Assembly (NCBI RefSeq): GCF_004135405.1
Contig: NZ_CP035491.1
Location: forward strand, 1,612,001 to 1,676,000
Direction: 5' to 3'
DNA from: Agromyces protaetiae
Lineage (GTDB): Bacteria; Actinomycetota; Actinomycetes; Actinomycetales; Microbacteriaceae
DNA: 64,000 nt
Part shown: in pieces, positions 1 to 64,000 of the stretch
Numbering within the stretch: the stretch's first letter is position 1
How the letters are laid out: the number at the start of each line of letters is the position of its first letter
The notes under the pieces: generated by a model
The model's input: only the letters and a program-made list of their open reading frames with translations
What the model was told of the DNA's origin: nothing
Database searches by the model: none
Position numbers and translations under genes: made by a program

Positions 1-1
1 G

Positions 2-610
2 GGCGTCGGCATCTGGCTGCCGTGGGTCGTGCTCGCGCTCTTCGCCGGAGGCGTGCTCGTCGCGCGCGACCGGCGGAAGGCCCTCGTGTGGGCGGGCGGC
101 GCGTTCGCGGCGTCGATGCTGCTGCTCGCGGCCGGGCTCGGGGTCGGGCGGCTGTACTTCCTCGGCGCCGTGAGCCCGTCGATCATCCCGGCCGACGCGG
201 CGGGCGTGCTCTTCGACGGCCTGAGCGAGATCATGCGGGCCGTGAGCGCCGCACTCGCCCTCGTCGGCGTGTTCGTCGCCCTCTTCGCGTGGCTTTCGGG
301 TCCGTGGCGGCCCGCGGTCGCGCTGCGGGGATTCGCCGAATCGGGGTTCGCGGCGGTGCGCGCCGCGGCGGCGCGTCATGGGGTCACGACGGGCGCGTTC
401 GGCGACGCGCTCGAGCGATGGATCGCGGGCGTCTACGCCGTGATCGCCGTGGTCGCGGCATCCGTGCTGCTCTTCGTCCGCCCGCTCACGGGCTCGCTCG
501 TCGGGTGGACCGTGTTCTGGGTGCTTCTCGCGCTCCTCGTCGTGCAACTGCTCCGCCGACCGGCGGGCACGCCGGGGCCGTCCCGTCGGGAAGAGGTCCC
601 CGCGGGATAG
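2..610 (+). CDS. Membrane protein of unknown function, 5' end missing
   Basis: The reading frame is open from the first bases of the window, so the gene begins upstream; 203 codons including the stop are visible. The visible part is hydrophobic, with about four membrane segments (near codons 2-16, 28-48, 78-95 and 142-178) separated by an Arg/Ala-rich cytoplasmic stretch. It ends in a short Pro/Arg/Glu tail. A methionine at base 29 is possible, but it would fall inside the first membrane segment and is unlikely to be the true start. The gene stops 12 bases before the PerM homologue. I do not recognise the family and assign no function. Confidence 0.6.
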   Translation, partial: GVGIWLPWVVLALFAGGVLVARDRRKALVWAGGAFAASMLLLAAGLGVGRLYFLGAVSPSIIPADAAGVLFDGLSEIMRAVSAALALVGVFVALFAWLSGPWRPAVALRGFAESGFAAVRAAAARHGVTTGAFGDALERWIAGVYAVIAVVAASVLLFVRPLTGSLVGWTVFWVLLALLVVQLLRRPAGTPGPSRREEVPAG

Positions 611-613
611 GCT
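608..613 (+). promoter_or_regulatory. Candidate -10 element for the PerM homologue
   Basis: TAGGCT lies 9 bases before the ATG at 623 and no ribosome binding site is visible between them. The hexamer fits the TANNNT pattern of actinobacterial -10 boxes, so the transcript may be leaderless or nearly so. It overlaps the stop codon of the upstream gene. This is inference from spacing only. Confidence 0.4.
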
Positions 614-622
614 CTGCGAGCC

Positions 623-1924
623 ATGTCTCGTCTGATCACCGCCCTGCTCGCCGCGCTCGAAGCGGTCGTGGCGGCACTCGTCGGACTCGGCATCGCGCTC
701 GTGCCGCTCATCCTGCTGTGGTCGGTGCACTTCGGGCTCGAGATCGACCTCGCGGTCTTCCTGCGCGCGGGCGCCGACGTGTGGCTCGTCGGGCACGGGG
801 TCGACCTCGTCGCCCAGCTCGACCCCGTGACGGCCGCACGCACGGGCGTCGCGGGCGCAGGCGACCCGTTCCCGATCACGATCGCGTTCCTCGGATTCGC
901 GCTCGTGACGGTGCTCTTCGCGCGTCGCATCGGCCGGCGTTCGCAGGCGGCCGGGTTCGCGATCACCGGATGCCTCTCCGCCGCCGCCGTGACGGGCGGC
1001 ATCGGTCTCGCGCTCTCCTTCGTCGCGAGCGTGCCGGCGGCGACCACCTCGCACTGGCAGGCCGCCCTCCTTCCCGCGCTCGTCGCGGCGCTCGGGGCGG
1101 TGATCGGGGCGATCTACGAGACCCTCGCCTCCGAGGCCGACGGCGGCGACGACGCGCCCGGTCCGCTCCTCGCGCGCTGGCGCGAACTTCCCGTCCCGCC
1201 CCTCGCCGGCGCGCTCGCCTCGATCCGGGTCGGCGCGGGCGCCGCGTTCGGCGTGATCGCCGTCGCGGCCGTCCTCCTCGCCGGGCTCCTCGCGGCCGAC
1301 TACGCGACGATCGTGGGTCTCTCGCAGAGCCTCGGCGCGGGCGCCGACGGCGGGCTCGCGATCACCCTCGCAGAGCTCGCCCTCGTGCCCAACGCGATCG
1401 TGTGGGCGGCGTCGTGGATCCTCGGGCCGGGCTTCGCGATCGGCGACGGCACGACCTTCTCGCCCATGGGCACCCTCGCGGGCCCGGTTCCCGGACTCCC
1501 GCTCCTCGGCATCCTGCCGACGGGAGGCGCCGCACTCGGCATCGTGTGGCTCATCGTGCCGATCGTGTTCGGGTTCGTGGGAGCGACGTTCGCCTGGCCG
1601 CGGTTCGAGGCGCAGACGGGTTCCCGCGCGCACGCGTGGTACACGCCCGTCGTCCAGGCGCTCGGCGCAGGCGTCGTCGCGGGCGTCGTGCTCGGCCTCC
1701 TCGCGTGGTGGTCGGGCGGTGCCGTCGGCCCCGGTCGGCTCGCCGTCGTCGGCCCCGACCCCATCGCCGTCGGCGCGATCGCCGCGGCGACCGTGGGCTT
1801 CGGCGCGATCGCCGGCGCGTTCACCGCTCGCGCGATGCCGAGAGGCGCGGACGGCGGCGTGCGCGGCGACGGTCGAGTCGAGCATTCCGAAGAGCCCTAC
1901 CCCGAGGCATCCATTCACTTCTGA
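623..1924 (+). CDS. PerM-like (DUF6350) integral membrane protein
   Basis: A 433-residue, very hydrophobic protein with about nine predicted membrane segments and an N-terminal helix starting at residue 8. The pattern matches the DUF6350/PerM family, whose Mycobacterium tuberculosis member (Rv0955) is linked to cell division and sits directly beside purN-purH. Here the same neighbours lie about 3.8 kb downstream, with an amino-acid permease and two unknown paralogues in between. There is no catalytic motif to check, so the call rests on hydrophobic profile, length and gene order. The start is the ATG 9 bases after a TAGGCT box; no Shine-Dalgarno sequence is seen. Confidence 0.75.
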   Translation: MSRLITALLAALEAVVAALVGLGIALVPLILLWSVHFGLEIDLAVFLRAGADVWLVGHGVDLVAQLDPVTAARTGVAGAGDPFPITIAFLGFALVTVLFARRIGRRSQAAGFAITGCLSAAAVTGGIGLALSFVASVPAATTSHWQAALLPALVAALGAVIGAIYETLASEADGGDDAPGPLLARWRELPVPPLAGALASIRVGAGAAFGVIAVAAVLLAGLLAADYATIVGLSQSLGAGADGGLAITLAELALVPNAIVWAASWILGPGFAIGDGTTFSPMGTLAGPVPGLPLLGILPTGGAALGIVWLIVPIVFGFVGATFAWPRFEAQTGSRAHAWYTPVVQALGAGVVAGVVLGLLAWWSGGAVGPGRLAVVGPDPIAVGAIAAATVGFGAIAGAFTARAMPRGADGGVRGDGRVEHSEEPYPEASIHF

Positions 1925-2019
1925 CCGGTGCGCACCCGGCGCGCACGAGACATCCGTCGCTCTTCACCCGGCTATTCGCCGAGTGCTAATCTGCGCTCAT
2001 CCCGACCCGAGGGGGGACG

Positions 2020-3555
2020 ATGTCGACGCAGACACAGGGTACGGGCGAGGGCAAGGGCCTCGCGACGGGAACGCTCGGCCTCTGGGGGTCGACGGTCATC
2101 GGGCTCGCCTCGACCGCGCCCGTCTATTCGCTCGCCGCGACGCTCGGGTTCGTCGTCATCACGGTCGGCGCGCAAGCGCCCATCGCGTTCGTCATCGCGT
2201 TCGTGCCGATGCTGCTCATCGCGTTCGCCTACCGCGAGCTCAACCGCGACGTGCCCGACTGCGGCACGACGTTCACGTGGGCGACGAAGGCGTTCGGCCC
2301 GTGGGTGGGCTGGCTCGGCGGCTGGGGCGTCGCGGTCGCCGGCACGATCGTGCTCGCGAACCTCGCCCAGATCGGCGGCATCTACTTCTGGCTGCTCGTC
2401 GCGCCCGACCTCGCCGAGAACGTCTTCGTCGTGACCCTCACGGGCGTCATCTTCATCGCCCTCATGAGCTGGATCAGCTACCGCGGCCTCGAGGTCGGCG
2501 AGCGTCTGCAGAACATCCTGCTCGGCGTGCAGTACCTCGCGCTCGCGCTCTTCGTGATCTTCGCGAGCATCGCCGTCTTCACGGGCACCGCGCCCGAGGG
2601 GTCGACGACGCCCGACTGGAGCTGGTTCAATCCGCTCGGATTCGAGTCGTTCGACGGGTTCGTCGAGGCCGTGCTCCTCGCGCTCTTCATCTACTGGGGG
2701 TGGGACACGTGCCTCGCGCTCAACGAGGAGACGAAGGACCCCAAGCGCATCCCCGGCCGGGCGGCGGTGCTCACGACGCTCATCCTGCTCATCACCTACG
2801 TCGGCGTGACGGTCGCCGCGATGTCGTACGCGGGCCTCGGCGACACCGGCATGGGGCTCGGCAACGAGGGAAACGCCGACGACGTGTTCTTCGCCTTGAA
2901 AGACGCGCTCTTCGGGCCGTGGGCGTGGCTCCTCGTCGTCGCCGTCATGATCTCGGCCGTCTCGTCGACGCAGACGACGATCCTCCCGACCGCGCGCGGC
3001 ACGCTCGCGATGGCGGTCTACAAGGCGCTCCCGAAGAAGTTCGCGACCGTGCACCCGCGCTACCACACCCCGTCGTTCTCGACCCTGCTCATGGGGTTCG
3101 TCGCGATCGTCTTCTACGTCGGCATGACGCTCATCAGCGACAACATCCTCCAAGACACCGTGCTCTCGCTCGGCCTCGCGATCGCGTTCTACTACGCCAT
3201 CACGGGGTTCGCGTGCGTCTGGTACTTCCGCAAGACCCTCTTCCAGTCCTGGGCGAACTTCTGGAACCGGCTCGTGTTCCCGCTCGTCGGCGCCGTGCTC
3301 CTCACGTTCGCGTTCGTGTACTCGGCGATCGACATGCTCGACCCCGAATACGGCTACACGGTCCTCTTCGGCGTCGGCGGCGTGTTCGTCGTCGGCGTCG
3401 GATCGCTCGTCCTCGGCGCCGTGCTCATGGTGGTGTACTCGTTCTTCCCGCGCTCGAAGCCGTTCTTCCGCGGCGAATCGCTCAACCGCGACACCGAGGT
3501 GCTCGTGCCCGAAGACGAGCAGGTGATCATCCGGTCGGTCGACGGCGGGGTGTGA
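2020..3555 (+). CDS. APC-superfamily amino-acid permease
   Basis: A 511-residue protein with about 12 membrane segments. The N-terminus has the APC-type Gly-rich opening (LGLWGSTVIGLASTAPVYS, about residues 19-37), followed by the conserved AYRELNRDVPDCGTTFTWA region around residues 69-87, which resembles the substrate-site helices of amino-acid/polyamine/cation transporters. The C-terminal tail is short and acidic. A purine-rich GAGGGGGG lies just upstream of the ATG and supports this start. Substrate cannot be read from sequence. It is probably monocistronic: about 95 bases separate it from PerM, with a TAATCT box near 1986, and the next gene converges on it. Confidence 0.88.
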   Translation: MSTQTQGTGEGKGLATGTLGLWGSTVIGLASTAPVYSLAATLGFVVITVGAQAPIAFVIAFVPMLLIAFAYRELNRDVPDCGTTFTWATKAFGPWVGWLGGWGVAVAGTIVLANLAQIGGIYFWLLVAPDLAENVFVVTLTGVIFIALMSWISYRGLEVGERLQNILLGVQYLALALFVIFASIAVFTGTAPEGSTTPDWSWFNPLGFESFDGFVEAVLLALFIYWGWDTCLALNEETKDPKRIPGRAAVLTTLILLITYVGVTVAAMSYAGLGDTGMGLGNEGNADDVFFALKDALFGPWAWLLVVAVMISAVSSTQTTILPTARGTLAMAVYKALPKKFATVHPRYHTPSFSTLLMGFVAIVFYVGMTLISDNILQDTVLSLGLAIAFYYAITGFACVWYFRKTLFQSWANFWNRLVFPLVGAVLLTFAFVYSAIDMLDPEYGYTVLFGVGGVFVVGVGSLVLGAVLMVVYSFFPRSKPFFRGESLNRDTEVLVPEDEQVIIRSVDGGV

Positions 3556-3626
3556 GGGGCGCGCATCGCGGGTGCGCTCTGCACCAGCGCGGTTCGCGAC
3601 ATCCGGATGCCTCGGCCGCGGGCTGC

Positions 3627-3677
3627 TCGAATCAGTACGGGTCTCGAATCAGTACGGGTCTCGAATCAGTACGGGTA
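3627..3677. repeat. Three tandem copies of a 17-bp repeat
   Basis: The unit TCGAATCAGTACGGGTC occurs three times head to tail at 3627-3643, 3644-3660 and 3661-3677; the third differs only at its last base. The third copy contains the stop codon (3666-3668) and last codons of the minus-strand gene, so the other two look like 3' duplications of a gene end. This lies between converging genes. Confidence 0.9.
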
Positions 3678-4607
3678 GGGAGTCGGGGTCGGGCCGGGGT
3701 CGGTGCTCGGCTCGCAGAGGTAGACCGTGATGAACGGCCCGTCGACGCGGTAGTAGTACGGGACGGGGTAGTCGAGCGTCACGGCGGCGCCCCACATCCC
3801 CGAGGGGCCGGGGCGAGAGTGGGGGTCCGACCCCTCGGGGCAATGCTCGACGTGCTGCCCGAGTGCCGTGATTCTCGGAGGGTTGCAGCGCGGCGAGTAC
3901 AACCGCGGATCGCAGCCGTCCGCATCGGGCTGCGCGATGCCGATGAATCCGTTCGACGACCCGCCGCTCGACGATCCGCCGCCGGAGTACCCGCTCCGGG
4001 CTGCGGCCTCCTCGGCCGCGACGGCCTGAGCGTGCCCGGCCTCGGCCGCCTCGACGCTCGCGCGGAACGCGACGAAGAGCCCGGTCAGCTCGTTCGGAGA
4101 TGCGGCCGCGCCTCTCGTCGCGGCGGCGGCGTCGGAGGCCGCTTGCAGCAGGGCGGCGTCGGCGCGAGGCGAGTTCGCGATGCGTGCCTCGCCGTCGACG
4201 ACGAGTCGTTCGACGAGTGCGGGCGCCACCGATGCGAAGAGCGCCGTCGCGTCGATGAGCGCCGCCGCGTCGTCGTTGCCCGAGGCCCGGTCGAGCGACG
4301 CGAGCACGACGGCGGCATCGTCGAGGATCGCCGGGTCGGTGAAGCCGGCGAGGTCGACCGTCGCCGCCCGCAGTCCCGCCGATGCCGCGAGCGCACCGCG
4401 GTGGGCCCCCGCGAGGGCTGTGGCGCCGGGATCGTGCGCCGAGAACACGGGCGTCACGGCCTCGGCGCGCTCGGGCTCCTGCGGAGGGAAGAAGACGAAC
4501 GCGGCGACGGCTGCGGCGACGATCGCGACGGCGGCCGTCAGCACCGCCGCCGGGTGGACGCCGCGAGCGCGGGAAGGCGTCGGCTTCGAGTTCGGTGATT
4601 CCGTCAT
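3666..4607 (-). CDS. Unknown membrane-anchored protein, paralogue A
   Basis: A 313-residue protein. A short basic N-terminus is followed by one membrane segment (about residues 19-42), which suggests a type II anchor with the rest outside the cell. An Ala-rich helical region (about 55-210) resembles a coiled or bundle domain. Next come a Gly/Ser linker and a C-terminal domain with four spaced cysteines and aromatic YYYR, ending in a Pro/Thr/Tyr tail. The adjacent gene is a full-length paralogue with the same architecture and cysteine spacing. I do not recognise the family. The start ATG (4607) gives MTES, parallel to MTDA in the paralogue. The cysteines probably form disulfides in an exported domain. 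Confidence 0.72.
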   Translation of the reverse strand: MTESPNSKPTPSRARGVHPAAVLTAAVAIVAAAVAAFVFFPPQEPERAEAVTPVFSAHDPGATALAGAHRGALAASAGLRAATVDLAGFTDPAILDDAAVVLASLDRASGNDDAAALIDATALFASVAPALVERLVVDGEARIANSPRADAALLQAASDAAAATRGAAASPNELTGLFVAFRASVEAAEAGHAQAVAAEEAAARSGYSGGGSSSGGSSNGFIGIAQPDADGCDPRLYSPRCNPPRITALGQHVEHCPEGSDPHSRPGPSGMWGAAVTLDYPVPYYYRVDGPFITVYLCEPSTDPGPTPTPYPY

Positions 4608-4624
4608 GGTCGACTCCGAGGGGC

Positions 4625-5581
4625 TCAGTAGGAGTACGGCTCCGGGAGCGGGCCGGGACCGTGCGGTTCGTTGCTGCTCGGCTCGGGGTCGCAATGCATG
4701 ACGGCGACGAAGTGGCCGTCGATCCGGTAGGTGTACGTGAACGAGAAGTCGAGGGTGACCGGACCCGTCTCGGATCGGCCCTGGAACACGTGGGCGAGGG
4801 TCTGAGGCGGGCAGCTCGCGACATAGCTCCCGAGCGCCGTGACGACGGGCGGCGGCCCGCACGTCGTGAAGCGCGGGAAGAGCGCGCAGTTCGGGGTCGA
4901 TGACGCGTCCGGCGAGCCCCCGGCTCCGCCGCCCGTTCGGCCGCTGCCGCCGGAGCCCGACCCGCCCGACGCGCGCGCGGCCGCTTCGGCCGCAGCGGCC
5001 TCGGCCTGCGCGTGGTTCGCGGCGGCGGCCTCGACGGCGGCGCGGAGGGGCGCGAAGCGCCCGGCGAGGTCGGATGCCTCGGCCGAACGCAGTGCCGCAG
5101 CCGCGTCGCGCACGGCTTGCGCCGTCGCCCCGTCGGCAAGGGGATAGCCCGTCAGGCGCCCTTCGGCGTCGGCCGCGAACCGTTCGACGAGCGCGGGCGC
5201 GATCGACTCGAACAGGGCGGTCGCCTCGAGGAGTGCGGTCGGGTCGCCGCTCGTCGCGGCCTCGTCGAGCGCGGCGAGCACCGTCGCGGTGTCGTCGAGG
5301 ATCGCCTGGTCGGCGAAGCCGGCGAGGTCGACCGTCGCCGCCCGCAGTCCCGCCGATGCCGCGAGCGCACCGCGGTGGGCCCCCGCGAGGGCTGTGGCGC
5401 CGGGCTCGTGAGCCGAGAACACGGGCGCGACGGCCTCGGCGCGCTCCGCCGGCTGCGGAGGGAAGAAGACGAACGAGGCGAGGGCGGCGGCGACGATCGC
5501 GACGGCGGCCGTCAGGACGGCGGCCGGGTGCACACCGCGGGGGCGCGAACGCGCGGGCTTCGATTGCGGGGCATCCGTCAT
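4625..5581 (-). CDS. Unknown membrane-anchored protein, paralogue B
   Basis: A 318-residue sister of the next gene downstream (17 bases apart, probably co-transcribed). It has the same basic N-terminus, single membrane segment (about 19-42), Ala-rich helical part, Gly/Ser linker (about 205-225), and C-terminal domain with conserved cysteines, a YTYRIDGHF stretch and a Pro/Tyr-rich end. One 90-base stretch is identical between the two genes (5315-5404 and 4341-4430) although flanking sequence has diverged, which suggests gene conversion. The function is unknown. The ATG at 5581 aligns with the paralogue start. Confidence 0.72.
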   Translation of the reverse strand: MTDAPQSKPARSRPRGVHPAAVLTAAVAIVAAALASFVFFPPQPAERAEAVAPVFSAHEPGATALAGAHRGALAASAGLRAATVDLAGFADQAILDDTATVLAALDEAATSGDPTALLEATALFESIAPALVERFAADAEGRLTGYPLADGATAQAVRDAAAALRSAEASDLAGRFAPLRAAVEAAAANHAQAEAAAAEAAARASGGSGSGGSGRTGGGAGGSPDASSTPNCALFPRFTTCGPPPVVTALGSYVASCPPQTLAHVFQGRSETGPVTLDFSFTYTYRIDGHFVAVMHCDPEPSSNEPHGPGPLPEPYSY

Positions 5582-5739
5582 GGTCGTCTCCGGGGTGCGG
5601 CGGTGCGCGGATGGAGCGGGAAGCGAATCGGAGACAATCTACCGGGTGCGGCGAGCCGCGCGCGAGAGCTGCGCACGGGCGCGCCACGAGACATCCGGAT
5701 GCCTCGACCGCCGTGTCTTCGGCGGGACATCCCCTCGGA

Positions 5740-5745
5740 TACCCT
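5740..5745 (+). promoter_or_regulatory. Candidate -10 element for purN (leaderless)
   Basis: TACCCT is followed by 6 bases and then the GTG start of purN. No ribosome binding site is present. The same spacing recurs before ddaH, purU and nagA in this window, which supports a leaderless start. Confidence 0.45.
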
Positions 5746-5751
5746 TGACAG

Positions 5752-6345
5752 GTGCTCAAGCTCGTCGTGCTGATCTCGGGCGGCGGTTCGAACCTCCGCG
5801 CCCTCCTCGAAGCCGCTGAAGACCCCGAGTATCCCGCGAGGGTCGTCGCGATCGGCGCCGACCGCGACGCCGACGGGCTCGTGCTCGGCGAGGAGTTCGG
5901 CATCCCCGCGTTCTCAGTGCCGTACACGGCGTACGAGTCGCGCGAGGCATGGGGCGACGCCCTCATCGACGAGGTGCGCCGTTGGGAGCCCGACCTCGTC
6001 ATCCTCTCGGGCCTCATGCGGCTCGTACCGCCCGCCGTCGTCGAGGCGTTCTCGCCGTTCCTGCTCAACACCCACCCCGCCTACCTGCCCGAGTTCCCGG
6101 GCGCCCACGGGGTGCGCGACGCGCTCGCCGCGGGCGCGACGCAGACGGGTGCGAGCCTCATCGTCGTCGACACGTCGGTCGACGGCGGCCCGATCGTCGC
6201 GCAAGAGCGCGTGCCGGTGCTGCCGGGCGACACCGAGGCATCCCTCCACGACCGCATCAAGCCCGTCGAACGCCGCCTCCTCATCGAGGCCGTGCACGAC
6301 ATCGCGACCTCCCACCTCGACCTGAAGGAGTTGACCGCCCGATGA
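5752..6345 (+). CDS. purN: Phosphoribosylglycinamide formyltransferase (GAR transformylase)
   Basis: Transfers the formyl group of 10-formyl-tetrahydrofolate to glycinamide ribonucleotide, the third step of purine synthesis, in the cytosol. At 197 residues it has normal family length. The phosphate-binding GGGSNL is at 10-15. The catalytic N106 and H108 lie in [10 protein letters not shown], where many homologues have NIHP. D144 lies in SVDGGPI. The GTG start at 5752 follows a TACCCT box by 6 bases, and the stop overlaps the purH ATG (ATGA), so the two are translationally coupled. The riboswitch-controlled glyA-folD genes about 51 kb away supply its cofactor. Confidence 0.96.
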
Positions 6346-7952
6346 GCGGAGCATCGATCGACCCGGCCCTCTACCGTGAGCGCGACCGCGTTCCGGTCAA
6401 GCGCGCCCTCATCGCCGTGAGCGACAAGCGGGGGCTCGTCGAGCTCGCGCAGGCGCTCGTCGACGCGGGCGTCGAGATCATCTCGACGGGCGGCACCTCG
6501 AAGGCCATCGCCGACGCGGGCATCCCGGTCACGCAGATCGCCGAGGTCACGGGCTACCCCGAGCACCTCGACGGGCGCGTGCGCACCCTCCACCCGGCCG
6601 TGCACTCGGGCCTCCTCGCAGACCTCCGGCTCGAGTCGCACGAGCGCGAGCTGGCCGAGCTCGCGATCGCGCCGTACGAGCTCGTCGTCGTGAACCTCTA
6701 CCCGTTCGTCGAGACCGTCGCCTCGGGCGCCGCGCCCGACGCCGTCGTCGAGCAGATCGACATCGGCGGCCCCGCCATGGTGCGCGCGTCGGCGAAGAAC
6801 CACGCGAACGTCGCGGTCGTCGTGTCGCCCGACCGCTACGAGTCGCTCATCGAGTCGGTCCGCGCGGGCGGCACGACGCTCGACGAGCGCCGCGTGCTCG
6901 CGCGTGAGGCGTTCCGCCACACGGCGTCGTACGACGTCGCGGTCGCGTCGTGGATCGGGAGCGTCGTCGCGCCCGACCAGCCGGCGGATGTCTCGCCGTT
7001 CCCCGCGTGGGTCGGCGGCACGTGGACGAAGCAGAACGACCTGCGGTACGGCGAGAACTCGCACCAGCAGGCCGCGATCTACCAGTCGACGGGCGGGCGC
7101 CCGGGCATCGCGCAGGCAGTGCAGCTGCACGGCAAAGAGATGTCGTACAACAACTACGTCGACGCCGATGCGGCGGTGCGCGCCGCGTTCGACTTCGCCG
7201 AGCCCGCCGTCGCGATCATCAAGCACGCGAACCCGTGCGGCATCGCCGTCGCCGCGGCCGACGCCGAGGACCCCATCGCCGACGCCCACCGCCGCGCCCA
7301 CGAGTGCGACCCCGTGTCGGCGTTCGGCGGCGTCATTGCCGCGAACCGCACGGTCACGAAGGCCATGGCCGAGACCGTCGCCGACATCTTCACCGAGGTG
7401 CTCGTCGCGCCCGCGTTCGAGGCCGAGGCGGTCGAGATCCTCACGCAGAAGAAGAACATCCGCCTGCTGACCCTCCCCGAGGGCTTCGCACCGACCGCGG
7501 TCGAGCTCAAGCAGGTCTCGGGGGGCATGCTCCTGCAGCAGGCCGACCGCCACTTCGCCGACCCGTCGACGTGGACCCTCGCCGCGGGCGAGCCCGCCGA
7601 CGCCGAGACCCTCGCCGACCTCGCGTTCGCGTGGACGGCGTGCCGCGCGGTCAAGTCGAACGCGATCCTCCTCGCCTCGGGCGGGGCGTCGGTCGGCGTC
7701 GGCATGGGCCAGGTCAACCGCGTCGACTCGTGCAAGCTCGCGGTCGAGCGCGCGGGCGAGCGCGCGGCGGGGTCGGTCGCGGCCTCAGACGCGTTCTTCC
7801 CCTTCGCCGACGGCCCGCAGATCCTGCTCGACGCGGGCGTCAAGGCGATCGTGCAGCCCGGCGGATCGATCCGCGACGACGAGGTGATCGCGGCCGCCGC
7901 CGCGGCGGGCGTCACGATGTACTTCACGGGAGAGCGGCACTTCTTCCACTGA
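6342..7952 (+). CDS. purH: Bifunctional AICAR transformylase/IMP cyclohydrolase
   Basis: Performs the last two steps of IMP synthesis. At 536 residues it has the usual family length. The N-terminal MGS-like IMP cyclohydrolase domain covers about residues 20-150 ([15 protein letters not shown]). The AICAR transformylase domain follows, with the KHANPCG motif at about 294-300 carrying catalytic Lys and His and a Pro-Cys-Gly turn. The C-terminus ends in the typical [10 protein letters not shown]. The ATG at 6342 overlaps the purN stop. A strong palindrome at 8098-8129 lies downstream. Confidence 0.97.
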
Positions 7953-8007
7953 GCCCACTTCCTCCACTGCGCGGCACCTCGACGACGTCCCCGTCCTGAC
8001 TCGTCAC

Positions 8008-8089
8008 CGCAATTCAGGAAGAATCCGCACGACCCCGGCGTGGCGCGCCGCGACACGCTGCGACAGCGCGGGTTCCTCCTGAATTGGGG
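8008..8089. repeat. Imperfect inverted repeat after purH
   Basis: Arms of 22 bases at 8008-8029 and 8068-8089 pair with about four mismatches. Both contain the core TTCAGGA/TCCTGAA. The same core forms the ends of the long hairpin at 53402-53474, so these may belong to one family of extragenic palindromes. The arms flank a 38-base GC-rich loop. Confidence 0.6.
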
Positions 8090-8097
8090 GAGAGGCG

Positions 8098-8129
8098 GAA
8101 GAGCGGATGCCCCGGGGCATCCGCTCTTC
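8098..8129. terminator. Perfect palindrome, likely terminator of purNH
   Basis: Sixteen bases (8098-8113) are followed at once by their exact reverse complement (8114-8129). The arms contain GGATGCC/GGCATCC, a motif found in most stem-loops at gene ends in this window. No T-run follows, as is common in high-GC actinobacteria. Confidence 0.6.
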
Positions 8130-8161
8130 GTCGTTCGGCGTCGGCGCCTCCGCGCCGTCGA

Positions 8162-8167
8162 TAGGCT
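8162..8167 (+). promoter_or_regulatory. Candidate -10 element for ddaH (leaderless)
   Basis: TAGGCT is followed by 6 bases and the GTG at 8174. No ribosome binding site is present. Confidence 0.45.
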
Positions 8168-8173
8168 GGCACC

Positions 8174-9472
8174 GTGACGACGCCCCCCGCGCCCGAGGCG
8201 CCCCGCGCGAAGCCCGCGCCCGCTCTCGCTCCCGCTCCAGCCCGACCATCCGCCCGCTTCGTGCCCGCGGCGACGCCAGGCCGGCGCTCCCTCGCAGTCT
8301 TCGGCGCGGCGGCGACGGTCGGGTTCATCGCGTTCGCCGCCGCGCTCCTCGCGCTCTTCATCGCGAACGGGCAGTCGCCCGAGGTCTTCGCCCGGTTCGC
8401 GCCGCACTTCGCGCTCGCGGGCGTCACGCTCACGGCGCTGCTCGCGGTCGCCGATGCGGCGGGGGCGACGCGGCGCTGGTTCCTCGCGCTCCTCGCGGGG
8501 CTCGCGTCGGCCGTGCTCGCCGCGCTCCTCGCGACGACGTGGACGGTGCTCGCGAGCACGTCGAGCGTGCGCCCCGAGCTCTTCGTGTTCGTCCTCGGCT
8601 CGCTCGTGAGCCTCAACCTCGTCTTCATCCTCGCGGCCGTGCTCGCACAGGTGTTCCTCGCCCGGCGCGTGCTCAGGGGCATCCGCGACTTCGTGCCGCG
8701 CCGCGCGCCGCGCCGGTACGCGCTCGTGCGCATCCCCGCGTCGAACCTCGCCGACGGAGAGCTCACGCACCTCGAGCGGGTGCCCGTCGACCAGGCGAAG
8801 GCCGACGAGCAGTGGGACAACTACTGCGCGGCGCTCGTCGCCGAAGGGTGGGAGACCGTCGAGGTCGACGCGGCGCCCGAGATGGCCGACTCGGTGTTCG
8901 TCGAGGACGCCGTCGTCATGTTCGGCGACCTCGCGGTCATCACGAGCCCCGGCGCCGAGTCGCGCCGCGGCGAGATCGAGGCCGTCGAGCGCGCCGTGCG
9001 CTCGATCCCCGGCATCACGGTCGACCGCATCTCACTGCCGGGCACGCTCGACGGAGGCGACGTGCTGAAGGTCGGCTCGACGGTCTACGTCGGTGCGTCG
9101 AGCCGCACGAACGCCGAGGGCATCCGGCAGTTGCGGGCGCTCCTCACGCCGCACGGGTTCCAGGTCGTCGCCGTGCCGATGACGAAGGCCCTGCACTTGA
9201 AGAGCGCCGTGACGGCGCTCCCCGACGGCACGGTCATCGGGCATCCCGACCTCGTCGACGACCCCGCGCTCTTCCCGCGGTTCCTGCCCGTGCTCGAGCA
9301 CGAGGGCGTCGCCGTCGTCGAACTCGGGCCCGACACGCTCCTCATGTCGGCGTCGGCGCCGCGCACGGCCGAGATGCTCGCGGGCTTCGGCTACCGGGTC
9401 GTGACGGTCGACATCTCGGAGTTCGAGAAGCTCGAGGGCTGCGTCACGTGCCTGTCGGTGCGCGTGCGCTGA
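8174..9472 (+). CDS. ddaH: Dimethylargininase fused to an N-terminal membrane domain
   Basis: The C-terminal half (about residues 175-432) is a dimethylarginine dimethylaminohydrolase-type pentein: EDAVV, the LDGGDVLKVG loop, the LHLKSAVTAL segment with the catalytic His, and near the C-terminus GCVTCLSV with the probable nucleophile Cys426. Family enzymes hydrolyse N-methylated arginines to citrulline, or related guanidino compounds. The first 170 residues are unusual: a Pro/Ala-rich tail and about four membrane helices, so the enzyme would be membrane-tethered. Stand-alone members are usually about 250-300 residues. The GTG start follows a TAGGCT box by 6 bases. Its 3' end overlaps the converging ABC gene by 29 bases. 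Confidence 0.85.
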   Translation: MTTPPAPEAPRAKPAPALAPAPARPSARFVPAATPGRRSLAVFGAAATVGFIAFAAALLALFIANGQSPEVFARFAPHFALAGVTLTALLAVADAAGATRRWFLALLAGLASAVLAALLATTWTVLASTSSVRPELFVFVLGSLVSLNLVFILAAVLAQVFLARRVLRGIRDFVPRRAPRRYALVRIPASNLADGELTHLERVPVDQAKADEQWDNYCAALVAEGWETVEVDAAPEMADSVFVEDAVVMFGDLAVITSPGAESRRGEIEAVERAVRSIPGITVDRISLPGTLDGGDVLKVGSTVYVGASSRTNAEGIRQLRALLTPHGFQVVAVPMTKALHLKSAVTALPDGTVIGHPDLVDDPALFPRFLPVLEHEGVAVVELGPDTLLMSASAPRTAEMLAGFGYRVVTVDISEFEKLEGCVTCLSVRVR

Positions 9473-10148
9473 GCTCGGGCTCGACGACCCGCCCGTCGTG
9501 CAGGTGCAGCACGCGGTCGGCACGTCCGACGAACGCGGGGTCGTGGGTCGTGACGACGGCGGCGACGCCGTGCGCGTGCACGAGGTCGACGATGAGGTCC
9601 ATGACGGTCGCGGCCGTGCCGCTGTCGAGCTGACCGGTCGGTTCGTCGGCGAGGAGGAGCGACGGCCGGGCGACGAGTGCCCGCGCGATGCCGACCCGCT
9701 GCTGCTGCCCGCCCGAGAGCTCGTACGGGCGCTGCTCGGCGTGCCCCTCGAGCCCGACGCTCGCGAGCGCCTCGGCGACGCGCGCGTCGCGTTCGGCGGG
9801 GGCGACGCGCTGCAGGCGCAGCGGCACCTCGACGTTCTCGGTGGCCGACAGCACGGGGATGAGCCCGAACGACTGGAACACGATGCCGAGGCGGTCGCGC
9901 CGCACCGTCGCGAGGTCGTCCTCGGAGAGTGCGGAGAGTTCATCGTCGCCGAGGACGATCCGCCCCGACGTCGGCCGGTCGAGCCCGCCGAGGAGGTTCA
10001 AGAGGGTCGTCTTGCCGGCTCCCGAGGGCCCGGTCACGACGAGCAGTTCGCCCGGCGCGACCTCGAGGCTCACGTCTTCGACGGCGCGCACGTCGCCCGC
10101 GCGCCCGGAGAAGACTCGCGTGAGGGAGTCGGCGCGGAGGGTCGTCAT
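9444..10148 (-). CDS. ABC transporter ATPase, MacB/LolD type
   Basis: A 234-residue ATPase: Walker [10 protein letters not shown] at 40-48, Q-loop VFQSFGL, signature LSGGQQQR at about 143-150, Walker B LLLADEPT, and H-loop TTHD. Lengths and spacing fit the MacB/LolD/FtsE family, which works with FtsX-fold permeases in lipoprotein, peptide or drug export or signalling. It is the last gene of a four-gene minus-strand unit, and its ATG overlaps the stop of the second ATPase by 4 bases. Two ATPases with two large permeases suggest either a heteromeric complex or two related transporters. The substrate is unknown. Confidence 0.9.
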
Positions 10149-11095
10149 CTGGGGTCCTCCTCAGGACGGGCAGGGCGAGCGGATGACTCGGGGCGCTCCC
10201 CGTGCCCCTGGAACACCTCGACGTGGTCGTCCTCGAGCGTGAGCCGCACGCGGTCGCGGAGGCGCAGTGACTCGACGAAGTCGTGCGGAAGCTGGAGCCG
10301 GCCCACGCGGTCGAGGACGGCGAACTCCTCGGCGGTCGTGTGGGTCTGCCCGTGCTCGTCGAGGCGCGTCGAGCGGAGCACCTCGGTCGAGGTGCGCCCG
10401 TCGCGGATCTGGACGGTGCGGCGCACATGGTCGGACACCGTGGGGTCGTGGGTGACGATGAGGGTCGTGACGCCGAGCTCTTCGTTGACGCTCCGCATGG
10501 CGTCGAGGACCTCGGCGCTCGTCGACTCGTCGAGCTCGCCCGTGGGCTCGTCGGCGAGGAGCACGAGCGGCCGGTTCGCGAGGGCGACGGCGAGGGCGAC
10601 GCGCTGCTGCTGACCGCCCGAGAGCTCGGCCGGTCGTCGGTCGGCGAGGGCGCCGACGCCGAGCAGGTCGAGCATCTCGTCGACGCGGGCGGCCCGTTCG
10701 CGTCCGCGCGCGGTGCGGGCGACGTCGATCGCGAGGGCGACGTTCTCGGCGGCCGTGAGGTAGGGGAGGACGTTCCGAGCGGTCTGCTGCCAGATGAAGC
10801 CGACCGTGTGGCGGCGGAACCGGGTGCGCTCGCGCGCGCCCATCGCGAGGAGGTCGTGCGAAGCGACGCGCGCCACGCCCGCGGTGGCGGTGTCGAGACC
10901 CGACAGGATCGTCAGGAGCGTCGACTTGCCCGAGCCCGATGCGCCGACGACGGCGACGAGCTCTCCGGGGTCGACGCGCAGGTTGAGGCCCTGCAGCGCC
11001 TGCACCTCGACCCCGTCGGCGCTGAAGATGCGCACGAGGTCGACGCACTCGATGTGGGGGGCGGTGTCACCGGTCATGAGGGTCATTGCGGTCAT
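10145..11095 (-). CDS. ABC transporter ATPase with C-terminal AbrB-like extension
   Basis: A 316-residue ATPase of the MacB/LolD type: Walker [10 protein letters not shown] at 51-59, signature LSGGQQQR near 160, Walker B VLLADEPT, and H-loop THD. Unlike its partner it carries about 80 extra C-terminal residues. Within these, the segment [18 protein letters not shown] and the RVRLTL that follows resemble a SpoVT/AbrB swapped-hairpin domain. Three in-frame ATGs lie at 11095, 11086 and 11077. The first gives an ATGA overlap with the permease stop and is preferred. The role of the extra domain (dimerisation or regulation) is inferred only from resemblance. Confidence 0.88.
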
Positions 11096-13932
11096 CCTTC
11101 CTCCTCTGCTCGGCCGCCGCGTGCGGCGGACGAGCGTCGTCCGGTCGAGGCGAGCGCGACGGCGGCGCCCGCGACGAGGATCGCGCCGACGGCGACCGCC
11201 GCGACGAACGGCCAGTCGACGACGATCGCCGGTTGCACGGCCCCGCCCGTGAATCCCGTCAGATCGATGCCCGGGAGCACGGCGTACGGCATCAGGACGC
11301 CGAGCCCGACGCCGACGGCGACGGCGACGGCGACGATCGGCGCGAGCTCCCACGCGACGAGCGCTCGCTCCCCGCGCCGCCCGAGTCCGAGCACCGCGAG
11401 GAGCGGCAGCAGACGGGCGCGCGCGGGCCTGCCGACGACGAGCGCGAGGACGAGCGCGAGCGTCGCGAGCCCGGTCGTGAGGGAGATCGCGATCATGAGG
11501 CCCGCGGCGAGTCCGCGTGCATTCGGCCGGTCGAGCAACTCGGATGCCGCGTCCGCGGGTGTGCGGAGTTCGGGGACGACCGACTTCCACACCCCGAACG
11601 AGCCGCGGGCGATCCTCAAGAGCTCGGCGGCCGCAGCCCCGGTGTCGGCGCCGGGCGTGAAGCGCACGAGCGCCTGTCGCGGGACGAGGACGTCGGCGAA
11701 CGGGCGGGCGTTCGCGAGGTCGATCAGGATCCAGTTCGTGCGCGGGGCGAACGGCGATGCGCCGGGGAACGTGCCGACGACGTCGATCGGCGACCCGTTC
11801 ATCGCGACCTCGCCGCCGCCCGCGATGCTCTCGGCGACCGAGTCGGAGACGACCACGGGCACGGGCGCGCCCTCGGACGCCTCGCGCGCGAGGACGTCGG
11901 GCAGGTCGGGGACGCCCGTTCGCCCCGCCTGCACTTCGCGCATCTCGGCGACGTCGACGACGATGAGGGTCGCGGTGCGCCGCTGACCGTCGATCTCGAC
12001 CGTCGTCGGCGCGGTCGAGTACACGGGGCCGATCGCCTCGACTCCCGGCACGGACGCGAGGCCGGCGAGCTGATCGCGCGTGAGCGGCGCGCTCGCCAGG
12101 CTCGCGTCTGCGCCGATCTCGGTCTCGGCGGCGGCGATGGCGCCGTCGTGCACGGTGGCGAGCGCGACCGACGAGAAGACGGCGACCGTCACGCCCACGA
12201 CCACGGCGAGCACGGGCAGGAGGCCCGCCGACGGATCGCGGAGCGCCCGCGCCGCCCCGAGGAACGCGACGAGCCCACGCCCCCGCTCGGCCGCACGGGT
12301 GAGCGCGCGCAACGGCAGGGGGTAGACGCGGAGCACCACGATGCAGCCCACGAGCGCGAGGAGGAGCGGCACCGCGGCGAGCAGCACGTCGACGCCCGCC
12401 GCGGCCGTCGGTCCGCGCCCGACGAGGAGCGCGACGCTCGCCGCGGCGACGATGACGACGAGCGACTCCCACACCCACCGGAACCGCCCCGCGTTCGCGC
12501 CGAGATCTGTGCGGCTCCGACGGAGGGGAGAGAGGCGCGACACGCTCGCCGTGAGGAGGACGGCGGGGGTCAGCGCGAACACCGCGGCGACGAGCCATCC
12601 GCCCGATGTCTGCTCGTCCGCCGTGAGGGCGACCGCGACCGCACCGCCCGCGAGACCCGCGGGCAGACCGATCGCGAGCCCCTCGCCGAGGAGCGACGAG
12701 GTGAGCCATCCGCCGCCCGCCCCGCGCGCCTCGGCGAGCTCGAGGCCGCCGCGGCGACGCTCGAAGACGACGCGGGATCCGAGCACGAGCACCGCGACCA
12801 TGACGCCGATGGGGCCGGACGCCACGGTCGCCAGCACGGCGTCGACCGCCGCGGACTCGGCGGCCTGCTCGTCCAGGATCGTCGCGAGCCCGCTCGAGAA
12901 CGACACCGAGCCGACGGTCATCCAGCGCCCAAAGCTCGTGCCGTAGCCCGACTCGCTGTCGTCGAGCGGGTAGAAGGTGCTCTCGACCTCGCCGATCTGC
13001 TCGACGAGCGCCGCGGAGTCGGCGGCGCGGACTGCGTCGACGTCGATCGGCAGCCATGCGCGCAACTCGATGGGGATGGGCTGCGGCGCGAGCGCCGCCC
13101 ACGACCCCGGATCGACGAACGCCTGACCCCAGTACCGGATGGGGCCGAGCCCGTCGTCGAGGACGGACGCCTGGAGCGCGGTCGGCTGGTGCTTCCACAT
13201 GCGGTCGGCGGCATCGACGGCGTCGAGGGTGCCCGTCAGGCGCACCTCGAGCGTCCCGTTGGTGAGCGAGACGAGCCGGGACTCGCCGATCGACCAGTCC
13301 ATCGCGTCGGCGACGTCGGCGGCGAGCGCGATCTCGAGCGGCGCCGCGATCGGCTCGGCCTGCTGGAACCCCGACCAGGTCGACGGGTCGTTCGGGTCGG
13401 GCGCTTCGGGCATCGGGGGCGCCGGCAGCGGCACCGGCCACGCGCCGTCGCGCAGCGTGAAGTGCTCGCCCTGCCGAGGGTCGGCCGTCAGCTGCACCCG
13501 GTAGATGGGCGAGGACGGCGGCGAGTCGGGCACGTCGGCGACGAGCGGGTCGGCCCGGACGATCGCGAGCGGGTCGTCCGTCGCCCGGCGAAGCGGCTCG
13601 GGGAGCGCGTCGCGGATCGCCCGGAGGTGCTCTTCCTGGGCGCCGAAGACCGCGTCGATGCGAGGGTCGAGGGTCGTCGTCGTCACGGGCGGGCCGAGCT
13701 GGGGCTGACCGCCCGAGGTCGCGACGAGGTCGGTCTCGATGGGGCTCGTGGTGTCGAGGCGCGTTCGCAGGGCCTCGGTGTGGAGCGCTTCGACGACGCG
13801 GGGTGCGACGACCGCGAGGAACGCCGCGACCGCCACGAGCAGGGCGACGAGGAGCGAGGCGACGGGCGCGTCGGCGAACGCGCGCGTGCGGAGCGCGAAG
13901 GACGAGAGCCCGGCTGGGGCGGGGCGGGTCAT
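11092..13932 (-). CDS. FtsX-fold ABC transporter permease
   Basis: A 946-residue permease. An N-terminal membrane helix (about 16-38) is followed by a large extracytoplasmic region (about 45-350), then three or four helices, a linker, a second periplasmic-type domain (about 580-770) and three more helices with a Glu-rich end. This is the duplicated FtsX topology of large MacB-like permeases. The ATG at 13932 overlaps the stop of the preceding permease gene, and the stop overlaps the ATPase start, so four genes are translationally coupled. It appears intact, unlike its upstream neighbour. Confidence 0.85.
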   Translation of the reverse strand: MTRPAPAGLSSFALRTRAFADAPVASLLVALLVAVAAFLAVVAPRVVEALHTEALRTRLDTTSPIETDLVATSGGQPQLGPPVTTTTLDPRIDAVFGAQEEHLRAIRDALPEPLRRATDDPLAIVRADPLVADVPDSPPSSPIYRVQLTADPRQGEHFTLRDGAWPVPLPAPPMPEAPDPNDPSTWSGFQQAEPIAAPLEIALAADVADAMDWSIGESRLVSLTNGTLEVRLTGTLDAVDAADRMWKHQPTALQASVLDDGLGPIRYWGQAFVDPGSWAALAPQPIPIELRAWLPIDVDAVRAADSAALVEQIGEVESTFYPLDDSESGYGTSFGRWMTVGSVSFSSGLATILDEQAAESAAVDAVLATVASGPIGVMVAVLVLGSRVVFERRRGGLELAEARGAGGGWLTSSLLGEGLAIGLPAGLAGGAVAVALTADEQTSGGWLVAAVFALTPAVLLTASVSRLSPLRRSRTDLGANAGRFRWVWESLVVIVAAASVALLVGRGPTAAAGVDVLLAAVPLLLALVGCIVVLRVYPLPLRALTRAAERGRGLVAFLGAARALRDPSAGLLPVLAVVVGVTVAVFSSVALATVHDGAIAAAETEIGADASLASAPLTRDQLAGLASVPGVEAIGPVYSTAPTTVEIDGQRRTATLIVVDVAEMREVQAGRTGVPDLPDVLAREASEGAPVPVVVSDSVAESIAGGGEVAMNGSPIDVVGTFPGASPFAPRTNWILIDLANARPFADVLVPRQALVRFTPGADTGAAAAELLRIARGSFGVWKSVVPELRTPADAASELLDRPNARGLAAGLMIAISLTTGLATLALVLALVVGRPARARLLPLLAVLGLGRRGERALVAWELAPIVAVAVAVGVGLGVLMPYAVLPGIDLTGFTGGAVQPAIVVDWPFVAAVAVGAILVAGAAVALASTGRRSSAARGGRAEEEG

Positions 13933-16900
13933 CCGGCGTCCTCCTCGACGATGGCGTGCCGTCCGCGGCGGGTCACGCGAGAGGCGGCGATCGCCGCGAC
14001 GGCGAGCGCGGCGAGCACCGTGACGGCGACCGCGAGGAGCCACGCCCCCAGTCGACCGCGAACCCCGCGGCTCCGGAGGCGCCCGGCACGGCGGCCCGAG
14101 CGAGCCCCGGGGCCGTGACGGCGACCGCGACGAGTCCGACCGCGGTGCCTGCGACGACGGCACCGACGACGAGCGTCGCGAACTCGGCGAACCGCGCACG
14201 ACCCTGGTCCGACGCGGTCATGCCGAGTGCGCGCAGCACCCCCGTCTCGGCGGCGCCGGAGCGCGCGAGCGCGGCGGCGAGCGCACCCAGCGCGACGAGG
14301 GCGAACGCGGCGGCTCCCGCGGCGCCGAACCAGAGGGCGGCGCCCGCGGTCGCCACGACGGCGGCGTCGGATTGGCGCGCACGGGTCGTCGCCGACAACG
14401 GCAGCGGTTGATCGGTCTCGAGCGAGGCGGCGACCGTCTCGGGGTCGACGCCGTCGGCCACGGCGAGTCGGCGTTCCGCGTGCTGCGGGACTCCGGCGTC
14501 GTCGGCGAACGCGGCGGCGCCCAGTGCGCCGAGGTCGGCGAGGAGGTCTCCGCCGCCCGGCACGTGATCGAGCACGGCGCCGACGGTCGCCCCGATCTCG
14601 GCGCCGCCGTCTATGACGCGGAACGTGAACTCGTCGCCCGGTTCGGCGCGGATGCTCCGGCCGAACGCCGCGCTCACGGCGACGGGCACCCGGCCGGACG
14701 CCCCGGCGACGGCGAGGCGGACCGAGGGCTTCTTCGAGGTCAGCCTCGCTTCGCCGGCGAGGTCGACGGGGGCGCCGTCGACCGCGGCCGCGGCCAGCGC
14801 GACGGCGGGCTCGGCGGCGCCCTGCGCACCCGTCAGCCGGAAGTCGATGCCGAGGAGGCGGAGATCTCGGACGGACGGCAGTGAGACATCGAGCGTGCGA
14901 GGCGATCCGGATGCGCCGCCGGGGCCGGCTGTCGAGGAGGCCGCATCGACCGGCCACGACCCCGCATCGATCGCCGTCGCAGCGCCCTGCGGGCCGAGCA
15001 GCCAGATCCGTGCCGAGACGCTTCCGGGCGATCCCGGGGGCGCGTCGATCGCGAGGTCCGCGGTGAGCCGCTCGGCGCCGTCGGGAAGGGGGAGACCCGT
15101 CGGCCCGTCCGCGAGGAGGTCGCGCGCCGCCGCCGTGAGCCCGAGCCCGAGCCCGAGCCCGACGAGCGTGCGCGGGTCGGAGCCCACGCGCACCTCGCCG
15201 ACGAACGCCGGAACGTCCAAGTCGACGCCCTCCCGTTCGGCGAACGGCGCGGCGAGGGCGAGCGGGTCGCTTCCCTCGACGAGTCCGCGCCCGGCCAGGT
15301 GCACATCGACGTCGCCGCCCGTTCGGGCCGCCGTCGCGGCGCGGTCGGTCGCCTGCCAGGTGCCGCCGAATCCCGCGGCGAACGTGATCGCGGCGGTCGC
15401 GAGCACGACGAGGAGGGCGGTCGAGGAGGAGAGCGCCGCACGGCGGGAGAGACGGCGGAGGGGAGCGCCGGCAGGAGGCCGACGGCGCGCGAGGCGACGC
15501 GTTCGGCGACGCCGAGGAGGGCCGTGATGGCGGCGACGGCGAGCAGGCCGAGCGCGACCACGACGGCGACGGGCGCGAACTGCGCGACGGGATCCACGCG
15601 CACGGTGCCGTCGCCGTCGGCGACGAGCGGGGACCCGTGCGACACGAACTGCCACACCGCGACCGCGGCGACGGCGATGACGAGGATGCTTCCACTCGCG
15701 ACGGCCGCGGTGCGCCGCCCGTCGGCTTCGCCGGCGCCGCGCACGATGGGCCGCGTCACGGCGCGCCAAGCGACTGCGGCGGCGACGAAGGCGGTCGCGA
15801 CGACGACGGCGGATGTCGCGATCCACGCGAGTCCGGCGGCGCGGGTCTCGCCGGGGCGGAGCGCCGTGAGGGCGAGTTCGGCGAGGGCGACGCCGAGCGC
15901 GGCCGCGGGTGCGGCGACGACGAACACCTCGACCGCCGTGCGCGCCGCGAGTCGGCCTGCCGACGCGCCTCGGGCCCGAAGCAGGAGCGTCTCGCGTCGG
16001 CGGGTCTCGGCGAGCAGGCTCGACAACCGCAGGACGGTCGCGAGCGCCGTGACGACGACGAGCACGAGCGCGAGGGGTGTGACGGCGCGCCCCGCGCTCT
16101 CGGCGGCGAGCAGGCGGTCGAGCGAGGGCGCGAGGGCCCCCGCGGCCTCGACGCCCGTGTCGCCCAGGTCGTCGGTGCTCCGGAGCGCGGGGAGCACTTT
16201 GCCGAGCGCCGTCCGGTAGTCCGCGAGCCGTTCCGCAGCGATCGGGCCGCGCGGCGCCGTCGTGGTCCACCGCACCGAGACGGCTGCGGGGAGGGTCGCG
16301 ACGAGGGCTTCGTCGACGAGGATCGGCCCGGATGCCTCGCCGTCGGCGCCTGCGGCGACGAGCGGGTCGCCGAACCAGGCGGGGTCGGTCGGCCGGTCGG
16401 CACGCCAGGTTCCCGTCACGAGCACCGCCACGCGATCGTCGCCGACGCGGACGACGTCTCCCACGGCGATGCCGAGCCGAGCCGCGGCGGCGGCTTGCAC
16501 GGCGCCCGCCGTCGCGCCCGCGGCTCGGGCGTCGGCTGCGGCGGCCGGGTCGTCGGGCCACGCGCCCTCGACGAGCGACGATCGCGCGGGCAGGCCCGGA
16601 TCGGCGACGAGGACGACGGCGTCGGATGCCTCGGAGGTCCCGGATGCCCCGGATGTTCCGGATGTTCCGGATGCCCCGGATGCGCCGACGGAGACGGGGA
16701 CCGGCTCCGACACGACCGACCGCGCCCATCCGGCGCCGACGGGCGAGAGGAACCGTGCGAGCGTGTGATCGGCTGCTTGCGACTGCGCCGCGGCGTCGGT
16801 CGCGATCCGCGTCTCCCACCGCATCGCACCCGCCTGCCCGCGCAGTTCGCCGATCCGATGGGCGAGTGCTTCGGGCGGGCTCGCGACCCCGACGTCGACG

Positions 16901-17004
16901 AGGCCGCCCGTGAGTGCGGCGGCGAGCGCGGCCGTCGCGGCGAGCCCCGCGAGCACTCCGGCGCGCACACGCGAGCGTGCCAGGGTCGACCGAAGGGTGC
17001 TCAC
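13929..17004 (-). pseudogene. FtsX-fold ABC permease, two frameshifts (probably sequence errors)
   Basis: First gene of the ABC unit, starting at GTG 17004 after a GAGGAG ribosome binding site. Three reading frames each encode clear permease sequence and join end to end. The first break is at the G run 15460-15463 and the second at the C run 14045-14049. Adding one base at each gives a continuous protein of about 1025 residues: an N-terminal helix, a large exterior domain, several helices, a second exterior domain and C-terminal helices ending in RHAIVEEDAG, with the ATGA overlap to the next gene restored. Residues near 100-120 come from seven 9-bp repeats. Real inactivation is possible but less likely. 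Confidence 0.75.
16624..16686 (-). repeat. Seven tandem 9-bp units inside the permease gene
   Basis: Units close to GGATGYYCC run without gaps and encode a Ser-Gly-Ala/Thr repeat in the exterior domain of the permease. Each unit contains GGATG, the core of the motif enriched across this window. Copy number could vary by slippage. Confidence 0.8.
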
Positions 17005-17087
17005 AGGGGAGGCTCCTCGCGTTCGGGCCGCCGAAGCGAAGGGAGTGGCGGCGAGGGGTTCGGCCAGACTAACCCGGAAATCGGCAC

Positions 17088-17117
17088 TTGCGCCCGGTTG
17101 CCGCGGATCAGTAAGTT
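17088..17117 (+). promoter_or_regulatory. Possible promoter for the 36-codon ORF and exporter
   Basis: TTGCGC (17088-17093) and TAAGTT (17112-17117) are 18 bases apart, about 60 bases before the ATG at 17179. This is a weak match to a sigma-70 promoter, placed in the divergent gap between the ABC unit and the exporter. Confidence 0.35.
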
Positions 17118-17178
17118 TGAAGGCTGGCCGCGGCGCGATCCGCTTGCGGTCGAACTGACGAAGACGCAGGAGGACACC

Positions 17179-17289
17179 ATGCAGACAGCCGATATCGACA
17201 CCCGCCCCTCGGCGGTGCTCGGCACTGTGCTGGTCGGCACTGCTCGCTCCGTGCCCGCGTTCGTCGTTCACCCGACGAAGCCCGAGTAG
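17179..17289 (+). CDS. 36-residue peptide upstream of an ABC exporter (leader or exported peptide?)
   Basis: A short ORF beginning [15 protein letters not shown] and ending VHPTKPE. AGGAGG lies six bases before the ATG, one of the strongest ribosome binding sites in the window, which argues for real translation. There are no cysteines, no membrane helix and no known domain. It is followed by about 180 bases with two hairpins and then a two-gene multidrug-type ABC exporter. Two readings fit. One is a regulatory leader peptide controlling the exporter by ribosome-mediated attenuation, as known for bmrB ahead of bmrCD. The other is a small exported or modified peptide. I favour the leader. Confidence 0.55.
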
Positions 17290-17320
17290 CGCGGGGCCTG
17301 CCCGCACCGTCCGTTCCCGA

Positions 17321-17393
17321 CGCCGGCTCCGTCCCGGCGACGCTCCGCGATCGAGATCCCGACCGACCGATCGCGCGCCGCGCTTCCGCGCGG
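17321..17393 (+). promoter_or_regulatory. Two hairpins between the short ORF and the exporter gene
   Basis: CGCCGG/CCGGCG at 17321-17326/17334-17339, and CCGCGC-TTCC-GCGCGG at 17378-17393 followed by ACCGCTTCTTC. The second resembles a compact terminator. Their position after a translated short ORF is what attenuation would need. No folding calculation has been made. Confidence 0.4.
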
Positions 17394-17468
17394 ACCGCTT
17401 CTTCAGCTCCCGTCCGATCGACGCACTCCGACGTGCGCCCGCGGACGACCCTTCCGGAAGGACCAGGC

Positions 17469-19458
17469 GTGACCGCCGCCACCCCAGACCACCAGCACCC
17501 GCCGCATGCGACCGGCACCGAGGCATCCGCCGTGCCCGCAGCAGCCCTCGACACCGAGACATCCGAACGCCTCGGCGCCGTGCGCACGCTCTGGCGTTTG
17601 AAGCCGTACGTCGGCCGCGCGCTGCCGCTCATCGTCGCGAGCATGGTCGCGGCGCTCGTCGCGCAGCTCATCTCGCTCACGATCCCGCAGGTGCTGCAGT
17701 CGATCGTCGACGGGCCGCTCGCGCACGGCGACCGCGAGGCGATCGTGCCGCTCGCGCTCCTCGTGTTCGGGCTCGGCGCGGCCGAGGCGGCGATGTTCGC
17801 GGTGCGCCGCTCGCTCGTCTTCGGGCCGACGACCCGCGTCGAGGCGCGCATGCGCAACGCGCTCTACGCGAAGCTGCAAGACCTGCCCGTGAGCTTCCAC
17901 GACCGCTGGCCGAGCGGCCAGCTGCTCTCGCGCGCCGTGAGCGATCTCGGCCTCATCCGCCGGTGGCTCGCGTTCGGGTTCGTGCTGCTCGTCGTGAACC
18001 TCGTCGTCATCGTCATCGGCGCAGTCATCCTCATCTCGATGAGCTGGCAGCTCGGGCTCGTCTACCTCGCGTGCGCGATCCCGCTGTGGATCGTGGGCTA
18101 CCGCTTCGAGGGGCGCTACTCCGAGGTGTCGCGCCGCAGCCAGGACCAGTCGGGCGACCTCGCGACGGCGGTCGAGGAGTCGGTGCACGGCATCCGCGTG
18201 CTGAAGGCGTTCGGGCGCGGCAAGCACGCGCTCGGCACGTTCCGCGCGCAGGCCGAGTCGCTGCGCTCGACCGAGATCGAGAAGGCACGCCTCGACGCGA
18301 ACATCTGGGTGTGGATCCTCGTCGTGCCCGCCGTCGCGCTCGCGATCTGCCTCGTGCTGGGCGTGTGGCTCGCCTCGCAGGGGCAGTTGAGCGTCGGGCA
18401 GCTCGTCGCGTTCTTCGCGACGGCGACGGTGCTCGCGTGGCCGGTCGAGTCGATCGGGTTCTTGCTCGCGTTCTCGCTCGACGCGCGCAACGCGACCGAC
18501 CGCTTCTTCGACATCCTCGACGAGGAGAACGCCGTCACCGACCCGGGCGCCCCCGCGAACTCGACCGTCCGACGGGCGAGCTCGCGTTCACGGGCGTGCA
18601 CTTCCGGTATCAAGACTCGCCCGACCGCTTCGGCGACCTCCTCGACGGCGTCGACCTCGTCGTGCGTCCAGGGGAGTCGATGGCGCTCGTCGGTCTCACG
18701 GGCAGCGGCAAGACGACCATGACCGCGCTCGCGACGCGGCTCTACGACGTCACGGCCGGTGCCGTGACGCTCGACGGGGTGGATGTCCGCGCGCTCACGC
18801 GCGAAGAGCTGCGGCGGCACATCGCCATGGCGTTCGAAGACGCGACGCTGTTCTCGGCGTCGGTGCGCGAGAACGTGCTGCTCGGACGCCCCGAGCTCGG
18901 GCGCGAGTTCGCCGACGCCGACCCCGCCGTCGCGGCCGAGGCCGAGCGTGTGCTCGACGAGGCGCTCCGCATCGCGCAGGCCGGGTTCGTGCACGACCTC
19001 CCCGACGGCGTCGACACGAAGGTCGGTGAAGAGGGCATGAGCCTTTCGGGCGGGCAACGCCAGCGGCTCGCGCTCGCGCGCGCCGTCGCGGCCAAGCCCG
19101 CCGTGCTCGTGCTCGACGACCCGCTGTCGGCGCTCGACGTCGACACCGAGGCGCGCGTCGAGGCCGAGCTCCGCACGGTGCTCGCCGACACGACCGCTCT
19201 CATCGTCGCGCACCGACCCTCGACCGTCACGCTCGCCGACCGGGTCGCGCTGCTCGAAGACGGACGCATCACGGCCGTCGGCACGCACTCCGAGCTCCTC
19301 CACGAATCGGAGCACTACCGGTTCGTCATCTCGAGCCTCGAAGACGAAGAGCGCAGGCAGGCGGGGCCGAGGCATCCATCGACCCCGAGGCATCCATCGA
19401 TTCCGAGGCATCCATCGACAGACCGCAGTTCGACGACCGGAAGGAGGCGCTGCGATGA
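17469..19458 (+). pseudogene. Heterodimeric ABC exporter, first half, two frameshifts (probably sequence errors)
   Basis: Six membrane segments fused to an ATPase, as in multidrug half-transporters. GTG 17469 follows GGAAGG. The frame breaks at the C run 18550-18554, between the membrane part and the ATPase, and again at the G run 19363-19366 near the C-terminus. One added base at each restores [19 protein letters not shown] and a tail with three EASID repeats ending at 19458, overlapping the next ATG (ATGA). The ATPase has Walker [10 protein letters not shown], signature LSGGQRQR and [12 protein letters not shown], where the usual Glu after Walker B is Asp. This degenerate site is typical of one half of heterodimeric exporters. 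Confidence 0.8.
19369..19422 (+). repeat. Three 18-bp repeats at the 3' end of the exporter gene
   Basis: Units at 19369, 19387 and 19405 each begin GAGGCATCCATCGA and would encode EASID followed by one variable residue in the corrected frame. Each contains GGCATCC, the reverse complement of the window-wide GGATGCC motif. Confidence 0.8.
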
Positions 19459-21263
19459 CGACCGTCACCGGTGTGCAGGGCGAAGAACGCCATGACTACT
19501 CGAAGGCCGAGTCGCGTGCGCTCCGCGCGCGGAGCCTGCGCCTGCTGGGGTCGCTGCTCACTCCCGTGCGGCGCCTGCTCTGGACGACGCTCGCGATCAT
19601 CGTCATCTCGACCGCGGCGCAGGTCGCGGGCCCGGCGCTCATCGCGTACGGCATCGACCAGGGCCTGCCCGCGCTCCTCGACCAGAACTGGTTCCCGGTC
19701 GCGTTCGCGGGGCTCGCGTACCTCGTCACGGGACTCGCGGGCGCGTTCCTCGTCGCGGGGTACATCCGTCTCGCGGCGCGCATCAGCCAGGCCGTGCTCA
19801 TCGACCTCCGCACGCGCGTGTTCCTCCACACGCAGAAGCTCTCGCTCGAGTTCCATGAGTCGTACACGTCGGGCCGTATCATCTCGCGCCAGACGAGCGA
19901 CCTCGACTCGATCCGCGAACTCCTCGACGAGGGCATCAACCAGCTCGTCCGGGGCGTGCTCTACATGGTGTTCACGGCGGCCGCGCTCGTGTGGCTCGAC
20001 TGGGTGTCGGGGCTCGTGCTCGTCGCGACGCTCGTGCCGCTCGCGCTCCTCACGCGCTGGTTCCAGGTGCGTTCGCAGCAGCTGTTCCGCCGGTCGAGGG
20101 TCGCGAGCGCGAAGCTCATCGTGCACTTCGTCGAGACGATGACGGGCATCCGTGCGGTGCAGGCGTTCCGCAAGGAGCGGCGCAACGAGCGCGAGTTCGG
20201 CGACCTCGTCGAGGACTACCGCGACGTCAACGCGCGCGTGCTCGGCCTCTTCGCGGTCTACAACCCCGCGCTCGCGCTCATCGGCAACACGGCCGTCGCG
20301 GTCGTGCTGCTCATCGGCGGGTTCCGGGTCGTCGACGGCGGCCTCGAGGTCGGCGTGCTGCTCGCGGCCGTGCTGTACACGAAGCGGTTCTTCGACCCCA
20401 TGGAAGAGCTCGCGATGTTCTACAACTCGTACCAGTCGGCCGCGAGCGCGCTCGAGAAGATCTCGGGCGTGCTCGAGGAGGAGCCGAGCGTGCCCGACCC
20501 GAAGCGCCCCGTCGACCTGTGGACGGCCGACGGGAACGTGCGGTTCGAGGGCGTCGAGTTCTCGTACACGGCCGACCGGCCGATCCTGCCGCACTTCGAC
20601 CTCGACCTGCCCGCGGGGCAGACGGTCGCGCTCGTGGGCTCGACGGGCGCCGGCAAATCGACCCTCGCGAAGCTCATCGCGCGCTTCTACGACCCGACAG
20701 GCGGGCGCGTGACGCTCGACGGCGTCGACCTGCGAGACCTGCACCCGAAAGACCTTCGGCGCGCGATCGTCATGGTCACGCAGGAGGCGTACCTCTTCTC
20801 GGGGTCGGTCGCCGACAACATCGCGCTCGGCCGGCCCGACGCGCCGATGGACGAGATCGTGCGGGCCGCGAAGGCGGTCGGCGCGCACGAGTTCATCGAG
20901 GGGCTCCCGAACGGGTACGACACCGACGTGAACAAGCGCGGCGGGCGCGTGAGCGCGGGGCAACGGCAGTTGATCTCGTTCGCGCGCGCGTTCCTCGCGA
21001 ACCCCGCGGTGCTGATCCTCGACGAAGCCACGTCGTCGCTCGACATCCCGAGCGAGCGCGCCGTGCAAGAGGGGCTGCAGTCGCTCCTCGCGGGCCGCAC
21101 GGCCGTCATCATCGCGCACCGCCTCTCGACGGTCGCGATCGCCGACCGCGTGCTCGTCATGGAGCACGGCCGCGTCGTCGAAGACGGCTCGCCCGCCTCG
21201 CTCATCGCGGGCACGGGCCGCTTCGCGTCGCTCCACGCGGCGTGGCGCGATTCGCTCGTGTAG
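19455..21263 (+). CDS. Heterodimeric ABC exporter, second half (membrane plus ATPase)
   Basis: A 602-residue half-transporter. Six membrane segments lie within about residues 35-330 and the ATPase within about 365-600: Walker [11 protein letters not shown]-loop [10 protein letters not shown], a signature-like VSAGQRQL, Walker [11 protein letters not shown] with an intact catalytic Glu, and switch IAHRLST. Together with the preceding gene this makes a BmrCD/EfrCD-like heterodimer with one canonical and one degenerate ATP site. The substrate could be drugs, lipids or a peptide. The ATG overlaps the corrected stop of the upstream gene. A nested hairpin follows before the converging decarboxylase. 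Confidence 0.93.
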
Positions 21264-21314
21264 CGAGCGCGCGAGCGCACGCCCGCCTGTTCTCGCCTGC
21301 CCCACGCCCTTGCG

Positions 21315-21385
21315 CCGCTTCCGCAGGACTGCGCCCGTTCACCGGGCGCAGCGCTGCGTACCTGGCGCAGAGACGGGGGAAGCGG
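21315..21385. terminator. Nested inverted repeats between converging genes
   Basis: Inner stem CTGCGCCCG/CGGGCGCAG (21329-21337/21343-21351) with a 5-base loop, and outer stem CCGCTTCC/GGAAGCGG (21315-21322/21378-21385). It is placed between the stops at 21263 (plus) and 21401 (minus), so it could terminate both. Confidence 0.55.
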
Positions 21386-21400
21386 AAACCTAGCGACAGC

Positions 21401-22708
21401 TCAGCCCGGCACGACGACCACCGGCGTCGGCGCGATCCCGTTGAACCCCGTCGCCGTCGCCCACGTGTACGCGCCCATCATCGGGCTCACGAGCACGTCG
21501 CCGATGCGGAGCTCGGGCAGCACGACGCCGCGGGCGACGACGTCGAGGCTGTCGCACGTCGGCCCCGCGAGCGTCACCGGGCGGCGGAGCCGCGCCCGCA
21601 GCCGCCGCTCGACCCGCGCCCGTTCGGGCTCGGGTGCGGGCTGCGCGTCGAGTTCGGCGAGGGCGAAGACGAGCGGATGCGTCTGCTCGCTCGGGATGTT
21701 CGAGTACGACCCGTAGACGCCGTCGTCGAGATACGCCCACGGCCCGTCGGCGCGCTCCGTCGTGCCGACGACGCGCGTGACGGCGAGCATCGAAGGGGCG
21801 GCGACGAACCGGCCGGGCTCGAGAAGGATGCGGTAGCGGGCTGGCGCGCCATCGAGGGCGTCGCGGATGCCTCGGGCGAGATCCTCGAACGCCGGGACGC
21901 GTTCGTCGTACGCGACGGGGAACCCGCCGCCGAGGTCGAGCGTGTCGAAGCGGATCCCGTGCTCGCGCTCGAGCCGGCGCATGAGCGAGAGGGTGCGGCG
22001 GATCGCGCGCGCGAACGGGTCGGCCGAGACGGTCTGGCTGCCGACGTGGAAGCTGAACCCCGCGACGCGGAGGCCGACGCGCACGCAGTGCCCGACGAGG
22101 TCGCCCGCGGTCTCCGGGGAGACGCCGAACTTCGACGACAGGTCGACCGTGACATCCGGGTTCGGGAACGACAGCCGCACGAGCACCGAGACGTCCGCCG
22201 CAAGCCCGCGGAACTTGTCGATCTCGCTGTGGCTGTCGACGACGAATGTGCGGATGCCGCGCAGGTACGCGCCCGTGATCTCGGCGACGGTCTTCACGGG
22301 GTGGGTGTGGATGCACCGCTCGATCGCGACGCCCTCGCGTTCGAGGAGGTCGATCTCGCCGCGCGAGGCGACCTCGAAGCTCGCGCCGAAGGCGTCGACC
22401 GCGCGGATGACGGCGGGGTGGGGGAGCGACTTCGTCGCGAAGTGGATCTGCGCGCCCGGCAACTCGCGCCGGAGCGCGAGGAGTTGCGTCGTGACGCGGT
22501 CGACGTCGAGCACGAGGAGCGGGCTGCCGTGCTCGCGCACGAGGCGCGCGAGGCGGATGCGCGCGGCGTACTCGGCGAGGTCGCGGCGCACCTCCTCGCG
22601 ATGCATCCGGTCGACCGCTGCGTCGGGGTCGAAGCGGGAGGCGGCGTTCGGTCGCGGGGCTGCGCGATGGATGACTCGGCGCGCCCGTTCGGCGATCGTG
22701 GTGCTCAT
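21401..22708 (-). CDS. Type III PLP-dependent decarboxylase (ornithine/diaminopimelate decarboxylase family)
   Basis: A 435-residue fold III decarboxylase. The PLP lysine sits in FATKSLPHP (about residue 94); HVGSQ, DLGGGFP and LEPGR bind the cofactor phosphate and ring. GPTCDSLD near residue 390 carries the active-site Cys-Asp, and GAYTWATATGFNG is near the C-terminus. This GPTCDS form is typical of ornithine/lysine decarboxylases making polyamines rather than DapF-pathway LysA. Its ATG overlaps the stop of a membrane-protein gene, so the two are coupled. The substrate is inferred from the motif only. Confidence 0.85.
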   Translation of the reverse strand: MSTTIAERARRVIHRAAPRPNAASRFDPDAAVDRMHREEVRRDLAEYAARIRLARLVREHGSPLLVLDVDRVTTQLLALRRELPGAQIHFATKSLPHPAVIRAVDAFGASFEVASRGEIDLLEREGVAIERCIHTHPVKTVAEITGAYLRGIRTFVVDSHSEIDKFRGLAADVSVLVRLSFPNPDVTVDLSSKFGVSPETAGDLVGHCVRVGLRVAGFSFHVGSQTVSADPFARAIRRTLSLMRRLEREHGIRFDTLDLGGGFPVAYDERVPAFEDLARGIRDALDGAPARYRILLEPGRFVAAPSMLAVTRVVGTTERADGPWAYLDDGVYGSYSNIPSEQTHPLVFALAELDAQPAPEPERARVERRLRARLRRPVTLAGPTCDSLDVVARGVVLPELRIGDVLVSPMMGAYTWATATGFNGIAPTPVVVVPG

Positions 22709-23298
22709 CGGACTGCCCTCTCCCTGAAGTGCGGCTTCCGGACGCGCTCGGCGGTGCTCCCGGCGGCGATGTCGCGGGCCGGGACATCCGCCCTACCGTC
22801 GGGCAGGATGACGCGACGTCCGATCTCGAGCGACACGATCGCGACGGTGTAGAACACGGCGTCGGCGGCGAGTTTGCCGGCGATCCACGCGAGCGGCGTC
22901 GGGCCCCACAGCATCGACGCGCCCCACAGCGCGAGGGGCCGTACGACGACGGTGTCGACGATCTCGGCGGCGCCGAACTCGGCGGCGACCGAGCGCGCCG
23001 TGAGCCACGTCGTCGCCCACGCGCGCCGGGCGCGGGCGCCGTGCCCGTCGCGCCCGTCACGCCCGATGATCGCGCGGACGCGGGCGGATGTCGCGTGGCC
23101 GCGCGCCGCCCGCGCGACGACGACCGAGTAGTAGCCGACGCTCTCGCCGAGCGCTCCCGCGATCGCCGCGACGGCGAGCGATCCGGATGCCTCGTACGCG
23201 ACCCATGCGGCCGTGACGGCCGCGACCGTGCCGAGCACCTCGAGCGGCAGGTAGCGCGCCGCCCAGCCCAGCATCTTCGCCCGCACGATCGTCGACAT
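22705..23298 (-). CDS. Membrane protein of unknown function coupled to the PLP decarboxylase
   Basis: A 197-residue protein starting at ATG 23298. About four to five membrane segments (residues 17-33, 38-60, 105-130, 135-160) are separated by a basic stretch with many Arg and Ala. The stop overlaps the decarboxylase ATG, implying a shared function such as product or substrate handling. No family is recognised. A divergent 236-base gap separates it from the response regulator. Confidence 0.7.
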   Translation of the reverse strand: MSTIVRAKMLGWAARYLPLEVLGTVAAVTAAWVAYEASGSLAVAAIAGALGESVGYYSVVVARAARGHATSARVRAIIGRDGRDGHGARARRAWATTWLTARSVAAEFGAAEIVDTVVVRPLALWGASMLWGPTPLAWIAGKLAADAVFYTVAIVSLEIGRRVILPDGRADVPARDIAAGSTAERVRKPHFRERAVR

Positions 23299-23422
23299 GG
23301 CCACGATCCTCGTGGGGGCGGGGTTCGCCCGCGTCGGTGCCGCCACCCCGACGGAGTCGGGGGAGTCACTGAACGCGCCGCCGAACGCCCCCACCCGGCG
23401 AACGGTCGCAGATTGCGGGTTT

Positions 23423-23440
23423 GTCCCCCGAATTGGGGAC
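23423..23440. promoter_or_regulatory. Inverted repeat in the divergent promoter region
   Basis: GTCCCC-CGAATT-GGGGAC is a perfect 6-base dyad with a palindromic AATT centre, about 95 bases before the response-regulator ATG and 125 bases before the membrane-protein gene. It is a candidate operator for the NarL-type regulator; no experimental link is known. Confidence 0.4.
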
Positions 23441-23534
23441 GACGGGCGCGCGACCGGCGGCGGTACGTTCACCGTGAGGCGGGCTTCCGTCTCGAAAGCC
23501 CACGCGCGCCGCCAGGCGCGGAGACGGAGGGGCG

Positions 23535-24203
23535 ATGCAGGAGACCGGCGAGGCCCCGCTCCGGGTCGCGGTCGCCGACGACGCGCTCCTGCTCCGCGAA
23601 GGCATCCAGAAGGTGCTCGAAGGCGGCGGCATCGAGGTCGTCGCGGCCGTCGGCACGGGCGTCGAACTCATCGAGGTCGTCAAGCAGGGCGGGCTCGACG
23701 CGGCGGTCCTCGACATCCGGATGCCCCCGAGCCACACCGACGAAGGCGTCGTCGCGCTCGAACAGCTGCGCGCGTCGGGCTCGACGATCGGCATCCTCCT
23801 CCTCTCGATGTACGCGACGCCCGAGTACGCCGTGCGCGTCATGGGGGCCGGCAGCGGCACGGGCTACCTCCTGAAAGAACGCGTCTCCGAACCGCAGACC
23901 CTCGTGCGCGCCGTGCAGACGGTCGCATCGGGCGGCTCGGTCGTCGACCCCGAGGTCGTCGAGCAACTCGTCCACCGAACGCGCGCCGACGACCCGCTCG
24001 CCCGCCTCACCGACCGCGAGCGCTCCGTGCTCGAACTCATGGCCCAGGGCTACTCGAACGGCGGCATCGCCCAGACCCTCTTCCTCGGCCTCAAGACCGT
24101 CGAGACGCACGTGCGGAGCATCCTGCAGAAACTCGACCTCGAGGAGTCGCCCGAACACCACCGCCGGGTGCTCGCGGTGCTCATGCTCCTCGGCGAGCGG
24201 TGA
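23535..24203 (+). CDS. NarL/LuxR-family response regulator
   Basis: A 222-residue regulator. The receiver domain (about 11-130) has the phospho-acceptor Asp in AVLDIRMPP, the acidic pair VADDALLLREG and the Lys of YLLKERV. The C-terminal LuxR-type helix-turn-helix (about 155-215) contains LTDRERSVLELMAQGYSN and LKTVETHVRSILQKL. The GTG of the sensor kinase overlaps its stop, so the pair is one operon with the regulator first. AGGGG precedes the ATG. Target genes are unknown; the divergent decarboxylase operon is a candidate. Confidence 0.93.
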   Translation: MQETGEAPLRVAVADDALLLREGIQKVLEGGGIEVVAAVGTGVELIEVVKQGGLDAAVLDIRMPPSHTDEGVVALEQLRASGSTIGILLLSMYATPEYAVRVMGAGSGTGYLLKERVSEPQTLVRAVQTVASGGSVVDPEVVEQLVHRTRADDPLARLTDRERSVLELMAQGYSNGGIAQTLFLGLKTVETHVRSILQKLDLEESPEHHRRVLAVLMLLGER

Positions 24204-26020
24204 CCGACTCCGCGATCGCCACGCCCGGCCGGACCGGCCGGATCGCACGGCGCGCGATCATCCTCGCCGTCCTGGTCGCGATCAGCCTCACGATGGAGAT
24301 CTCGGGGTTCATCGCGACGCCCGCCGCCGAGCGCGAAGAGGTGTCGTACACGACGATCCACGCGATCGTGCCCATCGTGTTCGCCGTGTGCGCGGCCGTC
24401 GCGTGGGCGATCGGGCCGACGCCGCTGCCGGCGCGGCTCATGGCCGCGATCGTCGTGCTGTGGATCCCGCAGCCGATCTACGCCGTCATCGGCGATATCG
24501 GATGGCTCTGGCCCATCGTGCGCGGCATCGACCTCTGGTGGGCAGTCGCCGCAGGCATCCTCGTGCTCGTCTACCCGCGCGGGTGGCTCGCCGACCGGGC
24601 CGACCGCATCTTCGTCCGGATCGCCTACGTCGCGACGTTCGTGAACCTCGTCGCCGTGCTGCTCCTCGCCGGACCCGGAGAGAACACGTGCGACTGCGTC
24701 GCGAACCCCTACCGGATCGCCGACCTGCCGTGGCTGTTCGACCTCATCGACAATCTCTACCGGTTCGTGGGCGTGACCCTGCTCCTGATCTTCGCGGTCC
24801 GGCTGCTCGTGCGGTGGGTGCGGGGGAGCGTGCCCGCCCGTGCCGTCGCGTTCACGATGCCCGTGGCGATCCTCGCGTGGGCGCTCGCCGCCGCCGCCGA
24901 GACCCTGAGCTACGCGGCCGACACGACGAGCGACCTCGTCATCCGCACGGTCTCCCTCCTCGGCATCGCATCGATCCCCGTCAGCTTCGTCGCGGGCATC
25001 TCGCACACCCGCGCGCTCCGCGCCCGCGTCGCCGACCTCATGAAGATCACGCGTGAGGGCGCCGACCGGGCGGTGTGGGCGGCCTCGCTCGCCGAGACCC
25101 TCCGCGACGACTCCGTGAGCGTCTACTGGTGGGACGACGAGCGCGGCCGGTACTACGACGCGGCGGGCGAGCCCGTCGACGCGGGCCACGCAGACCCGCG
25201 CGGCAGCCACAGCATGCTGCCCGTCACAGCGCCGTCGGGGGCGCCCATCGCACTCATCCGCCACGACCGCGTGCTGACCGACAACATGCGCCTCCTCGAC
25301 GGCGTCTCGAGCGCCCTCCGGCTCTCGGTGGACAACGGGCGGCTCCGCTCAGAGGTCGAACGGACGCTCGAGCACGTCCGCCAGTCGCGCCAGCGCATCC
25401 TCGAGGCGGGCATCGAGGCGCGCCGCCGCATCGAGCGGAACCTCCACGACGGCGCGCAGCAGCGGTTCGTCGCGCTCGGGATGCATCTGCGGCTCGCCGC
25501 CGACCGGGCCGCCGCCCTCGGCGACGCCGACCTCGCGGCCGAGCTCGAGGGCGCGATCGTGCAACTCTCGGCGGGCCTCAAAGAGCTCCGCGAGCTCGCC
25601 CACGGCATCCACCCGAGCCTGCTCTCGCAGGGCGGGCTCGCGCTCGCCGTCCCCGAGCTCGCGGGTCGCTGCCCCGTGCCGGTCGAGGTCGACGTGCAGG
25701 CCGAAGGGCGCCTGCCCGAGATCGTCGAGTCGACGTCGTACTTCGTGATCGCCGAACTCCTCGCGAACATCGCCAAGCACTCGGGCGCGACGCGGGCGTG
25801 GGTGCGCGCGCACGTCGACGACGGGCGGTTCGAGTTCAGCGTGCGCGACAACGGGTCGGGCGGGGTGTCGCTCGAGGGCGGGTCGGGCATGGTCGGCCTC
25901 GTCGACCGCGTCGACGCCGTCGACGGCACGATCGAGCTCGAGAGTCCGCCGGGCGCGGGCACGACCGTGGTCGTTCGGGTGCCGATCACGGCGTCCGAGC
26001 GCGAGCAGCAGCACGTGTGA
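24200..26020 (+). CDS. Membrane sensor histidine kinase (NarL partner type)
   Basis: A 606-residue kinase starting at GTG 24200. About seven or eight membrane segments fill residues 12-270, and a short cysteine pair (CDC near residue 160) lies between two of them. A linker follows, then the HisKA_3 dimerisation domain with phospho-acceptor His in IERNLHDGAQQRF (about residue 415), then the HATPase domain with LLANIAKHSGA, DNGSGG and a C-terminal GAGTTVVVRVP. This layout matches LiaS/DesK-like kinases of actinobacteria with multi-helix sensors. The stimulus is unknown. A repeat array follows the stop. Confidence 0.92.
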   Translation: MTDSAIATPGRTGRIARRAIILAVLVAISLTMEISGFIATPAAEREEVSYTTIHAIVPIVFAVCAAVAWAIGPTPLPARLMAAIVVLWIPQPIYAVIGDIGWLWPIVRGIDLWWAVAAGILVLVYPRGWLADRADRIFVRIAYVATFVNLVAVLLLAGPGENTCDCVANPYRIADLPWLFDLIDNLYRFVGVTLLLIFAVRLLVRWVRGSVPARAVAFTMPVAILAWALAAAAETLSYAADTTSDLVIRTVSLLGIASIPVSFVAGISHTRALRARVADLMKITREGADRAVWAASLAETLRDDSVSVYWWDDERGRYYDAAGEPVDAGHADPRGSHSMLPVTAPSGAPIALIRHDRVLTDNMRLLDGVSSALRLSVDNGRLRSEVERTLEHVRQSRQRILEAGIEARRRIERNLHDGAQQRFVALGMHLRLAADRAAALGDADLAAELEGAIVQLSAGLKELRELAHGIHPSLLSQGGLALAVPELAGRCPVPVEVDVQAEGRLPEIVESTSYFVIAELLANIAKHSGATRAWVRAHVDDGRFEFSVRDNGSGGVSLEGGSGMVGLVDRVDAVDGTIELESPPGAGTTVVVRVPITASEREQQHV

Positions 26021-26117
26021 GCTCCGCGCCATCCTGCACCCCGCCCCCTGCTCACGAGCGCACCTCTCCCACCAGCCACCCCGCCCACCAGTGAACCCCG
26101 CCCACCAGCCACCCCGG

Positions 26118-26238
26118 GTTTGTCGGACATTGGGCGCTTTGTCGGACGTGGCTGTCGAAACTTGTCCGACAAACCCGCGTATGTCCGACAAACCCGCGTA
26201 TGTCCGACAAACCCGCGTATGTCCGACGAACCCGCGTT
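26118..26238. repeat. Direct and inverted TGTCCGAC repeats
   Basis: Four tandem 19-bp copies of TGTCCGACAAACCCGCGTA (26163, 26182, 26201, 26220; the last with two changes) follow two inverted copies of the core TTTGTCGGAC near 26118 and 26136. The array lies between converging genes. The same core forms the hairpins at 38457-38528. It looks like an extragenic palindromic repeat family rather than a CRISPR, since there are no spacers. Confidence 0.85.
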
Positions 26239-26273
26239 TGCCCGACCCCGGTGCGGCGGAGGGGGCGGCGCGG

Positions 26274-26630
26274 TCAGGGACGCCAGCGGCACGCCGCGAG
26301 ATCGATGCGGTATCCGTCGTCGTTGTCGGCCGCGAGCAGGGGAGTGCCCTCGCGCTCGTAGTGCGCGCGTGCGCGCTCGGCGTGGCCCGCAGGCGGCCGG
26401 CCGCCCGCGCGGACGACACGCCACCACGGGACATCCGCCCCGTACCGCGCCATCGTCTGCCCGACCGCGCGCGCTCCGCGCGACCCGAGGAGCGTCGCGA
26501 CGTCGCCGTAGGTCGCAACCCGACCCGGCGGGATGTCGGCGACGACCGCGAGCACGGCCTCGACGAAACCGCCGACGAACTCATCGCCGCGGCCGCGGTC
26601 GGCGCTGCGTTCGGCGTCGGCGGGAGTCAT
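26274..26630 (-). CDS. Alkyltransferase-like (ATL/MGMT-fold) DNA repair protein
   Basis: A 118-residue protein matching the C-terminal DNA-binding domain of O6-alkylguanine-DNA alkyltransferase: VADIPPGRVATYGDVA (about 29-44) and the recognition-helix segment GARAVGQTMAR. In place of the PCHRV active site it has PWWRVVRAGG, with Trp where MGMT has the acceptor Cys, so it cannot accept an alkyl group. Such ATL proteins bind O6-alkylguanine and hand it to nucleotide-excision repair. ATL usually shows PWHR; here the His is also Trp. It starts at ATG 26630, 10 bases after the preceding gene. Confidence 0.85.
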   Translation of the reverse strand: MTPADAERSADRGRGDEFVGGFVEAVLAVVADIPPGRVATYGDVATLLGSRGARAVGQTMARYGADVPWWRVVRAGGRPPAGHAERARAHYEREGTPLLAADNDDGYRIDLAACRWRP

Positions 26631-26640
26631 CCGCCCGTTC

Positions 26641-27093
26641 TCAGAGTTCGAGTGCGCCGATGACGTCGCCGTAGGCGGTCTCGCCGACATCTTTGAAGCC
26701 GATGCGATGGAAGAACTCGCCGGGGCCTTCGTCGCCCGGCTCCCACAGCACCGTGATGCGGTCGAAGCCGCGGCGCTTGGCCTCTTCGGCGAGGGCGGTC
26801 GCGAGGAAGCGGCCGACGCCCTGGCCCTGGATCTCCGCGTCGACATTGATGCGCCAGATGCACGCGCGGAAGAAGTCGTGCTCGTTCTCGGGGTCGAAAT
26901 TGCCGTGGATGAAGCCGACGACGCGGTCGTCGAGCAGGGCGACGCGCTGCCACGCGGTGATGGGGTTCACGACCGACGACTCGGCCGAATAGGTCACCGG
27001 GGCGATGAACGCCTCTTGGCCGGGCTTGAGCGACAACTGGTTGGCAGCGACGATCGTGGACGCGGACAGGTCTTCGAGTCGGAGGTCAGCCAT
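26641..27093 (-). CDS. GNAT-family N-acetyltransferase
   Basis: A 150-residue acetyltransferase. The acetyl-CoA loop is in INVDAEIQGQGVGRFL (about 80-95, R/Q-x-x-G-x-G/A), with the C-terminal FFHRIGFKDVGETAYG typical of the family. The substrate is unknown. The ATG at 27093 follows a TAGCCT box by 7 bases and has no ribosome binding site, so the transcript is probably leaderless. It is followed by the ATL gene 10 bases later, and the two are likely co-transcribed. Confidence 0.85.
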   Translation of the reverse strand: MADLRLEDLSASTIVAANQLSLKPGQEAFIAPVTYSAESSVVNPITAWQRVALLDDRVVGFIHGNFDPENEHDFFRACIWRINVDAEIQGQGVGRFLATALAEEAKRRGFDRITVLWEPGDEGPGEFFHRIGFKDVGETAYGDVIGALEL

Positions 27094-27100
27094 GCACGTC

Positions 27101-27106
27101 AGGCTA
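27101..27106 (-). promoter_or_regulatory. Candidate -10 element for the GNAT gene (leaderless)
   Basis: On the minus strand TAGCCT is followed by 7 bases and the ATG at 27093. Confidence 0.42.
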
Positions 27107-27259
27107 ACCCGACCGGGGGACATCCGGCCATCCCCAGTCCGCAGCGAATCTCTCGATGTCGAGATATCAGCGTGACGCGCTAAGCTGGAAGACGGTGCGA
27201 AACGGCACCTCACGAGACTTCCTCACACTCCCCGTTCGCAATTCCGAAGGAGAATCTCC

Positions 27260-28474
27260 TTGTCCAAGATCAAGGTCGAAGGCACGGTCGTCGAGCTCGA
27301 CGGCGACGAGATGACGCGCATCATCTGGCAGGCCATCAAGGATCAGCTCATCCACCCGTACCTCGACGTCAACCTCGAGTACTACGACCTCTCGATCCAG
27401 AAGCGCGACGAGACCGACGACCAGATCACGATCGACGCCGCCAACGCCATCAAGAAGCACGGCGTCGGCGTCAAGTGCGCGACGATCACGCCCGACGAGG
27501 CGCGCGTCGAGGAGTTCGGCCTGAAGAAGATGTGGAAGTCGCCGAACGGCACGATCCGCAACATCCTCGGCGGCGTCATCTTCCGCGAGCCCATCATCAT
27601 TTCGAACATCCCGCGGCTCGTCCCCGGCTGGAACAAGCCGATCGTCGTCGGCCGTCACGCGTTCGGCGACCAGTACCGCGCGACCGACTTCCGCTTCGAG
27701 GGCGAGGGCACGCTCACGATGACCTTCACCCCGAAGGACGGCTCGGAGCCGCAGTCGTTCGAGGTCTTCCAGGCCCCGGGCGCCGGCGTCGCGATGGGCA
27801 TGTACAACCTCGACGAGTCGATCCGCGACTTCGCGCGCGCTTCGCTCAACTACGGCCTCAACCGCAACTACCCCGTCTACCTCTCGACGAAGAACACGAT
27901 CCTGAAGGCCTACGACGGCCGCTTCAAGGACCTCTTCCAGGAGGTCTTCGACACCGAGTTCAAGGCGCAGTTCGACGCCGCCGGCCTCACCTACGAGCAC
28001 CGCCTCATCGACGACATGGTCGCCTCCTCGCTCAAGTGGGAGGGCGGCTACGTGTGGGCGTGCAAGAACTACGACGGCGACGTCCAGTCCGACACCGTCG
28101 CGCAGGGCTTCGGCTCGCTCGGCCTCATGACGAGCGTCCTCGCGACGCCCGACGGCAAGGTCGTCGAGGCCGAGGCGGCGCACGGCACGGTCACGCGCCA
28201 CTACCGCCAGTGGCAGCAGGGCAAGCCCACCTCGACGAACCCGATCGCGTCGATCTACGCGTGGACGCGCGGCCTCGCGCACCGCGGCAAGCTCGACGGC
28301 AACCAGGAGCTCATCGACTTCGCCGACACCCTCGAAGACGTCGTCATCAAGACGGTCGAGGGCGGCGCGATGACGAAGGACCTCGCGCTCCTCGTCGGTC
28401 CCGAGCAGTCCTACCTCACCACTGAGGAGTTCCTCGACGCGATCGACGCGAACCTCAAGGCGCGTCTCGCGTAA
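27260..28474 (+). CDS. icd: NADP-dependent isocitrate dehydrogenase
   Basis: Oxidatively decarboxylates isocitrate to 2-oxoglutarate in the TCA cycle. At 404 residues it is the eukaryote-like homodimeric type: [11 protein letters not shown] near the N-terminus, the substrate-binding [12 protein letters not shown], the [18 protein letters not shown] region, the metal-site Asp in [11 protein letters not shown] and [14 protein letters not shown] for NADP. The start is TTG at 27260, placed by GAAGGAG 7-8 bases upstream and by alignment of MSKIKVEG; no nearer ATG fits. A stem-loop at 28492 follows. Confidence 0.97.
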
Positions 28475-28491
28475 TCGCGCGCTCACCAGGT

Positions 28492-28527
28492 CGAAGGGCC
28501 GGATGCCTCGTGGTGTCCGGCCCTTCG
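28492..28527 (+). terminator. Stem-loop terminator after icd
   Basis: A perfect 12-base stem, 28492-28503 with 28516-28527, around a 12-base loop, 18 bases after the icd stop. The 5' arm runs into GGATGCC. Confidence 0.65.
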
Positions 28528-28598
28528 GCGTCTCCGCGCCGCTCATCCGTCCATTCGGTCACGACTCGGTAACGTGCGAAAAAACTTCTGGCGAAAGC

Positions 28599-28634
28599 TT
28601 GCCAGGTGTTTGTTCGTAAGCTTTACTAACAAAC
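28599..28634 (+). promoter_or_regulatory. Promoter and ROK-type operator abutting the regulator start
   Basis: TTGCCA (28599-28604) and TTTACT (28622-28627) are 17 bases apart, putting the transcription start at or next to the GTG at 28635. Over the -10 region lies a 27-bp dyad, 28608-28634, with ends GTTTGTT/AACAAAC and only small central mismatches. It resembles XylR/NagC-type ROK operators (GTTTGTT half-sites). A repressor bound here would block RNA polymerase, so autoregulation is likely. Confidence 0.6.
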
Positions 28635-29885
28635 GTGACTGCTACGGAAGCAACTCGGGTGACGGCCTCAGGCCTCGTGTCCCCGACGAACTCGACGCCG
28701 ACCCCCGGCGCCGTGTCCGAGCTGCTCACGCCGCCGTACGGCGGCATTCCGGCCCATGGCCGCACGCTTCGCCCGACGGGCAAAGTCCTGCCCGAGCACG
28801 CCCGCAGCCACAACCGTTCGGTCGTGCTGCAGACGCTCTACAGCGCGGGCGCACGCAGCCGCGCCGACCTCGCCCGCGAAACAGGCCTCACGCGCGTCAC
28901 CGTCTCCGACCTCGTCGCCGAGCTCATCGGCGAAGGACTCGTCATCGAGCTCGGCCAACGCGAAGACGCCCGGCCCGGCAAGCCCGCGACGCTCATCGAC
29001 GTCGACCGTGCGGCGTACCAGATCCTCGGGCTCGACCTCTCCGAGCACGACCTCCTGCGCGGCGCCGTCATCGGCCTCGACGGCGCGATCGTCGCCCGGG
29101 CCGAGGTCGCCCTCGACGGCGCCCTCGGCGACAGCGCGACCGAGCTCGTCATCGACCTCGCCCGTCGGCTCGCCGACCTCTCGACCGCGCCCCTTCTCGG
29201 CGTCGGCATCGGCACCCCCGGCGTCGTCGACCCCTCGGGCGTCGTGCGCTCCGCGCCGAACCTCGGCTGGGTCGACGAGCCGCTCCGCTCTCGCGCCGCA
29301 TCCGCTCTCGGCGTCCCCGTGCACGTCGCGAACGACGCCAACGTCGCGGTGCTCGCCGAGCACGGCGCATCCGAAGGCCAAGACCTCCTCCTCGTCAAGA
29401 TCGGGCACGGCGTCGGCGCCGGCCTCATCATCGGCGACCGTCCCGTCATCGGCAGCGACTTCGCGGCGGGCGAGATCGGTCACGTCGTCGTCGGCACCGA
29501 CGGCGGCCCGCGTTGCGCGTGCGGCAAGCACGGCTGCCTCGAGGTCTGGCTCGCCGTCCCCCGTCTCGTCGCCCGGCTCGAGGCTGCGGCGTCCGAGGGC
29601 GACGAGGCATCCGCCCGTGAAGCGATCCTGCGCGAGGCCGGGCGTCGTCTCGGCATCGTGCTCGCGCCCGTCGTGGGCGCCCTCAACCTGGCGGAGGTCG
29701 TGCTCAGCGGCCCCGCCGAACTGCTCGACGGCGCGTTCCACAGCGCAGTCGTCGAAACGCTCCGTGGCCGGACGATGGTGGAACAGCACCGCGATCTCCG
29801 GCTGCGGATGACCACGCATGGGCAGGACATCGTCTTGCGCGGCGCGGCCGTCATGGTCCTGTCTGGACAACTCGGGGTCTCGTAG
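28635..29885 (+). CDS. ROK-family transcriptional repressor (NagC/XylR type)
   Basis: A 416-residue protein. After about 45 disordered residues comes a winged helix-turn-helix (about 55-115: SRADLARETGLTRVTVSDLV), then a ROK sugar-binding fold (about 128-400) with GIGTPGVVDPSG, the GHVVVGTDGG region and the zinc-binding CxCGKxGCLE motif as CACGKHGCLEVW. In this family the sugar or sugar phosphate releases DNA. It heads the amino-sugar ABC/NagB operon and probably controls it, with GlcNAc or GlcNAc-6P the likely inducer. The GTG abuts the operator and probable transcription start, giving a leaderless mRNA. Confidence 0.88.
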   Translation: MTATEATRVTASGLVSPTNSTPTPGAVSELLTPPYGGIPAHGRTLRPTGKVLPEHARSHNRSVVLQTLYSAGARSRADLARETGLTRVTVSDLVAELIGEGLVIELGQREDARPGKPATLIDVDRAAYQILGLDLSEHDLLRGAVIGLDGAIVARAEVALDGALGDSATELVIDLARRLADLSTAPLLGVGIGTPGVVDPSGVVRSAPNLGWVDEPLRSRAASALGVPVHVANDANVAVLAEHGASEGQDLLLVKIGHGVGAGLIIGDRPVIGSDFAAGEIGHVVVGTDGGPRCACGKHGCLEVWLAVPRLVARLEAAASEGDEASAREAILREAGRRLGIVLAPVVGALNLAEVVLSGPAELLDGAFHSAVVETLRGRTMVEQHRDLRLRMTTHGQDIVLRGAAVMVLSGQLGVS

Positions 29886-29953
29886 AGCTCCCAAAACGCA
29901 CCAAGGGTGACAGCCCCCGCTGCCACTTCAACCCCATGAAAGGAAACAACGAA

Positions 29954-31222
29954 ATGCGGAAACTCGGCATCGTTGCGCTCGGCGCCGTCGCTGCTCTTTC
30001 CCTCGCTGGTTGTGCGACGGGCGGCACCGACGCCCCTGCCGCCGACGAGAACGCGACGATCCGCGTCTGGCTCGTCGGCACCGACACGCCCGACGAGGCG
30101 CGCGAGCTGCTCGTCTCGACGTTCGAAGAAGAGCACCCGGGCTCGAAGCTGGTCATCGAGGAGCAGTCGTGGGACGGCCTCGTCGACAAGCTGACCACGA
30201 GCCTCTCCGGCTCGGACAGCCCCGACGTCGTCGAGGTCGGCAACACGCAGGCTTCGGCGTTCACGTCGGCCGGCGCGTTCCTCGACCTCACCGACAAGTT
30301 CGACGAGCTCCACGGCGACGACCTGCTCCCCGGCTTCGTCGAGGCGGGTTCGTACGACGGCAAGTTCTACGCGGCTCCGCTCTACTCGGGCGCTCGCCTC
30401 GTGTTCTACAAGAAGGACGCCCTCGCGGGCGCCGGCCTCTCGGTCCCCACCACGCTCGACGAGTACATCGCCAACGGCGAGGCGCTCGCGACGGCCAACC
30501 CCGGCAAGTCGGGCATCTGGTGGCCCGGCCAGGACTGGTACAACGCGCTCCCCTTCATCTGGGAGAACGGCGGCGAGGTCGCGGTTCCCAAGGACGGCAA
30601 GTGGGACGCTCAGCTGAGCTCGGCCGACTCGGTCGCCGGCCTCAAGCAGGTCCAGGAAGTCATGACCAAGGCCTCGCTCGCGCCGAAGGACGCGAACGAG
30701 AGCAACCCGCAGGTCGGCTTCTGCGACGGCACGACGCTGCAGCTCTCGGCTCCGAGCTGGGTCAAGTGGTCGATCCTCGCTCCGGCCGACGCCGAGGCTC
30801 CCGGCTGCCCCGACCAGGAAGAGAACCTCGGCGTCTACGCCCTCCCCGGCAAGTCGGGTGGCGCGGCGCAGGTCTTCGCCGGCGGCTCGAACATCGGCGT
30901 CTCGGCCAAGTCGGCTCACCCCGACCTCGCCGTCGACGCGCTGAAGATCATCCTCGGTGACGAGTTCCAGACGATCTACGGCAAGGGCGGCCTCGTCCCG
31001 GCCCGTGTCTCGCTCGGCTCGACCCTCGGTGAGGACGACGTGGCCAAGGCCATCGCCGCCGCTGCCGGCAACGCCAAGCTCACCCCGGCTTCGCCCAAGT
31101 GGGCCGACGTCGAGGCGGCCGGTGTTCTCCAGGACCTCTTCGTGCAGATCGCTCAGGGCGGCGACGTCCAGGCGCTCGCCGAGGCGGCCGACGAGAAGAT
31201 CGAGGACATCCTCAACGGCTGA
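29954..31222 (+). CDS. Sugar ABC transporter substrate-binding lipoprotein
   Basis: A 422-residue extracytoplasmic solute-binding protein of the MalE/CUT1 family. The signal peptide ends with the lipobox LAGC (Cys about 20), followed by a Gly/Thr/Asp linker and the SBP core with WDGLVDKLTTSLSG, FYAAPLYSGARLVFYKKD and a KPAL-like hinge. ATG 29954 is chosen over ATG 29936 because AAGGA lies 9 bases before it and the signal peptide then starts properly (MRKLGIV). Downstream GH3, kinase and NagB suggest chitobiose or GlcNAc as ligand. Codon use near its ends includes more GCT/CTT, which suggests high expression. Confidence 0.93.
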   Translation: MRKLGIVALGAVAALSLAGCATGGTDAPAADENATIRVWLVGTDTPDEARELLVSTFEEEHPGSKLVIEEQSWDGLVDKLTTSLSGSDSPDVVEVGNTQASAFTSAGAFLDLTDKFDELHGDDLLPGFVEAGSYDGKFYAAPLYSGARLVFYKKDALAGAGLSVPTTLDEYIANGEALATANPGKSGIWWPGQDWYNALPFIWENGGEVAVPKDGKWDAQLSSADSVAGLKQVQEVMTKASLAPKDANESNPQVGFCDGTTLQLSAPSWVKWSILAPADAEAPGCPDQEENLGVYALPGKSGGAAQVFAGGSNIGVSAKSAHPDLAVDALKIILGDEFQTIYGKGGLVPARVSLGSTLGEDDVAKAIAAAAGNAKLTPASPKWADVEAAGVLQDLFVQIAQGGDVQALAEAADEKIEDILNG

Positions 31223-31227
31223 TGCCA

Positions 31228-31330
31228 CAGTCGGATCAGTGATCCGACTGGCGGTGCGGCGGCACCCCCCTACCGCCGCCGCACCGCACCACTAGCCGGG
31301 CGGGCGTCGACCACACACGACGCCCGCCCG
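31228..31330 (+). promoter_or_regulatory. Three consecutive perfect hairpins between binding protein and permease
   Basis: Stem 1: 11 bases, 31228-31238/31240-31250. Stem 2: 12 bases, 31251-31262/31276-31287. Stem 3: 13 bases, 31297-31309/31318-31330. All arms match exactly. They lie in the 143-base gap after the binding-protein gene. Intergenic hairpins here commonly stabilise the upstream mRNA and reduce readthrough, so binding protein exceeds permease; three in a row is unusual. Confidence 0.7.
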
Positions 31331-31365
31331 CACCCCTCGACTTCCACCCCAGGAGACGCACCACC

Positions 31366-32358
31366 ATGACCACGGTCGACAGCGGCAGGGAGACTGCTCC
31401 CAGTGCCTTCGACGGTGAGCGCCTCGTCGCTCCCGAGCCGCGCACACCCAAGCGCCCCAAGTTCTCCCGCCGAGCCGGCGGGTTCACCCCCTACGCGCTG
31501 CTCATCCCGGCAAGCGCACTGCTGCTCGTCATCGTCGGCTGGCCGCTCCTCCAGCTCATCATCACCTCGTTCCAGCAATTCGGTCGCGAGCAGGTCTTCG
31601 GCAAGCCTCCGGCCTGGGTCTGGTTCGACAACTACGTCGGCGTCCTCACCGACCCCGCGTTCTACGCGGTGCTCCTTCGTACCGTCGTCTTCGCGGCATT
31701 CTGCGTCGTCATCACGATGGTGCTCGGCACCCTCGTCGCCCTGATGATGAACCGACTCAACAAGTTCTTCCGCCTGTTCCTCTCGATCGGTCTCCTCCTC
31801 GCGTGGGCCATGCCCGCCCTCACGGCGACCATCGTGTGGGGCTGGATGTTCGACACGAGCTACGGCGTCGTCAACGCCGTCCTCACCAACGTGTTCGGCC
31901 TCGACTTCGCGCGCCATCAGTGGCTCATCGACCCCCTGAGCTTCTTCTTCGTCGCGGGCATCATCATCGTCTGGGGCGCCGTGCCGTTCGTGGCCTTCAC
32001 GATCTACGCCGGGCTCACGCAGGTCCCCGACGAAGTGCTCGAGGCCGCGCAGCTCGATGGCGCGGGCAGCTTCGCCCGGTTCCGGCTCATCGTCTTCCCG
32101 TACCTCAAGCCGATCTTCCTCATCACGACGATCCTCCAGGTGATCTGGGACATGAAGGTCTTCACCCAGATCTTCGCCCTGCAAGACATCGGCGGCGTCC
32201 GCGAGAAGACCAACACGCTCGGCGTGTACATCTACCAGGTCTCGATCGCCGGCGGAAACTTCGGGGTGGGCGGCGCCATCGCGGTGATCTTCACCCTCAT
32301 CCTCATGACCATCTCGCTCTACTACGTCCGCCAGGTCGTGAAGGAGGAAGAGCTGTGA
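31366..32358 (+). CDS. Sugar ABC transporter permease, MalF type
   Basis: A 330-residue permease with six membrane segments after a polar N-terminus of about 40 residues. The EAA loop for ATPase contact is at about residues 225-245 (EVLEAAQLDGAGSFARFRLI). It pairs with the next gene. AGGAG precedes the ATG. No ATPase gene lies in the operon, so it likely relies on a shared MsiK-type ATPase encoded elsewhere, as is common in actinobacteria. Confidence 0.93.
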   Translation: MTTVDSGRETAPSAFDGERLVAPEPRTPKRPKFSRRAGGFTPYALLIPASALLLVIVGWPLLQLIITSFQQFGREQVFGKPPAWVWFDNYVGVLTDPAFYAVLLRTVVFAAFCVVITMVLGTLVALMMNRLNKFFRLFLSIGLLLAWAMPALTATIVWGWMFDTSYGVVNAVLTNVFGLDFARHQWLIDPLSFFFVAGIIIVWGAVPFVAFTIYAGLTQVPDEVLEAAQLDGAGSFARFRLIVFPYLKPIFLITTILQVIWDMKVFTQIFALQDIGGVREKTNTLGVYIYQVSIAGGNFGVGGAIAVIFTLILMTISLYYVRQVVKEEEL

Positions 32359-33299
32359 GCGCCACCATCGCACCCGGCCAGAACGTACCCGCCCCCGTCG
32401 GAGACGAGACCCGCGCGTTCACCGGCGGTGCTCCGCGTGCCGCGCGCGGCGGCGCCAGCCACCGTCGGCGCATCGTGTCGGTCGTCCTCTCGATCGTCGC
32501 CGTGATCCTCTTCGTCATCTTCGTCTTCCCCGTCTACTGGATGATCAACACCTCCTTCCAGCCCACGGGCGACATCATCAGCTCGAACCCGCACTTCTGG
32601 CCCGACAACTTCACGCTCCGCAACTACCAGCGCGTGTTGTTCGAACCCGGTCGTACGCCGTTCTTCCCGGCACTCGGCAACTCGCTCATGGTGACGCTGC
32701 TGACGGTCGCCATCGCCCTCCTCTTCTCCTTCCTCGCAGCCGTCGCGGTCACCCGGTTCCGGTTCAAGAGCCGACGCTGGTTCATCATCACGATCCTCGT
32801 GATCCAGATGATCCCCGGCGAGGCGACGATCGTCTCGGTCTTCCGCGTCATCGACGGCTGGCACCTCCTCAACACGATCATCGGCCTCACGATCGTCTAC
32901 GTCGCCGGTGTGCTGCCCTTCACGATCTGGACGCTCCGCGGGTTCGTCAACGGCGTTCCGGTCGACCTCGAAGAGGCCGCCATGATCGACGGATGCTCCA
33001 GGGCGGGCGCCTTCTGGCGGGTCACGTTCCCGCTGCTCGCCCCGGGCCTCGTCGCGACGGGTGTGTTCGGGTTCATCCAGGCGTGGAACGAGTTCCTCAT
33101 GGCGCTCGTGCTCAACGCCCGCCCCGAGATGATGACGCTGCCGGTGTGGCTGCGCACCTTCCTCGTCGCGAACGGGACGACCAACTGGGGCGGTGTCATG
33201 GCGGGCTCGACACTGATGGCGATCCCCGTCATCATCTTCTTCCTCATCGTGCAGGGACGGATGACGAGCGGCCTCGTCAGCGGAGCCGTCAAGGGATGA
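32355..33299 (+). CDS. Sugar ABC transporter permease, MalG type
   Basis: A 314-residue permease with six membrane segments. The EAA loop is VDLEEAAMIDGCSRAGAF (about 205-222), and NEFLMALVL is conserved near the end. It starts at GTG 32355, overlapping the stop of the MalF-type gene; AAGGAGG lies just upstream. Its own stop overlaps the GH3 gene start. Confidence 0.92.
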   Translation: MSATIAPGQNVPAPVGDETRAFTGGAPRAARGGASHRRRIVSVVLSIVAVILFVIFVFPVYWMINTSFQPTGDIISSNPHFWPDNFTLRNYQRVLFEPGRTPFFPALGNSLMVTLLTVAIALLFSFLAAVAVTRFRFKSRRWFIITILVIQMIPGEATIVSVFRVIDGWHLLNTIIGLTIVYVAGVLPFTIWTLRGFVNGVPVDLEEAAMIDGCSRAGAFWRVTFPLLAPGLVATGVFGFIQAWNEFLMALVLNARPEMMTLPVWLRTFLVANGTTNWGGVMAGSTLMAIPVIIFFLIVQGRMTSGLVSGAVKG

Positions 33300-34840
33300 G
33301 CGACGAGACATCGGCCGCCGCGGACACCGGTCTGCGGCGGGACATCCTGACGACCTTGCTTCCGGCCTTCGACGGCCCGGTCGCGCCCGAGTGGGTCCTG
33401 CGCCTCTTGGGCCAAGGGCTCGGCGGCGTGTGCCTCTTCGGCTCGAACGTCGTCGATGCGGCCCAGCTCCGCGCGCTCACGGCTTCGCTTCGCGAGGCGG
33501 GCCCCGAGTCGGTCGTCGCGATCGACGAGGAGGGCGGCGACGTCACGCGGCTCTACTACGACCGTGGCGCACCGTATCCCGGCAACGCGGTGCTCGGTCG
33601 GATCGACGACGTCGACGTCACCGAGCGAGTCGCGCGCACGGTCGGCGAGGCGCTGGCGGATGCGGGTGTGACGCTCACATTCGCGCCCGACGCCGACGCC
33701 AACAGCAACGCCGACAACCCCGTGATCGGCGTCCGCAGCTTCGGCGCCGACCCCGAACTCGTCGCGCGCCACACGGCGGCGTGGGTGCGCGGCGTGCAGT
33801 CGACGGGCGTCGGCGCGAGTGCCAAGCACTTCCCCGGACACGGCGACACCAACACCGACTCGCACCTCGCGCTCCCGGTCGTCGACGTTCCGCTCGCCAC
33901 GCTCCGTTCGCGCGAGCTCGTGCCGTTCCGTGCCGCGGTCGCGGCCGGCACGCGCACGATCATGACGAGCCACATCCTGCTCCCGCACCTCGATCGGGAG
34001 CTCCCGGCCACCCTCTCCCCGCATATTCTGCACGGCCTGCTCCGCGGGGAGTTGGGGTTCGAGGGCGTCATCGTGACCGACGCCCTCGACATGCAGGGGG
34101 CGAGCGGCGGGCGCGGCATCCCCGAGGCTGCCGTGCTCGCCCTCGCCGCCGGCTGCGACCTGCTGTGCATCGGCGCAGACGTCGCCGAATCGACCGTCGA
34201 GGCGATCGTGCTCGCGGTCGAGGCAGCAGTCGCCTCGGGCCGCCTCGACGAGGCGCGCGTCGCAGAGGCTGCCGCACACGTGCGCGCGCTCGCCGCCACG
34301 GCTCCGGCGCTGCGCGCCGAGGTCCAGGGCGACGCTTCCCCCGACGGCTTCGAAGCCGCACCGGTGCTTTCCAGCGCCGACATCGCACGCGCCTTCGAGG
34401 TGCGCGACGGGACGCTCGCCGCCTTGGAGGGCGCCGCGTCCGTCGGCACCGTCATCCGCATCGACACCGTCGCGAACATCGCGATCGGCGTCGCGCCCTG
34501 GGGGCCGTTCGCGGCCGAGACCGTCTCGGCCACGCCGAGCTGGCTGTCCCGGGCCACCATCGTCGGGCTCGCTGAAGACGGATCGCTCGGCGATCCGGCC
34601 GCCCTCGCGGGTCCGGTACTCGTGATCGGCAAAGATCTGCACCGCCATCCGTTCGCCGTCTCGGCGATCGACGCGCTCCGCGCGGCCCGCAGCGATGTCG
34701 CGACGATCGACCTCGGCTGGCCGAGCGACGATCGCGCGTACGCCGACATCGCGACGTTCGGCGCCTCACGCCTCGTCGGCGAGTCCGTCATCGACCTCGT
34801 GGCCGACGCGCTTGCCGCCGACCAGGTGGTCGTGGCGTGA
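33296..34840 (+). CDS. GH3 beta-N-acetylhexosaminidase (NagZ-like)
   Basis: A 514-residue GH3 enzyme with no signal peptide, so cytosolic. It hydrolyses beta-N-acetylglucosaminides such as imported chitobiose. AIDEEGGDVTRL binds sugar. KHFPGHGDT at 177-185 holds the general acid/base His182-Asp184 pair of the NagZ subfamily. VTDALDMQG gives the nucleophile Asp262. The C-terminal 150 residues form an extra domain seen in two-domain NagZ proteins. It is coupled by ATGA/GTGA overlaps to the permease before it and the kinase after it. Muropeptide recycling is an alternative use. Confidence 0.9.
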   Translation: MSDETSAAADTGLRRDILTTLLPAFDGPVAPEWVLRLLGQGLGGVCLFGSNVVDAAQLRALTASLREAGPESVVAIDEEGGDVTRLYYDRGAPYPGNAVLGRIDDVDVTERVARTVGEALADAGVTLTFAPDADANSNADNPVIGVRSFGADPELVARHTAAWVRGVQSTGVGASAKHFPGHGDTNTDSHLALPVVDVPLATLRSRELVPFRAAVAAGTRTIMTSHILLPHLDRELPATLSPHILHGLLRGELGFEGVIVTDALDMQGASGGRGIPEAAVLALAAGCDLLCIGADVAESTVEAIVLAVEAAVASGRLDEARVAEAAAHVRALAATAPALRAEVQGDASPDGFEAAPVLSSADIARAFEVRDGTLAALEGAASVGTVIRIDTVANIAIGVAPWGPFAAETVSATPSWLSRATIVGLAEDGSLGDPAALAGPVLVIGKDLHRHPFAVSAIDALRAARSDVATIDLGWPSDDRAYADIATFGASRLVGESVIDLVADALAADQVVVA

Positions 34841-35748
34841 AGCTCGGGATCGACATCGGAGGAACGAAGACGGCGGCGGTCGCGATCGGCGCCGACGGCG
34901 AACTGAGCGATCAGGTCAAGATGCCCACGGGCTTCGGCGCCGACGAGGTGCTCGCGACGGCGTTCCGGACGGTCGAGCGGATGAGCGAGATCGCCGGAGT
35001 CGAAGCGAGCGAGTTCGTCTCGATCGGGATCGGGATCCCCGGGGCGGTCGACGCGTCGACCGGTCGGGTCGCGCACGCGGTGAACCTCGGACTCAAGGGG
35101 CTCGATCTCGGTCCTCGGCTCGAGGACCGGCTCGGCGTCTCGGTGCGGGTGGAGAACGACGTGAAGGCCGCCGCGCTCGGCGCGCACCACCTGCTCGGCG
35201 TCGCCGACGGCGTGCGCGCGGACAGCATGGCCTACGTGAACTTCGGCACCGGTCTCGCCGCGGGCATCGTGCAGCACGGCGAGCTCCTGCGCGGTGCCTA
35301 CGGCGTCGCGGGCGAGATCGGGCACATCCCGGTCGACCCTGCCGGAATCGTGTGCGGGTGCGGGCAACGCGGATGTCTCGAGACGTTCGCGTCGGGACTC
35401 GCCATCGCTCGCACTTGGCCGACGGAGCATCCGCTGCCCGCCCGCGACCTGTTCGATCGAGCGGCCGCAGGCGAACCCCATGCGGTCGAGGTGCGCGAGC
35501 GCTTCCTGACGGGCGTCGCGACGGCGGTGCGGTTGCTCGTCCTCACGGTCGACGTGGACATCGTCGTAATCGGCGGCGGGCTCTCCGCGCTCGGTGACGA
35601 GCTTCTGGAAGGCACGCGCCGTATCCTCGAGAGTTGGGCCGCAGAGTCGGCCTTCCTCGCATCCATCGATCTGGCGCAGCGCGTCAAGGTCATCCCCGTC
35701 GGTTTCCCGGCGGCCGCCGTCGGCGCCGCCCTGGTAGGAGAGCTCTAA
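34837..35748 (+). CDS. ROK-family sugar kinase, probable N-acetylglucosamine kinase
   Basis: A 303-residue kinase. The phosphate-binding DIGGTKT is at 6-12. The catalytic Asp is in RVENDVKAAALG, and the ROK zinc motif is CGCGQRGCLE (about 172-181) after GEIGHIPVD. Between GH3 and NagB, GlcNAc 6-kinase is more likely than glucokinase, but the two cannot be told apart by motif. GTG overlaps the GH3 stop; TAATG joins it to nagB. Confidence 0.85.
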   Translation: MKLGIDIGGTKTAAVAIGADGELSDQVKMPTGFGADEVLATAFRTVERMSEIAGVEASEFVSIGIGIPGAVDASTGRVAHAVNLGLKGLDLGPRLEDRLGVSVRVENDVKAAALGAHHLLGVADGVRADSMAYVNFGTGLAAGIVQHGELLRGAYGVAGEIGHIPVDPAGIVCGCGQRGCLETFASGLAIARTWPTEHPLPARDLFDRAAAGEPHAVEVRERFLTGVATAVRLLVLTVDVDIVVIGGGLSALGDELLEGTRRILESWAAESAFLASIDLAQRVKVIPVGFPAAAVGAALVGEL

Positions 35749-36533
35749 TGGCCGAAGTCGTCATCGTCCGCGACCAGGAAGAGGCGGGGGCGCTCGTCGC
35801 CGGCGCCATCGTCGATCTGATCACGCGCAAGCCCGACGCCGTGCTCGGTCTCGCGACCGGCTCGACGCCGCTCGCGACGTATCGGGCGCTTGCGAATCGC
35901 ATCGCGGCCGACGGCGTCGACGTGCGGGGCGTGCGAGGGTTCGCGCTCGACGAGTACGTCGGCCTCCCGGCGGGCCACCCCGAGAGCTACCGCGCGGTCA
36001 TCACGCGCGAGGTCGTCGAGCCGCTGGGGCTCACGCCCGAGCTCATCCGGGTGCCGAACGGCGATCCCGACGGCATCGAGCACGCGGGCGCCGACTACGA
36101 GGCGGCGATCACGGCTGCGGGCGGCGTCGACATCCAGATCCTCGGAATCGGCCGCACGGGCCACATCGGCTTCAACGAGCCGGGCTCGTCGCTCGCGTCG
36201 CTCACGCGCGTGAAGACCCTCACCGAGCCGACGCGCATCGACAACGCGCGATTCTTCGACTCGATCGACCAGGTTCCCATGCACTGCATGACGCAGGGCA
36301 TCGGCACGATCCTGCGGGCCCGTCACCTGACGCTCCTCGCGTTCGGCGAGGCGAAGGCCGACGCCATCGCGGCCGCGGTCGAGGGCCCGGTGTCGGCGAA
36401 CCAGCCGGGCTCGGCGATCCAGCTGCACCCGCACACGACGGTCCTCGTCGACGAGGCGGCGGCGTCGAAGCTGCAGAACATCGACTACTACCGGTACGCG
36501 TGGGCGAACAAGCCCGTGTGGCAGGGTATCTGA
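35748..36533 (+). CDS. nagB: Glucosamine-6-phosphate deaminase
   Basis: Converts glucosamine 6-phosphate to fructose 6-phosphate and ammonia. At 261 residues it has normal length. The phosphate loop is GLATGSTP (about 34-41). The catalytic Asp is in FALDEYVGL; the ring-opening Asp/Glu/His are in GIGRTGHIGFNEPGS (about 131-145). It has SANQPGSAIQLHPHTTV near the end. It is the last gene of the operon. No nagA is present here; the only one in the window is at 44149. A stem-loop at 36575 follows. Confidence 0.96.
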   Translation: MAEVVIVRDQEEAGALVAGAIVDLITRKPDAVLGLATGSTPLATYRALANRIAADGVDVRGVRGFALDEYVGLPAGHPESYRAVITREVVEPLGLTPELIRVPNGDPDGIEHAGADYEAAITAAGGVDIQILGIGRTGHIGFNEPGSSLASLTRVKTLTEPTRIDNARFFDSIDQVPMHCMTQGIGTILRARHLTLLAFGEAKADAIAAAVEGPVSANQPGSAIQLHPHTTVLVDEAAASKLQNIDYYRYAWANKPVWQGI

Positions 36534-36574
36534 GCCCGACCGGTTGATCCCGGCGGCTCGGCGCGGGCCGCCTC

Positions 36575-36610
36575 CATCGAGCGGGTGTCCCACGGGACAT
36601 CCGCTCGATG
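36575..36610. terminator. Stem-loop between nagB and the TetR gene
   Basis: 17-base arms, 36575-36591 and 36594-36610, match at 16 positions around a 2-base loop. The arms include GGGTGTCC/GGACATCC. It sits between converging genes and can act both ways. Confidence 0.6.
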
Positions 36611-36668
36611 CGTTTCGTGCGAGCCTGCGAGCGCGCCGACACGCCCGCGTTCGGTGCGCGAACGAGAA

Positions 36669-37264
36669 TCAGTGCACGAACGCGAGGGGGAGCGCGTCGA
36701 GGTAGGCCTGTTCGTCGAAGTCGTCGAGGACGGTGCGCTGGATGAGGAACCCGGGGCGGCGCCGAGCACGACGGGTGCGATGCGCGCCGCCCACGTGCGC
36801 ACGTCGCCGTCGATGCGGTCGGGGTGGAGCGTGCCCCATTCGGCGAGATGGGCTTCGACGGTGTCGCGGAGACGGCTGAAGACGGCTCGGACGAGGCCGC
36901 GGATCTCGTCGTCGGTGGCGGCCTCGGCCCAGAGTTGCACGATGACGCCGCTGAAGGGTTCGCGGCGGATGCCGTCGACGAGGGTCGCGACGATACGGCC
37001 GGGGTCGAGGGGGCCGGCGTCGCCGCGGCGGGCGTCGAGTTCGATGGCGCGGGCGTCGAGCACACGGGTCGCGGCGGCCGCGAACAGTTCTTTCTTGCCG
37101 CCGGGGAAGTGGCCGTAGATGGCACCGGCGGACAGCCCGGAGCTCTGGATGAGGTCGGCGATCGAGGTGCGCGCGTAGCCGCCGCGTTCGGCGAAGCAGC
37201 GAACGGCGGCGTCGACGATCTCGGCGCGGCGGGCGGCGCGGTGGGCGTCGCTGACCTTCGGCAT
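36669..37264 (-). pseudogene. TetR-family repressor, one frameshift (probably sequence error)
   Basis: The ATG at 37264 opens a TetR protein: helix-turn-helix at about 10-55 (SIADLIQSSGLSAGAIYGHF), then a ligand domain. At the G run 36753-36756 the frame is lost after VVLGAAPG. One added base restores FLIQRTVLDDFDEQAYLDA and a stop at 36669, for 198 residues, the usual length. It is divergent from an ABC-2-like membrane protein, with an operator-like palindrome between them, so it likely represses that gene and possibly itself. Confidence 0.8.
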
Positions 37265-37328
37265 CGGGGCTCCTTCCGCGCGCGAGGGGCGCGCATTGAC
37301 AAGCTTACGTCCGAGGTTCATTATAAAG

Positions 37329-37342
37329 AACGAGTATTCGTT
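37329..37342. promoter_or_regulatory. Probable TetR operator
   Basis: AACGAGTATTCGTT is a dyad with perfect AACGA/TCGTT arms in an AT-rich island between the divergent TetR and membrane-protein genes, 20 bases before the ATG at 37363. Size and place fit a TetR operator overlapping both promoters. Confidence 0.6.
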
Positions 37343-37362
37343 TTTTATTTTCGGAGGTACGG

Positions 37363-38451
37363 ATGTCTCGCCAGCAAGGCGCATCGCCCCGCACGCCGAT
37401 CGGCCGCGTCGTCGCAGTCGGCCTCGCGCTCGCCGCCGTCGTCTCGATCATCGTGCTCGCGTTCGCGTGGCCCGCGGTCACGAGCGACCCCCACGACCTG
37501 CCCATCGGCATCACGGGCCCCGACCAGGCCGTCGCCGCCGCAGAAGCCGTGGTCGACGAGGCCCAGCCGGGCGCGATCGCCTTCACGGCGCTCGACGACC
37601 GCGCAGCAGCCGTCGAGGCCATCGAGAGCCGTGAGGTCTACGGTGCGATCGTCCTCGGCGAGCAGCCCGAGGTGCTGACCTCGTCGGCGGCGAGTCTCGT
37701 CGTGCACCAACTCCTCACGGGCGTCGCCGCGCAGCTCGAGGCGGGCGTCAACGCGCAGGCGGCGGCGGCCGCGGCAGCGGCGGGCGCACCCGCGGCTCCG
37801 CCGCACATCGCGGTCGAGGTCACCGACGTCGTGCCGCTCGCCGACACCGACCCGCGCGGCCAGGCGCTCACCGCGGCGATGTTCCCGCTCGTGCTCGGCG
37901 GCATGGTCGGCGGCATCGCGATCTCGTTCGCGATCATCGGCGCCATGCGCCGCGTCGGCGCGGTCGTCGTCTACTCCGTCGTCGGCGGACTCGCGCTCGC
38001 GGGCGTGCTCGGCCCGTGGCTCGGCGCGCTCCCGGGCGACTACTGGACGAACGCGGGTGTCATCGCCCTCGCCCTCTCAGCGATCGCCGCGCCCATCACG
38101 GGCTTCGTCGCCCTCATCGGTCGGGCGGGCATCGCCGTCGGCGCGATCACGATGATGCTCGTCGCGAACCCGATCTCGGCGGCGGCGTTCCCGCGCGAGT
38201 TCCTGCCGGGCGGCTGGGGTGCGATCGGCCAGTGGTTCCCGCCGGGTGCTGCGAGCACGCTCCTCCGCGACGTGAACTACTTCCCGCAGGCCGACGCACT
38301 GTTCCCGTGGCTCGTCCTCGCGGTGTGGACGGCGGCAGGCATCCTGCTCTCGGGCGTCGGCCACTTCCGCACCGCCGGCGGCGCCGAGCCCGACGCGGTC
38401 GCCGCGCACGAGGACGACCCCGAGCCCGAGCTCGCGGCGGCACGCGCCTGA
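37363..38451 (+). CDS. ABC-2/YhgE-like membrane protein, TetR-controlled
   Basis: A 362-residue protein with one N-terminal membrane helix (about 14-36), an exterior Ala-rich region (about 37-165) and five further helices (from about 168 to 340), ending in an acidic tail. This one-plus-five layout is that of ABC-2-type or YhgE/Pip-type membrane proteins. Pairing with a divergent TetR gene suggests inducible efflux, but no ATPase lies nearby. CGGAGG precedes the ATG. The specific function is unknown. Confidence 0.7.
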   Translation: MSRQQGASPRTPIGRVVAVGLALAAVVSIIVLAFAWPAVTSDPHDLPIGITGPDQAVAAAEAVVDEAQPGAIAFTALDDRAAAVEAIESREVYGAIVLGEQPEVLTSSAASLVVHQLLTGVAAQLEAGVNAQAAAAAAAAGAPAAPPHIAVEVTDVVPLADTDPRGQALTAAMFPLVLGGMVGGIAISFAIIGAMRRVGAVVVYSVVGGLALAGVLGPWLGALPGDYWTNAGVIALALSAIAAPITGFVALIGRAGIAVGAITMMLVANPISAAAFPREFLPGGWGAIGQWFPPGAASTLLRDVNYFPQADALFPWLVLAVWTAAGILLSGVGHFRTAGGAEPDAVAAHEDDPEPELAAARA

Positions 38452-38456
38452 CGCGG

Positions 38457-38528
38457 TTGTCGGACATCGGTCGGTTTGTCGGACGTGAGCGCGTGCTCAC
38501 GTCCGACAAACACGCGAATGTCCGACAA
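38457..38528. repeat. Nested TTGTCGGAC hairpins
   Basis: A perfect 16-base stem (38475-38490/38495-38510, loop GCGT) lies inside an outer 11-base pair (38457-38467/38518-38528). All four arms carry TTGTCGGAC, the core of the array at 26118-26238. Like that array it lies just after a plus-strand gene and before a minus-strand one. Confidence 0.85.
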
Positions 38529-38631
38529 ACCGGGGAGGCCGGGGAGGGAAGGCAGGGAGGGAAGGAGGGGGTGCGTTTGCGAGAAGAGGGCGGGCGCGAG
38601 ACATCCGGATGCCTCGACCGCGCGCCGCGCG

Positions 38632-39006
38632 TCAGTCCGCGAGCTCCTTGCGGCCGTTCAAGATGCCGCTCACCGCGGCGACGACGGCCGTGATGACCGC
38701 GACGATCGGCTGACCCATCGTCCACCAGGCGATCGCGGTCGCCGTGAACACGGCGATCTCGACGAGGGCCTTGCCGAACGCGTCGACCGTGAACACGGCC
38801 CTGGGCGACACGAACAGCGCCCACAGGACGATCGCGACAAGCGGCGCGCCGATGCCGATCGCGATGCCCGGCCACGGCAGCGGGAACGCGACGAAGCCCC
38901 ACACGGCGAGCGTCACGAACGCGAAGAGCTCGAGGAGGAACCGGAGGACGTCGTTCACGCCGATCTTCGGCAGGGATTCGGGAGTGCGGTCGTTCACGGG
39001 GTTCAA
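38632..39006 (-). CDS. DUF2568/YrdB-like small membrane protein
   Basis: A 124-residue protein with four membrane helices: FLLELFAFVTLAVWGFVAF, then PGIAIGIGAPLVAIVLWALF with SPRAVF at its end, and two more. This matches the DUF2568 (YrdB) family of unknown function. Start choice is open: TTG at 39006, or GTG at 38997, which lies 8 bases after a TAGGCT box and would be leaderless. I lean to GTG. Confidence 0.78.
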   Translation of the reverse strand: MNPVNDRTPESLPKIGVNDVLRFLLELFAFVTLAVWGFVAFPLPWPGIAIGIGAPLVAIVLWALFVSPRAVFTVDAFGKALVEIAVFTATAIAWWTMGQPIVAVITAVVAAVSGILNGRKELAD

Positions 39007-39011
39007 GCCTA
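39006..39011 (-). promoter_or_regulatory. Candidate -10 element for the DUF2568 gene
   Basis: TAGGCT on the minus strand, 8 bases before GTG 38997. It overlaps the alternative TTG start, which speaks against that start. Confidence 0.35.
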
Positions 39012-39016
39012 ACCGC

Positions 39017-39478
39017 CTATGCGCGTGCCAACCTGCGCGCCGTCTTCGCGAGCATCGCCTCGACGACGAACGGGTGCCCGATCCGGATGAACGCGAAGTA
39101 GAGGCGCCCGCGCCGCCCGTGGAGCTTCACGACCGTCGTGACCCGGACGAGACCCGGATCGCGGCCGACGCCGATGCCGCAGCGGAAGTACAGGTGGCGG
39201 TCGTCGTAGGCGACGAGCGCCTCCTCACCGCGCACCTCGCGCACGTCGAACACGCCCCGCTGCGACGGGTCGACCCCGATGAGCGGCACGAGCGCCGCGC
39301 GGACGCCCATCGCGGCGCGCACCCACCCCGGCATCGACCGGAGGGTGAAGAGCTCGCGCGCCCACATCTCGGGGTCGACCGCGATCCGCTCGGGCACCGC
39401 GACGGCCCGGACGTCGACGTAGTCGGGCCGCGGAATCCCCTCGAGCGCGAGGCTCCGGAAGGCGGGTTCCGCGGTCAT
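39017..39478 (-). CDS. DUF2867-family protein
   Basis: A 153-residue soluble protein. The pattern DYVDVRAVAVPE, an FTLRSMPGWVRAAMGVR segment (about 45-63), and GRLYFAFIRIGHPFVVEAML near the C-terminus fit DUF2867, whose members are polyketide cyclase-like but uncharacterised. ATG 39478 gives MTAEPAF; an in-frame upstream extension would run into purU. It lies 4 bases after the purU stop, so it is likely in the same transcript. Confidence 0.75.
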   Translation of the reverse strand: MTAEPAFRSLALEGIPRPDYVDVRAVAVPERIAVDPEMWARELFTLRSMPGWVRAAMGVRAALVPLIGVDPSQRGVFDVREVRGEEALVAYDDRHLYFRCGIGVGRDPGLVRVTTVVKLHGRRGRLYFAFIRIGHPFVVEAMLAKTARRLARA

Positions 39479-39482
39479 GGCA

Positions 39483-40355
39483 TCACCGGAAGATGATCGT
39501 CCGGGCCCCGTCGAGGAGCACACGCCGCTCGGCGAACCATTTCACGGCCTGGGTGAGCGTTCGGCTCTCCTCGTCTTGGCCGATCGCGACGAGCTCGGCG
39601 ACCGAGCGCGAGTGGTCGACGCGCACGACGTTCTGCTCGATGATCGGGCCCTCGTCGAGATCGCTCGTCACGAAGTGCGCCGTCGCGCCGATGAGCTTGA
39701 CGCCGCGCGCGTGCGCCTGACGGTAGGGGTTCGCGCCCTTGAACCCGGGCAGGAACGAGTGGTGGATGTTGATGCAGCGGCCCGCGAGGGCGTCGCACAG
39801 CTCGGGGGAGAGGATCTGCATGTAGCGCGCGAGGACGACGAGCTCGATGTCGTGCTCGTCGACGGCGTCGAGGACGCGCTGCTCGAAGGCCGCCTTCTCG
39901 TCGGCGTTCGTGACGGCGGATGCCTCGAACGGCACGCCGTAGAAATCGACGAGGTCGCGCAGGCCCCCGTGGTTCGACAGCACGAGCGGGATCTCGACGG
40001 GCAGCTGGCCGGCGCGCTGGCGGAACAGGAGATCGTTGACGCAGTGCCCCGCCGTCGACGCGAGCACGAGCGTGCGGAGCGGGCGGCCCACCGCGTCGAG
40101 GTGCCACGTCATGTCCCACCGCTCGACGACGGGCCGAAGCGCCGACTCGAACTCCTCGCGCCCCGCGGGCGACTCGACCTGCACGCGCATGAAGAACCGG
40201 CCCGTGTCGGCGCTCTGGAACTGCTGGCTCTCGGTGATGTTGCCGCGCGACTCGACGATCGCGCCGCTCACGGCGTGCACGATGCCCGGCGAGTCGACGC
40301 AGCTGAGCGTGAAGACCCAGTGGTTGAGCGGGCCGTCGCGGTGCGGGGTGGTCAT
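39483..40355 (-). CDS. purU: Formyltetrahydrofolate deformylase
   Basis: Hydrolyses 10-formyl-THF to THF and formate, balancing the one-carbon pool used by PurN and PurH. It has 290 residues: an N-terminal ACT domain (about 8-90: FTLSCVDSPGIVHAVSG) and a formyltransferase-like hydrolase domain with the catalytic NIHHSFLPGFKGANPY (about 211-226) and the Asp in TSDLDEGPIIEQ. ATG 40355 follows a TACGCT box by 6 bases, so the mRNA is probably leaderless. Confidence 0.94.
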   Translation of the reverse strand: MTTPHRDGPLNHWVFTLSCVDSPGIVHAVSGAIVESRGNITESQQFQSADTGRFFMRVQVESPAGREEFESALRPVVERWDMTWHLDAVGRPLRTLVLASTAGHCVNDLLFRQRAGQLPVEIPLVLSNHGGLRDLVDFYGVPFEASAVTNADEKAAFEQRVLDAVDEHDIELVVLARYMQILSPELCDALAGRCINIHHSFLPGFKGANPYRQAHARGVKLIGATAHFVTSDLDEGPIIEQNVVRVDHSRSVAELVAIGQDEESRTLTQAVKWFAERRVLLDGARTIIFR

Positions 40356-40361
40356 TCGGCT

Positions 40362-40367
40362 AGCGTA
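40362..40367 (-). promoter_or_regulatory. Candidate -10 element for purU (leaderless)
   Basis: TACGCT on the minus strand, followed by 6 bases and ATG 40355. Confidence 0.45.
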
Positions 40368-40530
40368 CCGGCGCAGGGGCGGCAGCCGGGGACGGGCGGA
40401 TGTCTCGGGCGGTAGACTCGGGGACGGTCGGCGGATCCCGCACGGCCCTGGGCGCGCACACGAGCGCGTAGTCGACCCGCCGCGGTGAGCGTTCCCGCGG
40501 GCGGGGAACGCCGTCGGAGAGACATCCTCA

Positions 40531-41766
40531 ATGTCCTTTGCCGATCCTGCTTCCGAATCATCCGCTTCCGCTCTTCCACCGTCGGCCGTTCCGCGCGCGA
40601 AGCTGCCGTGGCCCGCCCTCCTCGCGCTCGCCGCGTCGGTCTTCCTCTCGATCACCATCGAGATGCTGCCGACCGGGCTCCTCCCCGAGATGAGCGCGGG
40701 GCTCGGCGTGCCCGAGCCGCTCATCGGCCTCACCGTGTCGGTGTTCGCGTTCGTCGTCGTGCTGACGTCGGCGCCGCTCGTCGCGGCCACGAGCCGGCTG
40801 CCGCGGCGCGGACTCCTCGTGGGCGTCCTCGTCGTGCTCGCGCTCTCGACGGCGGCGTCGGCGCTCGCGCCCGCCTACTGGGTGCTCGTCGTCGCCCGTG
40901 TCGTCGGCGGGCTCGCGCACGGCGTGTTCTGGGCGATCGTCGCGGCCGCCGCCGCTCGCCTCGTGCCCGACCGGCTCATCGGCCGCGCGATCGCGATCGT
41001 GCTGGGCGGAGGCACCCTCGCGCTCGTGCTCGGCGTGCCGCTCGCGACCTCGCTCGGGCAGGCGTTCGGGTGGCAGCTCGCGTTCGGCCTCGTCGCGGCG
41101 GTCGCGCTCGTCGGCGCGGTCGTCGTGCGGTTCGCGCTGCCGGCGGCCTCGCCGACCGACGCGCCGACGGCCTCGCGGTTCCGCCGCGGCGACGCGGGCT
41201 ACGGCGCCGTGCTCGTCGTCTGCGCCGTCACGGCGGTCGTCATGCTCGGGCAGTACGCCGTGTTCACGTACGTCGCGCCCGTGCTCACGGGCCTCGTCGG
41301 CGTGCCCGCCGCGGCCGTCGGCCCCCTCCTGTTCGTCTACGGCGCGGCGGGTGCCGTCGGGCTCGTCGTCGCGGGATCGCCGCTCGCACGTCATGCCGAC
41401 GCGGCGCTCCTCACCTCGCTCGCGCTGACGATCGCCGCGCTCGTCGCACTCGCCCTCGCGCCCGGCACGGCGCTCGCCGTCGCCGCGTTCGTCGTGTGGG
41501 GGCTCGCGTTCGGGGCGATCCCGCCGCTCCTGCAATTGCGGCTGCTGCACGCCGCGCCGCCCTCGCACCGAGACGCCGCGAGCGCCCTCTACACGTCGGG
41601 CTTCAACGTCGGCATCGGCGGCGGCGCGCTCGTCGGCGCGGTCGTGTACGGGAGCGCGGGCGTCGCGGGGCTGCCGTGGGCGTTCGTCGCGTTCGCGGCT
41701 GTTGCGACGGTCGCGCTCGCGGTGCTCGCGGCGCGCGGGCGGGCTGCAGGCGTGCGCGGACGGTAG
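40531..41766 (+). CDS. MFS efflux transporter, DHA1/AraJ type
   Basis: A 411-residue permease with 12 membrane segments. After helix 2 comes PLVAATSRLPRRGLLVG (loop 2-3 motif of drug/H+ antiporters); VARVVGGLAHGVFWAIVAAAAARLVP holds the fourth-fifth helices, typical of DHA1 sugar/drug exporters. The substrate is unknown. It starts at ATG 40531, about 120 bases after a TAGACT box near 40414; there is no clear partner gene. Confidence 0.9.
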   Translation: MSFADPASESSASALPPSAVPRAKLPWPALLALAASVFLSITIEMLPTGLLPEMSAGLGVPEPLIGLTVSVFAFVVVLTSAPLVAATSRLPRRGLLVGVLVVLALSTAASALAPAYWVLVVARVVGGLAHGVFWAIVAAAAARLVPDRLIGRAIAIVLGGGTLALVLGVPLATSLGQAFGWQLAFGLVAAVALVGAVVVRFALPAASPTDAPTASRFRRGDAGYGAVLVVCAVTAVVMLGQYAVFTYVAPVLTGLVGVPAAAVGPLLFVYGAAGAVGLVVAGSPLARHADAALLTSLALTIAALVALALAPGTALAVAAFVVWGLAFGAIPPLLQLRLLHAAPPSHRDAASALYTSGFNVGIGGGALVGAVVYGSAGVAGLPWAFVAFAAVATVALAVLAARGRAAGVRGR

Positions 41767-41784
41767 CGGGCCGGACGAGGCCCG

Positions 41785-43641
41785 TCAGAAGAACGCGGCG
41801 GCGACGGCGGACGACGGACCGGTGCGTCCGTCGACGACATACCGAACCTCGAGATCGTCGACGAACCAGTCGGCGAAGTCGAATCCGTACGTGAGCAACG
41901 TTCCGTCGGGGCCGATCGTGAACTCGACCTCGGCAGTGCCGTTGCGGAGCACCTGCACGGTCGCGCCGGCGGCGCCCTCGAGTTCGAGCCGGCCCGGGAG
42001 CAGATGCAGGATCGCCGTCGGCGGCGTGAGCGTCACCGCGACCGGTTCGCTCGCGGGCGACGTGTTGCCGGCCGCATCGGTCTGCGTCGCCTGCACGTTC
42101 GTCGTGCCCGCGGGAAGCCCGTCGAGGACGACCGACCACGCGCCCGCCGCGTCGGCGGTCGCGGACCAGGTGCGGCCCGCGGCCGAGACGACGACGGATG
42201 CCTCGGGCTCGGCCGTGCCCGTCACGAGCGGGTCGACGAGGCCGCCCGCCGAGTCGGCGGCGAAGACGGGTGCGTCGGCGGCCGTGTCTTCGGGTTCGGG
42301 CTCGGGTTCGGGCTCGGGTTCGGGTTCGGGCGTCGGCGTTGGGGCAGGCTCGGGCGACGGGCTCGGATTCGGAGCGGGCGCGGGGTCGGGTCGCACCGGC
42401 GCATCCGCGGCAGGCGGGACGCCGGGCTCGGCCGGGTCGGGCGTCGGGCCGTCGAAGGTCGGGACGTCGCCAGGAGCAACAGGTGACTCGGGCAGCGCGA
42501 TCGGATCGTCGGCGTCGGCCGAGACATCCGGAGCTTCGACGACCTCCGCGGCCGACGCCTGCTCTTCGGGCGCCGGCGACAGTACCGACGGGAGCACGAC
42601 CGCGGCGGCGATCGCGGCCGCGGCGACGAGCACACCGATGCCGCTCACGGCGGCGATCGTGCCGACGCTCGCGCCGACACCGGCCGCAGCGCCGGCGCTA
42701 CCGGCTGTTCCGCCGGCGCCCGCGCCTGCGCTCGCGCCGGACGACCCGGCGCTCCCGGCACCGGCGCCGACAGCCGCGCCCGAACCGCCTGCGCCCGCAC
42801 CGCCCGTGATCGTCGCGGGCATCGCCGCACCGGCGGCGCCCATCGCGAGGTTCGTCACGGGCGCGCCCTGCTGCAGCCACGCCGTGTACCCGGCCGCGCC
42901 CGCGATGCCCGCCGCGAGCGGCAGGAGCACGAGCGCGATGCGCGAGCCGACCTCGCGCGCCTCGGCGGCGACGATCGTGCACTTCGCGCACTCGTCGAGG
43001 TGCGCCTCGAGCTTGCCCGTGTCGCGCGCGCCGAGCTTGCCGCGCGTGTACGTGCCGAGCCGGTCGATCGTCCACCGGCACTCGGGGTCTTCGGCGCCCT
43101 TCAAGTGCGCGCTGATCCACGCCTGCCGGAGCCCCTCGCGGGCGCGGTACGCGAGCGCAGCCGTGCTGTTCGCGCTCATGCCGACGAGCGGGGCGATCTG
43201 CTGCGGGGTCATCTGCTCGACCTCGCTGTACCAGAGCACCTCTTGCCAGCGGGTCGGCAGCGACCGGAACGCCTGCGCGGTCAGGCTGCGATCGAGGGCG
43301 TCGAGCGTCGCCTGCTCGTTCGTGTCGGGGTCTTCGAACGCCTCGAGGGTGTCGAGCGTCGTCTCGTGCGACTTGCGCCCCCAGCCCGCAGCGGTGTTGC
43401 GGATCGTCGTGAAGAGATACGGACGGAACGCGCCCGTCGGACCGCCGCCCTTCTTGATCGTCTCGTAGATCTTCGTGAACGACTCTGCGACCAGGTCATC
43501 GGGGTCGAGGGTCGAGAACGACCGGGCGACCGTGCGGCCGGCCGCCGAATGCCGACGCCACAGCTCGGCGTAGGCGCGGTCGTCGCCGCCGCGCGTGAGC
43601 GCGACGAGCGCGGTATCGGGGGAGGCGGTGGTGTCGGGCAC
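41785..43641 (-). CDS. ECF sigma factor fused to zinc-finger, membrane and Ig-like domains
   Basis: A 618-residue multidomain protein. Residues 1-180 are an ECF sigma factor: region 2 around DPDDLVAESFTKIYETI and region 4 around LPTRWQEVLWYSEVEQMTPQQIAP. A zf-HC2-like anti-sigma zinc motif follows at H214-C218-C221 with C188. Then come a membrane segment (about 234-252), a Gly/Ala-rich stretch, a second (about 330-355), a Glu/Pro repeat (about 440-460) and a bacterial Ig-like domain (about 465-550). Sigma and anti-sigma in one chain resemble the ECF52/53-type groups of actinobacteria. The exterior Ig domain would sense a cell-surface signal. It starts at GTG 43641 after GAGAGGAG. Confidence 0.85.
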   Translation of the reverse strand: MPDTTASPDTALVALTRGGDDRAYAELWRRHSAAGRTVARSFSTLDPDDLVAESFTKIYETIKKGGGPTGAFRPYLFTTIRNTAAGWGRKSHETTLDTLEAFEDPDTNEQATLDALDRSLTAQAFRSLPTRWQEVLWYSEVEQMTPQQIAPLVGMSANSTAALAYRAREGLRQAWISAHLKGAEDPECRWTIDRLGTYTRGKLGARDTGKLEAHLDECAKCTIVAAEAREVGSRIALVLLPLAAGIAGAAGYTAWLQQGAPVTNLAMGAAGAAMPATITGGAGAGGSGAAVGAGAGSAGSSGASAGAGAGGTAGSAGAAAGVGASVGTIAAVSGIGVLVAAAAIAAAVVLPSVLSPAPEEQASAAEVVEAPDVSADADDPIALPESPVAPGDVPTFDGPTPDPAEPGVPPAADAPVRPDPAPAPNPSPSPEPAPTPTPEPEPEPEPEPEPEDTAADAPVFAADSAGGLVDPLVTGTAEPEASVVVSAAGRTWSATADAAGAWSVVLDGLPAGTTNVQATQTDAAGNTSPASEPVAVTLTPPTAILHLLPGRLELEGAAGATVQVLRNGTAEVEFTIGPDGTLLTYGFDFADWFVDDLEVRYVVDGRTGPSSAVAAAFF

Positions 43642-44148
43642 GCGGCAGCTCCTCTCGATCGCGCGATCCGATGAAGAGACGCGCGCAGACGGGGATCATG
43701 ACGCGTCGGATCCGAGGGCGCGGCCTGGGTGTGGCCGGCATTCGGGTCTGTGGTTCGGGTCTTCCCTATTCCATCAGATCAGGCTGGGAAACGGCGAGCG
43801 GATGCCGGAAGCCGGCGTCGCGGTCGCGGTCGCGGTCGCGTCCGCCGGCGTTCGGCGAGATTCTTCCGAACCCGCGTCATAGAACCGGGTACGGCCCATC
43901 TCTCCAGGTGAGGACCTCCGTTCCGGACCCGCACCCGAATCGGAACGGGGCGTCGGTGGCACACCGACGCTCGGGTCGCGCACGCAGCAGGCGCGGCCCG
44001 AGGACGGTCGGGTCTCGATCGCGATGGGGGAACACGCGAGCGAGGCCCGACCGCCTCGCTGGGCGTTCGGATCGCGAAGACCGGATGCCTCGGCCGCGCC
44101 GTCGGCCTCACGAACCCGTGTGGGGTGTCGGGCGAGCGCGCGGAGCCC
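43642..44148. other. 507-base gap upstream of the sigma gene and downstream of nagA
   Basis: No convincing gene is seen; the open frames here have random codon usage. It must hold the sigma-gene promoter (minus strand, not identified), a hexamer repeat at 43817-43840, and a somewhat lower GC stretch near 43750-43790. Possible small RNA or regulatory content cannot be excluded. Confidence 0.5.
43817..43840. repeat. Four copies of GTCGCG
   Basis: A perfect hexamer repeat in non-coding sequence, bounded by the inverted pair GCCGGC/GCCGGC. Confidence 0.75.
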
Positions 44149-45318
44149 TCAGACGAGACGCGCCCCGGCGCCCCACACGGCCTCGACCGCCAGCTCGTCG
44201 GAGAGGAGTACGGCGTCGGCCGCGTAGCCCGCGTCGAGCCGGCCGAGATCGTGCGCGCGGCCGATGGCTGCGGCGGGCGTCACCGTGAGCGCGCCGACGG
44301 CCTCGACGAACGGGATGCCGCTCTCGACGACGGCGTTGCGGAGCGCGACGTCGAGCGTGAGCGTCGAACCTGCGATCGACCCCGTGTCGCGGAGGCGGGC
44401 GACGCCGTCGTTCACGACCACGGCGAGCGAGCCGAGGATGTAGTCGCCGTCGGCGGCACCCGTGGCGGCCATCGCGTCGGTGATCATCGCGACCCGGCCG
44501 GGCGCGCCCTGGAAGGCGAGCTTCACGACGTCGGGGTGCACGTGCACGCCGTCGTTCACGATCTCGAGCGTGACGTGGTCGGCGTGCATCGCCGCCACGA
44601 CCGGGCCCGGCGCCCGGTGGTGGATGCCGCGCATGCCGTTGAAGGCATGGGTCAGGATCGTCGCGCCCGCGCCGAACGCGGCGAGCGAGGTCTCGTAGTC
44701 GGCGCCCGTGTGCCCGACCGCGACGCGGACGCCCGCATCGGCGAACCGGCGGATCGCGTCGAGCGCACCCTCGTGCTCGGGCGCCATCGTGATCTGCACG
44801 AGCGTGCCGTCCGCTGCGGCCAGGAGCAGGTCGACCGCGTCGGCGTCGGCCGTGCGGAGCACCTCGGGGTCGTGCGCGCCCCGGAAGTCGTGGTCGAGGA
44901 AGGGGCCCTCGAGGTGCGCGCCGAGCACGCGCGGGTCGCGCGCGGCGACCGCGGCGATCGCGCGGAGGCGTTCGGCGAGCACCTCGACGGGCGCCGAGAC
45001 GAGCGAGCACACCGCCCGCGTCGTGCCGTGCGCCGTGTGCACGTCGAGCAGGGTCTCGATGCCCGTCTCGCCGTCTTCGACCGACGCCCCGCCGGCGCCG
45101 TGCGTGTGGAGGTCGATGAAGCCCGGCACGAGCCAGCGGCCCGCCGCGTCGACGACGTCGACGGAGACATCCTGAGCGCCTGCTGCGACCTGCTCACGCC
45201 ACTCGTCGCCGATGCCGCGCGCCGCGACCCGGTCGCCCTCGAAGCGCACCCACGCGTCGGTGATCGTGTCACCGCCGGTGACGAGGCGGGCGGAGTGGAT
45301 GACGGTCGAAGCGCTCAC
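44149..45318 (-). CDS. nagA: N-acetylglucosamine/galactosamine-6-phosphate deacetylase
   Basis: Removes acetate from N-acetyl amino-sugar 6-phosphates. At 389 residues it has normal length. Metal-site motifs are FIDLHTHGAGG (about 58-68), LGAHLEGPFL with the metal Glu (about 128-137), the VGHTGADY His, the THAFNGM His and the catalytic Asp in MITDAMAATG (about 273-282). GTG 45318 lies 6 bases after TATCGT, so it may have its own leaderless promoter besides the operon. It is the only deacetylase in the window; here it most likely acts on GalNAc-6-P (AgaA role) and perhaps also feeds NagB with GlcN-6-P. Confidence 0.93.
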   Translation of the reverse strand: MSASTVIHSARLVTGGDTITDAWVRFEGDRVAARGIGDEWREQVAAGAQDVSVDVVDAAGRWLVPGFIDLHTHGAGGASVEDGETGIETLLDVHTAHGTTRAVCSLVSAPVEVLAERLRAIAAVAARDPRVLGAHLEGPFLDHDFRGAHDPEVLRTADADAVDLLLAAADGTLVQITMAPEHEGALDAIRRFADAGVRVAVGHTGADYETSLAAFGAGATILTHAFNGMRGIHHRAPGPVVAAMHADHVTLEIVNDGVHVHPDVVKLAFQGAPGRVAMITDAMAATGAADGDYILGSLAVVVNDGVARLRDTGSIAGSTLTLDVALRNAVVESGIPFVEAVGALTVTPAAAIGRAHDLGRLDAGYAADAVLLSDELAVEAVWGAGARLV

Positions 45319-45324
45319 TCGAGA

Positions 45325-45330
45325 ACGATA
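45325..45330 (-). promoter_or_regulatory. Candidate -10 element for nagA
   Basis: TATCGT on the minus strand, 6 bases before GTG 45318, in the 16-base gap after the DeoR gene. It suggests nagA can also be expressed separately. Confidence 0.35.
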
Positions 45331-45334
45331 ACGC

Positions 45335-46120
45335 TCACGAGGCGACGATGACCTCGTAGCCCGCCTCACGGAAGCGCACGCGCTGGTCCTCCGTCGCCCC
45401 GCCGTCGGTGATGAGCGTGTCGAAGAGCGGTGCGCCGATCGCCGCGAACGCGCGCCGGTCGAGCTTCGACGCATCCGCCACGATGACCGCGCGCGCGGCG
45501 CGCGAGGCCATGAGCGCGTTGACGGCGGCCTCGCGCTCGTCGTGCGACGTCGGCCCCACGACCGCGTCGAGCCCGTTCACGCCGATGAACGCGAGATCGA
45601 GGCTGATGTTGCCGAGCACGCCGTCGGTGTAGGAGCCCACGAGCTCGTACGAGCGTGCGTGCACGATGCCGCCCGTCACGACGGTCTTGATCTGCGGGCG
45701 CATCGCGAGCTGCATGGCGATGTTGATCGCGTTGGTGACGACGGTGAGACCGGGGTCGGGCGCGGGCTCCATGATGTCGGCACGCGACATCAGGGCGTCG
45801 GCGATGGCGGTCGCCGTCGTCCCGCCGCACAGGCCGATGATGCCGCCGCGCGGAACGAGGTCGCTCGCGGCACGCGCGATCGCGGCCTTCGCGTCGGGAT
45901 TCTGCTGATGCTTGTACCGGATCGGCAGGTCGTAGGCGACCGAGTGCGCGACCGCGCCGCCGCGCGTGCGGGTGAGCAGCTGCTGCTGGGCGAGCGCGTC
46001 GAGGTCGCGACGCGCGGTCGCGGGGGAGACGCCGAGCCGCTCGACGACCTGGTCGACCTCGACCTGACCGTCCTCGGCGAGGAGGTCGAGCACGGCCGAC
46101 AGGCGTTCTGCACGATTCAT
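45335..46120 (-). CDS. DeoR/GlpR-family repressor of the amino-sugar cluster (AgaR-like)
   Basis: A 261-residue regulator. An N-terminal winged helix (about 4-60: VEVDQVVERLGVSPATARRDLDAL, TRTRGGAV) is followed by a DeoRC sensor domain with the sugar-phosphate loop GLCGGTTATAIA, and VTNAINIAM, GPTSHDEREAAVN and ADASKLDRRAF. DeoR-family proteins respond to phosphorylated sugars. It is encoded inside the GalNAc-type operon, overlapping the aldolase stop by 4 bases, and so likely controls it and the divergent ABC importer. Confidence 0.9.
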   Translation of the reverse strand: MNRAERLSAVLDLLAEDGQVEVDQVVERLGVSPATARRDLDALAQQQLLTRTRGGAVAHSVAYDLPIRYKHQQNPDAKAAIARAASDLVPRGGIIGLCGGTTATAIADALMSRADIMEPAPDPGLTVVTNAINIAMQLAMRPQIKTVVTGGIVHARSYELVGSYTDGVLGNISLDLAFIGVNGLDAVVGPTSHDEREAAVNALMASRAARAVIVADASKLDRRAFAAIGAPLFDTLITDGGATEDQRVRFREAGYEVIVAS

Positions 46121-46968
46121 ACGACCACGCTCCGTTCTCCGGCGAACAACACGAGCAGTCTGGCGGCTTCGGCGGCGACCGCGGAACGCCCCACTGCGAG
46201 GTACTTGCGCGAGTCGACCGTCGTCGGATGCTCCGCGAGGTACTCGCGGATCGCGTTCGTGAACTGCACGTTCAGGTGCGTCGAGACGTTGATCTTCACG
46301 AGCCCGGCGCGGATGCCGGCCGCGATGACGTCGTCGGCGACGCCCGACGAGCCGTGCAGCACGAGCGGCACGGGCACCCCGTCGCGCAGGCGCGCGACGA
46401 GGTCGAGGTCGAGGGCGGCCGTCCGCTCGGTCATGGCGTGCGACGACCCGACGGCGACGGCGAGGGCGTCGACGCCCGTGTCAGCCACGAAGCGGGATGC
46501 CTCGGCGGGATCGGTGCGGACGCCGGGCGCGTGCGCGCCGTCCTTCCCGCCGATCTCGCCCAGTTCGGCCTCGACCGCGACGCCCGCGGCGTGCGCCGCT
46601 GCGACGACCTGCCGCGTGACCGCGACGTTCTCGGCGAACGGCAGCTTCGACCCGTCGAACATGACCGACCCGAACCCGAGGTCGATCGCGCGGAGCGCGA
46701 GGGCGGCGTCTTCGGCGTGGTCGAGGTGGACGGCGACGTCGGCGGTCGACGCGTCGGCGATCGCGAGGGTCGCGAGCGCGATCGGGTCGAGCGCGCCGTG
46801 ATAGCCGACGCAGTTCTCGGAGAGCTGCAGGATGACGGGCAGTCCCGTCGACTCGGCGGCGGCGACGAGGGCCTCTGCCGTCTCGATGTGCAGCACGTTG
46901 AACGCACCGACCCCCGAGCCGCGCGCGGCGGCGTCGTCGAGCAGGGTGCGGGTCGGGGTCAGGGTCAT
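46117..46968 (-). CDS. Class II aldolase, probable tagatose-1,6-bisphosphate aldolase
   Basis: A 283-residue class II, zinc-dependent aldolase of the Fba/GatY/KbaY family. The catalytic/zinc segment is VAVHLDHAEDAALA (about 78-91) with HLDHA; EAELGEIGGKDG (about 136-147), the second zinc His region LVLHGSSGV and the phosphate loop KINVSTHLN follow. Position beside a PfkB kinase and an AgaS-like protein favours tagatose 1,6-bisphosphate (to DHAP and glyceraldehyde 3-phosphate) over fructose 1,6-bisphosphate, but sequence alone does not settle this. Confidence 0.87.
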   Translation of the reverse strand: MTLTPTRTLLDDAAARGSGVGAFNVLHIETAEALVAAAESTGLPVILQLSENCVGYHGALDPIALATLAIADASTADVAVHLDHAEDAALALRAIDLGFGSVMFDGSKLPFAENVAVTRQVVAAAHAAGVAVEAELGEIGGKDGAHAPGVRTDPAEASRFVADTGVDALAVAVGSSHAMTERTAALDLDLVARLRDGVPVPLVLHGSSGVADDVIAAGIRAGLVKINVSTHLNVQFTNAIREYLAEHPTTVDSRKYLAVGRSAVAAEAARLLVLFAGERSVVV

Positions 46969-47924
46969 TCGGGCTCCGTGGCGTCGGTGTCGATGTCGTC
47001 ATCGATGGCGATCTCGCGCGCGAGCGCGGCGTGGTCGGGGTGCAGTTCGCCCGCGAGCGGCATGAGCACCGCTGAGGCCGACCAGGCCGCGGCACGGCGG
47101 GCGAGGCTTTCGAGGTCGGGGGCTTCGGACGCGTCCGAGGCTTCCGCGAGCGCGAGCGCGATCGCCGCGACGGCGGCATCGCCCGCACCTGTCGCGTTGC
47201 CGTGGAGGGTGCGGCCGAGCCGCGCCCGGAGGGCGCGCCCTTCGGGGTCGAGCACGAGCATGCCGTCGGCGCCGAGCGACGCGACGACGATGCGGGCCCC
47301 GAGCGCCTGCAGACGGCGGGCGCCCGCGAGCGGGTCGTGCTCGCCCGTCGCCTCGACCAGTTCGTCGCGATTGGGCTTCACGGCGGCCGCCCCGGCGCGC
47401 GCCGCCGCGAGGAGCGCCGCGCCCGGGACATCCGCCACGACCGGCACGCCGTGCGCCGTGAGCGTCGCGACGAGCTCGCCGATCGCGTCGGCGTGGAGAC
47501 CCGGCGGCAGGCTGCCCGAGATCGCGACGGCCCGTGCGCGGCCGCCGAGCGTCGCCGCTTCGGCGAGCAGGGCGGATGCCTCGTGGGCCGCGAGTGCGGC
47601 GCCGCGCTCGTTGAGCACGGTCGCCTCGCCCGAGCGACGGTCGACGATCGCGATGCTCCGCCTGGTCGACCCCGCGACGGGCAGGAGCCGGGTCGGGATG
47701 CCGCTCGCCGCCGCCTCGGCCGCGAACTCATGGCCCGACGCGCCGCCGACCGTCGCGAGTGCGGTCACCTCGCGGCCCTCGGCGTGGAGGACGCGTGCGA
47801 CGTTGAGTCCCTTGCCGCCGGCGCGCCCGTGCCCGGTGTCGACGCGATGGGTCTCGCCGGGGGCGAGCCGGTCGACATGCCACGTGAGATCGAGGGCGGG
47901 ATTCGGGGTGACGGTGAGGATCAT
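46965..47924 (-). CDS. PfkB-family kinase, probable tagatose-6-phosphate kinase
   Basis: A 319-residue kinase of the 1-phosphofructokinase/LacC branch: MILTVTPNPALDLTW at the start, the AGGKGLNVARVL substrate loop (about 35-46), VKPNRDEL and the anion-hole GNATGAGDAAVAA (about 244-256) with the catalytic Asp. LacC-type enzymes phosphorylate tagatose 6-phosphate at C1; FruK acts on fructose 1-phosphate. With no fructose PTS nearby and an aldolase next door, the LacC role fits better. Coupled overlaps flank it on both sides. Confidence 0.88.
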   Translation of the reverse strand: MILTVTPNPALDLTWHVDRLAPGETHRVDTGHGRAGGKGLNVARVLHAEGREVTALATVGGASGHEFAAEAAASGIPTRLLPVAGSTRRSIAIVDRRSGEATVLNERGAALAAHEASALLAEAATLGGRARAVAISGSLPPGLHADAIGELVATLTAHGVPVVADVPGAALLAAARAGAAAVKPNRDELVEATGEHDPLAGARRLQALGARIVVASLGADGMLVLDPEGRALRARLGRTLHGNATGAGDAAVAAIALALAEASDASEAPDLESLARRAAAWSASAVLMPLAGELHPDHAALAREIAIDDDIDTDATEPE

Positions 47925-48955
47925 GAGGCGGGGTCGCTCTCGACAGCGTGGACGTCGGCGCCGTGCGCGCGGTCGAGCCTGCCCGCCGCGAGGTCGCGCG
48001 CTCGGAGTGCCGTGCCGAGCACGCCCGCGTCGTCGCCGAGGGCGGCCTTCACGAGCCGCGGGCGGCGGTGGAAGGAAAGGAGCGCGTCGAGCCGGTGCTG
48101 CACGGGCTCGAAGAGGTCGCGCCCGGCTTCGGCGAGCCCGCCGCCGATGACGACGAGCTCGGGACCGAGGATCGCGACGAGCGGCGCGAGCGCGCGGGCG
48201 AGCGCCTCGACGGCGTCGTCCCACACCCGCTCGGCGACGATGTCTCCGGCCTTCGACGCGTCGAGCACCTCGCGCGCGCCGGGCGTCTTGCGCCCCGAGC
48301 GCTCGGAGTATCGGCGCGCGATCGCCCCTGCCGACGCGATCGTCTCGAGACATCCCACCGCTCCGCACGCGCAGAGCTCGCCCTCGGGCCAGATGAGCGC
48401 GTGGCCGAGCTCGCCGGCGTACCCGCCCGCCGTGATCGGCCTGCCGCCCGCGATGATCGCGCTCGCGATGCCCGTGCCGATCGCGAGGACGACGACGTCG
48501 TCGGCCCCGCGCGCCGCGCCCAGCCGATGCTCGGCGTCGCCCGCCGAGCGCACGTCGTGCCCGAAGGCCACGGGGAGCCCCAGCGCGTGCTCGGCGAGAT
48601 CGCGCAAGGGCGCGTCGTGCCAGCCCAGGTTCGATGCGAACAGGCCGATGCCGCGTGCTTCGTCGACGAGCCCCGGCACGCTGAGGCCAGCGGCGACGGG
48701 CGAGACATCCGGGAAGTCCTCGCGGTACTCGGCCGCGAGCGATGTGATGTGAGCGACGATCGCGCCCGCCGGGTCGGCCTCGTCGTGCGGCGTCGGCGTT
48801 CGGCGCACGCCGAGCACGCGGCCCGACTCGTCGACGATCGCCGACTTCGTGTCGGTGCCGCCGACGTCGAACGCGAGCACCGCCGCGCCGGTCCCGAGGA
48901 GCGGGTCGCGCGGGTCGTCGGAAGCGGGGGCCGCGGCGGGGGTGTCAGACATCAT
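47921..48955 (-). CDS. ROK-family kinase, probable N-acetylgalactosamine kinase
   Basis: A 344-residue ROK kinase. DVGGTDTKSAIV (about 30-41) binds ATP, GHDVRSAGDAE carries the catalytic Asp, GELGHALI precedes the zinc motif CACGAVGCLE (about 195-204), and VVIGGGLAEAG lies near the end. In the cluster it is the only candidate to make GalNAc-6-P after ABC import, replacing the PTS of enteric aga operons. It is distant from the ROK kinase at 34837 (different zinc-motif residues and extra N-terminus), consistent with another sugar. Confidence 0.85.
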   Translation of the reverse strand: MMSDTPAAAPASDDPRDPLLGTGAAVLAFDVGGTDTKSAIVDESGRVLGVRRTPTPHDEADPAGAIVAHITSLAAEYREDFPDVSPVAAGLSVPGLVDEARGIGLFASNLGWHDAPLRDLAEHALGLPVAFGHDVRSAGDAEHRLGAARGADDVVVLAIGTGIASAIIAGGRPITAGGYAGELGHALIWPEGELCACGAVGCLETIASAGAIARRYSERSGRKTPGAREVLDASKAGDIVAERVWDDAVEALARALAPLVAILGPELVVIGGGLAEAGRDLFEPVQHRLDALLSFHRRPRLVKAALGDDAGVLGTALRARDLAAGRLDRAHGADVHAVESDPAS

Positions 48956-49854
48956 GCGTCAAGGATGACCGACCGGGTGAGGTTGCGGGGGCGGTCGGGG
49001 TCGAGGCCGCGATCGACCGCGCGCGCGAGCGCGACGCGCTGCGCGCGGACGAGCTCGGCGAGCGGGTCGAGGCGACCCTGTTCGAAGTGCGCGCCGGTCG
49101 CGGCGACCTCGCCCGCGAGTCCTTCGGGGGCGTCGCCGAACTGCCACGTCACGCGGCCCGGGGCCGCGATCGCGAGCGGGCCGTGGCGGTACTCCATCGA
49201 CGGGTAGGCCTCGGTCCACGACTGCGACGCCTCGCGCATCTTGAGCGCGGCCTCTTGCGCGAGCCCGTACGACCAGCCGAGGCCGAGGAAGGAGTACTGG
49301 TCGGCGTCGATGAGGACGGGCGGCAGGTCTTCTGCGACGGCCGTGCGCGCGTCGGCGACGGCCTGCTCGAGGTCTTCGCCGAGGCTCGCGCGGAAGAGCG
49401 CGAGCGCGGTCGTCGCGAAGCGCGTCTGCACGACCGACTCCTCGTCGGCGAAGGGCAGCGTGACGGCCTCGTCGACGAGGGGGACGAGCGGCGAGGATGC
49501 GTCGCCGATGACGCCGATCGTCTTGACGCGCCCGCGCGCCCGCTCGACGTACTGCAGGACCTCGGTCGTCGTGCCCGAGCGCGTGAGGGCGACGATCGCG
49601 TCGTAGTCGCGGGCGTCGGGGGCTTCGGATGCCGCGAACGCGTCGGTCTCGCCGTGGCCGGCCCGCTCGCGGAGGATCGCGTAGGACTGTGCCATGAACC
49701 ACGAGGTGCCGCAGCCGACGACGGCGATGCGCTCGCCGCGAGCGGGAAGGAGCGCCTGGAGGTCGGTGAGACCGGCGGCCCGGGCCCACAGGTCGGGCTG
49801 GCTCGCGAGCTCCGTCGCCATGTGCGAGGCGTGGGCGGCGGTGGGGTCGGTCAC
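48952..49854 (-). CDS. SIS-domain sugar isomerase/deaminase, AgaS-like
   Basis: A 300-residue protein with two SIS domains, like the isomerase half of GlmS: VVGCGTSWFMAQSYAI (about 46-61), VALTRSGTTTEVLQ and SQSWTEAYPSMEYRHGPLA. AgaS proteins of this type deaminate and isomerise galactosamine 6-phosphate to tagatose 6-phosphate. GTG 49854 is preferred over upstream ATGs because GGAGGAG sits properly before it and the family starts here. It is the first gene of the six-gene minus operon; its stop overlaps the ROK kinase start. Confidence 0.85.
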   Translation of the reverse strand: MTDPTAAHASHMATELASQPDLWARAAGLTDLQALLPARGERIAVVGCGTSWFMAQSYAILRERAGHGETDAFAASEAPDARDYDAIVALTRSGTTTEVLQYVERARGRVKTIGVIGDASSPLVPLVDEAVTLPFADEESVVQTRFATTALALFRASLGEDLEQAVADARTAVAEDLPPVLIDADQYSFLGLGWSYGLAQEAALKMREASQSWTEAYPSMEYRHGPLAIAAPGRVTWQFGDAPEGLAGEVAATGAHFEQGRLDPLAELVRAQRVALARAVDRGLDPDRPRNLTRSVILDA

Positions 49855-50174
49855 AGGGGTCTCCTCCGGTCGAAAGCGTGACGAATCCATGATTGCATCT
49901 GATCGAATCATAGAGTGAACGATCATCGCAACGATTGAAAGTCTGCCATGCGCGGATGGGAATCGCCGCAGGAAAGTTCCGATAACGAAATTGGCAATAG
50001 TGTTGACGACCGACGCATTGCGTCATAGATTCGCCCTCACGGTGCTCGAAGTTGATTGATTCGGGCGCGAAACGTTCAGGAAACATCACACAGCACGTGC
50101 GAAGACCTGATCCCGGCGTCGACACGGACTCCACACGTGCCGCGCGACCACCCACCAGAGTGAGGAAGACATCG
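49855..50174. promoter_or_regulatory. Divergent control region of the GalNAc-type regulon
   Basis: A comparatively AT-rich 320 bases between the SIS operon and the ABC importer. Around 49886-49940 are repeated GATTG/GATCGAATC elements (GATTGCATC, GATCGAATC, CGATTGAAAG) of the kind bound by DeoR proteins. On the minus strand TATGAT near 49910 is a good -10 box. The plus-strand promoter is listed separately. The DeoR regulator encoded in the operon is the likely ligand. Confidence 0.5.
50003..50031 (+). promoter_or_regulatory. Sigma-70 promoter of the ABC importer with a palindrome in the spacer
   Basis: TTGACG (50003-50008) and TAGATT (50026-50031) are exactly 17 bases apart. The spacer contains GACGC-ATT-GCGTC (50012-50024), a perfect dyad that would place a bound repressor between the two boxes. 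The start of transcription would be near 50038, about 135 bases before the ATG. Confidence 0.65.
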
Positions 50175-51425
50175 ATGAAGAAGTCACTGCGGTTCTCCGC
50201 GGCGATCGCGCTCGCGGCCACCGCGACGCTCACGCTCGCGTCCTGCGGTTTCGGCGGCGACGCCGGCGGCGACGACGCGGCGAGCGGCAAGACCACGCTC
50301 GACCTGCTCGTGCCGAGCTACTCCGACAACACCCAGGGCCTCTGGGAAGACGTCATCGACGGGTTCGAAGCCGCGAACCCCGACATCACCGTCAACCTCG
50401 AGGTGCAGTCGTGGGACAACCTCGACTCCGTCATCACGACCAAGATCTCGGGCGGCGAAGCCCCCGACATCTTCAACGGCGGCCCCTTCGCCGGCTACGT
50501 CGCCGACGACCTCCTCTACCCGGCCGCCGACGTCGTCTCGCCCGACACGCTGAGCGACTTCCAGGACTCGTTCCTCGCCAACGCCGAGGTCGACGGCACC
50601 GCCTACGCGCTGCCCCTCATCGCCTCGGCGCGCGCGCTCTTCGTCAACAACGCCCTCCTCGAGCAGGCAGGCGTCGCCGAAGCGCCCACCACGTGGGACG
50701 AACTCCTCGACGCTGCGACGAAGGTCTCGGCGCTCGGCAACGGCATCGCCGGCTACGGCATGCCGCTCGGCTCCGAAGAGGCGCAGGCCGAAGCGGCCGT
50801 GTGGCTCTGGGGCGGCGGCGGCACGTTCGGCGACGCGGACGCGATCACGATCGACGACCCGTCGAACCTCCCCGGTGCCGAGCAGATCAAGAAGATGATC
50901 GACGCGGGCGCCACGCAGGCCGACCCGGGCTCGACCGACCGCTCGCCGCTCATGGACATCTTCATCCAGGGCAAGATCGGCATGCAGGTCGGCCTCCCGC
51001 CGACGGTCGGCCAGATCGCCGAGGGCAACCCCGACCTCGACTACTCGATCGTCCCGATCCCCACGAAGGACGGCTCGGCCTTCACCCTCGGCGTCATGGA
51101 CCAGCTCATGGCATTCAAGAACGACGAGGACAAGCAGGACGCCATCACGAAGTTCTTCGACTACTACTACTCGGCCGACGTGTACGTGCCGTGGGTGCAG
51201 ACCGAAGGCTTCCTCCCCGTCACGAAGTCGGGCGCCGAGGCGCTCTCGGGCGAAGAGGCCCTCAAGCCCTTCCTCGACGTGCTCCCTGGCGCGCAGTTCT
51301 ACCCGAGCACCAACACGCAGTGGGCCGCCGCCGACGGCGCGTTCAAGTCGCTCTTCGGCCAGATCCAGACGAAGCCCGCACAGGATGTCCTCACGGAGAT
51401 CCAGGCGCAGGTCGACGCGGGCTGA
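50175..51425 (+). CDS. Sugar ABC transporter substrate-binding lipoprotein (second system)
   Basis: A 416-residue solute-binding lipoprotein: signal MKKSLRFSAAIALAATATL ending in lipobox LASC (Cys 24), then a Gly/Asp linker and a CUT1-type core (VQSWDNLDSVITTKISGGEAPD, PVTKSGAEAL). GAGGAAG precedes ATG 50175. It lies opposite the GalNAc-type catabolic operon and beside secreted hexosaminidases; beta-GalNAc-containing sugars or GalNAc are the inferred ligands. Confidence 0.92.
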   Translation: MKKSLRFSAAIALAATATLTLASCGFGGDAGGDDAASGKTTLDLLVPSYSDNTQGLWEDVIDGFEAANPDITVNLEVQSWDNLDSVITTKISGGEAPDIFNGGPFAGYVADDLLYPAADVVSPDTLSDFQDSFLANAEVDGTAYALPLIASARALFVNNALLEQAGVAEAPTTWDELLDAATKVSALGNGIAGYGMPLGSEEAQAEAAVWLWGGGGTFGDADAITIDDPSNLPGAEQIKKMIDAGATQADPGSTDRSPLMDIFIQGKIGMQVGLPPTVGQIAEGNPDLDYSIVPIPTKDGSAFTLGVMDQLMAFKNDEDKQDAITKFFDYYYSADVYVPWVQTEGFLPVTKSGAEALSGEEALKPFLDVLPGAQFYPSTNTQWAAADGAFKSLFGQIQTKPAQDVLTEIQAQVDAG

Positions 51426-51477
51426 TCCCCGAACCCACCTCGCACGCACGAACGGAAGGATCGGTGACTCTCGACCA

Positions 51478-52428
51478 ATGAGCACCTCGACCGAGACCTC
51501 ATCGATCATCGCGGGGGCGGCCTCTTCGGGCCGCCCCCGCCCCGGCGGGTCGGCACGCGACCTGCTGCGCGCGCTCCCCTGGATCGCCCCCGCGCTCCTC
51601 CTCATCTTCGGCGTCGTGGTCTACCCCGCCGGCGTCATGTTCTTCAACTCCACGCGGGACATCTCGCTCTCGGGCCTCGACAAGGGCTCAGCGGGCTTCG
51701 ACAACTTCGCCGAGGTGTTCGCGTTCCCCTACTTCTGGCCGATCTTCTTCCGCACGATCGTGTGGGTCGTGGTCGTCGTGGGCGTGACCGTGCTGCTCTC
51801 GCTCGGCCTCGCGCAGATCCTCGACAAGGCCTTCCCCGGCCGGAAGATCGTGCGCCTCGCGGTCATCATCCCGTGGGCCGCCTCGGTCGTCATGACGACG
51901 ATGGTCGTCTTCTACGGCCTCGAGCCGTACTTCGGCATCATCAACACGTTCTTGGTCGACGTCGGCCTCATCGACACCCCCGAGGGCTACGGCTGGACGA
52001 GAAACCCCGGCACGGCGTTCGCGTGGTCGATCGTCGTCGCGGTCTTCGTGTCGCTCCCGTTCACGACGTACACGATCCTCGCGGGCCTCGCGACCGTCCC
52101 CGGCGACGTCGTCGAAGCCGCCAAGATGGACGGCGCCGGCCCCGCCCGCACCTACTTCTCGGTCGTGTTGCCCCAGCTCCGCGGGGCGCTCAGCGTGGCC
52201 GTCCTCATCAACATCATCAACGTGTTCAACTCGCTGCCGATCCTGAAGGTCATGACCGGATCGATCCCCGGCTACGACGCCGACACGATCATGACGATGA
52301 TCTTCAAATACATCCAGAACCAGCACAAGATCGACGTCGCGAGCGCGCTCTCGGTCGTCGCGTTCCTCATCGTCATCGTGATCGTCGCGGCGTACGTGAA
52401 GGTCGTCAAGCCCATGCAGGAGGTCTGA
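51478..52428 (+). CDS. Sugar ABC transporter permease, MalF type (second system)
   Basis: A 316-residue permease with six membrane segments; the EAA loop is DVVEAAKMDGAGPARTYF (about 205-222). ATG 51478 lacks a close ribosome binding site. The GGAAGGA at 51453 instead serves GTG 51464, which opens a five-codon ORF (MTLDQ) whose stop overlaps this ATG, so translation may be coupled. Alternatively one base is missing and the true N-terminus begins MTLDQ. Confidence 0.9.
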   Translation: MSTSTETSSIIAGAASSGRPRPGGSARDLLRALPWIAPALLLIFGVVVYPAGVMFFNSTRDISLSGLDKGSAGFDNFAEVFAFPYFWPIFFRTIVWVVVVVGVTVLLSLGLAQILDKAFPGRKIVRLAVIIPWAASVVMTTMVVFYGLEPYFGIINTFLVDVGLIDTPEGYGWTRNPGTAFAWSIVVAVFVSLPFTTYTILAGLATVPGDVVEAAKMDGAGPARTYFSVVLPQLRGALSVAVLINIINVFNSLPILKVMTGSIPGYDADTIMTMIFKYIQNQHKIDVASALSVVAFLIVIVIVAAYVKVVKPMQEV

Positions 52429-52431
52429 GCG

Positions 52432-53364
52432 ATGACCGTCACCGCCACCCGAACCCTCACCACCCAGGGCGACGCAGCGTCGAAGAGCGCCGGCTCCGGG
52501 GCATCCGGACGCCGCAGGCGCTACACCGAAGACCAGGTGACCCTGCCGCGCGTGCTCCTCCGCATGCTCGCCGGGCTCATCGTGCTCGTCGTCTTCATGC
52601 TGCCGTATCTCATCATGTTCTTCGGCTCGGTGAAGACGAAGGCGCAGATCCGCTCGGTCGACCCAACCTACTTCCCGACGGAGTGGCACTGGGAGAACTA
52701 CCTCACGATGTGGTCGACGCCCGAGACGCCGCTCGTGCAGAACCTCGTCTCGACGATCGTCATCTCGGTGTTCGCGACGCTGCTCGTGCTCGCCGTGTCG
52801 CTGCCGGCCGCGTACTACACCGCGCGGTTCCGGTTCCCGGGGCGGCTCGTGTTCCTCTTCCTCGTCATCGTGACGCAAATGCTCCAGCCCGCCGTGCTCA
52901 CGTCGGGCCTCTTCCGCCAGTTCCTCGCGCTCGGCCTCATGGACACGTGGGCCGCGATGATCTTCATCAACGCCGCGTTCAACCTCTCGTTCGCGGTATG
53001 GATCATGCACTCGTTCTTCGCGGGCATCCCGAAGGAGATCGACGAGGCCGCCCAGATCGACGGCGCAGGTCGCCTCACGGTGCTCTTCCGCATCAACCTG
53101 CCGCTCGTCTGGCCCGGCATCGTGACCGCCATCGTGTTCACGTTCGTCGCGTGCTGGAACGAGTTCGCCGCGTCGCTCGTCATCCTCTCGACGGCGGGCA
53201 ACCAGCCGCTGTCGGTCGCGCTCACGAAGTTCGTCGGCCAGTACGAGACGAGCTGGCAGTACGTGTTCGGCGTCTCGATCGTCGCGATCGTGCCCGTCGT
53301 CGTGCTCTTCATGCTCATCGAGAAGCGCCTCGTCGGCGGGCTCACGGCGGGCAGCGTCAAGTAG
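52432..53364 (+). CDS. Sugar ABC transporter permease, MalG type (second system)
   Basis: A 310-residue permease with six membrane segments; EAA loop KEIDEAAQIDGAGRLTVLF (about 202-220) and NEFAASLVIL further on. CAGGAGG lies 8 bases before the ATG. As in the first system, no ATPase gene is present. A long hairpin follows. Confidence 0.92.
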   Translation: MTVTATRTLTTQGDAASKSAGSGASGRRRRYTEDQVTLPRVLLRMLAGLIVLVVFMLPYLIMFFGSVKTKAQIRSVDPTYFPTEWHWENYLTMWSTPETPLVQNLVSTIVISVFATLLVLAVSLPAAYYTARFRFPGRLVFLFLVIVTQMLQPAVLTSGLFRQFLALGLMDTWAAMIFINAAFNLSFAVWIMHSFFAGIPKEIDEAAQIDGAGRLTVLFRINLPLVWPGIVTAIVFTFVACWNEFAASLVILSTAGNQPLSVALTKFVGQYETSWQYVFGVSIVAIVPVVVLFMLIEKRLVGGLTAGSVK

Positions 53365-53401
53365 CAGGCTGCGCGGCTGCGCGGCTGCCGCCTCGCTTCG
53401 G

Positions 53402-53474
53402 GTTTCAGGTGATCGCGCGCTGTTCAGGACCGTTTCGTCGATCTGCTCCTGAATAGCGCGCGATCTCCTGAAAC
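53402..53474. terminator. Long bidirectional hairpin between converging genes
   Basis: 28-base arms, 53402-53429 and 53447-53474, match at 26 positions with a 17-base loop. It is placed between the permease stop (53364) and the GH20 stop (53521). The arm ends carry TTCAGGA/TCCTGAA, as in the repeat at 8008-8089. Bidirectional terminator is the likely role; an extragenic repeat element is an alternative. Confidence 0.65.
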
Positions 53475-53520
53475 AGTATTGGGCGGATGGTTCGGACGGC
53501 GACGGATGCGGCGACGGGGG

Positions 53521-55218
53521 CTACAGCCACGGGATGTCGCGCTCGCGGTAGAACCCGACGCCCGCGGCATCCCAGTGCGTCGCGAGCTGGACGAGCCGCC
53601 CGGTGTACTCGGTGAAGTCTCGCGACCCCGACTCGGCGCCGGCGGACGGCGACCAGCCGATCTCGGCGATGCCCGCGGCGCGCGGGAAGAACATGAACTC
53701 GATGTCGCCGATCGTCCGGATCGTCTCGGTCCAGAGCGGTGCGACGACGCCGAGGATGTCGGACTCGCCGACGCCCGGCAGGATCGCCGTCGGCTCCCAC
53801 CGCAGCGCCTCCTGCGAGTTCGTCGGACCCTTCGCCCAATCGGCGCCGATGCCGCGGCCGGTGGGACTCTGAGGCTCGTCGGTGTAGACCATGTCCATGT
53901 AGGCCGCGTCGGCGGGCATCAGGAGAACCTTGCCGCCCTGGTCGACGAAGGACTTGGCAAGGGCGGCCGAGTCGCCCTCGGGCTTCGTGAAACCCCAGTA
54001 CCCGCCGATCGTCCCGGCAGGAAGGGTTTTCGAGACGCCGATCTCGTGCCAGCCGATGACGGTCTTTCCGGTCGCGGCGGCAGCCGCGGTGATGCGGTTC
54101 ACGAGGTCGAGGTAGTCGGCTTCGGGCGTCGAGAGCGATTCGTCGCCGCCGACGTGGATCCAGGGGCCCGGGGTCATCGCGGCGACCTCGCCGAGCACGT
54201 CTGCGAGGAATCGGTTCGTGACCTCGGCCCGCTCGGGCGACGCGCACAGCGACGAGAAGCCGACCTCGATGCCCTGATACGGCTCGGGCGCGACGCCGTC
54301 GCAGTTCAGTTCGGGGTAGGCGTTGAGCGCCGCATTCGTGTGACCCGGCAGGTCGATCTCGGGCACGATCGTGACGAACCGCGCGGCCGCGTATTCGACG
54401 ATCTCGCGATAGTCGTCCTTCGAGTAGTAGCCGCCGCTTTCGCCGTACGCCGAAGTCCGGCCGCCGAGTTCGGTGAGGTTCGGCCACGAGTCGATCCGGA
54501 TACGCCAGCCCTGATCGTCGGTGAGGTGGAGCTGGAGCACGTTGAACTTGAGGGCGGCGATGTCGTCGATGAATCGCTCGACCTCGTCGACCGAGAAGAA
54601 ATGACGGGCGACGTCGAGCGATGCGCCCCGGAACGCGAATCGCGGAGCGTCCGCGACGGTGATCGCCGGGGCGATCCATCCGCCCGGGGGTGCGCTCGCG
54701 CCCGCCCCGACGCCGACCCCGTCGATCGCGGCCGGCAGCAGTTGCCGAAGTGATTGCACGCCCCAGAAAAGGCCGGCCGGGGCATCCGCCGTGATCTGCA
54801 CGCCGTTCTCGGCGATCGCGAGCGTGTACGCCTCGCTCGCGGGGTCGCCGCCGTCGCGCAGCGCGAGCGTGATGTCGGCGGTGCTCTCGGCCGGTCGAAC
54901 GGATGCCTCGGACACGCCGGCTTCGACGGGGATGTCGTAGCCCGTGGCGGTGCGCAGCCGATCTGCGAGGAGGGATGCGACGCCCGCGACCGCGGAGTCT
55001 GCCGTGGCCTCCTCACCCAGGGTCACGACACGGGTCTCGGGCGTGATCGTGAAGGGCGCATCGTCCTCGTGCAACTCGAAGGAGGCGGGAAGGGGGATGA
55101 TCCCGGGCACAGGCGGGGCTCCGTTCTCGGCGTCGCGCGCCGCGCATCCCGCGAGCAGGGTCGCGGCGACGGCGGCCGCGACGAGGGCGGTCGTGGCGCT
55201 TCGAATGCGTCGATGCAT
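53521..55218 (-). CDS. GH20 beta-N-acetylhexosaminidase, lipoprotein
   Basis: A 565-residue secreted enzyme: signal peptide with lipobox LLAGC (Cys25), N-terminal GH20b domain (about 38-165) and a GH20 barrel starting at FAFRGASLDVARHFF. The catalytic Asp-Glu pair is D359-E360 in HVGGDES, used in substrate-assisted cleavage; HLTDDQGWRI and PEIDLPGHTNAAL are also conserved. It would release GlcNAc or GalNAc at the cell surface for the divergent ABC importer. A closely similar paralogue lies just upstream, so this is a tandem duplication. Confidence 0.93.
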   Translation of the reverse strand: MHRRIRSATTALVAAAVAATLLAGCAARDAENGAPPVPGIIPLPASFELHEDDAPFTITPETRVVTLGEEATADSAVAGVASLLADRLRTATGYDIPVEAGVSEASVRPAESTADITLALRDGGDPASEAYTLAIAENGVQITADAPAGLFWGVQSLRQLLPAAIDGVGVGAGASAPPGGWIAPAITVADAPRFAFRGASLDVARHFFSVDEVERFIDDIAALKFNVLQLHLTDDQGWRIRIDSWPNLTELGGRTSAYGESGGYYSKDDYREIVEYAAARFVTIVPEIDLPGHTNAALNAYPELNCDGVAPEPYQGIEVGFSSLCASPERAEVTNRFLADVLGEVAAMTPGPWIHVGGDESLSTPEADYLDLVNRITAAAAATGKTVIGWHEIGVSKTLPAGTIGGYWGFTKPEGDSAALAKSFVDQGGKVLLMPADAAYMDMVYTDEPQSPTGRGIGADWAKGPTNSQEALRWEPTAILPGVGESDILGVVAPLWTETIRTIGDIEFMFFPRAAGIAEIGWSPSAGAESGSRDFTEYTGRLVQLATHWDAAGVGFYRERDIPWL

Positions 55219-55263
55219 GCCTATCCTGTCGGGTTCGAGCGGGTCGGTGCGGTGTGCGACGCG

Positions 55264-56996
55264 CTACTCGCGCCAGTCCACTCCGCGCACCCGGAAGAAG
55301 TCGACGTCTGCGGCGTCCCAATGCGTGCCGAGGTTGACGAGCCGCTCGAGGTAGCCGGGCACGTCGCGGTCGCCGCCCGACGCGGCCTTGAGGCCGGCGG
55401 CGACGCCGGTACCGCCGTCTGATCCGGCTCCGGGGGCTTGGGCGACCAGCCGATCTCGGCGATGCCCGCGGCGCGCGGGAAGACCATGAACTCGGCGTCG
55501 TCGATCGAGGTGATCGTCTCGGTCCAGAGCGCCGCGACGACGCCCAGGATGTCGTCCTCGTCGACGCCGGGGACGATCGCGGTCGGCTCCCAGCCGTAGG
55601 CCTCTTCGATCGTCGTCGCGCCCTGGGCCCACTCGAGGCCGAGGCTGTGGCCGAGTGCGTTCTGCGGGCGGTCGGGGTAGACCATGTCCATGTAGGCGAC
55701 GTCGGCGGGCATCATGAGGAGCTTGCCGCCCTGGTCGACGAACGATTTCGCGAGGTCGGCCGAGTCGCCCTCGGGCCGTGTGAAGCCCCAGTAGCCGCCG
55801 ATCATGCCGTCGGGCAGCGACGTCGAGGCACCCATCTCGTGCCAGCCGACGACGGTCTTGCCGGTCGCCGCGGCGATCGAGGTGATCCGGTTCACGAGGT
55901 CGACGTAGTCGGCCTTCGGGGTGTTGTGCGCTTCGTCGCCGCCGACGTGGATCCACGGCCCGGGGGTCATCGCGGCGAGTTCGCCGAGCACGTCGGCGAG
56001 GAATCGGTCGGTGACCTCGGCGCGTTCGGGCGCAGCGCAGAGCGACGAGAACCCGACGTCAATGCCTGCGTACGACCCTGGGTCGACCCCGTCGCACGTG
56101 AGCTCGGGGTAGGCGTGCAGCGCCGCGTTCGTGTGGCCGGGCAGGTCGATCTCGGGCACGATCGTGACGAACCGCGCCGCCGCGTACTCGACGATCTCGC
56201 GGTAGTCGTCCTTCGTGTAGAACCCGGGTCGCGACCCGTTCAGCTCGACCGAGGTCTGCCCGCCGACCTCGGTGAGCTTCGGCCAGGAGTCGATCCGGAT
56301 GCGCCAGCCTTGGTCGTCGGTGAGGTGCAGCTGCAGCACGTTGAGTTTGAGCGCGGCGATCTCGTCGATGTAGCGCTTCACGTCGTCGACCGGGAAGAAG
56401 TGGCGGGCGACGTCGAGCGAGGCGGCGCGATACGAGAAGCGCGGTGAGTCCTCGATCGAGACGGCGGGCGCGACCCAACCGCCGTCGGGCTGGGCGGCTC
56501 CGGCGCCGTCGATCTCGGCCGGAAGCAGTTGCCGAAGCGATTGCACGCCCCAGAAGAGCCCGGCCGGGGCATCCGCCGTGATCCGCACGCCGTCGTCGCC
56601 GACCTCGAGCGCGTACGCCTCGCTCGAAGGGTCGCCGCCGTCGCCGAGGGCGAGGGCGATGTCGGCGGTGCCCTGAGCCTGTCGAAGGGATGTTTCGGGC
56701 TCGCCCTGCAAGACGGGGATCTCGTACCCCGTGGCGATGCGGAGCCGTGCGGCGAGGAGTTCGGCGACATCTGCGACCGCGGGCGACCCGGCGTCGCCCT
56801 CGACGACGATCCGAGTCGATTCGGTGAGCCTGAACGGCTCGTCACCGGTGTGCGGTTCGTACGAGTCCGGAAGCGGGATGATCCCCGGCACGGAGTCCGC
56901 GTTCGCGACGTCGCCGGGCGCGCAGCCCGCGAGCAGGGTCGCGAGGACGGTCGTGAGGACGAGGGCGCTCGTCGCGGTGCGGATGCGTCGTCGCAT
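55264..56996 (-). pseudogene. GH20 beta-N-acetylhexosaminidase lipoprotein, one frameshift (probably sequence error)
   Basis: ATG 56996 opens a signal peptide with lipobox LLAGC and a full GH20 enzyme, with catalytic D354-E355 in HVGGDEA and the same HLTDDQGW and GHTNAAL motifs as its paralogue. Near the C-terminus, at the G run 55432-55436, the frame is lost after GWSPKPP. One added base restores about 57 residues ending RVRGVDWRE with the stop at 55264, colinear with the paralogue C-terminus, for 577 residues. Only the last 10 percent is affected, so even if real the catalytic site remains. The N-terminal domain contains SLRQAQGT, encoded by a repeat-like element at 56669-56690. Confidence 0.85.
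56669..56690. repeat. CCCTGAGCCTGTCGAAGGG element within the GH20 gene
   Basis: This near-dyad sequence is known to me as a short repeat scattered in many high-GC genomes. Here it is in frame and encodes SLRQAQG, where the paralogue has VRPAES, so it replaces ordinary coding sequence in a non-catalytic strand. Confidence 0.5.
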
Positions 56997-57154
56997 GGGC
57001 CATCCAGTTGGTCGGCGCGGTTCAGGCGCGCGGGCTGAGGGAGGAATCTTTACGAACGGTACACCCGCGCGCGCGACCCCCGCACGGGGGTCGCGCGGGC
57101 GGATCGGCCCGGGCGTTCGATCAGGGTTCGGCACGAGGCATCCGCTATGCTCGT

Positions 57155-57226
57155 GACCGTCGCGACTGGCGTTGAGATGGGCACCATCGGGGAGCGACTG
57201 GTACGGACCGACCGCACGCCTGGGCC
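57155..57226 (+). promoter_or_regulatory. ZTP (pfl) riboswitch upstream of glyA
   Basis: Hallmarks in order: CGCGACTGGCG at 57161, GATGGGCACCATC at 57175-57187 forming the hairpin before CGGGGAGCG, a variable loop, then CCGCACGCCTGGGC at 57212-57225, the 3' pseudoknot half. This matches the consensus of the ZTP/ZMP-sensing pfl motif, which switches on one-carbon genes when 10-formyl-THF is short (ZTP builds up because PurH stalls). It lies about 80 bases before the glyA start. The expression platform was not resolved; it may involve the ribosome binding site at 57293. Confidence 0.88.
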
Positions 57227-57304
57227 GGTACGCGGGCCTCTTTGCGCGAGTCGCCGAGGCAGCAACCTCTTTGGTCCGTCCAACCCCTTCTGAAGGAGCC
57301 AGTC

Positions 57305-58579
57305 TTGGCCGAATCCGTCTTCAACCAGCCGCTGTCCGTCGTCGATCCCGAGATTGCCGAAGTCCTCGAGCTCGAGCTCGGGCGTCAGCGCGACTATCTC
57401 GAGATGATCGCGAGCGAGAACTTCGTCCCCGTCTCGGTGCTGCAGTCGCAGGGCTCGGTGCTCACGAACAAGTACGCCGAGGGCTACCCGGGTCGCCGGT
57501 ACTACGGCGGCTGCGAGTTCGTCGACATCGCCGAGAACCTCGCGATCGAGCGCGCGAAGTCGCTCTTCGGCGCCGAGTACGCGAACGTCCAGCCGCACTC
57601 GGGCGCGACCGCGAACGCGGCCGTCCTGTCGGCGATCGCGACCCCGGGCGACACGATCCTCGGCCTCGAGCTCGCGCACGGCGGCCACCTCACGCACGGC
57701 ATGAAGCTCAACTTCTCGGGCAAGCTCTACAACGCCGTCTCGTACGGCGTCGACCCCGAGACGTTCCTCGTCGACATGGACGTCGTGCGCGACAAGGCCC
57801 TCGAGCACAAGCCGCAGGTCATCATCGCGGGCTGGTCGGCGTACCCCCGCCACCTCGACTTCGCGGCGTTCCGGGCGATCGCCGACGAGGTCGGCGCGAA
57901 GCTGTGGGTCGACATGGCGCACTTCGCCGGTCTCGTCGCGGCGGGCCTGCACCCGTCGCCCGTGCCCTACGCCGACGTCGTGTCGTCGACCGTGCACAAG
58001 ACGATCGGCGGCCCGCGCTCGGGCTTCATCCTCTCGCGCGACCTCGAGCTCGCGAAGAAGCTCAACTCGAACGTTTTCCCGGGCCAGCAGGGCGGCCCGC
58101 TCATGCACGTCATCGCGGCGAAGGCCACGGCGTTCAAGATCGCGGCGTCCGAGGAGTTCAAGGACCGCCAGGTCCGCACCCTCGCCGGCGCCCGCATCCT
58201 CGCCGAGCGTCTCACGGCCGACGACACCCGCGCAGCCGGTGTCGACGTGCTCACGGGCGGCACCGACGTGCACCTCGTGCTCGCCGACCTCCGCAACTCG
58301 CAGATCGACGGCCAGCAGGCCGAAGACCTCCTCCACGACGCGCTCATCACGGTCAACCGCAACTCGGTGCCGTTCGACCCGCGTCCGCCGATGGTCACGT
58401 CGGGCCTGCGGATCGGCACGCCCGCGCTCGCGACGCGCGGCTTCGGAGACGCCGAGTTCACCGAGGTCGCGGACGTCATCGCCGAGGTGTTGAAGGGCGG
58501 GGCGGATGTCCCGGCCCTCCGTGCCCGCGTCGAAGCCCTCACGGCGGCGTTCCCGCTGTACCCGGGCCTGCAGCAGTAA
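57305..58579 (+). CDS. glyA: Serine hydroxymethyltransferase
   Basis: Interconverts serine and glycine while loading one-carbon units on tetrahydrofolate; PLP enzyme of 424 residues. [14 protein letters not shown] near the N-terminus, [14 protein letters not shown], the PLP region [13 protein letters not shown], the PLP-lysine segment [15 protein letters not shown] (about 226-240), and the C-terminal [14 protein letters not shown] are all present. The start is TTG 57305, with GAAGGAG properly placed and the protein then beginning MAESVFNQ. It is preceded by a ZTP riboswitch and followed after 10 bases by folD. Confidence 0.97.
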
Positions 58580-58589
58580 GGGCGCCCGC

Positions 58590-59471
58590 ATGACCGCAGT
58601 GAAGCTCGACGGCGTCGCCACGGCGTCGGCCGTCAAGTCCGAACTCGCCTCCCGCATCGAGGGCCTGCGCGCGCAGGGCGTCGTGCCGGGCCTCGGCACG
58701 CTCCTCGTCGGCGACGACCCGGGCTCGCGCTCGTACGTCGCGGGCAAGCACCGCGACTGCGCCGAGGTCGGCATCGAGTCGATCCGCATCGACCTGCCCG
58801 CGACCGCGTCGCAGGCCGATGTGCTGGCGGCGATCGCCGATCTGAACGCGGCGCCCGAAGTGACCGGCTACATCGTGCAGCTGCCGCTGCCGAAGGGCCT
58901 CGACGAGCACGCCGCGCTCGAGGCCATCGACCCGTCGAAAGACGCCGACGGCCTCCACCCGACGAACCTCGGCCGGCTCGTCCTCGGCATCGAGGGCGAA
59001 CTGCAGTCGCCGCTGCCGTGCACGCCCGCGGGCATCGTCGAGATGCTGCAGCGCTACGACGTGCCGATCCGGGGCAAGCACGTGACCGTCATCGGCCGCG
59101 GCCTCACCGTGGGCCGCCCGCTCGGGTTGCTGTTCACGCGCAAGGGGCTCGACGCGACCGTGACGCTCACGCACTCGCGCACGGTCGACCTCGCCGCCGA
59201 AGTCCGCCGCGCCGACATCGTCGTCGCCGCCGTCGGCGTACCGCACCTCGTGAAGGCCGACTGGGTGAAGCCCGGCGCGGCCGTGCTCGACGTCGGCATC
59301 ACGCGCGTCGACGACGAGGCGACCGGTCGCGGGAAGCTGACGGGCGATGTCGACCCCGGAGTCGCCGAGGTCGCGGGCTTCCTGTCGCCGAACCCCGGCG
59401 GCGTCGGCCCCATGACGCGCGCCATGCTGCTCGCGAACGTCGTCAAGGCGGCGGAGCTGCAGCTGCGCTGA
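58590..59471 (+). CDS. folD: Methylenetetrahydrofolate dehydrogenase/cyclohydrolase
   Basis: Makes 10-formyl-THF from 5,10-methylene-THF, supplying PurN and PurH. It has 293 residues: catalytic Tyr-Lys in [17 protein letters not shown] (about 46-62), [12 protein letters not shown], the [12 protein letters not shown] loop and the Rossmann motif [14 protein letters not shown] perfect terminator stem follows the stop. It is co-transcribed with glyA under the ZTP riboswitch. Confidence 0.97.
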
Positions 59472-59489
59472 GCGCTCGTTCAGATCACC

Positions 59490-59526
59490 GGATGCCCCGT
59501 GCGAACGCGATTCGCACGGGGCATCC
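59490..59526. terminator. Perfect stem-loop terminator after folD
   Basis: 16-base arms, 59490-59505 and 59511-59526, match exactly around a 5-base loop. The stem is nearly the same sequence as the one at 63271-63309. It begins GGATGCCCCGTGCGAA. It lies between converging genes (folD and the HsdR-N-like gene). Confidence 0.75.
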
Positions 59527-59536
59527 GTCGTCGGGG

Positions 59537-60618
59537 CTACTTGTAGCGGACCACCGACGCTCTGATCTCGTCGGCGTACTTGTAGATGTCGTCCAGCCCA
59601 TCGATCGGGTGCCGTGTTTCAGCCTTTGACTCGTCGAGGATTCCCAGGTACTTCTGCTTCCGCGAGTTGAAGTGCAGCCGGGCGATAGGTTTGCGGTTGT
59701 TGTCGTCGAGCAAGATCGCAAGTACGACTTCGAGTCTCGCTGCGAGACACGGGAGGGCTTCACTTCGCTGCATGCGATGGCCTTCACGATTTGGTACGCC
59801 TCGAGTTCCTCGAGCGTCGTCTCGATTTCCGTGTCCCGGTCAAGATCTGTGTCGGATGCTTCTGGGCTCGTGACAGTGTCGTCGCTCGTCTCACCTTCGC
59901 CGGAACCCCGCAGTGCAGTCTTGAGTCGATCGTTCACCTGGTCGTTGAGGTATTGCGCCGAAGCCTTTCGGATCAACGGCGAGAACTGCTCTCGCACCTT
60001 TTGGGTGATCGCCCCGTCATAGACCCGACCGATGAAGAACCGCGTCCAGTCATCGGATGGTGACTTGAACTCTTCCGCAATCGCGCGCTTGATCTGGCCG
60101 ATGTACTTGAGTTCCCCAGCGGCGTTGATAACCGAATCGAGATCGAATGCCTCCTTCGTCAGCTTCTTGAGTTCGCCGATCAGCGACTCGTCGATGTCGA
60201 GAAGGTCGAGGACGAGGAAGGGCTTCTCATCCATGCGGTTCGGGGCGTCGAGATCCGTGAAGAAGTGGTAGACCTGGCCGTTCGTCAGTACGGCGACACG
60301 CGCGTTGGTAACGGCGAAGTATCGGTACAGCTGCGAAGCGTGTTCGATGCGCAGCGCGTTCGTGTCGCTCTTGCATTCGATCAGCATCTGGACTTCACCG
60401 TCACGAACGATCGCGTAGTCGATCTTCTCACCACGCTTGATGCCGACATCAGCGGTGTACTCGGGGACGACTTCGAGCGGATCGAAGACGTCATAACCGA
60501 GGACGCTTGAGATGAATGGCATGACGAACGCGTTCTTCGTGGCTTCTTCAGTCTGGATCGCATCGCGCTGATTGCGAACCTTCTGAGAGAGCGCGTTCAG
60601 GGAATCGGAAAAGTGCAC
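59537..60618 (-). pseudogene. Solitary HsdR N-terminal-type nuclease-like protein, one frameshift (probably sequence error)
   Basis: GTG 60618 follows GAGGAG. The N-terminal 160 residues resemble the HsdR_N/type I restriction subunit nuclease domain: FVMPFISSVLGYDVFDPLEV, EKIDYAIVRDGEVQMLIECK (Asp and the ECK of a PD-(D/E)xK site). A coil with KLTKEAFDLDSVIN follows. Around 59719-59723 the frame is lost after RDSKSY. One added base joins the downstream frame, AILLDDNNRKPIARLHFN to KYADEIRASVVRYK, giving 360 residues, as in known stand-alone homologues. No helicase, HsdM or HsdS lies nearby. The lower GC content suggests acquisition. Confidence 0.75.
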
Positions 60619-61008
60619 CGTTGCTCCTCTTGCAGTTCGGGGATGTGGCGACCTCATCGGGGAGCGCTCAGCCGGATAGTTGGATATCCAGCGCCAACGT
60701 GTCCCCAGTTCGGGGGATGAACTGGAGATGACCGCGGGATCAAGGGTGCGCATCGTCAAGGTGGCCGTGTCGCGGCGCGCACGGCCAACGTCCACAACAC
60801 GCGGGGATGCCCGTGTGCGGGGCGCATGGAGCGGACACTCGTCGTGGACGAACGCTCAGGGCTGACCCCGATCGTGATCCGGGGACGTCCCCGACCGCGA
60901 TCCGGTGAGCACCCGGGTGTCTCGGGTGTTCGTCGGCGGGAGGCTCGTCTTCCGTGAGTCATCCTCGCAACGTGCGAGGCTCCCGGATCTGAAAGCGAAC
61001 GAACTGCC
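60619..61008. other. 390-base divergent intergenic region
   Basis: No gene is seen. It contains two short dyads, GTTGG-ATATCCAGCG-CCAAC near 60680 and CCAGTTC-GGGGGAT-GAACTGG near 60704-60724, and must contain promoters for both flanking genes. None is clear enough to mark. The 3' half is ordinary high-GC sequence. Confidence 0.45.
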
Positions 61009-63248
61009 ATGACCAGCTTCACCCCGGCCGCCGGACACGCCCGGCCCGTCCGAACCGCCCGCCCCGCTGCGCGCGACCGACTCGTCGCGACCCCGGTCGT
61101 CGCGGGCGTCCGCTCGGTCGCCGTCGGACTCGCCGCTCCCGTCGCGACCGCGGCCGCCGCAGCCGGCGCCGTCGCCGTCGGCGGCGGAGCCGCCTTCGAC
61201 GTCGCCGCAGGCGTCTCGCCGACCTCGGCCGGCGTGGTCGGCGCAGGAGCCGCACCCGCCGTCGCGCTCGGCCTCTTCGGGGTCGGCATCGCAGTCGCGC
61301 TCGTCGTGGGCACACGCTCCTCCGACCGCAGCGGACGCCGCCGCGGCACCGCGCTCGGCCTCGGGTTCATCGCCGCAGCAGTGCTCGTCTCGAGCCTCGT
61401 CGGATTCGTCGCCGTCGGCGGACTCCTCGCGGGCGTCGGCGTCGTCGCGGTGGCCATGGCGGCGCCGGCGTGGCTTCGAGACATCCGGATGCCCCGTTCC
61501 GCCGTGTCGGCACTGTCGCTCGTCTCCGTGGCGGCGGGCGCCGCCGCGGGCGTCTTCGCACCGTGGCCTTCGGTCGTCGTGCTCGTGCTCGCGGCCGCGC
61601 TGTTCGCGGTCGTCGCCCCCGAGACCGTCCCGGGGCCGCAGACGCCGACATGGGGGTTCCCCGCGAAGCCCGACCTGCGCGGTCGCGGCGCGTCGGTCGC
61701 AGTCATCGCCCTCGTCGCGGTCGTCGCCCCGTTCGCATTCCTGCCGCTCGCGCCCGCCGCGGTCGGCGCCGGTGTCGTCGCCGTCGGCGTCGCGTTCGCC
61801 GTGGTCGCCGTGGCGGTGCAGGCAGGTGCCGAGGTGTCGCGTCGTCGAGCGGCCGCGGGCGCGGCCACGTCGGCTCGCGTCGTCCTCGCCCGGCCCGGCA
61901 CCCGCGCGCACAAAGCCGCCACTCGTGCCTTCGACCCGACCGAGAAGCTCCGCCCCGCCCGCGCCGTCGTCGCGACGACCGCCGACGAGGTCGCCGCGGC
62001 GGTCCGCGAGGCGGACGCGCTGGGCATCGGGGTGCGCATGCACACGACGGGGCACGCGTCGGCGAGCTCGTCGGACATGTCGCAGGAACTCCTCGTGAAG
62101 GTCCGCCTCGACGGCGGCGTCACGGTCGACGTCGAGCGCAAGCTCGTCCGCATCCCCGCGGGCACGCAGTGGCGCGACGTCGTCGCCGCGGCCGCCCCGC
62201 ACGGGCTCGCCGTGCCGCACGGCTCGTCGGGCCACGTCGGCGTCGTCGGCTACATCTCGCGCGGCGGACTCTCGGCCTACGGCCGCACGACGGGCGTCGC
62301 CGCGAACCATCTCGAGTCGGTCGAGCTCGTGACCGCCGACGGGCAGGTCGTGACCGCGAGTCGCGAGGTCGAGCCCGACCTGTTCTACGCGGTCCGCGGC
62401 GGAGGCGGCGGGTTCGGCGTCATCACGGCCGTGACCGTCCGCGCGTTCGACCCGGGGAGGTCGTCACGGGCACCGCGATGTGGGAGATGTCCGACGCGCG
62501 CGAGGTCGCCGCGGCGTGGGCCGAATGGACGGCGGACGCCCCGGGCAACATCACGACGTCGCTCCGCGTCATGACCCTCCCGCCCATCCCGGGCTTCCCG
62601 TTCAAGGTCACGCGCCGCCCGCTCCTCGTCATCGACGGCACCGCGATCGACCGCGACGGCCGCACGGCGACGCAGTCGGCGAAGACTCTCCTCGCGACGC
62701 TCCGCCGCGTCGCCGAGCCCGTCTTCGACTCGTGGCGTGCGACCGACATCGCCGAGGTCGCCATCACCCACATGGACCCCGACTTCGGCGGCCTCGCCCA
62801 CCGCACCGACACGGCACTCCTCGGAGCGGCCGAGGGTCGCGGCGCGGCTCGCAGCCGGGCGATCGTCGACGCGTTCCTCGACGTCGTCACGGCCGACACA
62901 GCGCCGTTCCTCATGGCCGAGCTGCGACAGCTCGGCGGGGCGCTCGGGCAGCGGCCCGCGGATGCCGGCGCGGTCGGACACTTCGACGCCGACTTCGCGT
63001 GGTTCGGCGGGGTCGTGCTCGGCAAGAAGCGCTCCGCAGAGGACGCCGCGGTCGCGTTCACCGCAGCCCGTGCCGCCTTCGCCGAGTGGGTCACGGAGTA
63101 CACCGTTCCGACCTTCGCGGCCGACCGCGACCGCCCGCAGCGCAACTACCCCGCCGAGGTGCGGGCGCGCGTCGAGCGGATCCGCGCGGCGATCGACCCC
63201 GAGGGCCGCTTCCGCGGCGACGTCTCGGTCGGCGCGCTCGCGAGCTGA
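61009..63248 (+). pseudogene. Membrane domain fused to FAD-linked oxidase, one frameshift (probably sequence error)
   Basis: The first 280 residues contain about eight membrane segments with no known motif. Residues about 300-745 are a berberine-bridge/PCMH-type FAD oxidase: ADEVAAAVREADALGIGVRMHTTGH, VGYISRGGLSAYGRTTGVAANHLESVELVTADG and AVRGGGGGFGVITAVTV. At the G run 62454-62457 the frame is lost after AFDPG. One added base continues EVVTGTAMWEM through the substrate domain to RPQRNYPAEVR and the stop at 63248, for 746 residues. The usual His and Cys for bicovalent FAD are not evident. A membrane-embedded oxidase of this sort is unusual. Confidence 0.75.
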
Positions 63249-63270
63249 GCGGCTCGCGCGTCGAAGCGGA

Positions 63271-63309
63271 CGGATGTCCCGTGCGAACGTGGTTCGCACG
63301 GGACATCCG
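63271..63309. terminator. Perfect stem-loop terminator after the oxidase
   Basis: 18-base arms, 63271-63288 and 63292-63309, match exactly with a 3-base loop. The stem GGATGTCCCGTGCGAAC is almost the same as that of the terminator at 59490. Confidence 0.75.
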
Positions 63310-63402
63310 CGCTCGAGACGCGCCCACCCCGCCATGTGCCGAACGTCCCGAGTTCACCTCCACTTCACACGGGATTCAGTGCCGGGTCGTAGCGTCCAGC
63401 GC

Positions 63403-64000
63403 ATGACGAGTGTCGAGCCGGAGGTGCGAGGGGTCGCCGTGGCGATCATCCCCGCCCGTGGAGGGTCGAAGGGGCTGCCCGGCAAGAACGTCATGCGCAT
63501 CGGCGGGGTGCCGCTCGTGGGGAGAGCGGTCGCGGCGGCGAAAGCCGCCGCCACCGTCGGTGCGGTCGTCGTCACGACCGACGACGACGAGATCGCGCGG
63601 GTCGCCCGCGCAGCGGGCGCGCACGTGGTCGAGCGGCCCGCGGAACTCGCGGGCGACGAGGCGTCGAGCGAGTCGGCGCTGCTGCACGCACTCGACGCAC
63701 TTCGCGCAGAGGGTGCGCCCGAGGCATCCGTCGTGCTCTTCATCCAGGCGACGTCGCCGTTCATCGACCCGTCCGACCTCGACCGCGCGGTCGCGCAAGT
63801 CGCGACAGGCGCCGCCGACAGCGTCTTCTCGGCGGTGCCGAGCCACGCATTCCTGTGGCGGGCGACGGCGGGCAGCGACGAGCACGGGTTCGGCGCCAGC
63901 GCCGCAGGCGTCAACCACGACGCCTCGACCCGCCCGCGCCGGCAGGACCGGGTGCCCGAGTTCCGCGAGACGGGCGCGTTCTACGCGATGCGCACGGCGG
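63403..64000 (+). CDS. CMP-N-acetylneuraminate (sialic acid) synthetase family, 3' end missing
   Basis: A frame open to the end of the window; 199 residues are seen of the usual 220-240 or more. The nucleotide-binding motif IIPARGGSKGLPGKN (about 15-29) and VVVTTDDDEIARVA, ADSVFSAVPS and the RRQDRVPEFRETGAFYAM segment are those of NeuA-like cytidylyltransferases, which activate sialic acid, legionaminic acid or related nonulosonates with CTP. ATG 63403 is about 95 bases after the stem-loop. Which sugar is activated cannot be told without the neighbouring genes. Confidence 0.88.
   Translation, partial: MTSVEPEVRGVAVAIIPARGGSKGLPGKNVMRIGGVPLVGRAVAAAKAAATVGAVVVTTDDDEIARVARAAGAHVVERPAELAGDEASSESALLHALDALRAEGAPEASVVLFIQATSPFIDPSDLDRAVAQVATGAADSVFSAVPSHAFLWRATAGSDEHGFGASAAGVNHDASTRPRRQDRVPEFRETGAFYAMRTA

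Follow-up and report, generated by a model that had tools for sequence, protein, structure and literature searches.

Gene content of the locus

The window, by which we mean the whole 64-kb stretch of Agromyces protaetiae DNA that was analysed, carries a minus-strand operon of six genes. The first encodes a SIS-fold protein, a GlmD-like candidate amino-sugar-phosphate deaminase/isomerase (48952..49854), and is followed by genes for a ROK sugar kinase with a His before the catalytic Asp (xHD; 47921..48955), a PfkB-family kinase of the 1-PFK/LacC group (46965..47924), a class II aldolase (46117..46968), a DeoR-family regulator (45335..46120) and a NagA-type deacetylase (44149..45318), the only one found in the genome. 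Four of the five junctions are 4 bp overlaps, and a gap of 16 bp separates the DeoR and NagA genes. The SIS gene, with its start as placed in this analysis, begins with GTG and has GGAGGAG 6 nt upstream. Divergent from this operon, on the plus strand, lie the genes of an ABC importer, namely a solute-binding lipoprotein (50175..51425) and two permeases (51478..52428 and 52432..53364). No PTS EII genes are present among the operon and importer genes. HPr is encoded twice elsewhere in the genome. Beyond the importer, again on the minus strand, are a GH20 beta-N-acetylhexosaminidase lipoprotein gene (53521..55218), linked to the operon by position only, and a second GH20 gene (55221..56996), which shares 72% identity with it over 525 residues. 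The first-pass annotation had listed these genes with the same positions and strands, which we confirmed, although of its two GH20 lipoproteins the second is out of frame at the 3' end. GH20 enzymes do not distinguish GalNAc from GlcNAc.

Among 80 relatives of the locus, fetched by means of the SIS protein, partner genes (at least 28% identity, anywhere in the locus, many loci stopping at contig ends) were found as follows: ROK in all 80, PfkB in 75, DeoR in 73, aldolase in 71, the solute-binding protein of the importer in 45 and NagA in 24. Given this conservation, the gene grouping is not due to chance. NagA is present in 30 of the 34 SIS-orthologue loci that were read with their flanks. A putative operator, ATGATTGCATCTGATC (plus-strand reading), lies between the SIS and importer genes at 49889..49904. 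It is the best motif from 59 regions between SIS and importer genes, that of the window included, and this position is its sole strong match within the window.

The same window contains a GlcNAc cluster at 28635-36533, 8 kb from the SIS operon, which the first-pass annotation had overlooked and which matters for the interpretation of that operon. All its genes are on the plus strand and encode a ROK-family regulator (28635..29885), a second solute-binding protein (29936..31222), a permease (31366..32358, taken from the ORF list) followed by a second permease ending at 33299, a GH3 beta-N-acetylhexosaminidase-like protein (33296..34840; 192.6 bits, cut-off 207), a second ROK kinase of the Asn-Asp type, NagK-like by position (34837..35748), and a canonical NagB glucosamine-6-P deaminase (35748..36533; 393.7 bits with a cut-off of 326, and 245 bits on TIGR00502 with a cut-off of 236.9). 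The strongest PF01182 match in the genome, at 2.58 Mb, was rejected as NagB and read as a 6-phosphogluconolactonase beside zwf.

Family placement of the operon's enzymes

The SIS protein had been labelled AgaS-like, a label that has to be dropped: with the AgaS model TIGR02815 (cut-off 529.2) it gives 26.7 bits, and the AgaS proteins of Microbacteriaceae give 417-507, themselves just below the cut-off. When aligned by profile, these AgaS-family proteins of 375 aa share 24% identity with the SIS protein of 300 aa. The latter has the SIS fold of the GlmD/NagB-II group and is closer to GlmD/GlmS than to AgaS by profile and structure, and nearest, in sequence and fold, to GlmD-type GlcN-6-P deaminases. 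Its scores on the GlmD and NagB-II equivalog models, 82.6 and 46.2 bits, are below the NCBIfam cut-offs of 580 and 430, respectively, and it shares 20-31% identity with GlmD/NagB-II GlcN-6-P deaminases (2cb0, 2dec, 1j5x and 8eol). Unlike the genes for those enzymes, the SIS gene sits with a private kinase and aldolase, with NagB encoded separately. At about 25% identity, the sequence does not tell the substrate specificity. Alignment A1 comprised 46 chosen loci and the window. In the SIS tree, made without FrlB, 3fj1 and three wrong-frame rows from the Agromyces genome, SIS and AgaS each make up one side of a branch (support 100), and a union of SIS and AgaS against GlmS, GlmD and TM0813 was neither supported nor rejected (AU test, p = 0.366). 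Clustering with GlmS-like or other isomerases, which the first-pass annotation had said would refute its assignment, is seen in part, by profile and structure, while the tree gives no deep order. We also considered a NagS-like GlcNAc-6-P dehydratase and rejected it, the SIS protein being of the GlmS/GlmD kind; the NagS-type SIS family is placed near MurQ by its authors (PMC12680351).

The ROK kinase matches PF00480 with 194.6 bits and retains the catalytic Asp in an HD motif. In NagK, the Asn before this Asp is described as binding the sugar (PMC10031466). This residue is His in 113 of 113 scorable rows linked to SIS orthologues (106 distinct sequences, since some genomes occur in both locus collections), and Asn in 20 of 20 rows of NagB-adjacent ROK kinases. 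Where an AgaS gene lies no more than 6 kb away, it is His or Gln in three of four ROK rows, one of these being the G227 locus discussed below, and in two of three when that locus is left out. For these counts, one gap row was set aside, and rows with an internal stop or shorter than 240 aa were left out.

The designation LacC-type for the PfkB kinase holds loosely: its 113.2 bits on the LacC model TIGR01231 are below the cut-off of 409.55, and it is recognised by the broader 1-PFK/hexose kinase model TIGR03168 (221.1 bits, cut-off 216.4). It is the sole strong match of its kind in the genome, the next scoring 72.3 bits. An assignment as fruK of a fructose PTS was rejected. E. coli FruA gave no match in the five stretches of the genome that were searched, two of them around HPr genes, and a FruB-like EIIA domain is encoded near one HPr gene; a fructose PTS could still lie elsewhere in the genome, outside those five stretches. 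Much the same applies to GatY as a label for the aldolase, which scores 218.4 bits on TIGR01858 (cut-off 443.55) and belongs to the general ketose-bisphosphate aldolases of TIGR00167 (224.2 bits, cut-off 215.6). Its best solved relative is the tagatose-bisphosphate aldolase AgaY (1gvf), with 181.9 bits versus 173.7 for the best FBP aldolase. A further full-length class II aldolase is encoded in the genome. NagA scores 232.3 bits on TIGR00221 (cut-off 225.65). Six loci carry two NagA genes, and in a tree built from 10 of the loci L008-L087 and all later loci read, starting with L110, subject to filtering for length and stops, the NagB-side copies form one clade (support 99) and the DeoR-side copies group with the window's NagA (support 86).

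Distribution of the SIS gene, NagB and AgaS

In a sample of 249 Microbacteriaceae genomes, all 35 with a SIS orthologue (at least 60% identity) have a NagB match at 1e-30, versus 143 of the other 214 (Fisher p = 3.5e-6, without correction for relatedness). Twenty-five of the 35 matches exceed the curated cut-off and 10 are just below it (229-236 versus 236.9 bits). With NagB positions taken as midpoints, the two genes are at most 20 kb apart in 26 of the 35 genomes. Since NagB is present in all of these genomes, and mostly nearby, the SIS enzyme is no stand-in for NagB. Four genomes with a SIS homologue below 60% identity lack a NagB match (G004, G071, G088 and G204), so that in these genomes GlcN-6-P might be deaminated by the SIS enzyme.

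AgaS was found in 13 of the 249 genomes, although not in the Agromyces genome itself. It accompanies a SIS orthologue in 3 of the 35 genomes, is also present in Cryobacterium tagatosivorans, and was found in only 2 of 30 named cluster-bearing genomes that were queried (80 loci in all). Of nine AgaS loci read, three have a KbaZ homologue beside AgaS. One genome, G227, has a true AgaS gene (473.8 bits) between glyA and a ROK-aldolase-DeoR group, which is the place of the SIS gene in genomes of the same genus: in G126 and G179 SIS lies behind glyA, and in G057 another DeoR-like gene precedes it. No SIS match was found in G227 at 1e-40; AgaS displaces the SIS gene in this genome. The clusters of G057, G126, G179 and G227 showed no PfkB gene.

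In five genomes the His-Asp ROK and DeoR genes persist, near NagA and/or NagB, at a locus that lacks SIS, PfkB and aldolase, and three of these genomes also keep the importer there. Four of the five (G016, G023, G025 and G212) have another SIS or AgaS elsewhere, and in the fifth, G193, genome searches found neither. Among loci of more distant SIS homologues, 22 of 30 have an aldolase gene and none was seen in the other 8. In the 15 loci whose SIS paralogues are the most distant (42-53% identity), aldolase occurs in 9 cases and DeoR in 13 but NagA in only 1, so the SIS family probably acts on several substrates.

A proposed PTS-free GalNAc route and its alternatives

The operon is probably a PTS-free GalNAc catabolic operon. 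In the scheme that we infer, GalNAc would be released outside, probably by the beta-hexosaminidases, and enter through the ABC importer. The ROK kinase would convert it to GalNAc-6-P and NagA would deacetylate this to GalN-6-P, from which the SIS enzyme would make tagatose-6-P by deamination and isomerisation. The PfkB kinase would then form tagatose-1,6-bisphosphate, which the class II aldolase would cleave. The divergent promoters would be under DeoR control, and the adjacent NagK-NagB cluster would handle GlcNAc, borrowing the operon's NagA. The GalNAc reading of the first-pass annotation (no PTS, ROK kinase, ABC importer, tagatose route) remains the best supported one, except that by sequence the SIS protein falls outside the AgaS family. 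It draws on the presence of NagB elsewhere in the same genomes, the private kinase and aldolase of the operon, the replacement of SIS by AgaS in G227, the His/Gln-Asp kinase signature, the relation of the aldolase to AgaY, and the segregation of two NagA types by NagB side and DeoR side. Against it speak the loci that keep ROK and DeoR without SIS, PfkB and aldolase, the 8 distant-homologue loci without aldolase, the four clusters without PfkB, the four genomes with a SIS homologue but no NagB match, and the coexistence of AgaS with the SIS orthologue in some genomes.

Overlapping with this reading is a broad amino-sugar operon, in which GalNAc specificity would be confined to SIS, PfkB and aldolase, and the importer, ROK kinase and NagA would accept GlcNAc as well as GalNAc. 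NagA, being the only one in the genome, must also serve GlcNAc, and Streptomyces NagA is reported to accept both GlcNAc-6-P and GalNAc-6-P (PMC12680351). It fits as well that SIS-less loci retain ROK and DeoR, three of them together with the importer. However, a separate importer and an Asn-type kinase for GlcNAc are encoded next door, and six loci have two NagA types, so that we regard a truly broad upper part as possible, if somewhat unlikely. More doubtful still is a second GlcNAc or chitosugar pathway, with SIS as a NagB-II/GlmD-type GlcN-6-P deaminase and PfkB plus aldolase as an operon-bound copy of upper glycolysis. The kinship of SIS to GlcN-6-P deaminases counts for it and against the GalNAc reading, but every orthologue-bearing genome of the sample already has NagB, mostly close to the operon, a private kinase and aldolase would be needless if the product were fructose-6-P, AgaS takes the SIS place in G227, and the ROK active-site residue differs from that of NagB-linked kinases. 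Another amino sugar or glycosylamine (e.g. N-acetylmannosamine or an unusual 2-amino sugar), yielding a ketose phosphate other than tagatose-6-P, would suit the most distant paralogue loci with their single NagA, but is highly improbable in view of NagA in most orthologue loci and the AgaS replacement in G227.

GalNAc use by a PTS-free route is described for the Shewanella Aga pathway (agaP permease, agaK kinase, agaA-II, agaS; PMC2996990), which likewise combines PTS-free uptake with an ATP-dependent kinase, followed by deacetylation and deamination, but has a permease, an outer-membrane protein and the deaminase AgaS where the Agromyces operon has an ABC importer, a His-Asp ROK kinase and a GlmD-like SIS protein. 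The E. coli K-12 aga operon (L170) shares the DeoR-family regulator, deacetylase, SIS deaminase/isomerase and class II tagatose-bisphosphate aldolase, and differs in PTS uptake, the AgaS family and a KbaZ subunit. In the Agromyces operon we found neither a PTS gene nor AgaS or KbaZ. Shewanella AgaK is not known to be a ROK protein. What looks new, given that PTS-free GalNAc use is already known from Shewanella, is the types of deaminase and kinase. We lean slightly towards the view that actinobacteria of this family evolved a GalNAc pathway of their own from GlcNAc-type parts, with a new, non-AgaS GalN-6-P deaminase/isomerase family akin to GlmD and a ROK GalNAc kinase with His or Gln for Asn. 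If so, the SIS/ROK pair would be a signature separating GalNAc from GlcNAc use in genomes that AgaS-based rules call GalNAc-negative, and exchange of a single active-site residue, Asn to His/Gln, may tell GalNAc from GlcNAc kinases in the ROK family. A survey of gut genomes, for instance, takes AgaS as its criterion for GalNAc use, AgaS being described there as without a homologue in the GlcNAc pathway (PMC5583593). Such rules would miss the operon if it does degrade GalNAc by way of a GlmD-like enzyme, AgaS being so rare in the orthologue-bearing genomes.

Cryobacterium tagatosivorans, which carries the SIS cluster, is described as a GalNAc user that forms acid from tagatose, and GalNAc is named in 3 of 19 new Cryobacterium species descriptions (PMC10067761). 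We rejected this phenotype as proof of GalNAc use because C. tagatosivorans, whose genotype was looked up, also has AgaS. The glycosidase context was likewise rejected as a pointer to the sugar. From 35 loci, 125 neighbouring ORFs were picked, of which 120 were scanned and five short ones left out. The 25 commonest of the 115 Pfam families include no GalNAc-specific glycosidase by name, which counts against the GalNAc reading. Three members are Gfo/Idh/MocA-like, the group to which GH109 belongs. A PL8 lyase is encoded at two loci (L040 and L045), and the one at L045 is nearest a putative secreted lyase (411 bits), followed by chondroitin AC lyase (386), xanthan lyase (365) and hyaluronate lyase (271).

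The operon and the neighbouring GlcNAc-type cluster

The genome holding the window consists of one contig of 3.68 Mb. The minus-strand operon (44149-49854) runs in the order SIS (a GlmD-like SIS-fold protein, 48952-49854), ROK kinase, PfkB kinase, class II aldolase, DeoR regulator and NagA deacetylase, with 4-bp overlaps at four of the five junctions, and the importer genes are oriented divergently from it. Profile scans bore out the family of each gene, and the SIS protein shows 76-81% identity across ten Agromyces loci. A Gibbs search over 59 SIS/importer intergenic regions, including that of the window, gave sites resembling ATGATTGC-nn-TGATY. The one in the window, at 49889-49904, has a score of 20.2 (runner-up in the 64 kb, 10.8) and lies in a block that is largely conserved over 13 aligned loci; it is a candidate DeoR operator. 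Beyond the importer, and pointing towards it, lies a pair of GH20 genes. Both are assigned to the putative GalNAc system by position only, and the scan of the window gave no strong match to the intergenic motif near either. The second (55221-56996) shares 72% identity with the first across 525 residues, and its 3' end is out of frame: the segment matching residues 528-564 of the first sits in another frame at about 55273-55383, owing to either a real frameshift or a sequencing error.

The PfkB kinase passes the broad 1-PFK/hexose kinase model. It had been labelled LacC-type, and its closest solved relatives are indeed LacC proteins (96.9 bits, followed by 1-PFK with 80.7 bits), but it missed the LacC model itself (113 versus 410 bits). 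The next best 1-PFK-type match in the genome reached 72.3 bits. The aldolase matched only the general ketose-bisphosphate aldolase model, and its top solved relative is the tagatose-bisphosphate aldolase AgaY. Another full-length class II aldolase is located at 1.98 Mb, and a further one (G000:C1:2459835-2460676, locus L109) is split between two PF01116 matches that abut in different open frames. It is reasonable for the operon to have its own kinase and aldolase if something other than fructose-6-P is formed. ARAGORN called a tRNA-Ser(CGA) on the plus strand at 46711-46801, antisense within the aldolase gene; this is probably a false positive, since of eight related loci L152 alone yields such a call.

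The first-pass annotation had missed a GlcNAc-type cluster (28635-36533), 8 kb away from the operon, which encodes a ROK regulator, a binding protein, permeases, a GH3 beta-hexosaminidase-like protein, a ROK kinase and NagB (393.7 bits, cut-off 326), and contains no deacetylase gene. Since the one NagA above the model cut-off in a profile search of the genome is the operon's own, the two clusters share one deacetylase, and the GlcNAc-type cluster seems dependent on it. NagA of Streptomyces coelicolor acts on the phosphates of both GlcNAc and GalNAc (PMC12680351, Table 1), and a review reports the same for E. coli NagA (PMC12118421). A PF01182 match at 2.58 Mb was rejected as NagB and read as the 6-phosphogluconolactonase of a zwf operon.

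Distribution across the family

SIS matches (1e-40) were found in 76 of 249 Microbacteriaceae genomes, 35 of them with at least 60% identity, here called orthologues. All 35 orthologue genomes have a NagB match (1e-30) versus 143 of the 214 others (Fisher p 3.5e-6, with genomes counted as independent despite their kinship). Over the whole sample, 178 genomes pass 1e-30 for NagB and 90 pass the curated cut-off, among them 25 of the 35, and the distance between SIS and NagB is below 20 kb in 26 and below 50 kb in 31 of the orthologue genomes. Flanks were read for 34 orthologue loci (all 35 minus the window's own genome; L169 stops at a contig end), and these contain ROK (34), aldolase (32), PfkB (30) and NagA (30). 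In six of them (L112, L113, L155, L158, L161 and L163) NagA is present twice, with a copy following DeoR and another next to NagB. In a quick tree one 15-row clade (support 99) took in the six NagB-side copies, and the six that follow DeoR grouped with the window's NagA in a 24-row clade (support 86).

A SIS subfamily with 55-59% identity is accompanied by the same gene kinds in a different order; SIS, ROK, NagA, PfkB, aldolase and DeoR are all together in 5 of its 11 loci (L130, L132-L135), and the other six have a partial or scattered set. A third subfamily (42-53% identity; L141-L149, L204-L209) has the aldolase in 9, a DeoR gene in 13 and NagA in 1 of 15 loci. No NagB match was found in four genomes with distant SIS homologues.

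The ROK kinase and the AgaS replacement

The window's ROK kinase has His in place of the sugar-binding Asn, just before the catalytic Asp. The same His was present in 113 of 113 scorable kinases linked to SIS orthologues (106 distinct; one gap row excluded), and Asn in 20 of 20 NagB-adjacent ones. Kinases linked to more distant SIS proteins have His (7) or Gln (7), and those within 6 kb of AgaS have His (2, one from genome G227), Gln (1) or Ser (1). In Plesiomonas NagK the equivalent N104 contacts GlcNAc and is assigned to the 3-OH of the sugar, and in the N104D variant the apparent Km for GlcNAc is 4400 instead of 98, an increase of about 45-fold (PMC10031466). We infer that the change from Asn to His suits the axial 4-OH of GalNAc. 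By itself, the signature is not proof of a GalNAc kinase, because among nine kinases in other places seven have His (one Asn, one Gly), five of these at the SIS-less loci of G016, G023, G025, G193 and G212. More distant ROK kinases (41-44%) at L193 and L198 carry the same His-Asp motif, and no SIS match was seen in those two loci.

At these five SIS-less loci the His-Asp ROK and DeoR are retained and NagA and/or NagB lie nearby in every case, but SIS, PfkB and aldolase are absent there, so the upper part of the pathway may serve GlcNAc too. The importer is also kept at those of G023, G025 and G212 (73-91% identity). SIS is found elsewhere with an aldolase and a PfkB-like gene in G023 (L133), G025 (L204) and G212 (L205), G016 has AgaS twice elsewhere, one copy beside KbaZ, and genome-wide searches of G193 gave neither a SIS nor an AgaS match.

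AgaS, the accepted GalN-6-P deaminase/isomerase (PMC12118421, PMC5583593), occurs in 13 of the 249 genomes (417-507 bits, slightly below the cut-off). In G227, which is absent from the 76 SIS-positive genomes (1e-40), AgaS is flanked by glyA and by ROK-aldolase-DeoR, followed by NagA, NagB, NagK and GH3. Three orthologue-set genomes of the same genus (G057, G126 and G179) have SIS before ROK-aldolase-DeoR and then NagA, NagB and NagK, with glyA on the far side of SIS in G126 and G179, and another DeoR-like gene in G057. In none of these four genomes did the cluster show a PfkB gene. Because the AgaS gene of G227 is reversed in orientation, it has taken the place of SIS at that locus and is not a changed allele. 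With the accepted GalN-6-P enzyme in the place of SIS, the simplest reading is therefore that SIS performs the same step; the swap is one event.

The GalNAc reading

A PTS-free GalNAc catabolic pathway is the best explanation of the operon, and we consider it likely. That a new GalN-6-P deaminase/isomerase family (GlmD-like SIS) and a His/Gln ROK GalNAc kinase evolved in Microbacteriaceae is a view towards which we lean only slightly. Confidence in both is slightly reduced because the aldolase is found in 22 of 30 loci with SIS homologues below 60% identity (L130-L149, L194-L197, L204-L209), which is not near-constant, and because one AgaS-linked ROK row is the G227 locus itself. The five SIS-less loci, the four genomes that have a distant SIS homologue and no NagB match, and the four clusters in which PfkB was not seen all count against the GalNAc reading, as does the joint occurrence of AgaS and a SIS orthologue in G091, G148 and G226. 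Among 30 named cluster-bearing genomes examined, Cryobacterium tagatosivorans and C. psychrotolerans have AgaS; GalNAc use is reported for the former (PMC10067761), but with AgaS also present there it cannot be attributed to the SIS genes.

GalNAc use without a PTS and with a separate kinase is already known from Shewanella (PMC2996990), and the ABC system LnbABC is counted among GalNAc-specific transport systems (PMC5583593). The literature searched, with most subscription journals outside its reach, yielded no report of such a GalNAc pathway in Microbacteriaceae, and no paper joining a bacterial ROK protein with GalNAc kinase or GalNAc-6-phosphate; for Agromyces together with GalNAc it gave a review on extremophiles. 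The pathway logic is thus known, and the deaminase and kinase types are unusual.

Two Microbacterium loci have PL8 lyase genes less than 9 kb from the SIS operon (L040:16304-18454 and L045:15639-18074), and locus L044 contains a sulfatase together with matches to GH20 and NagA.
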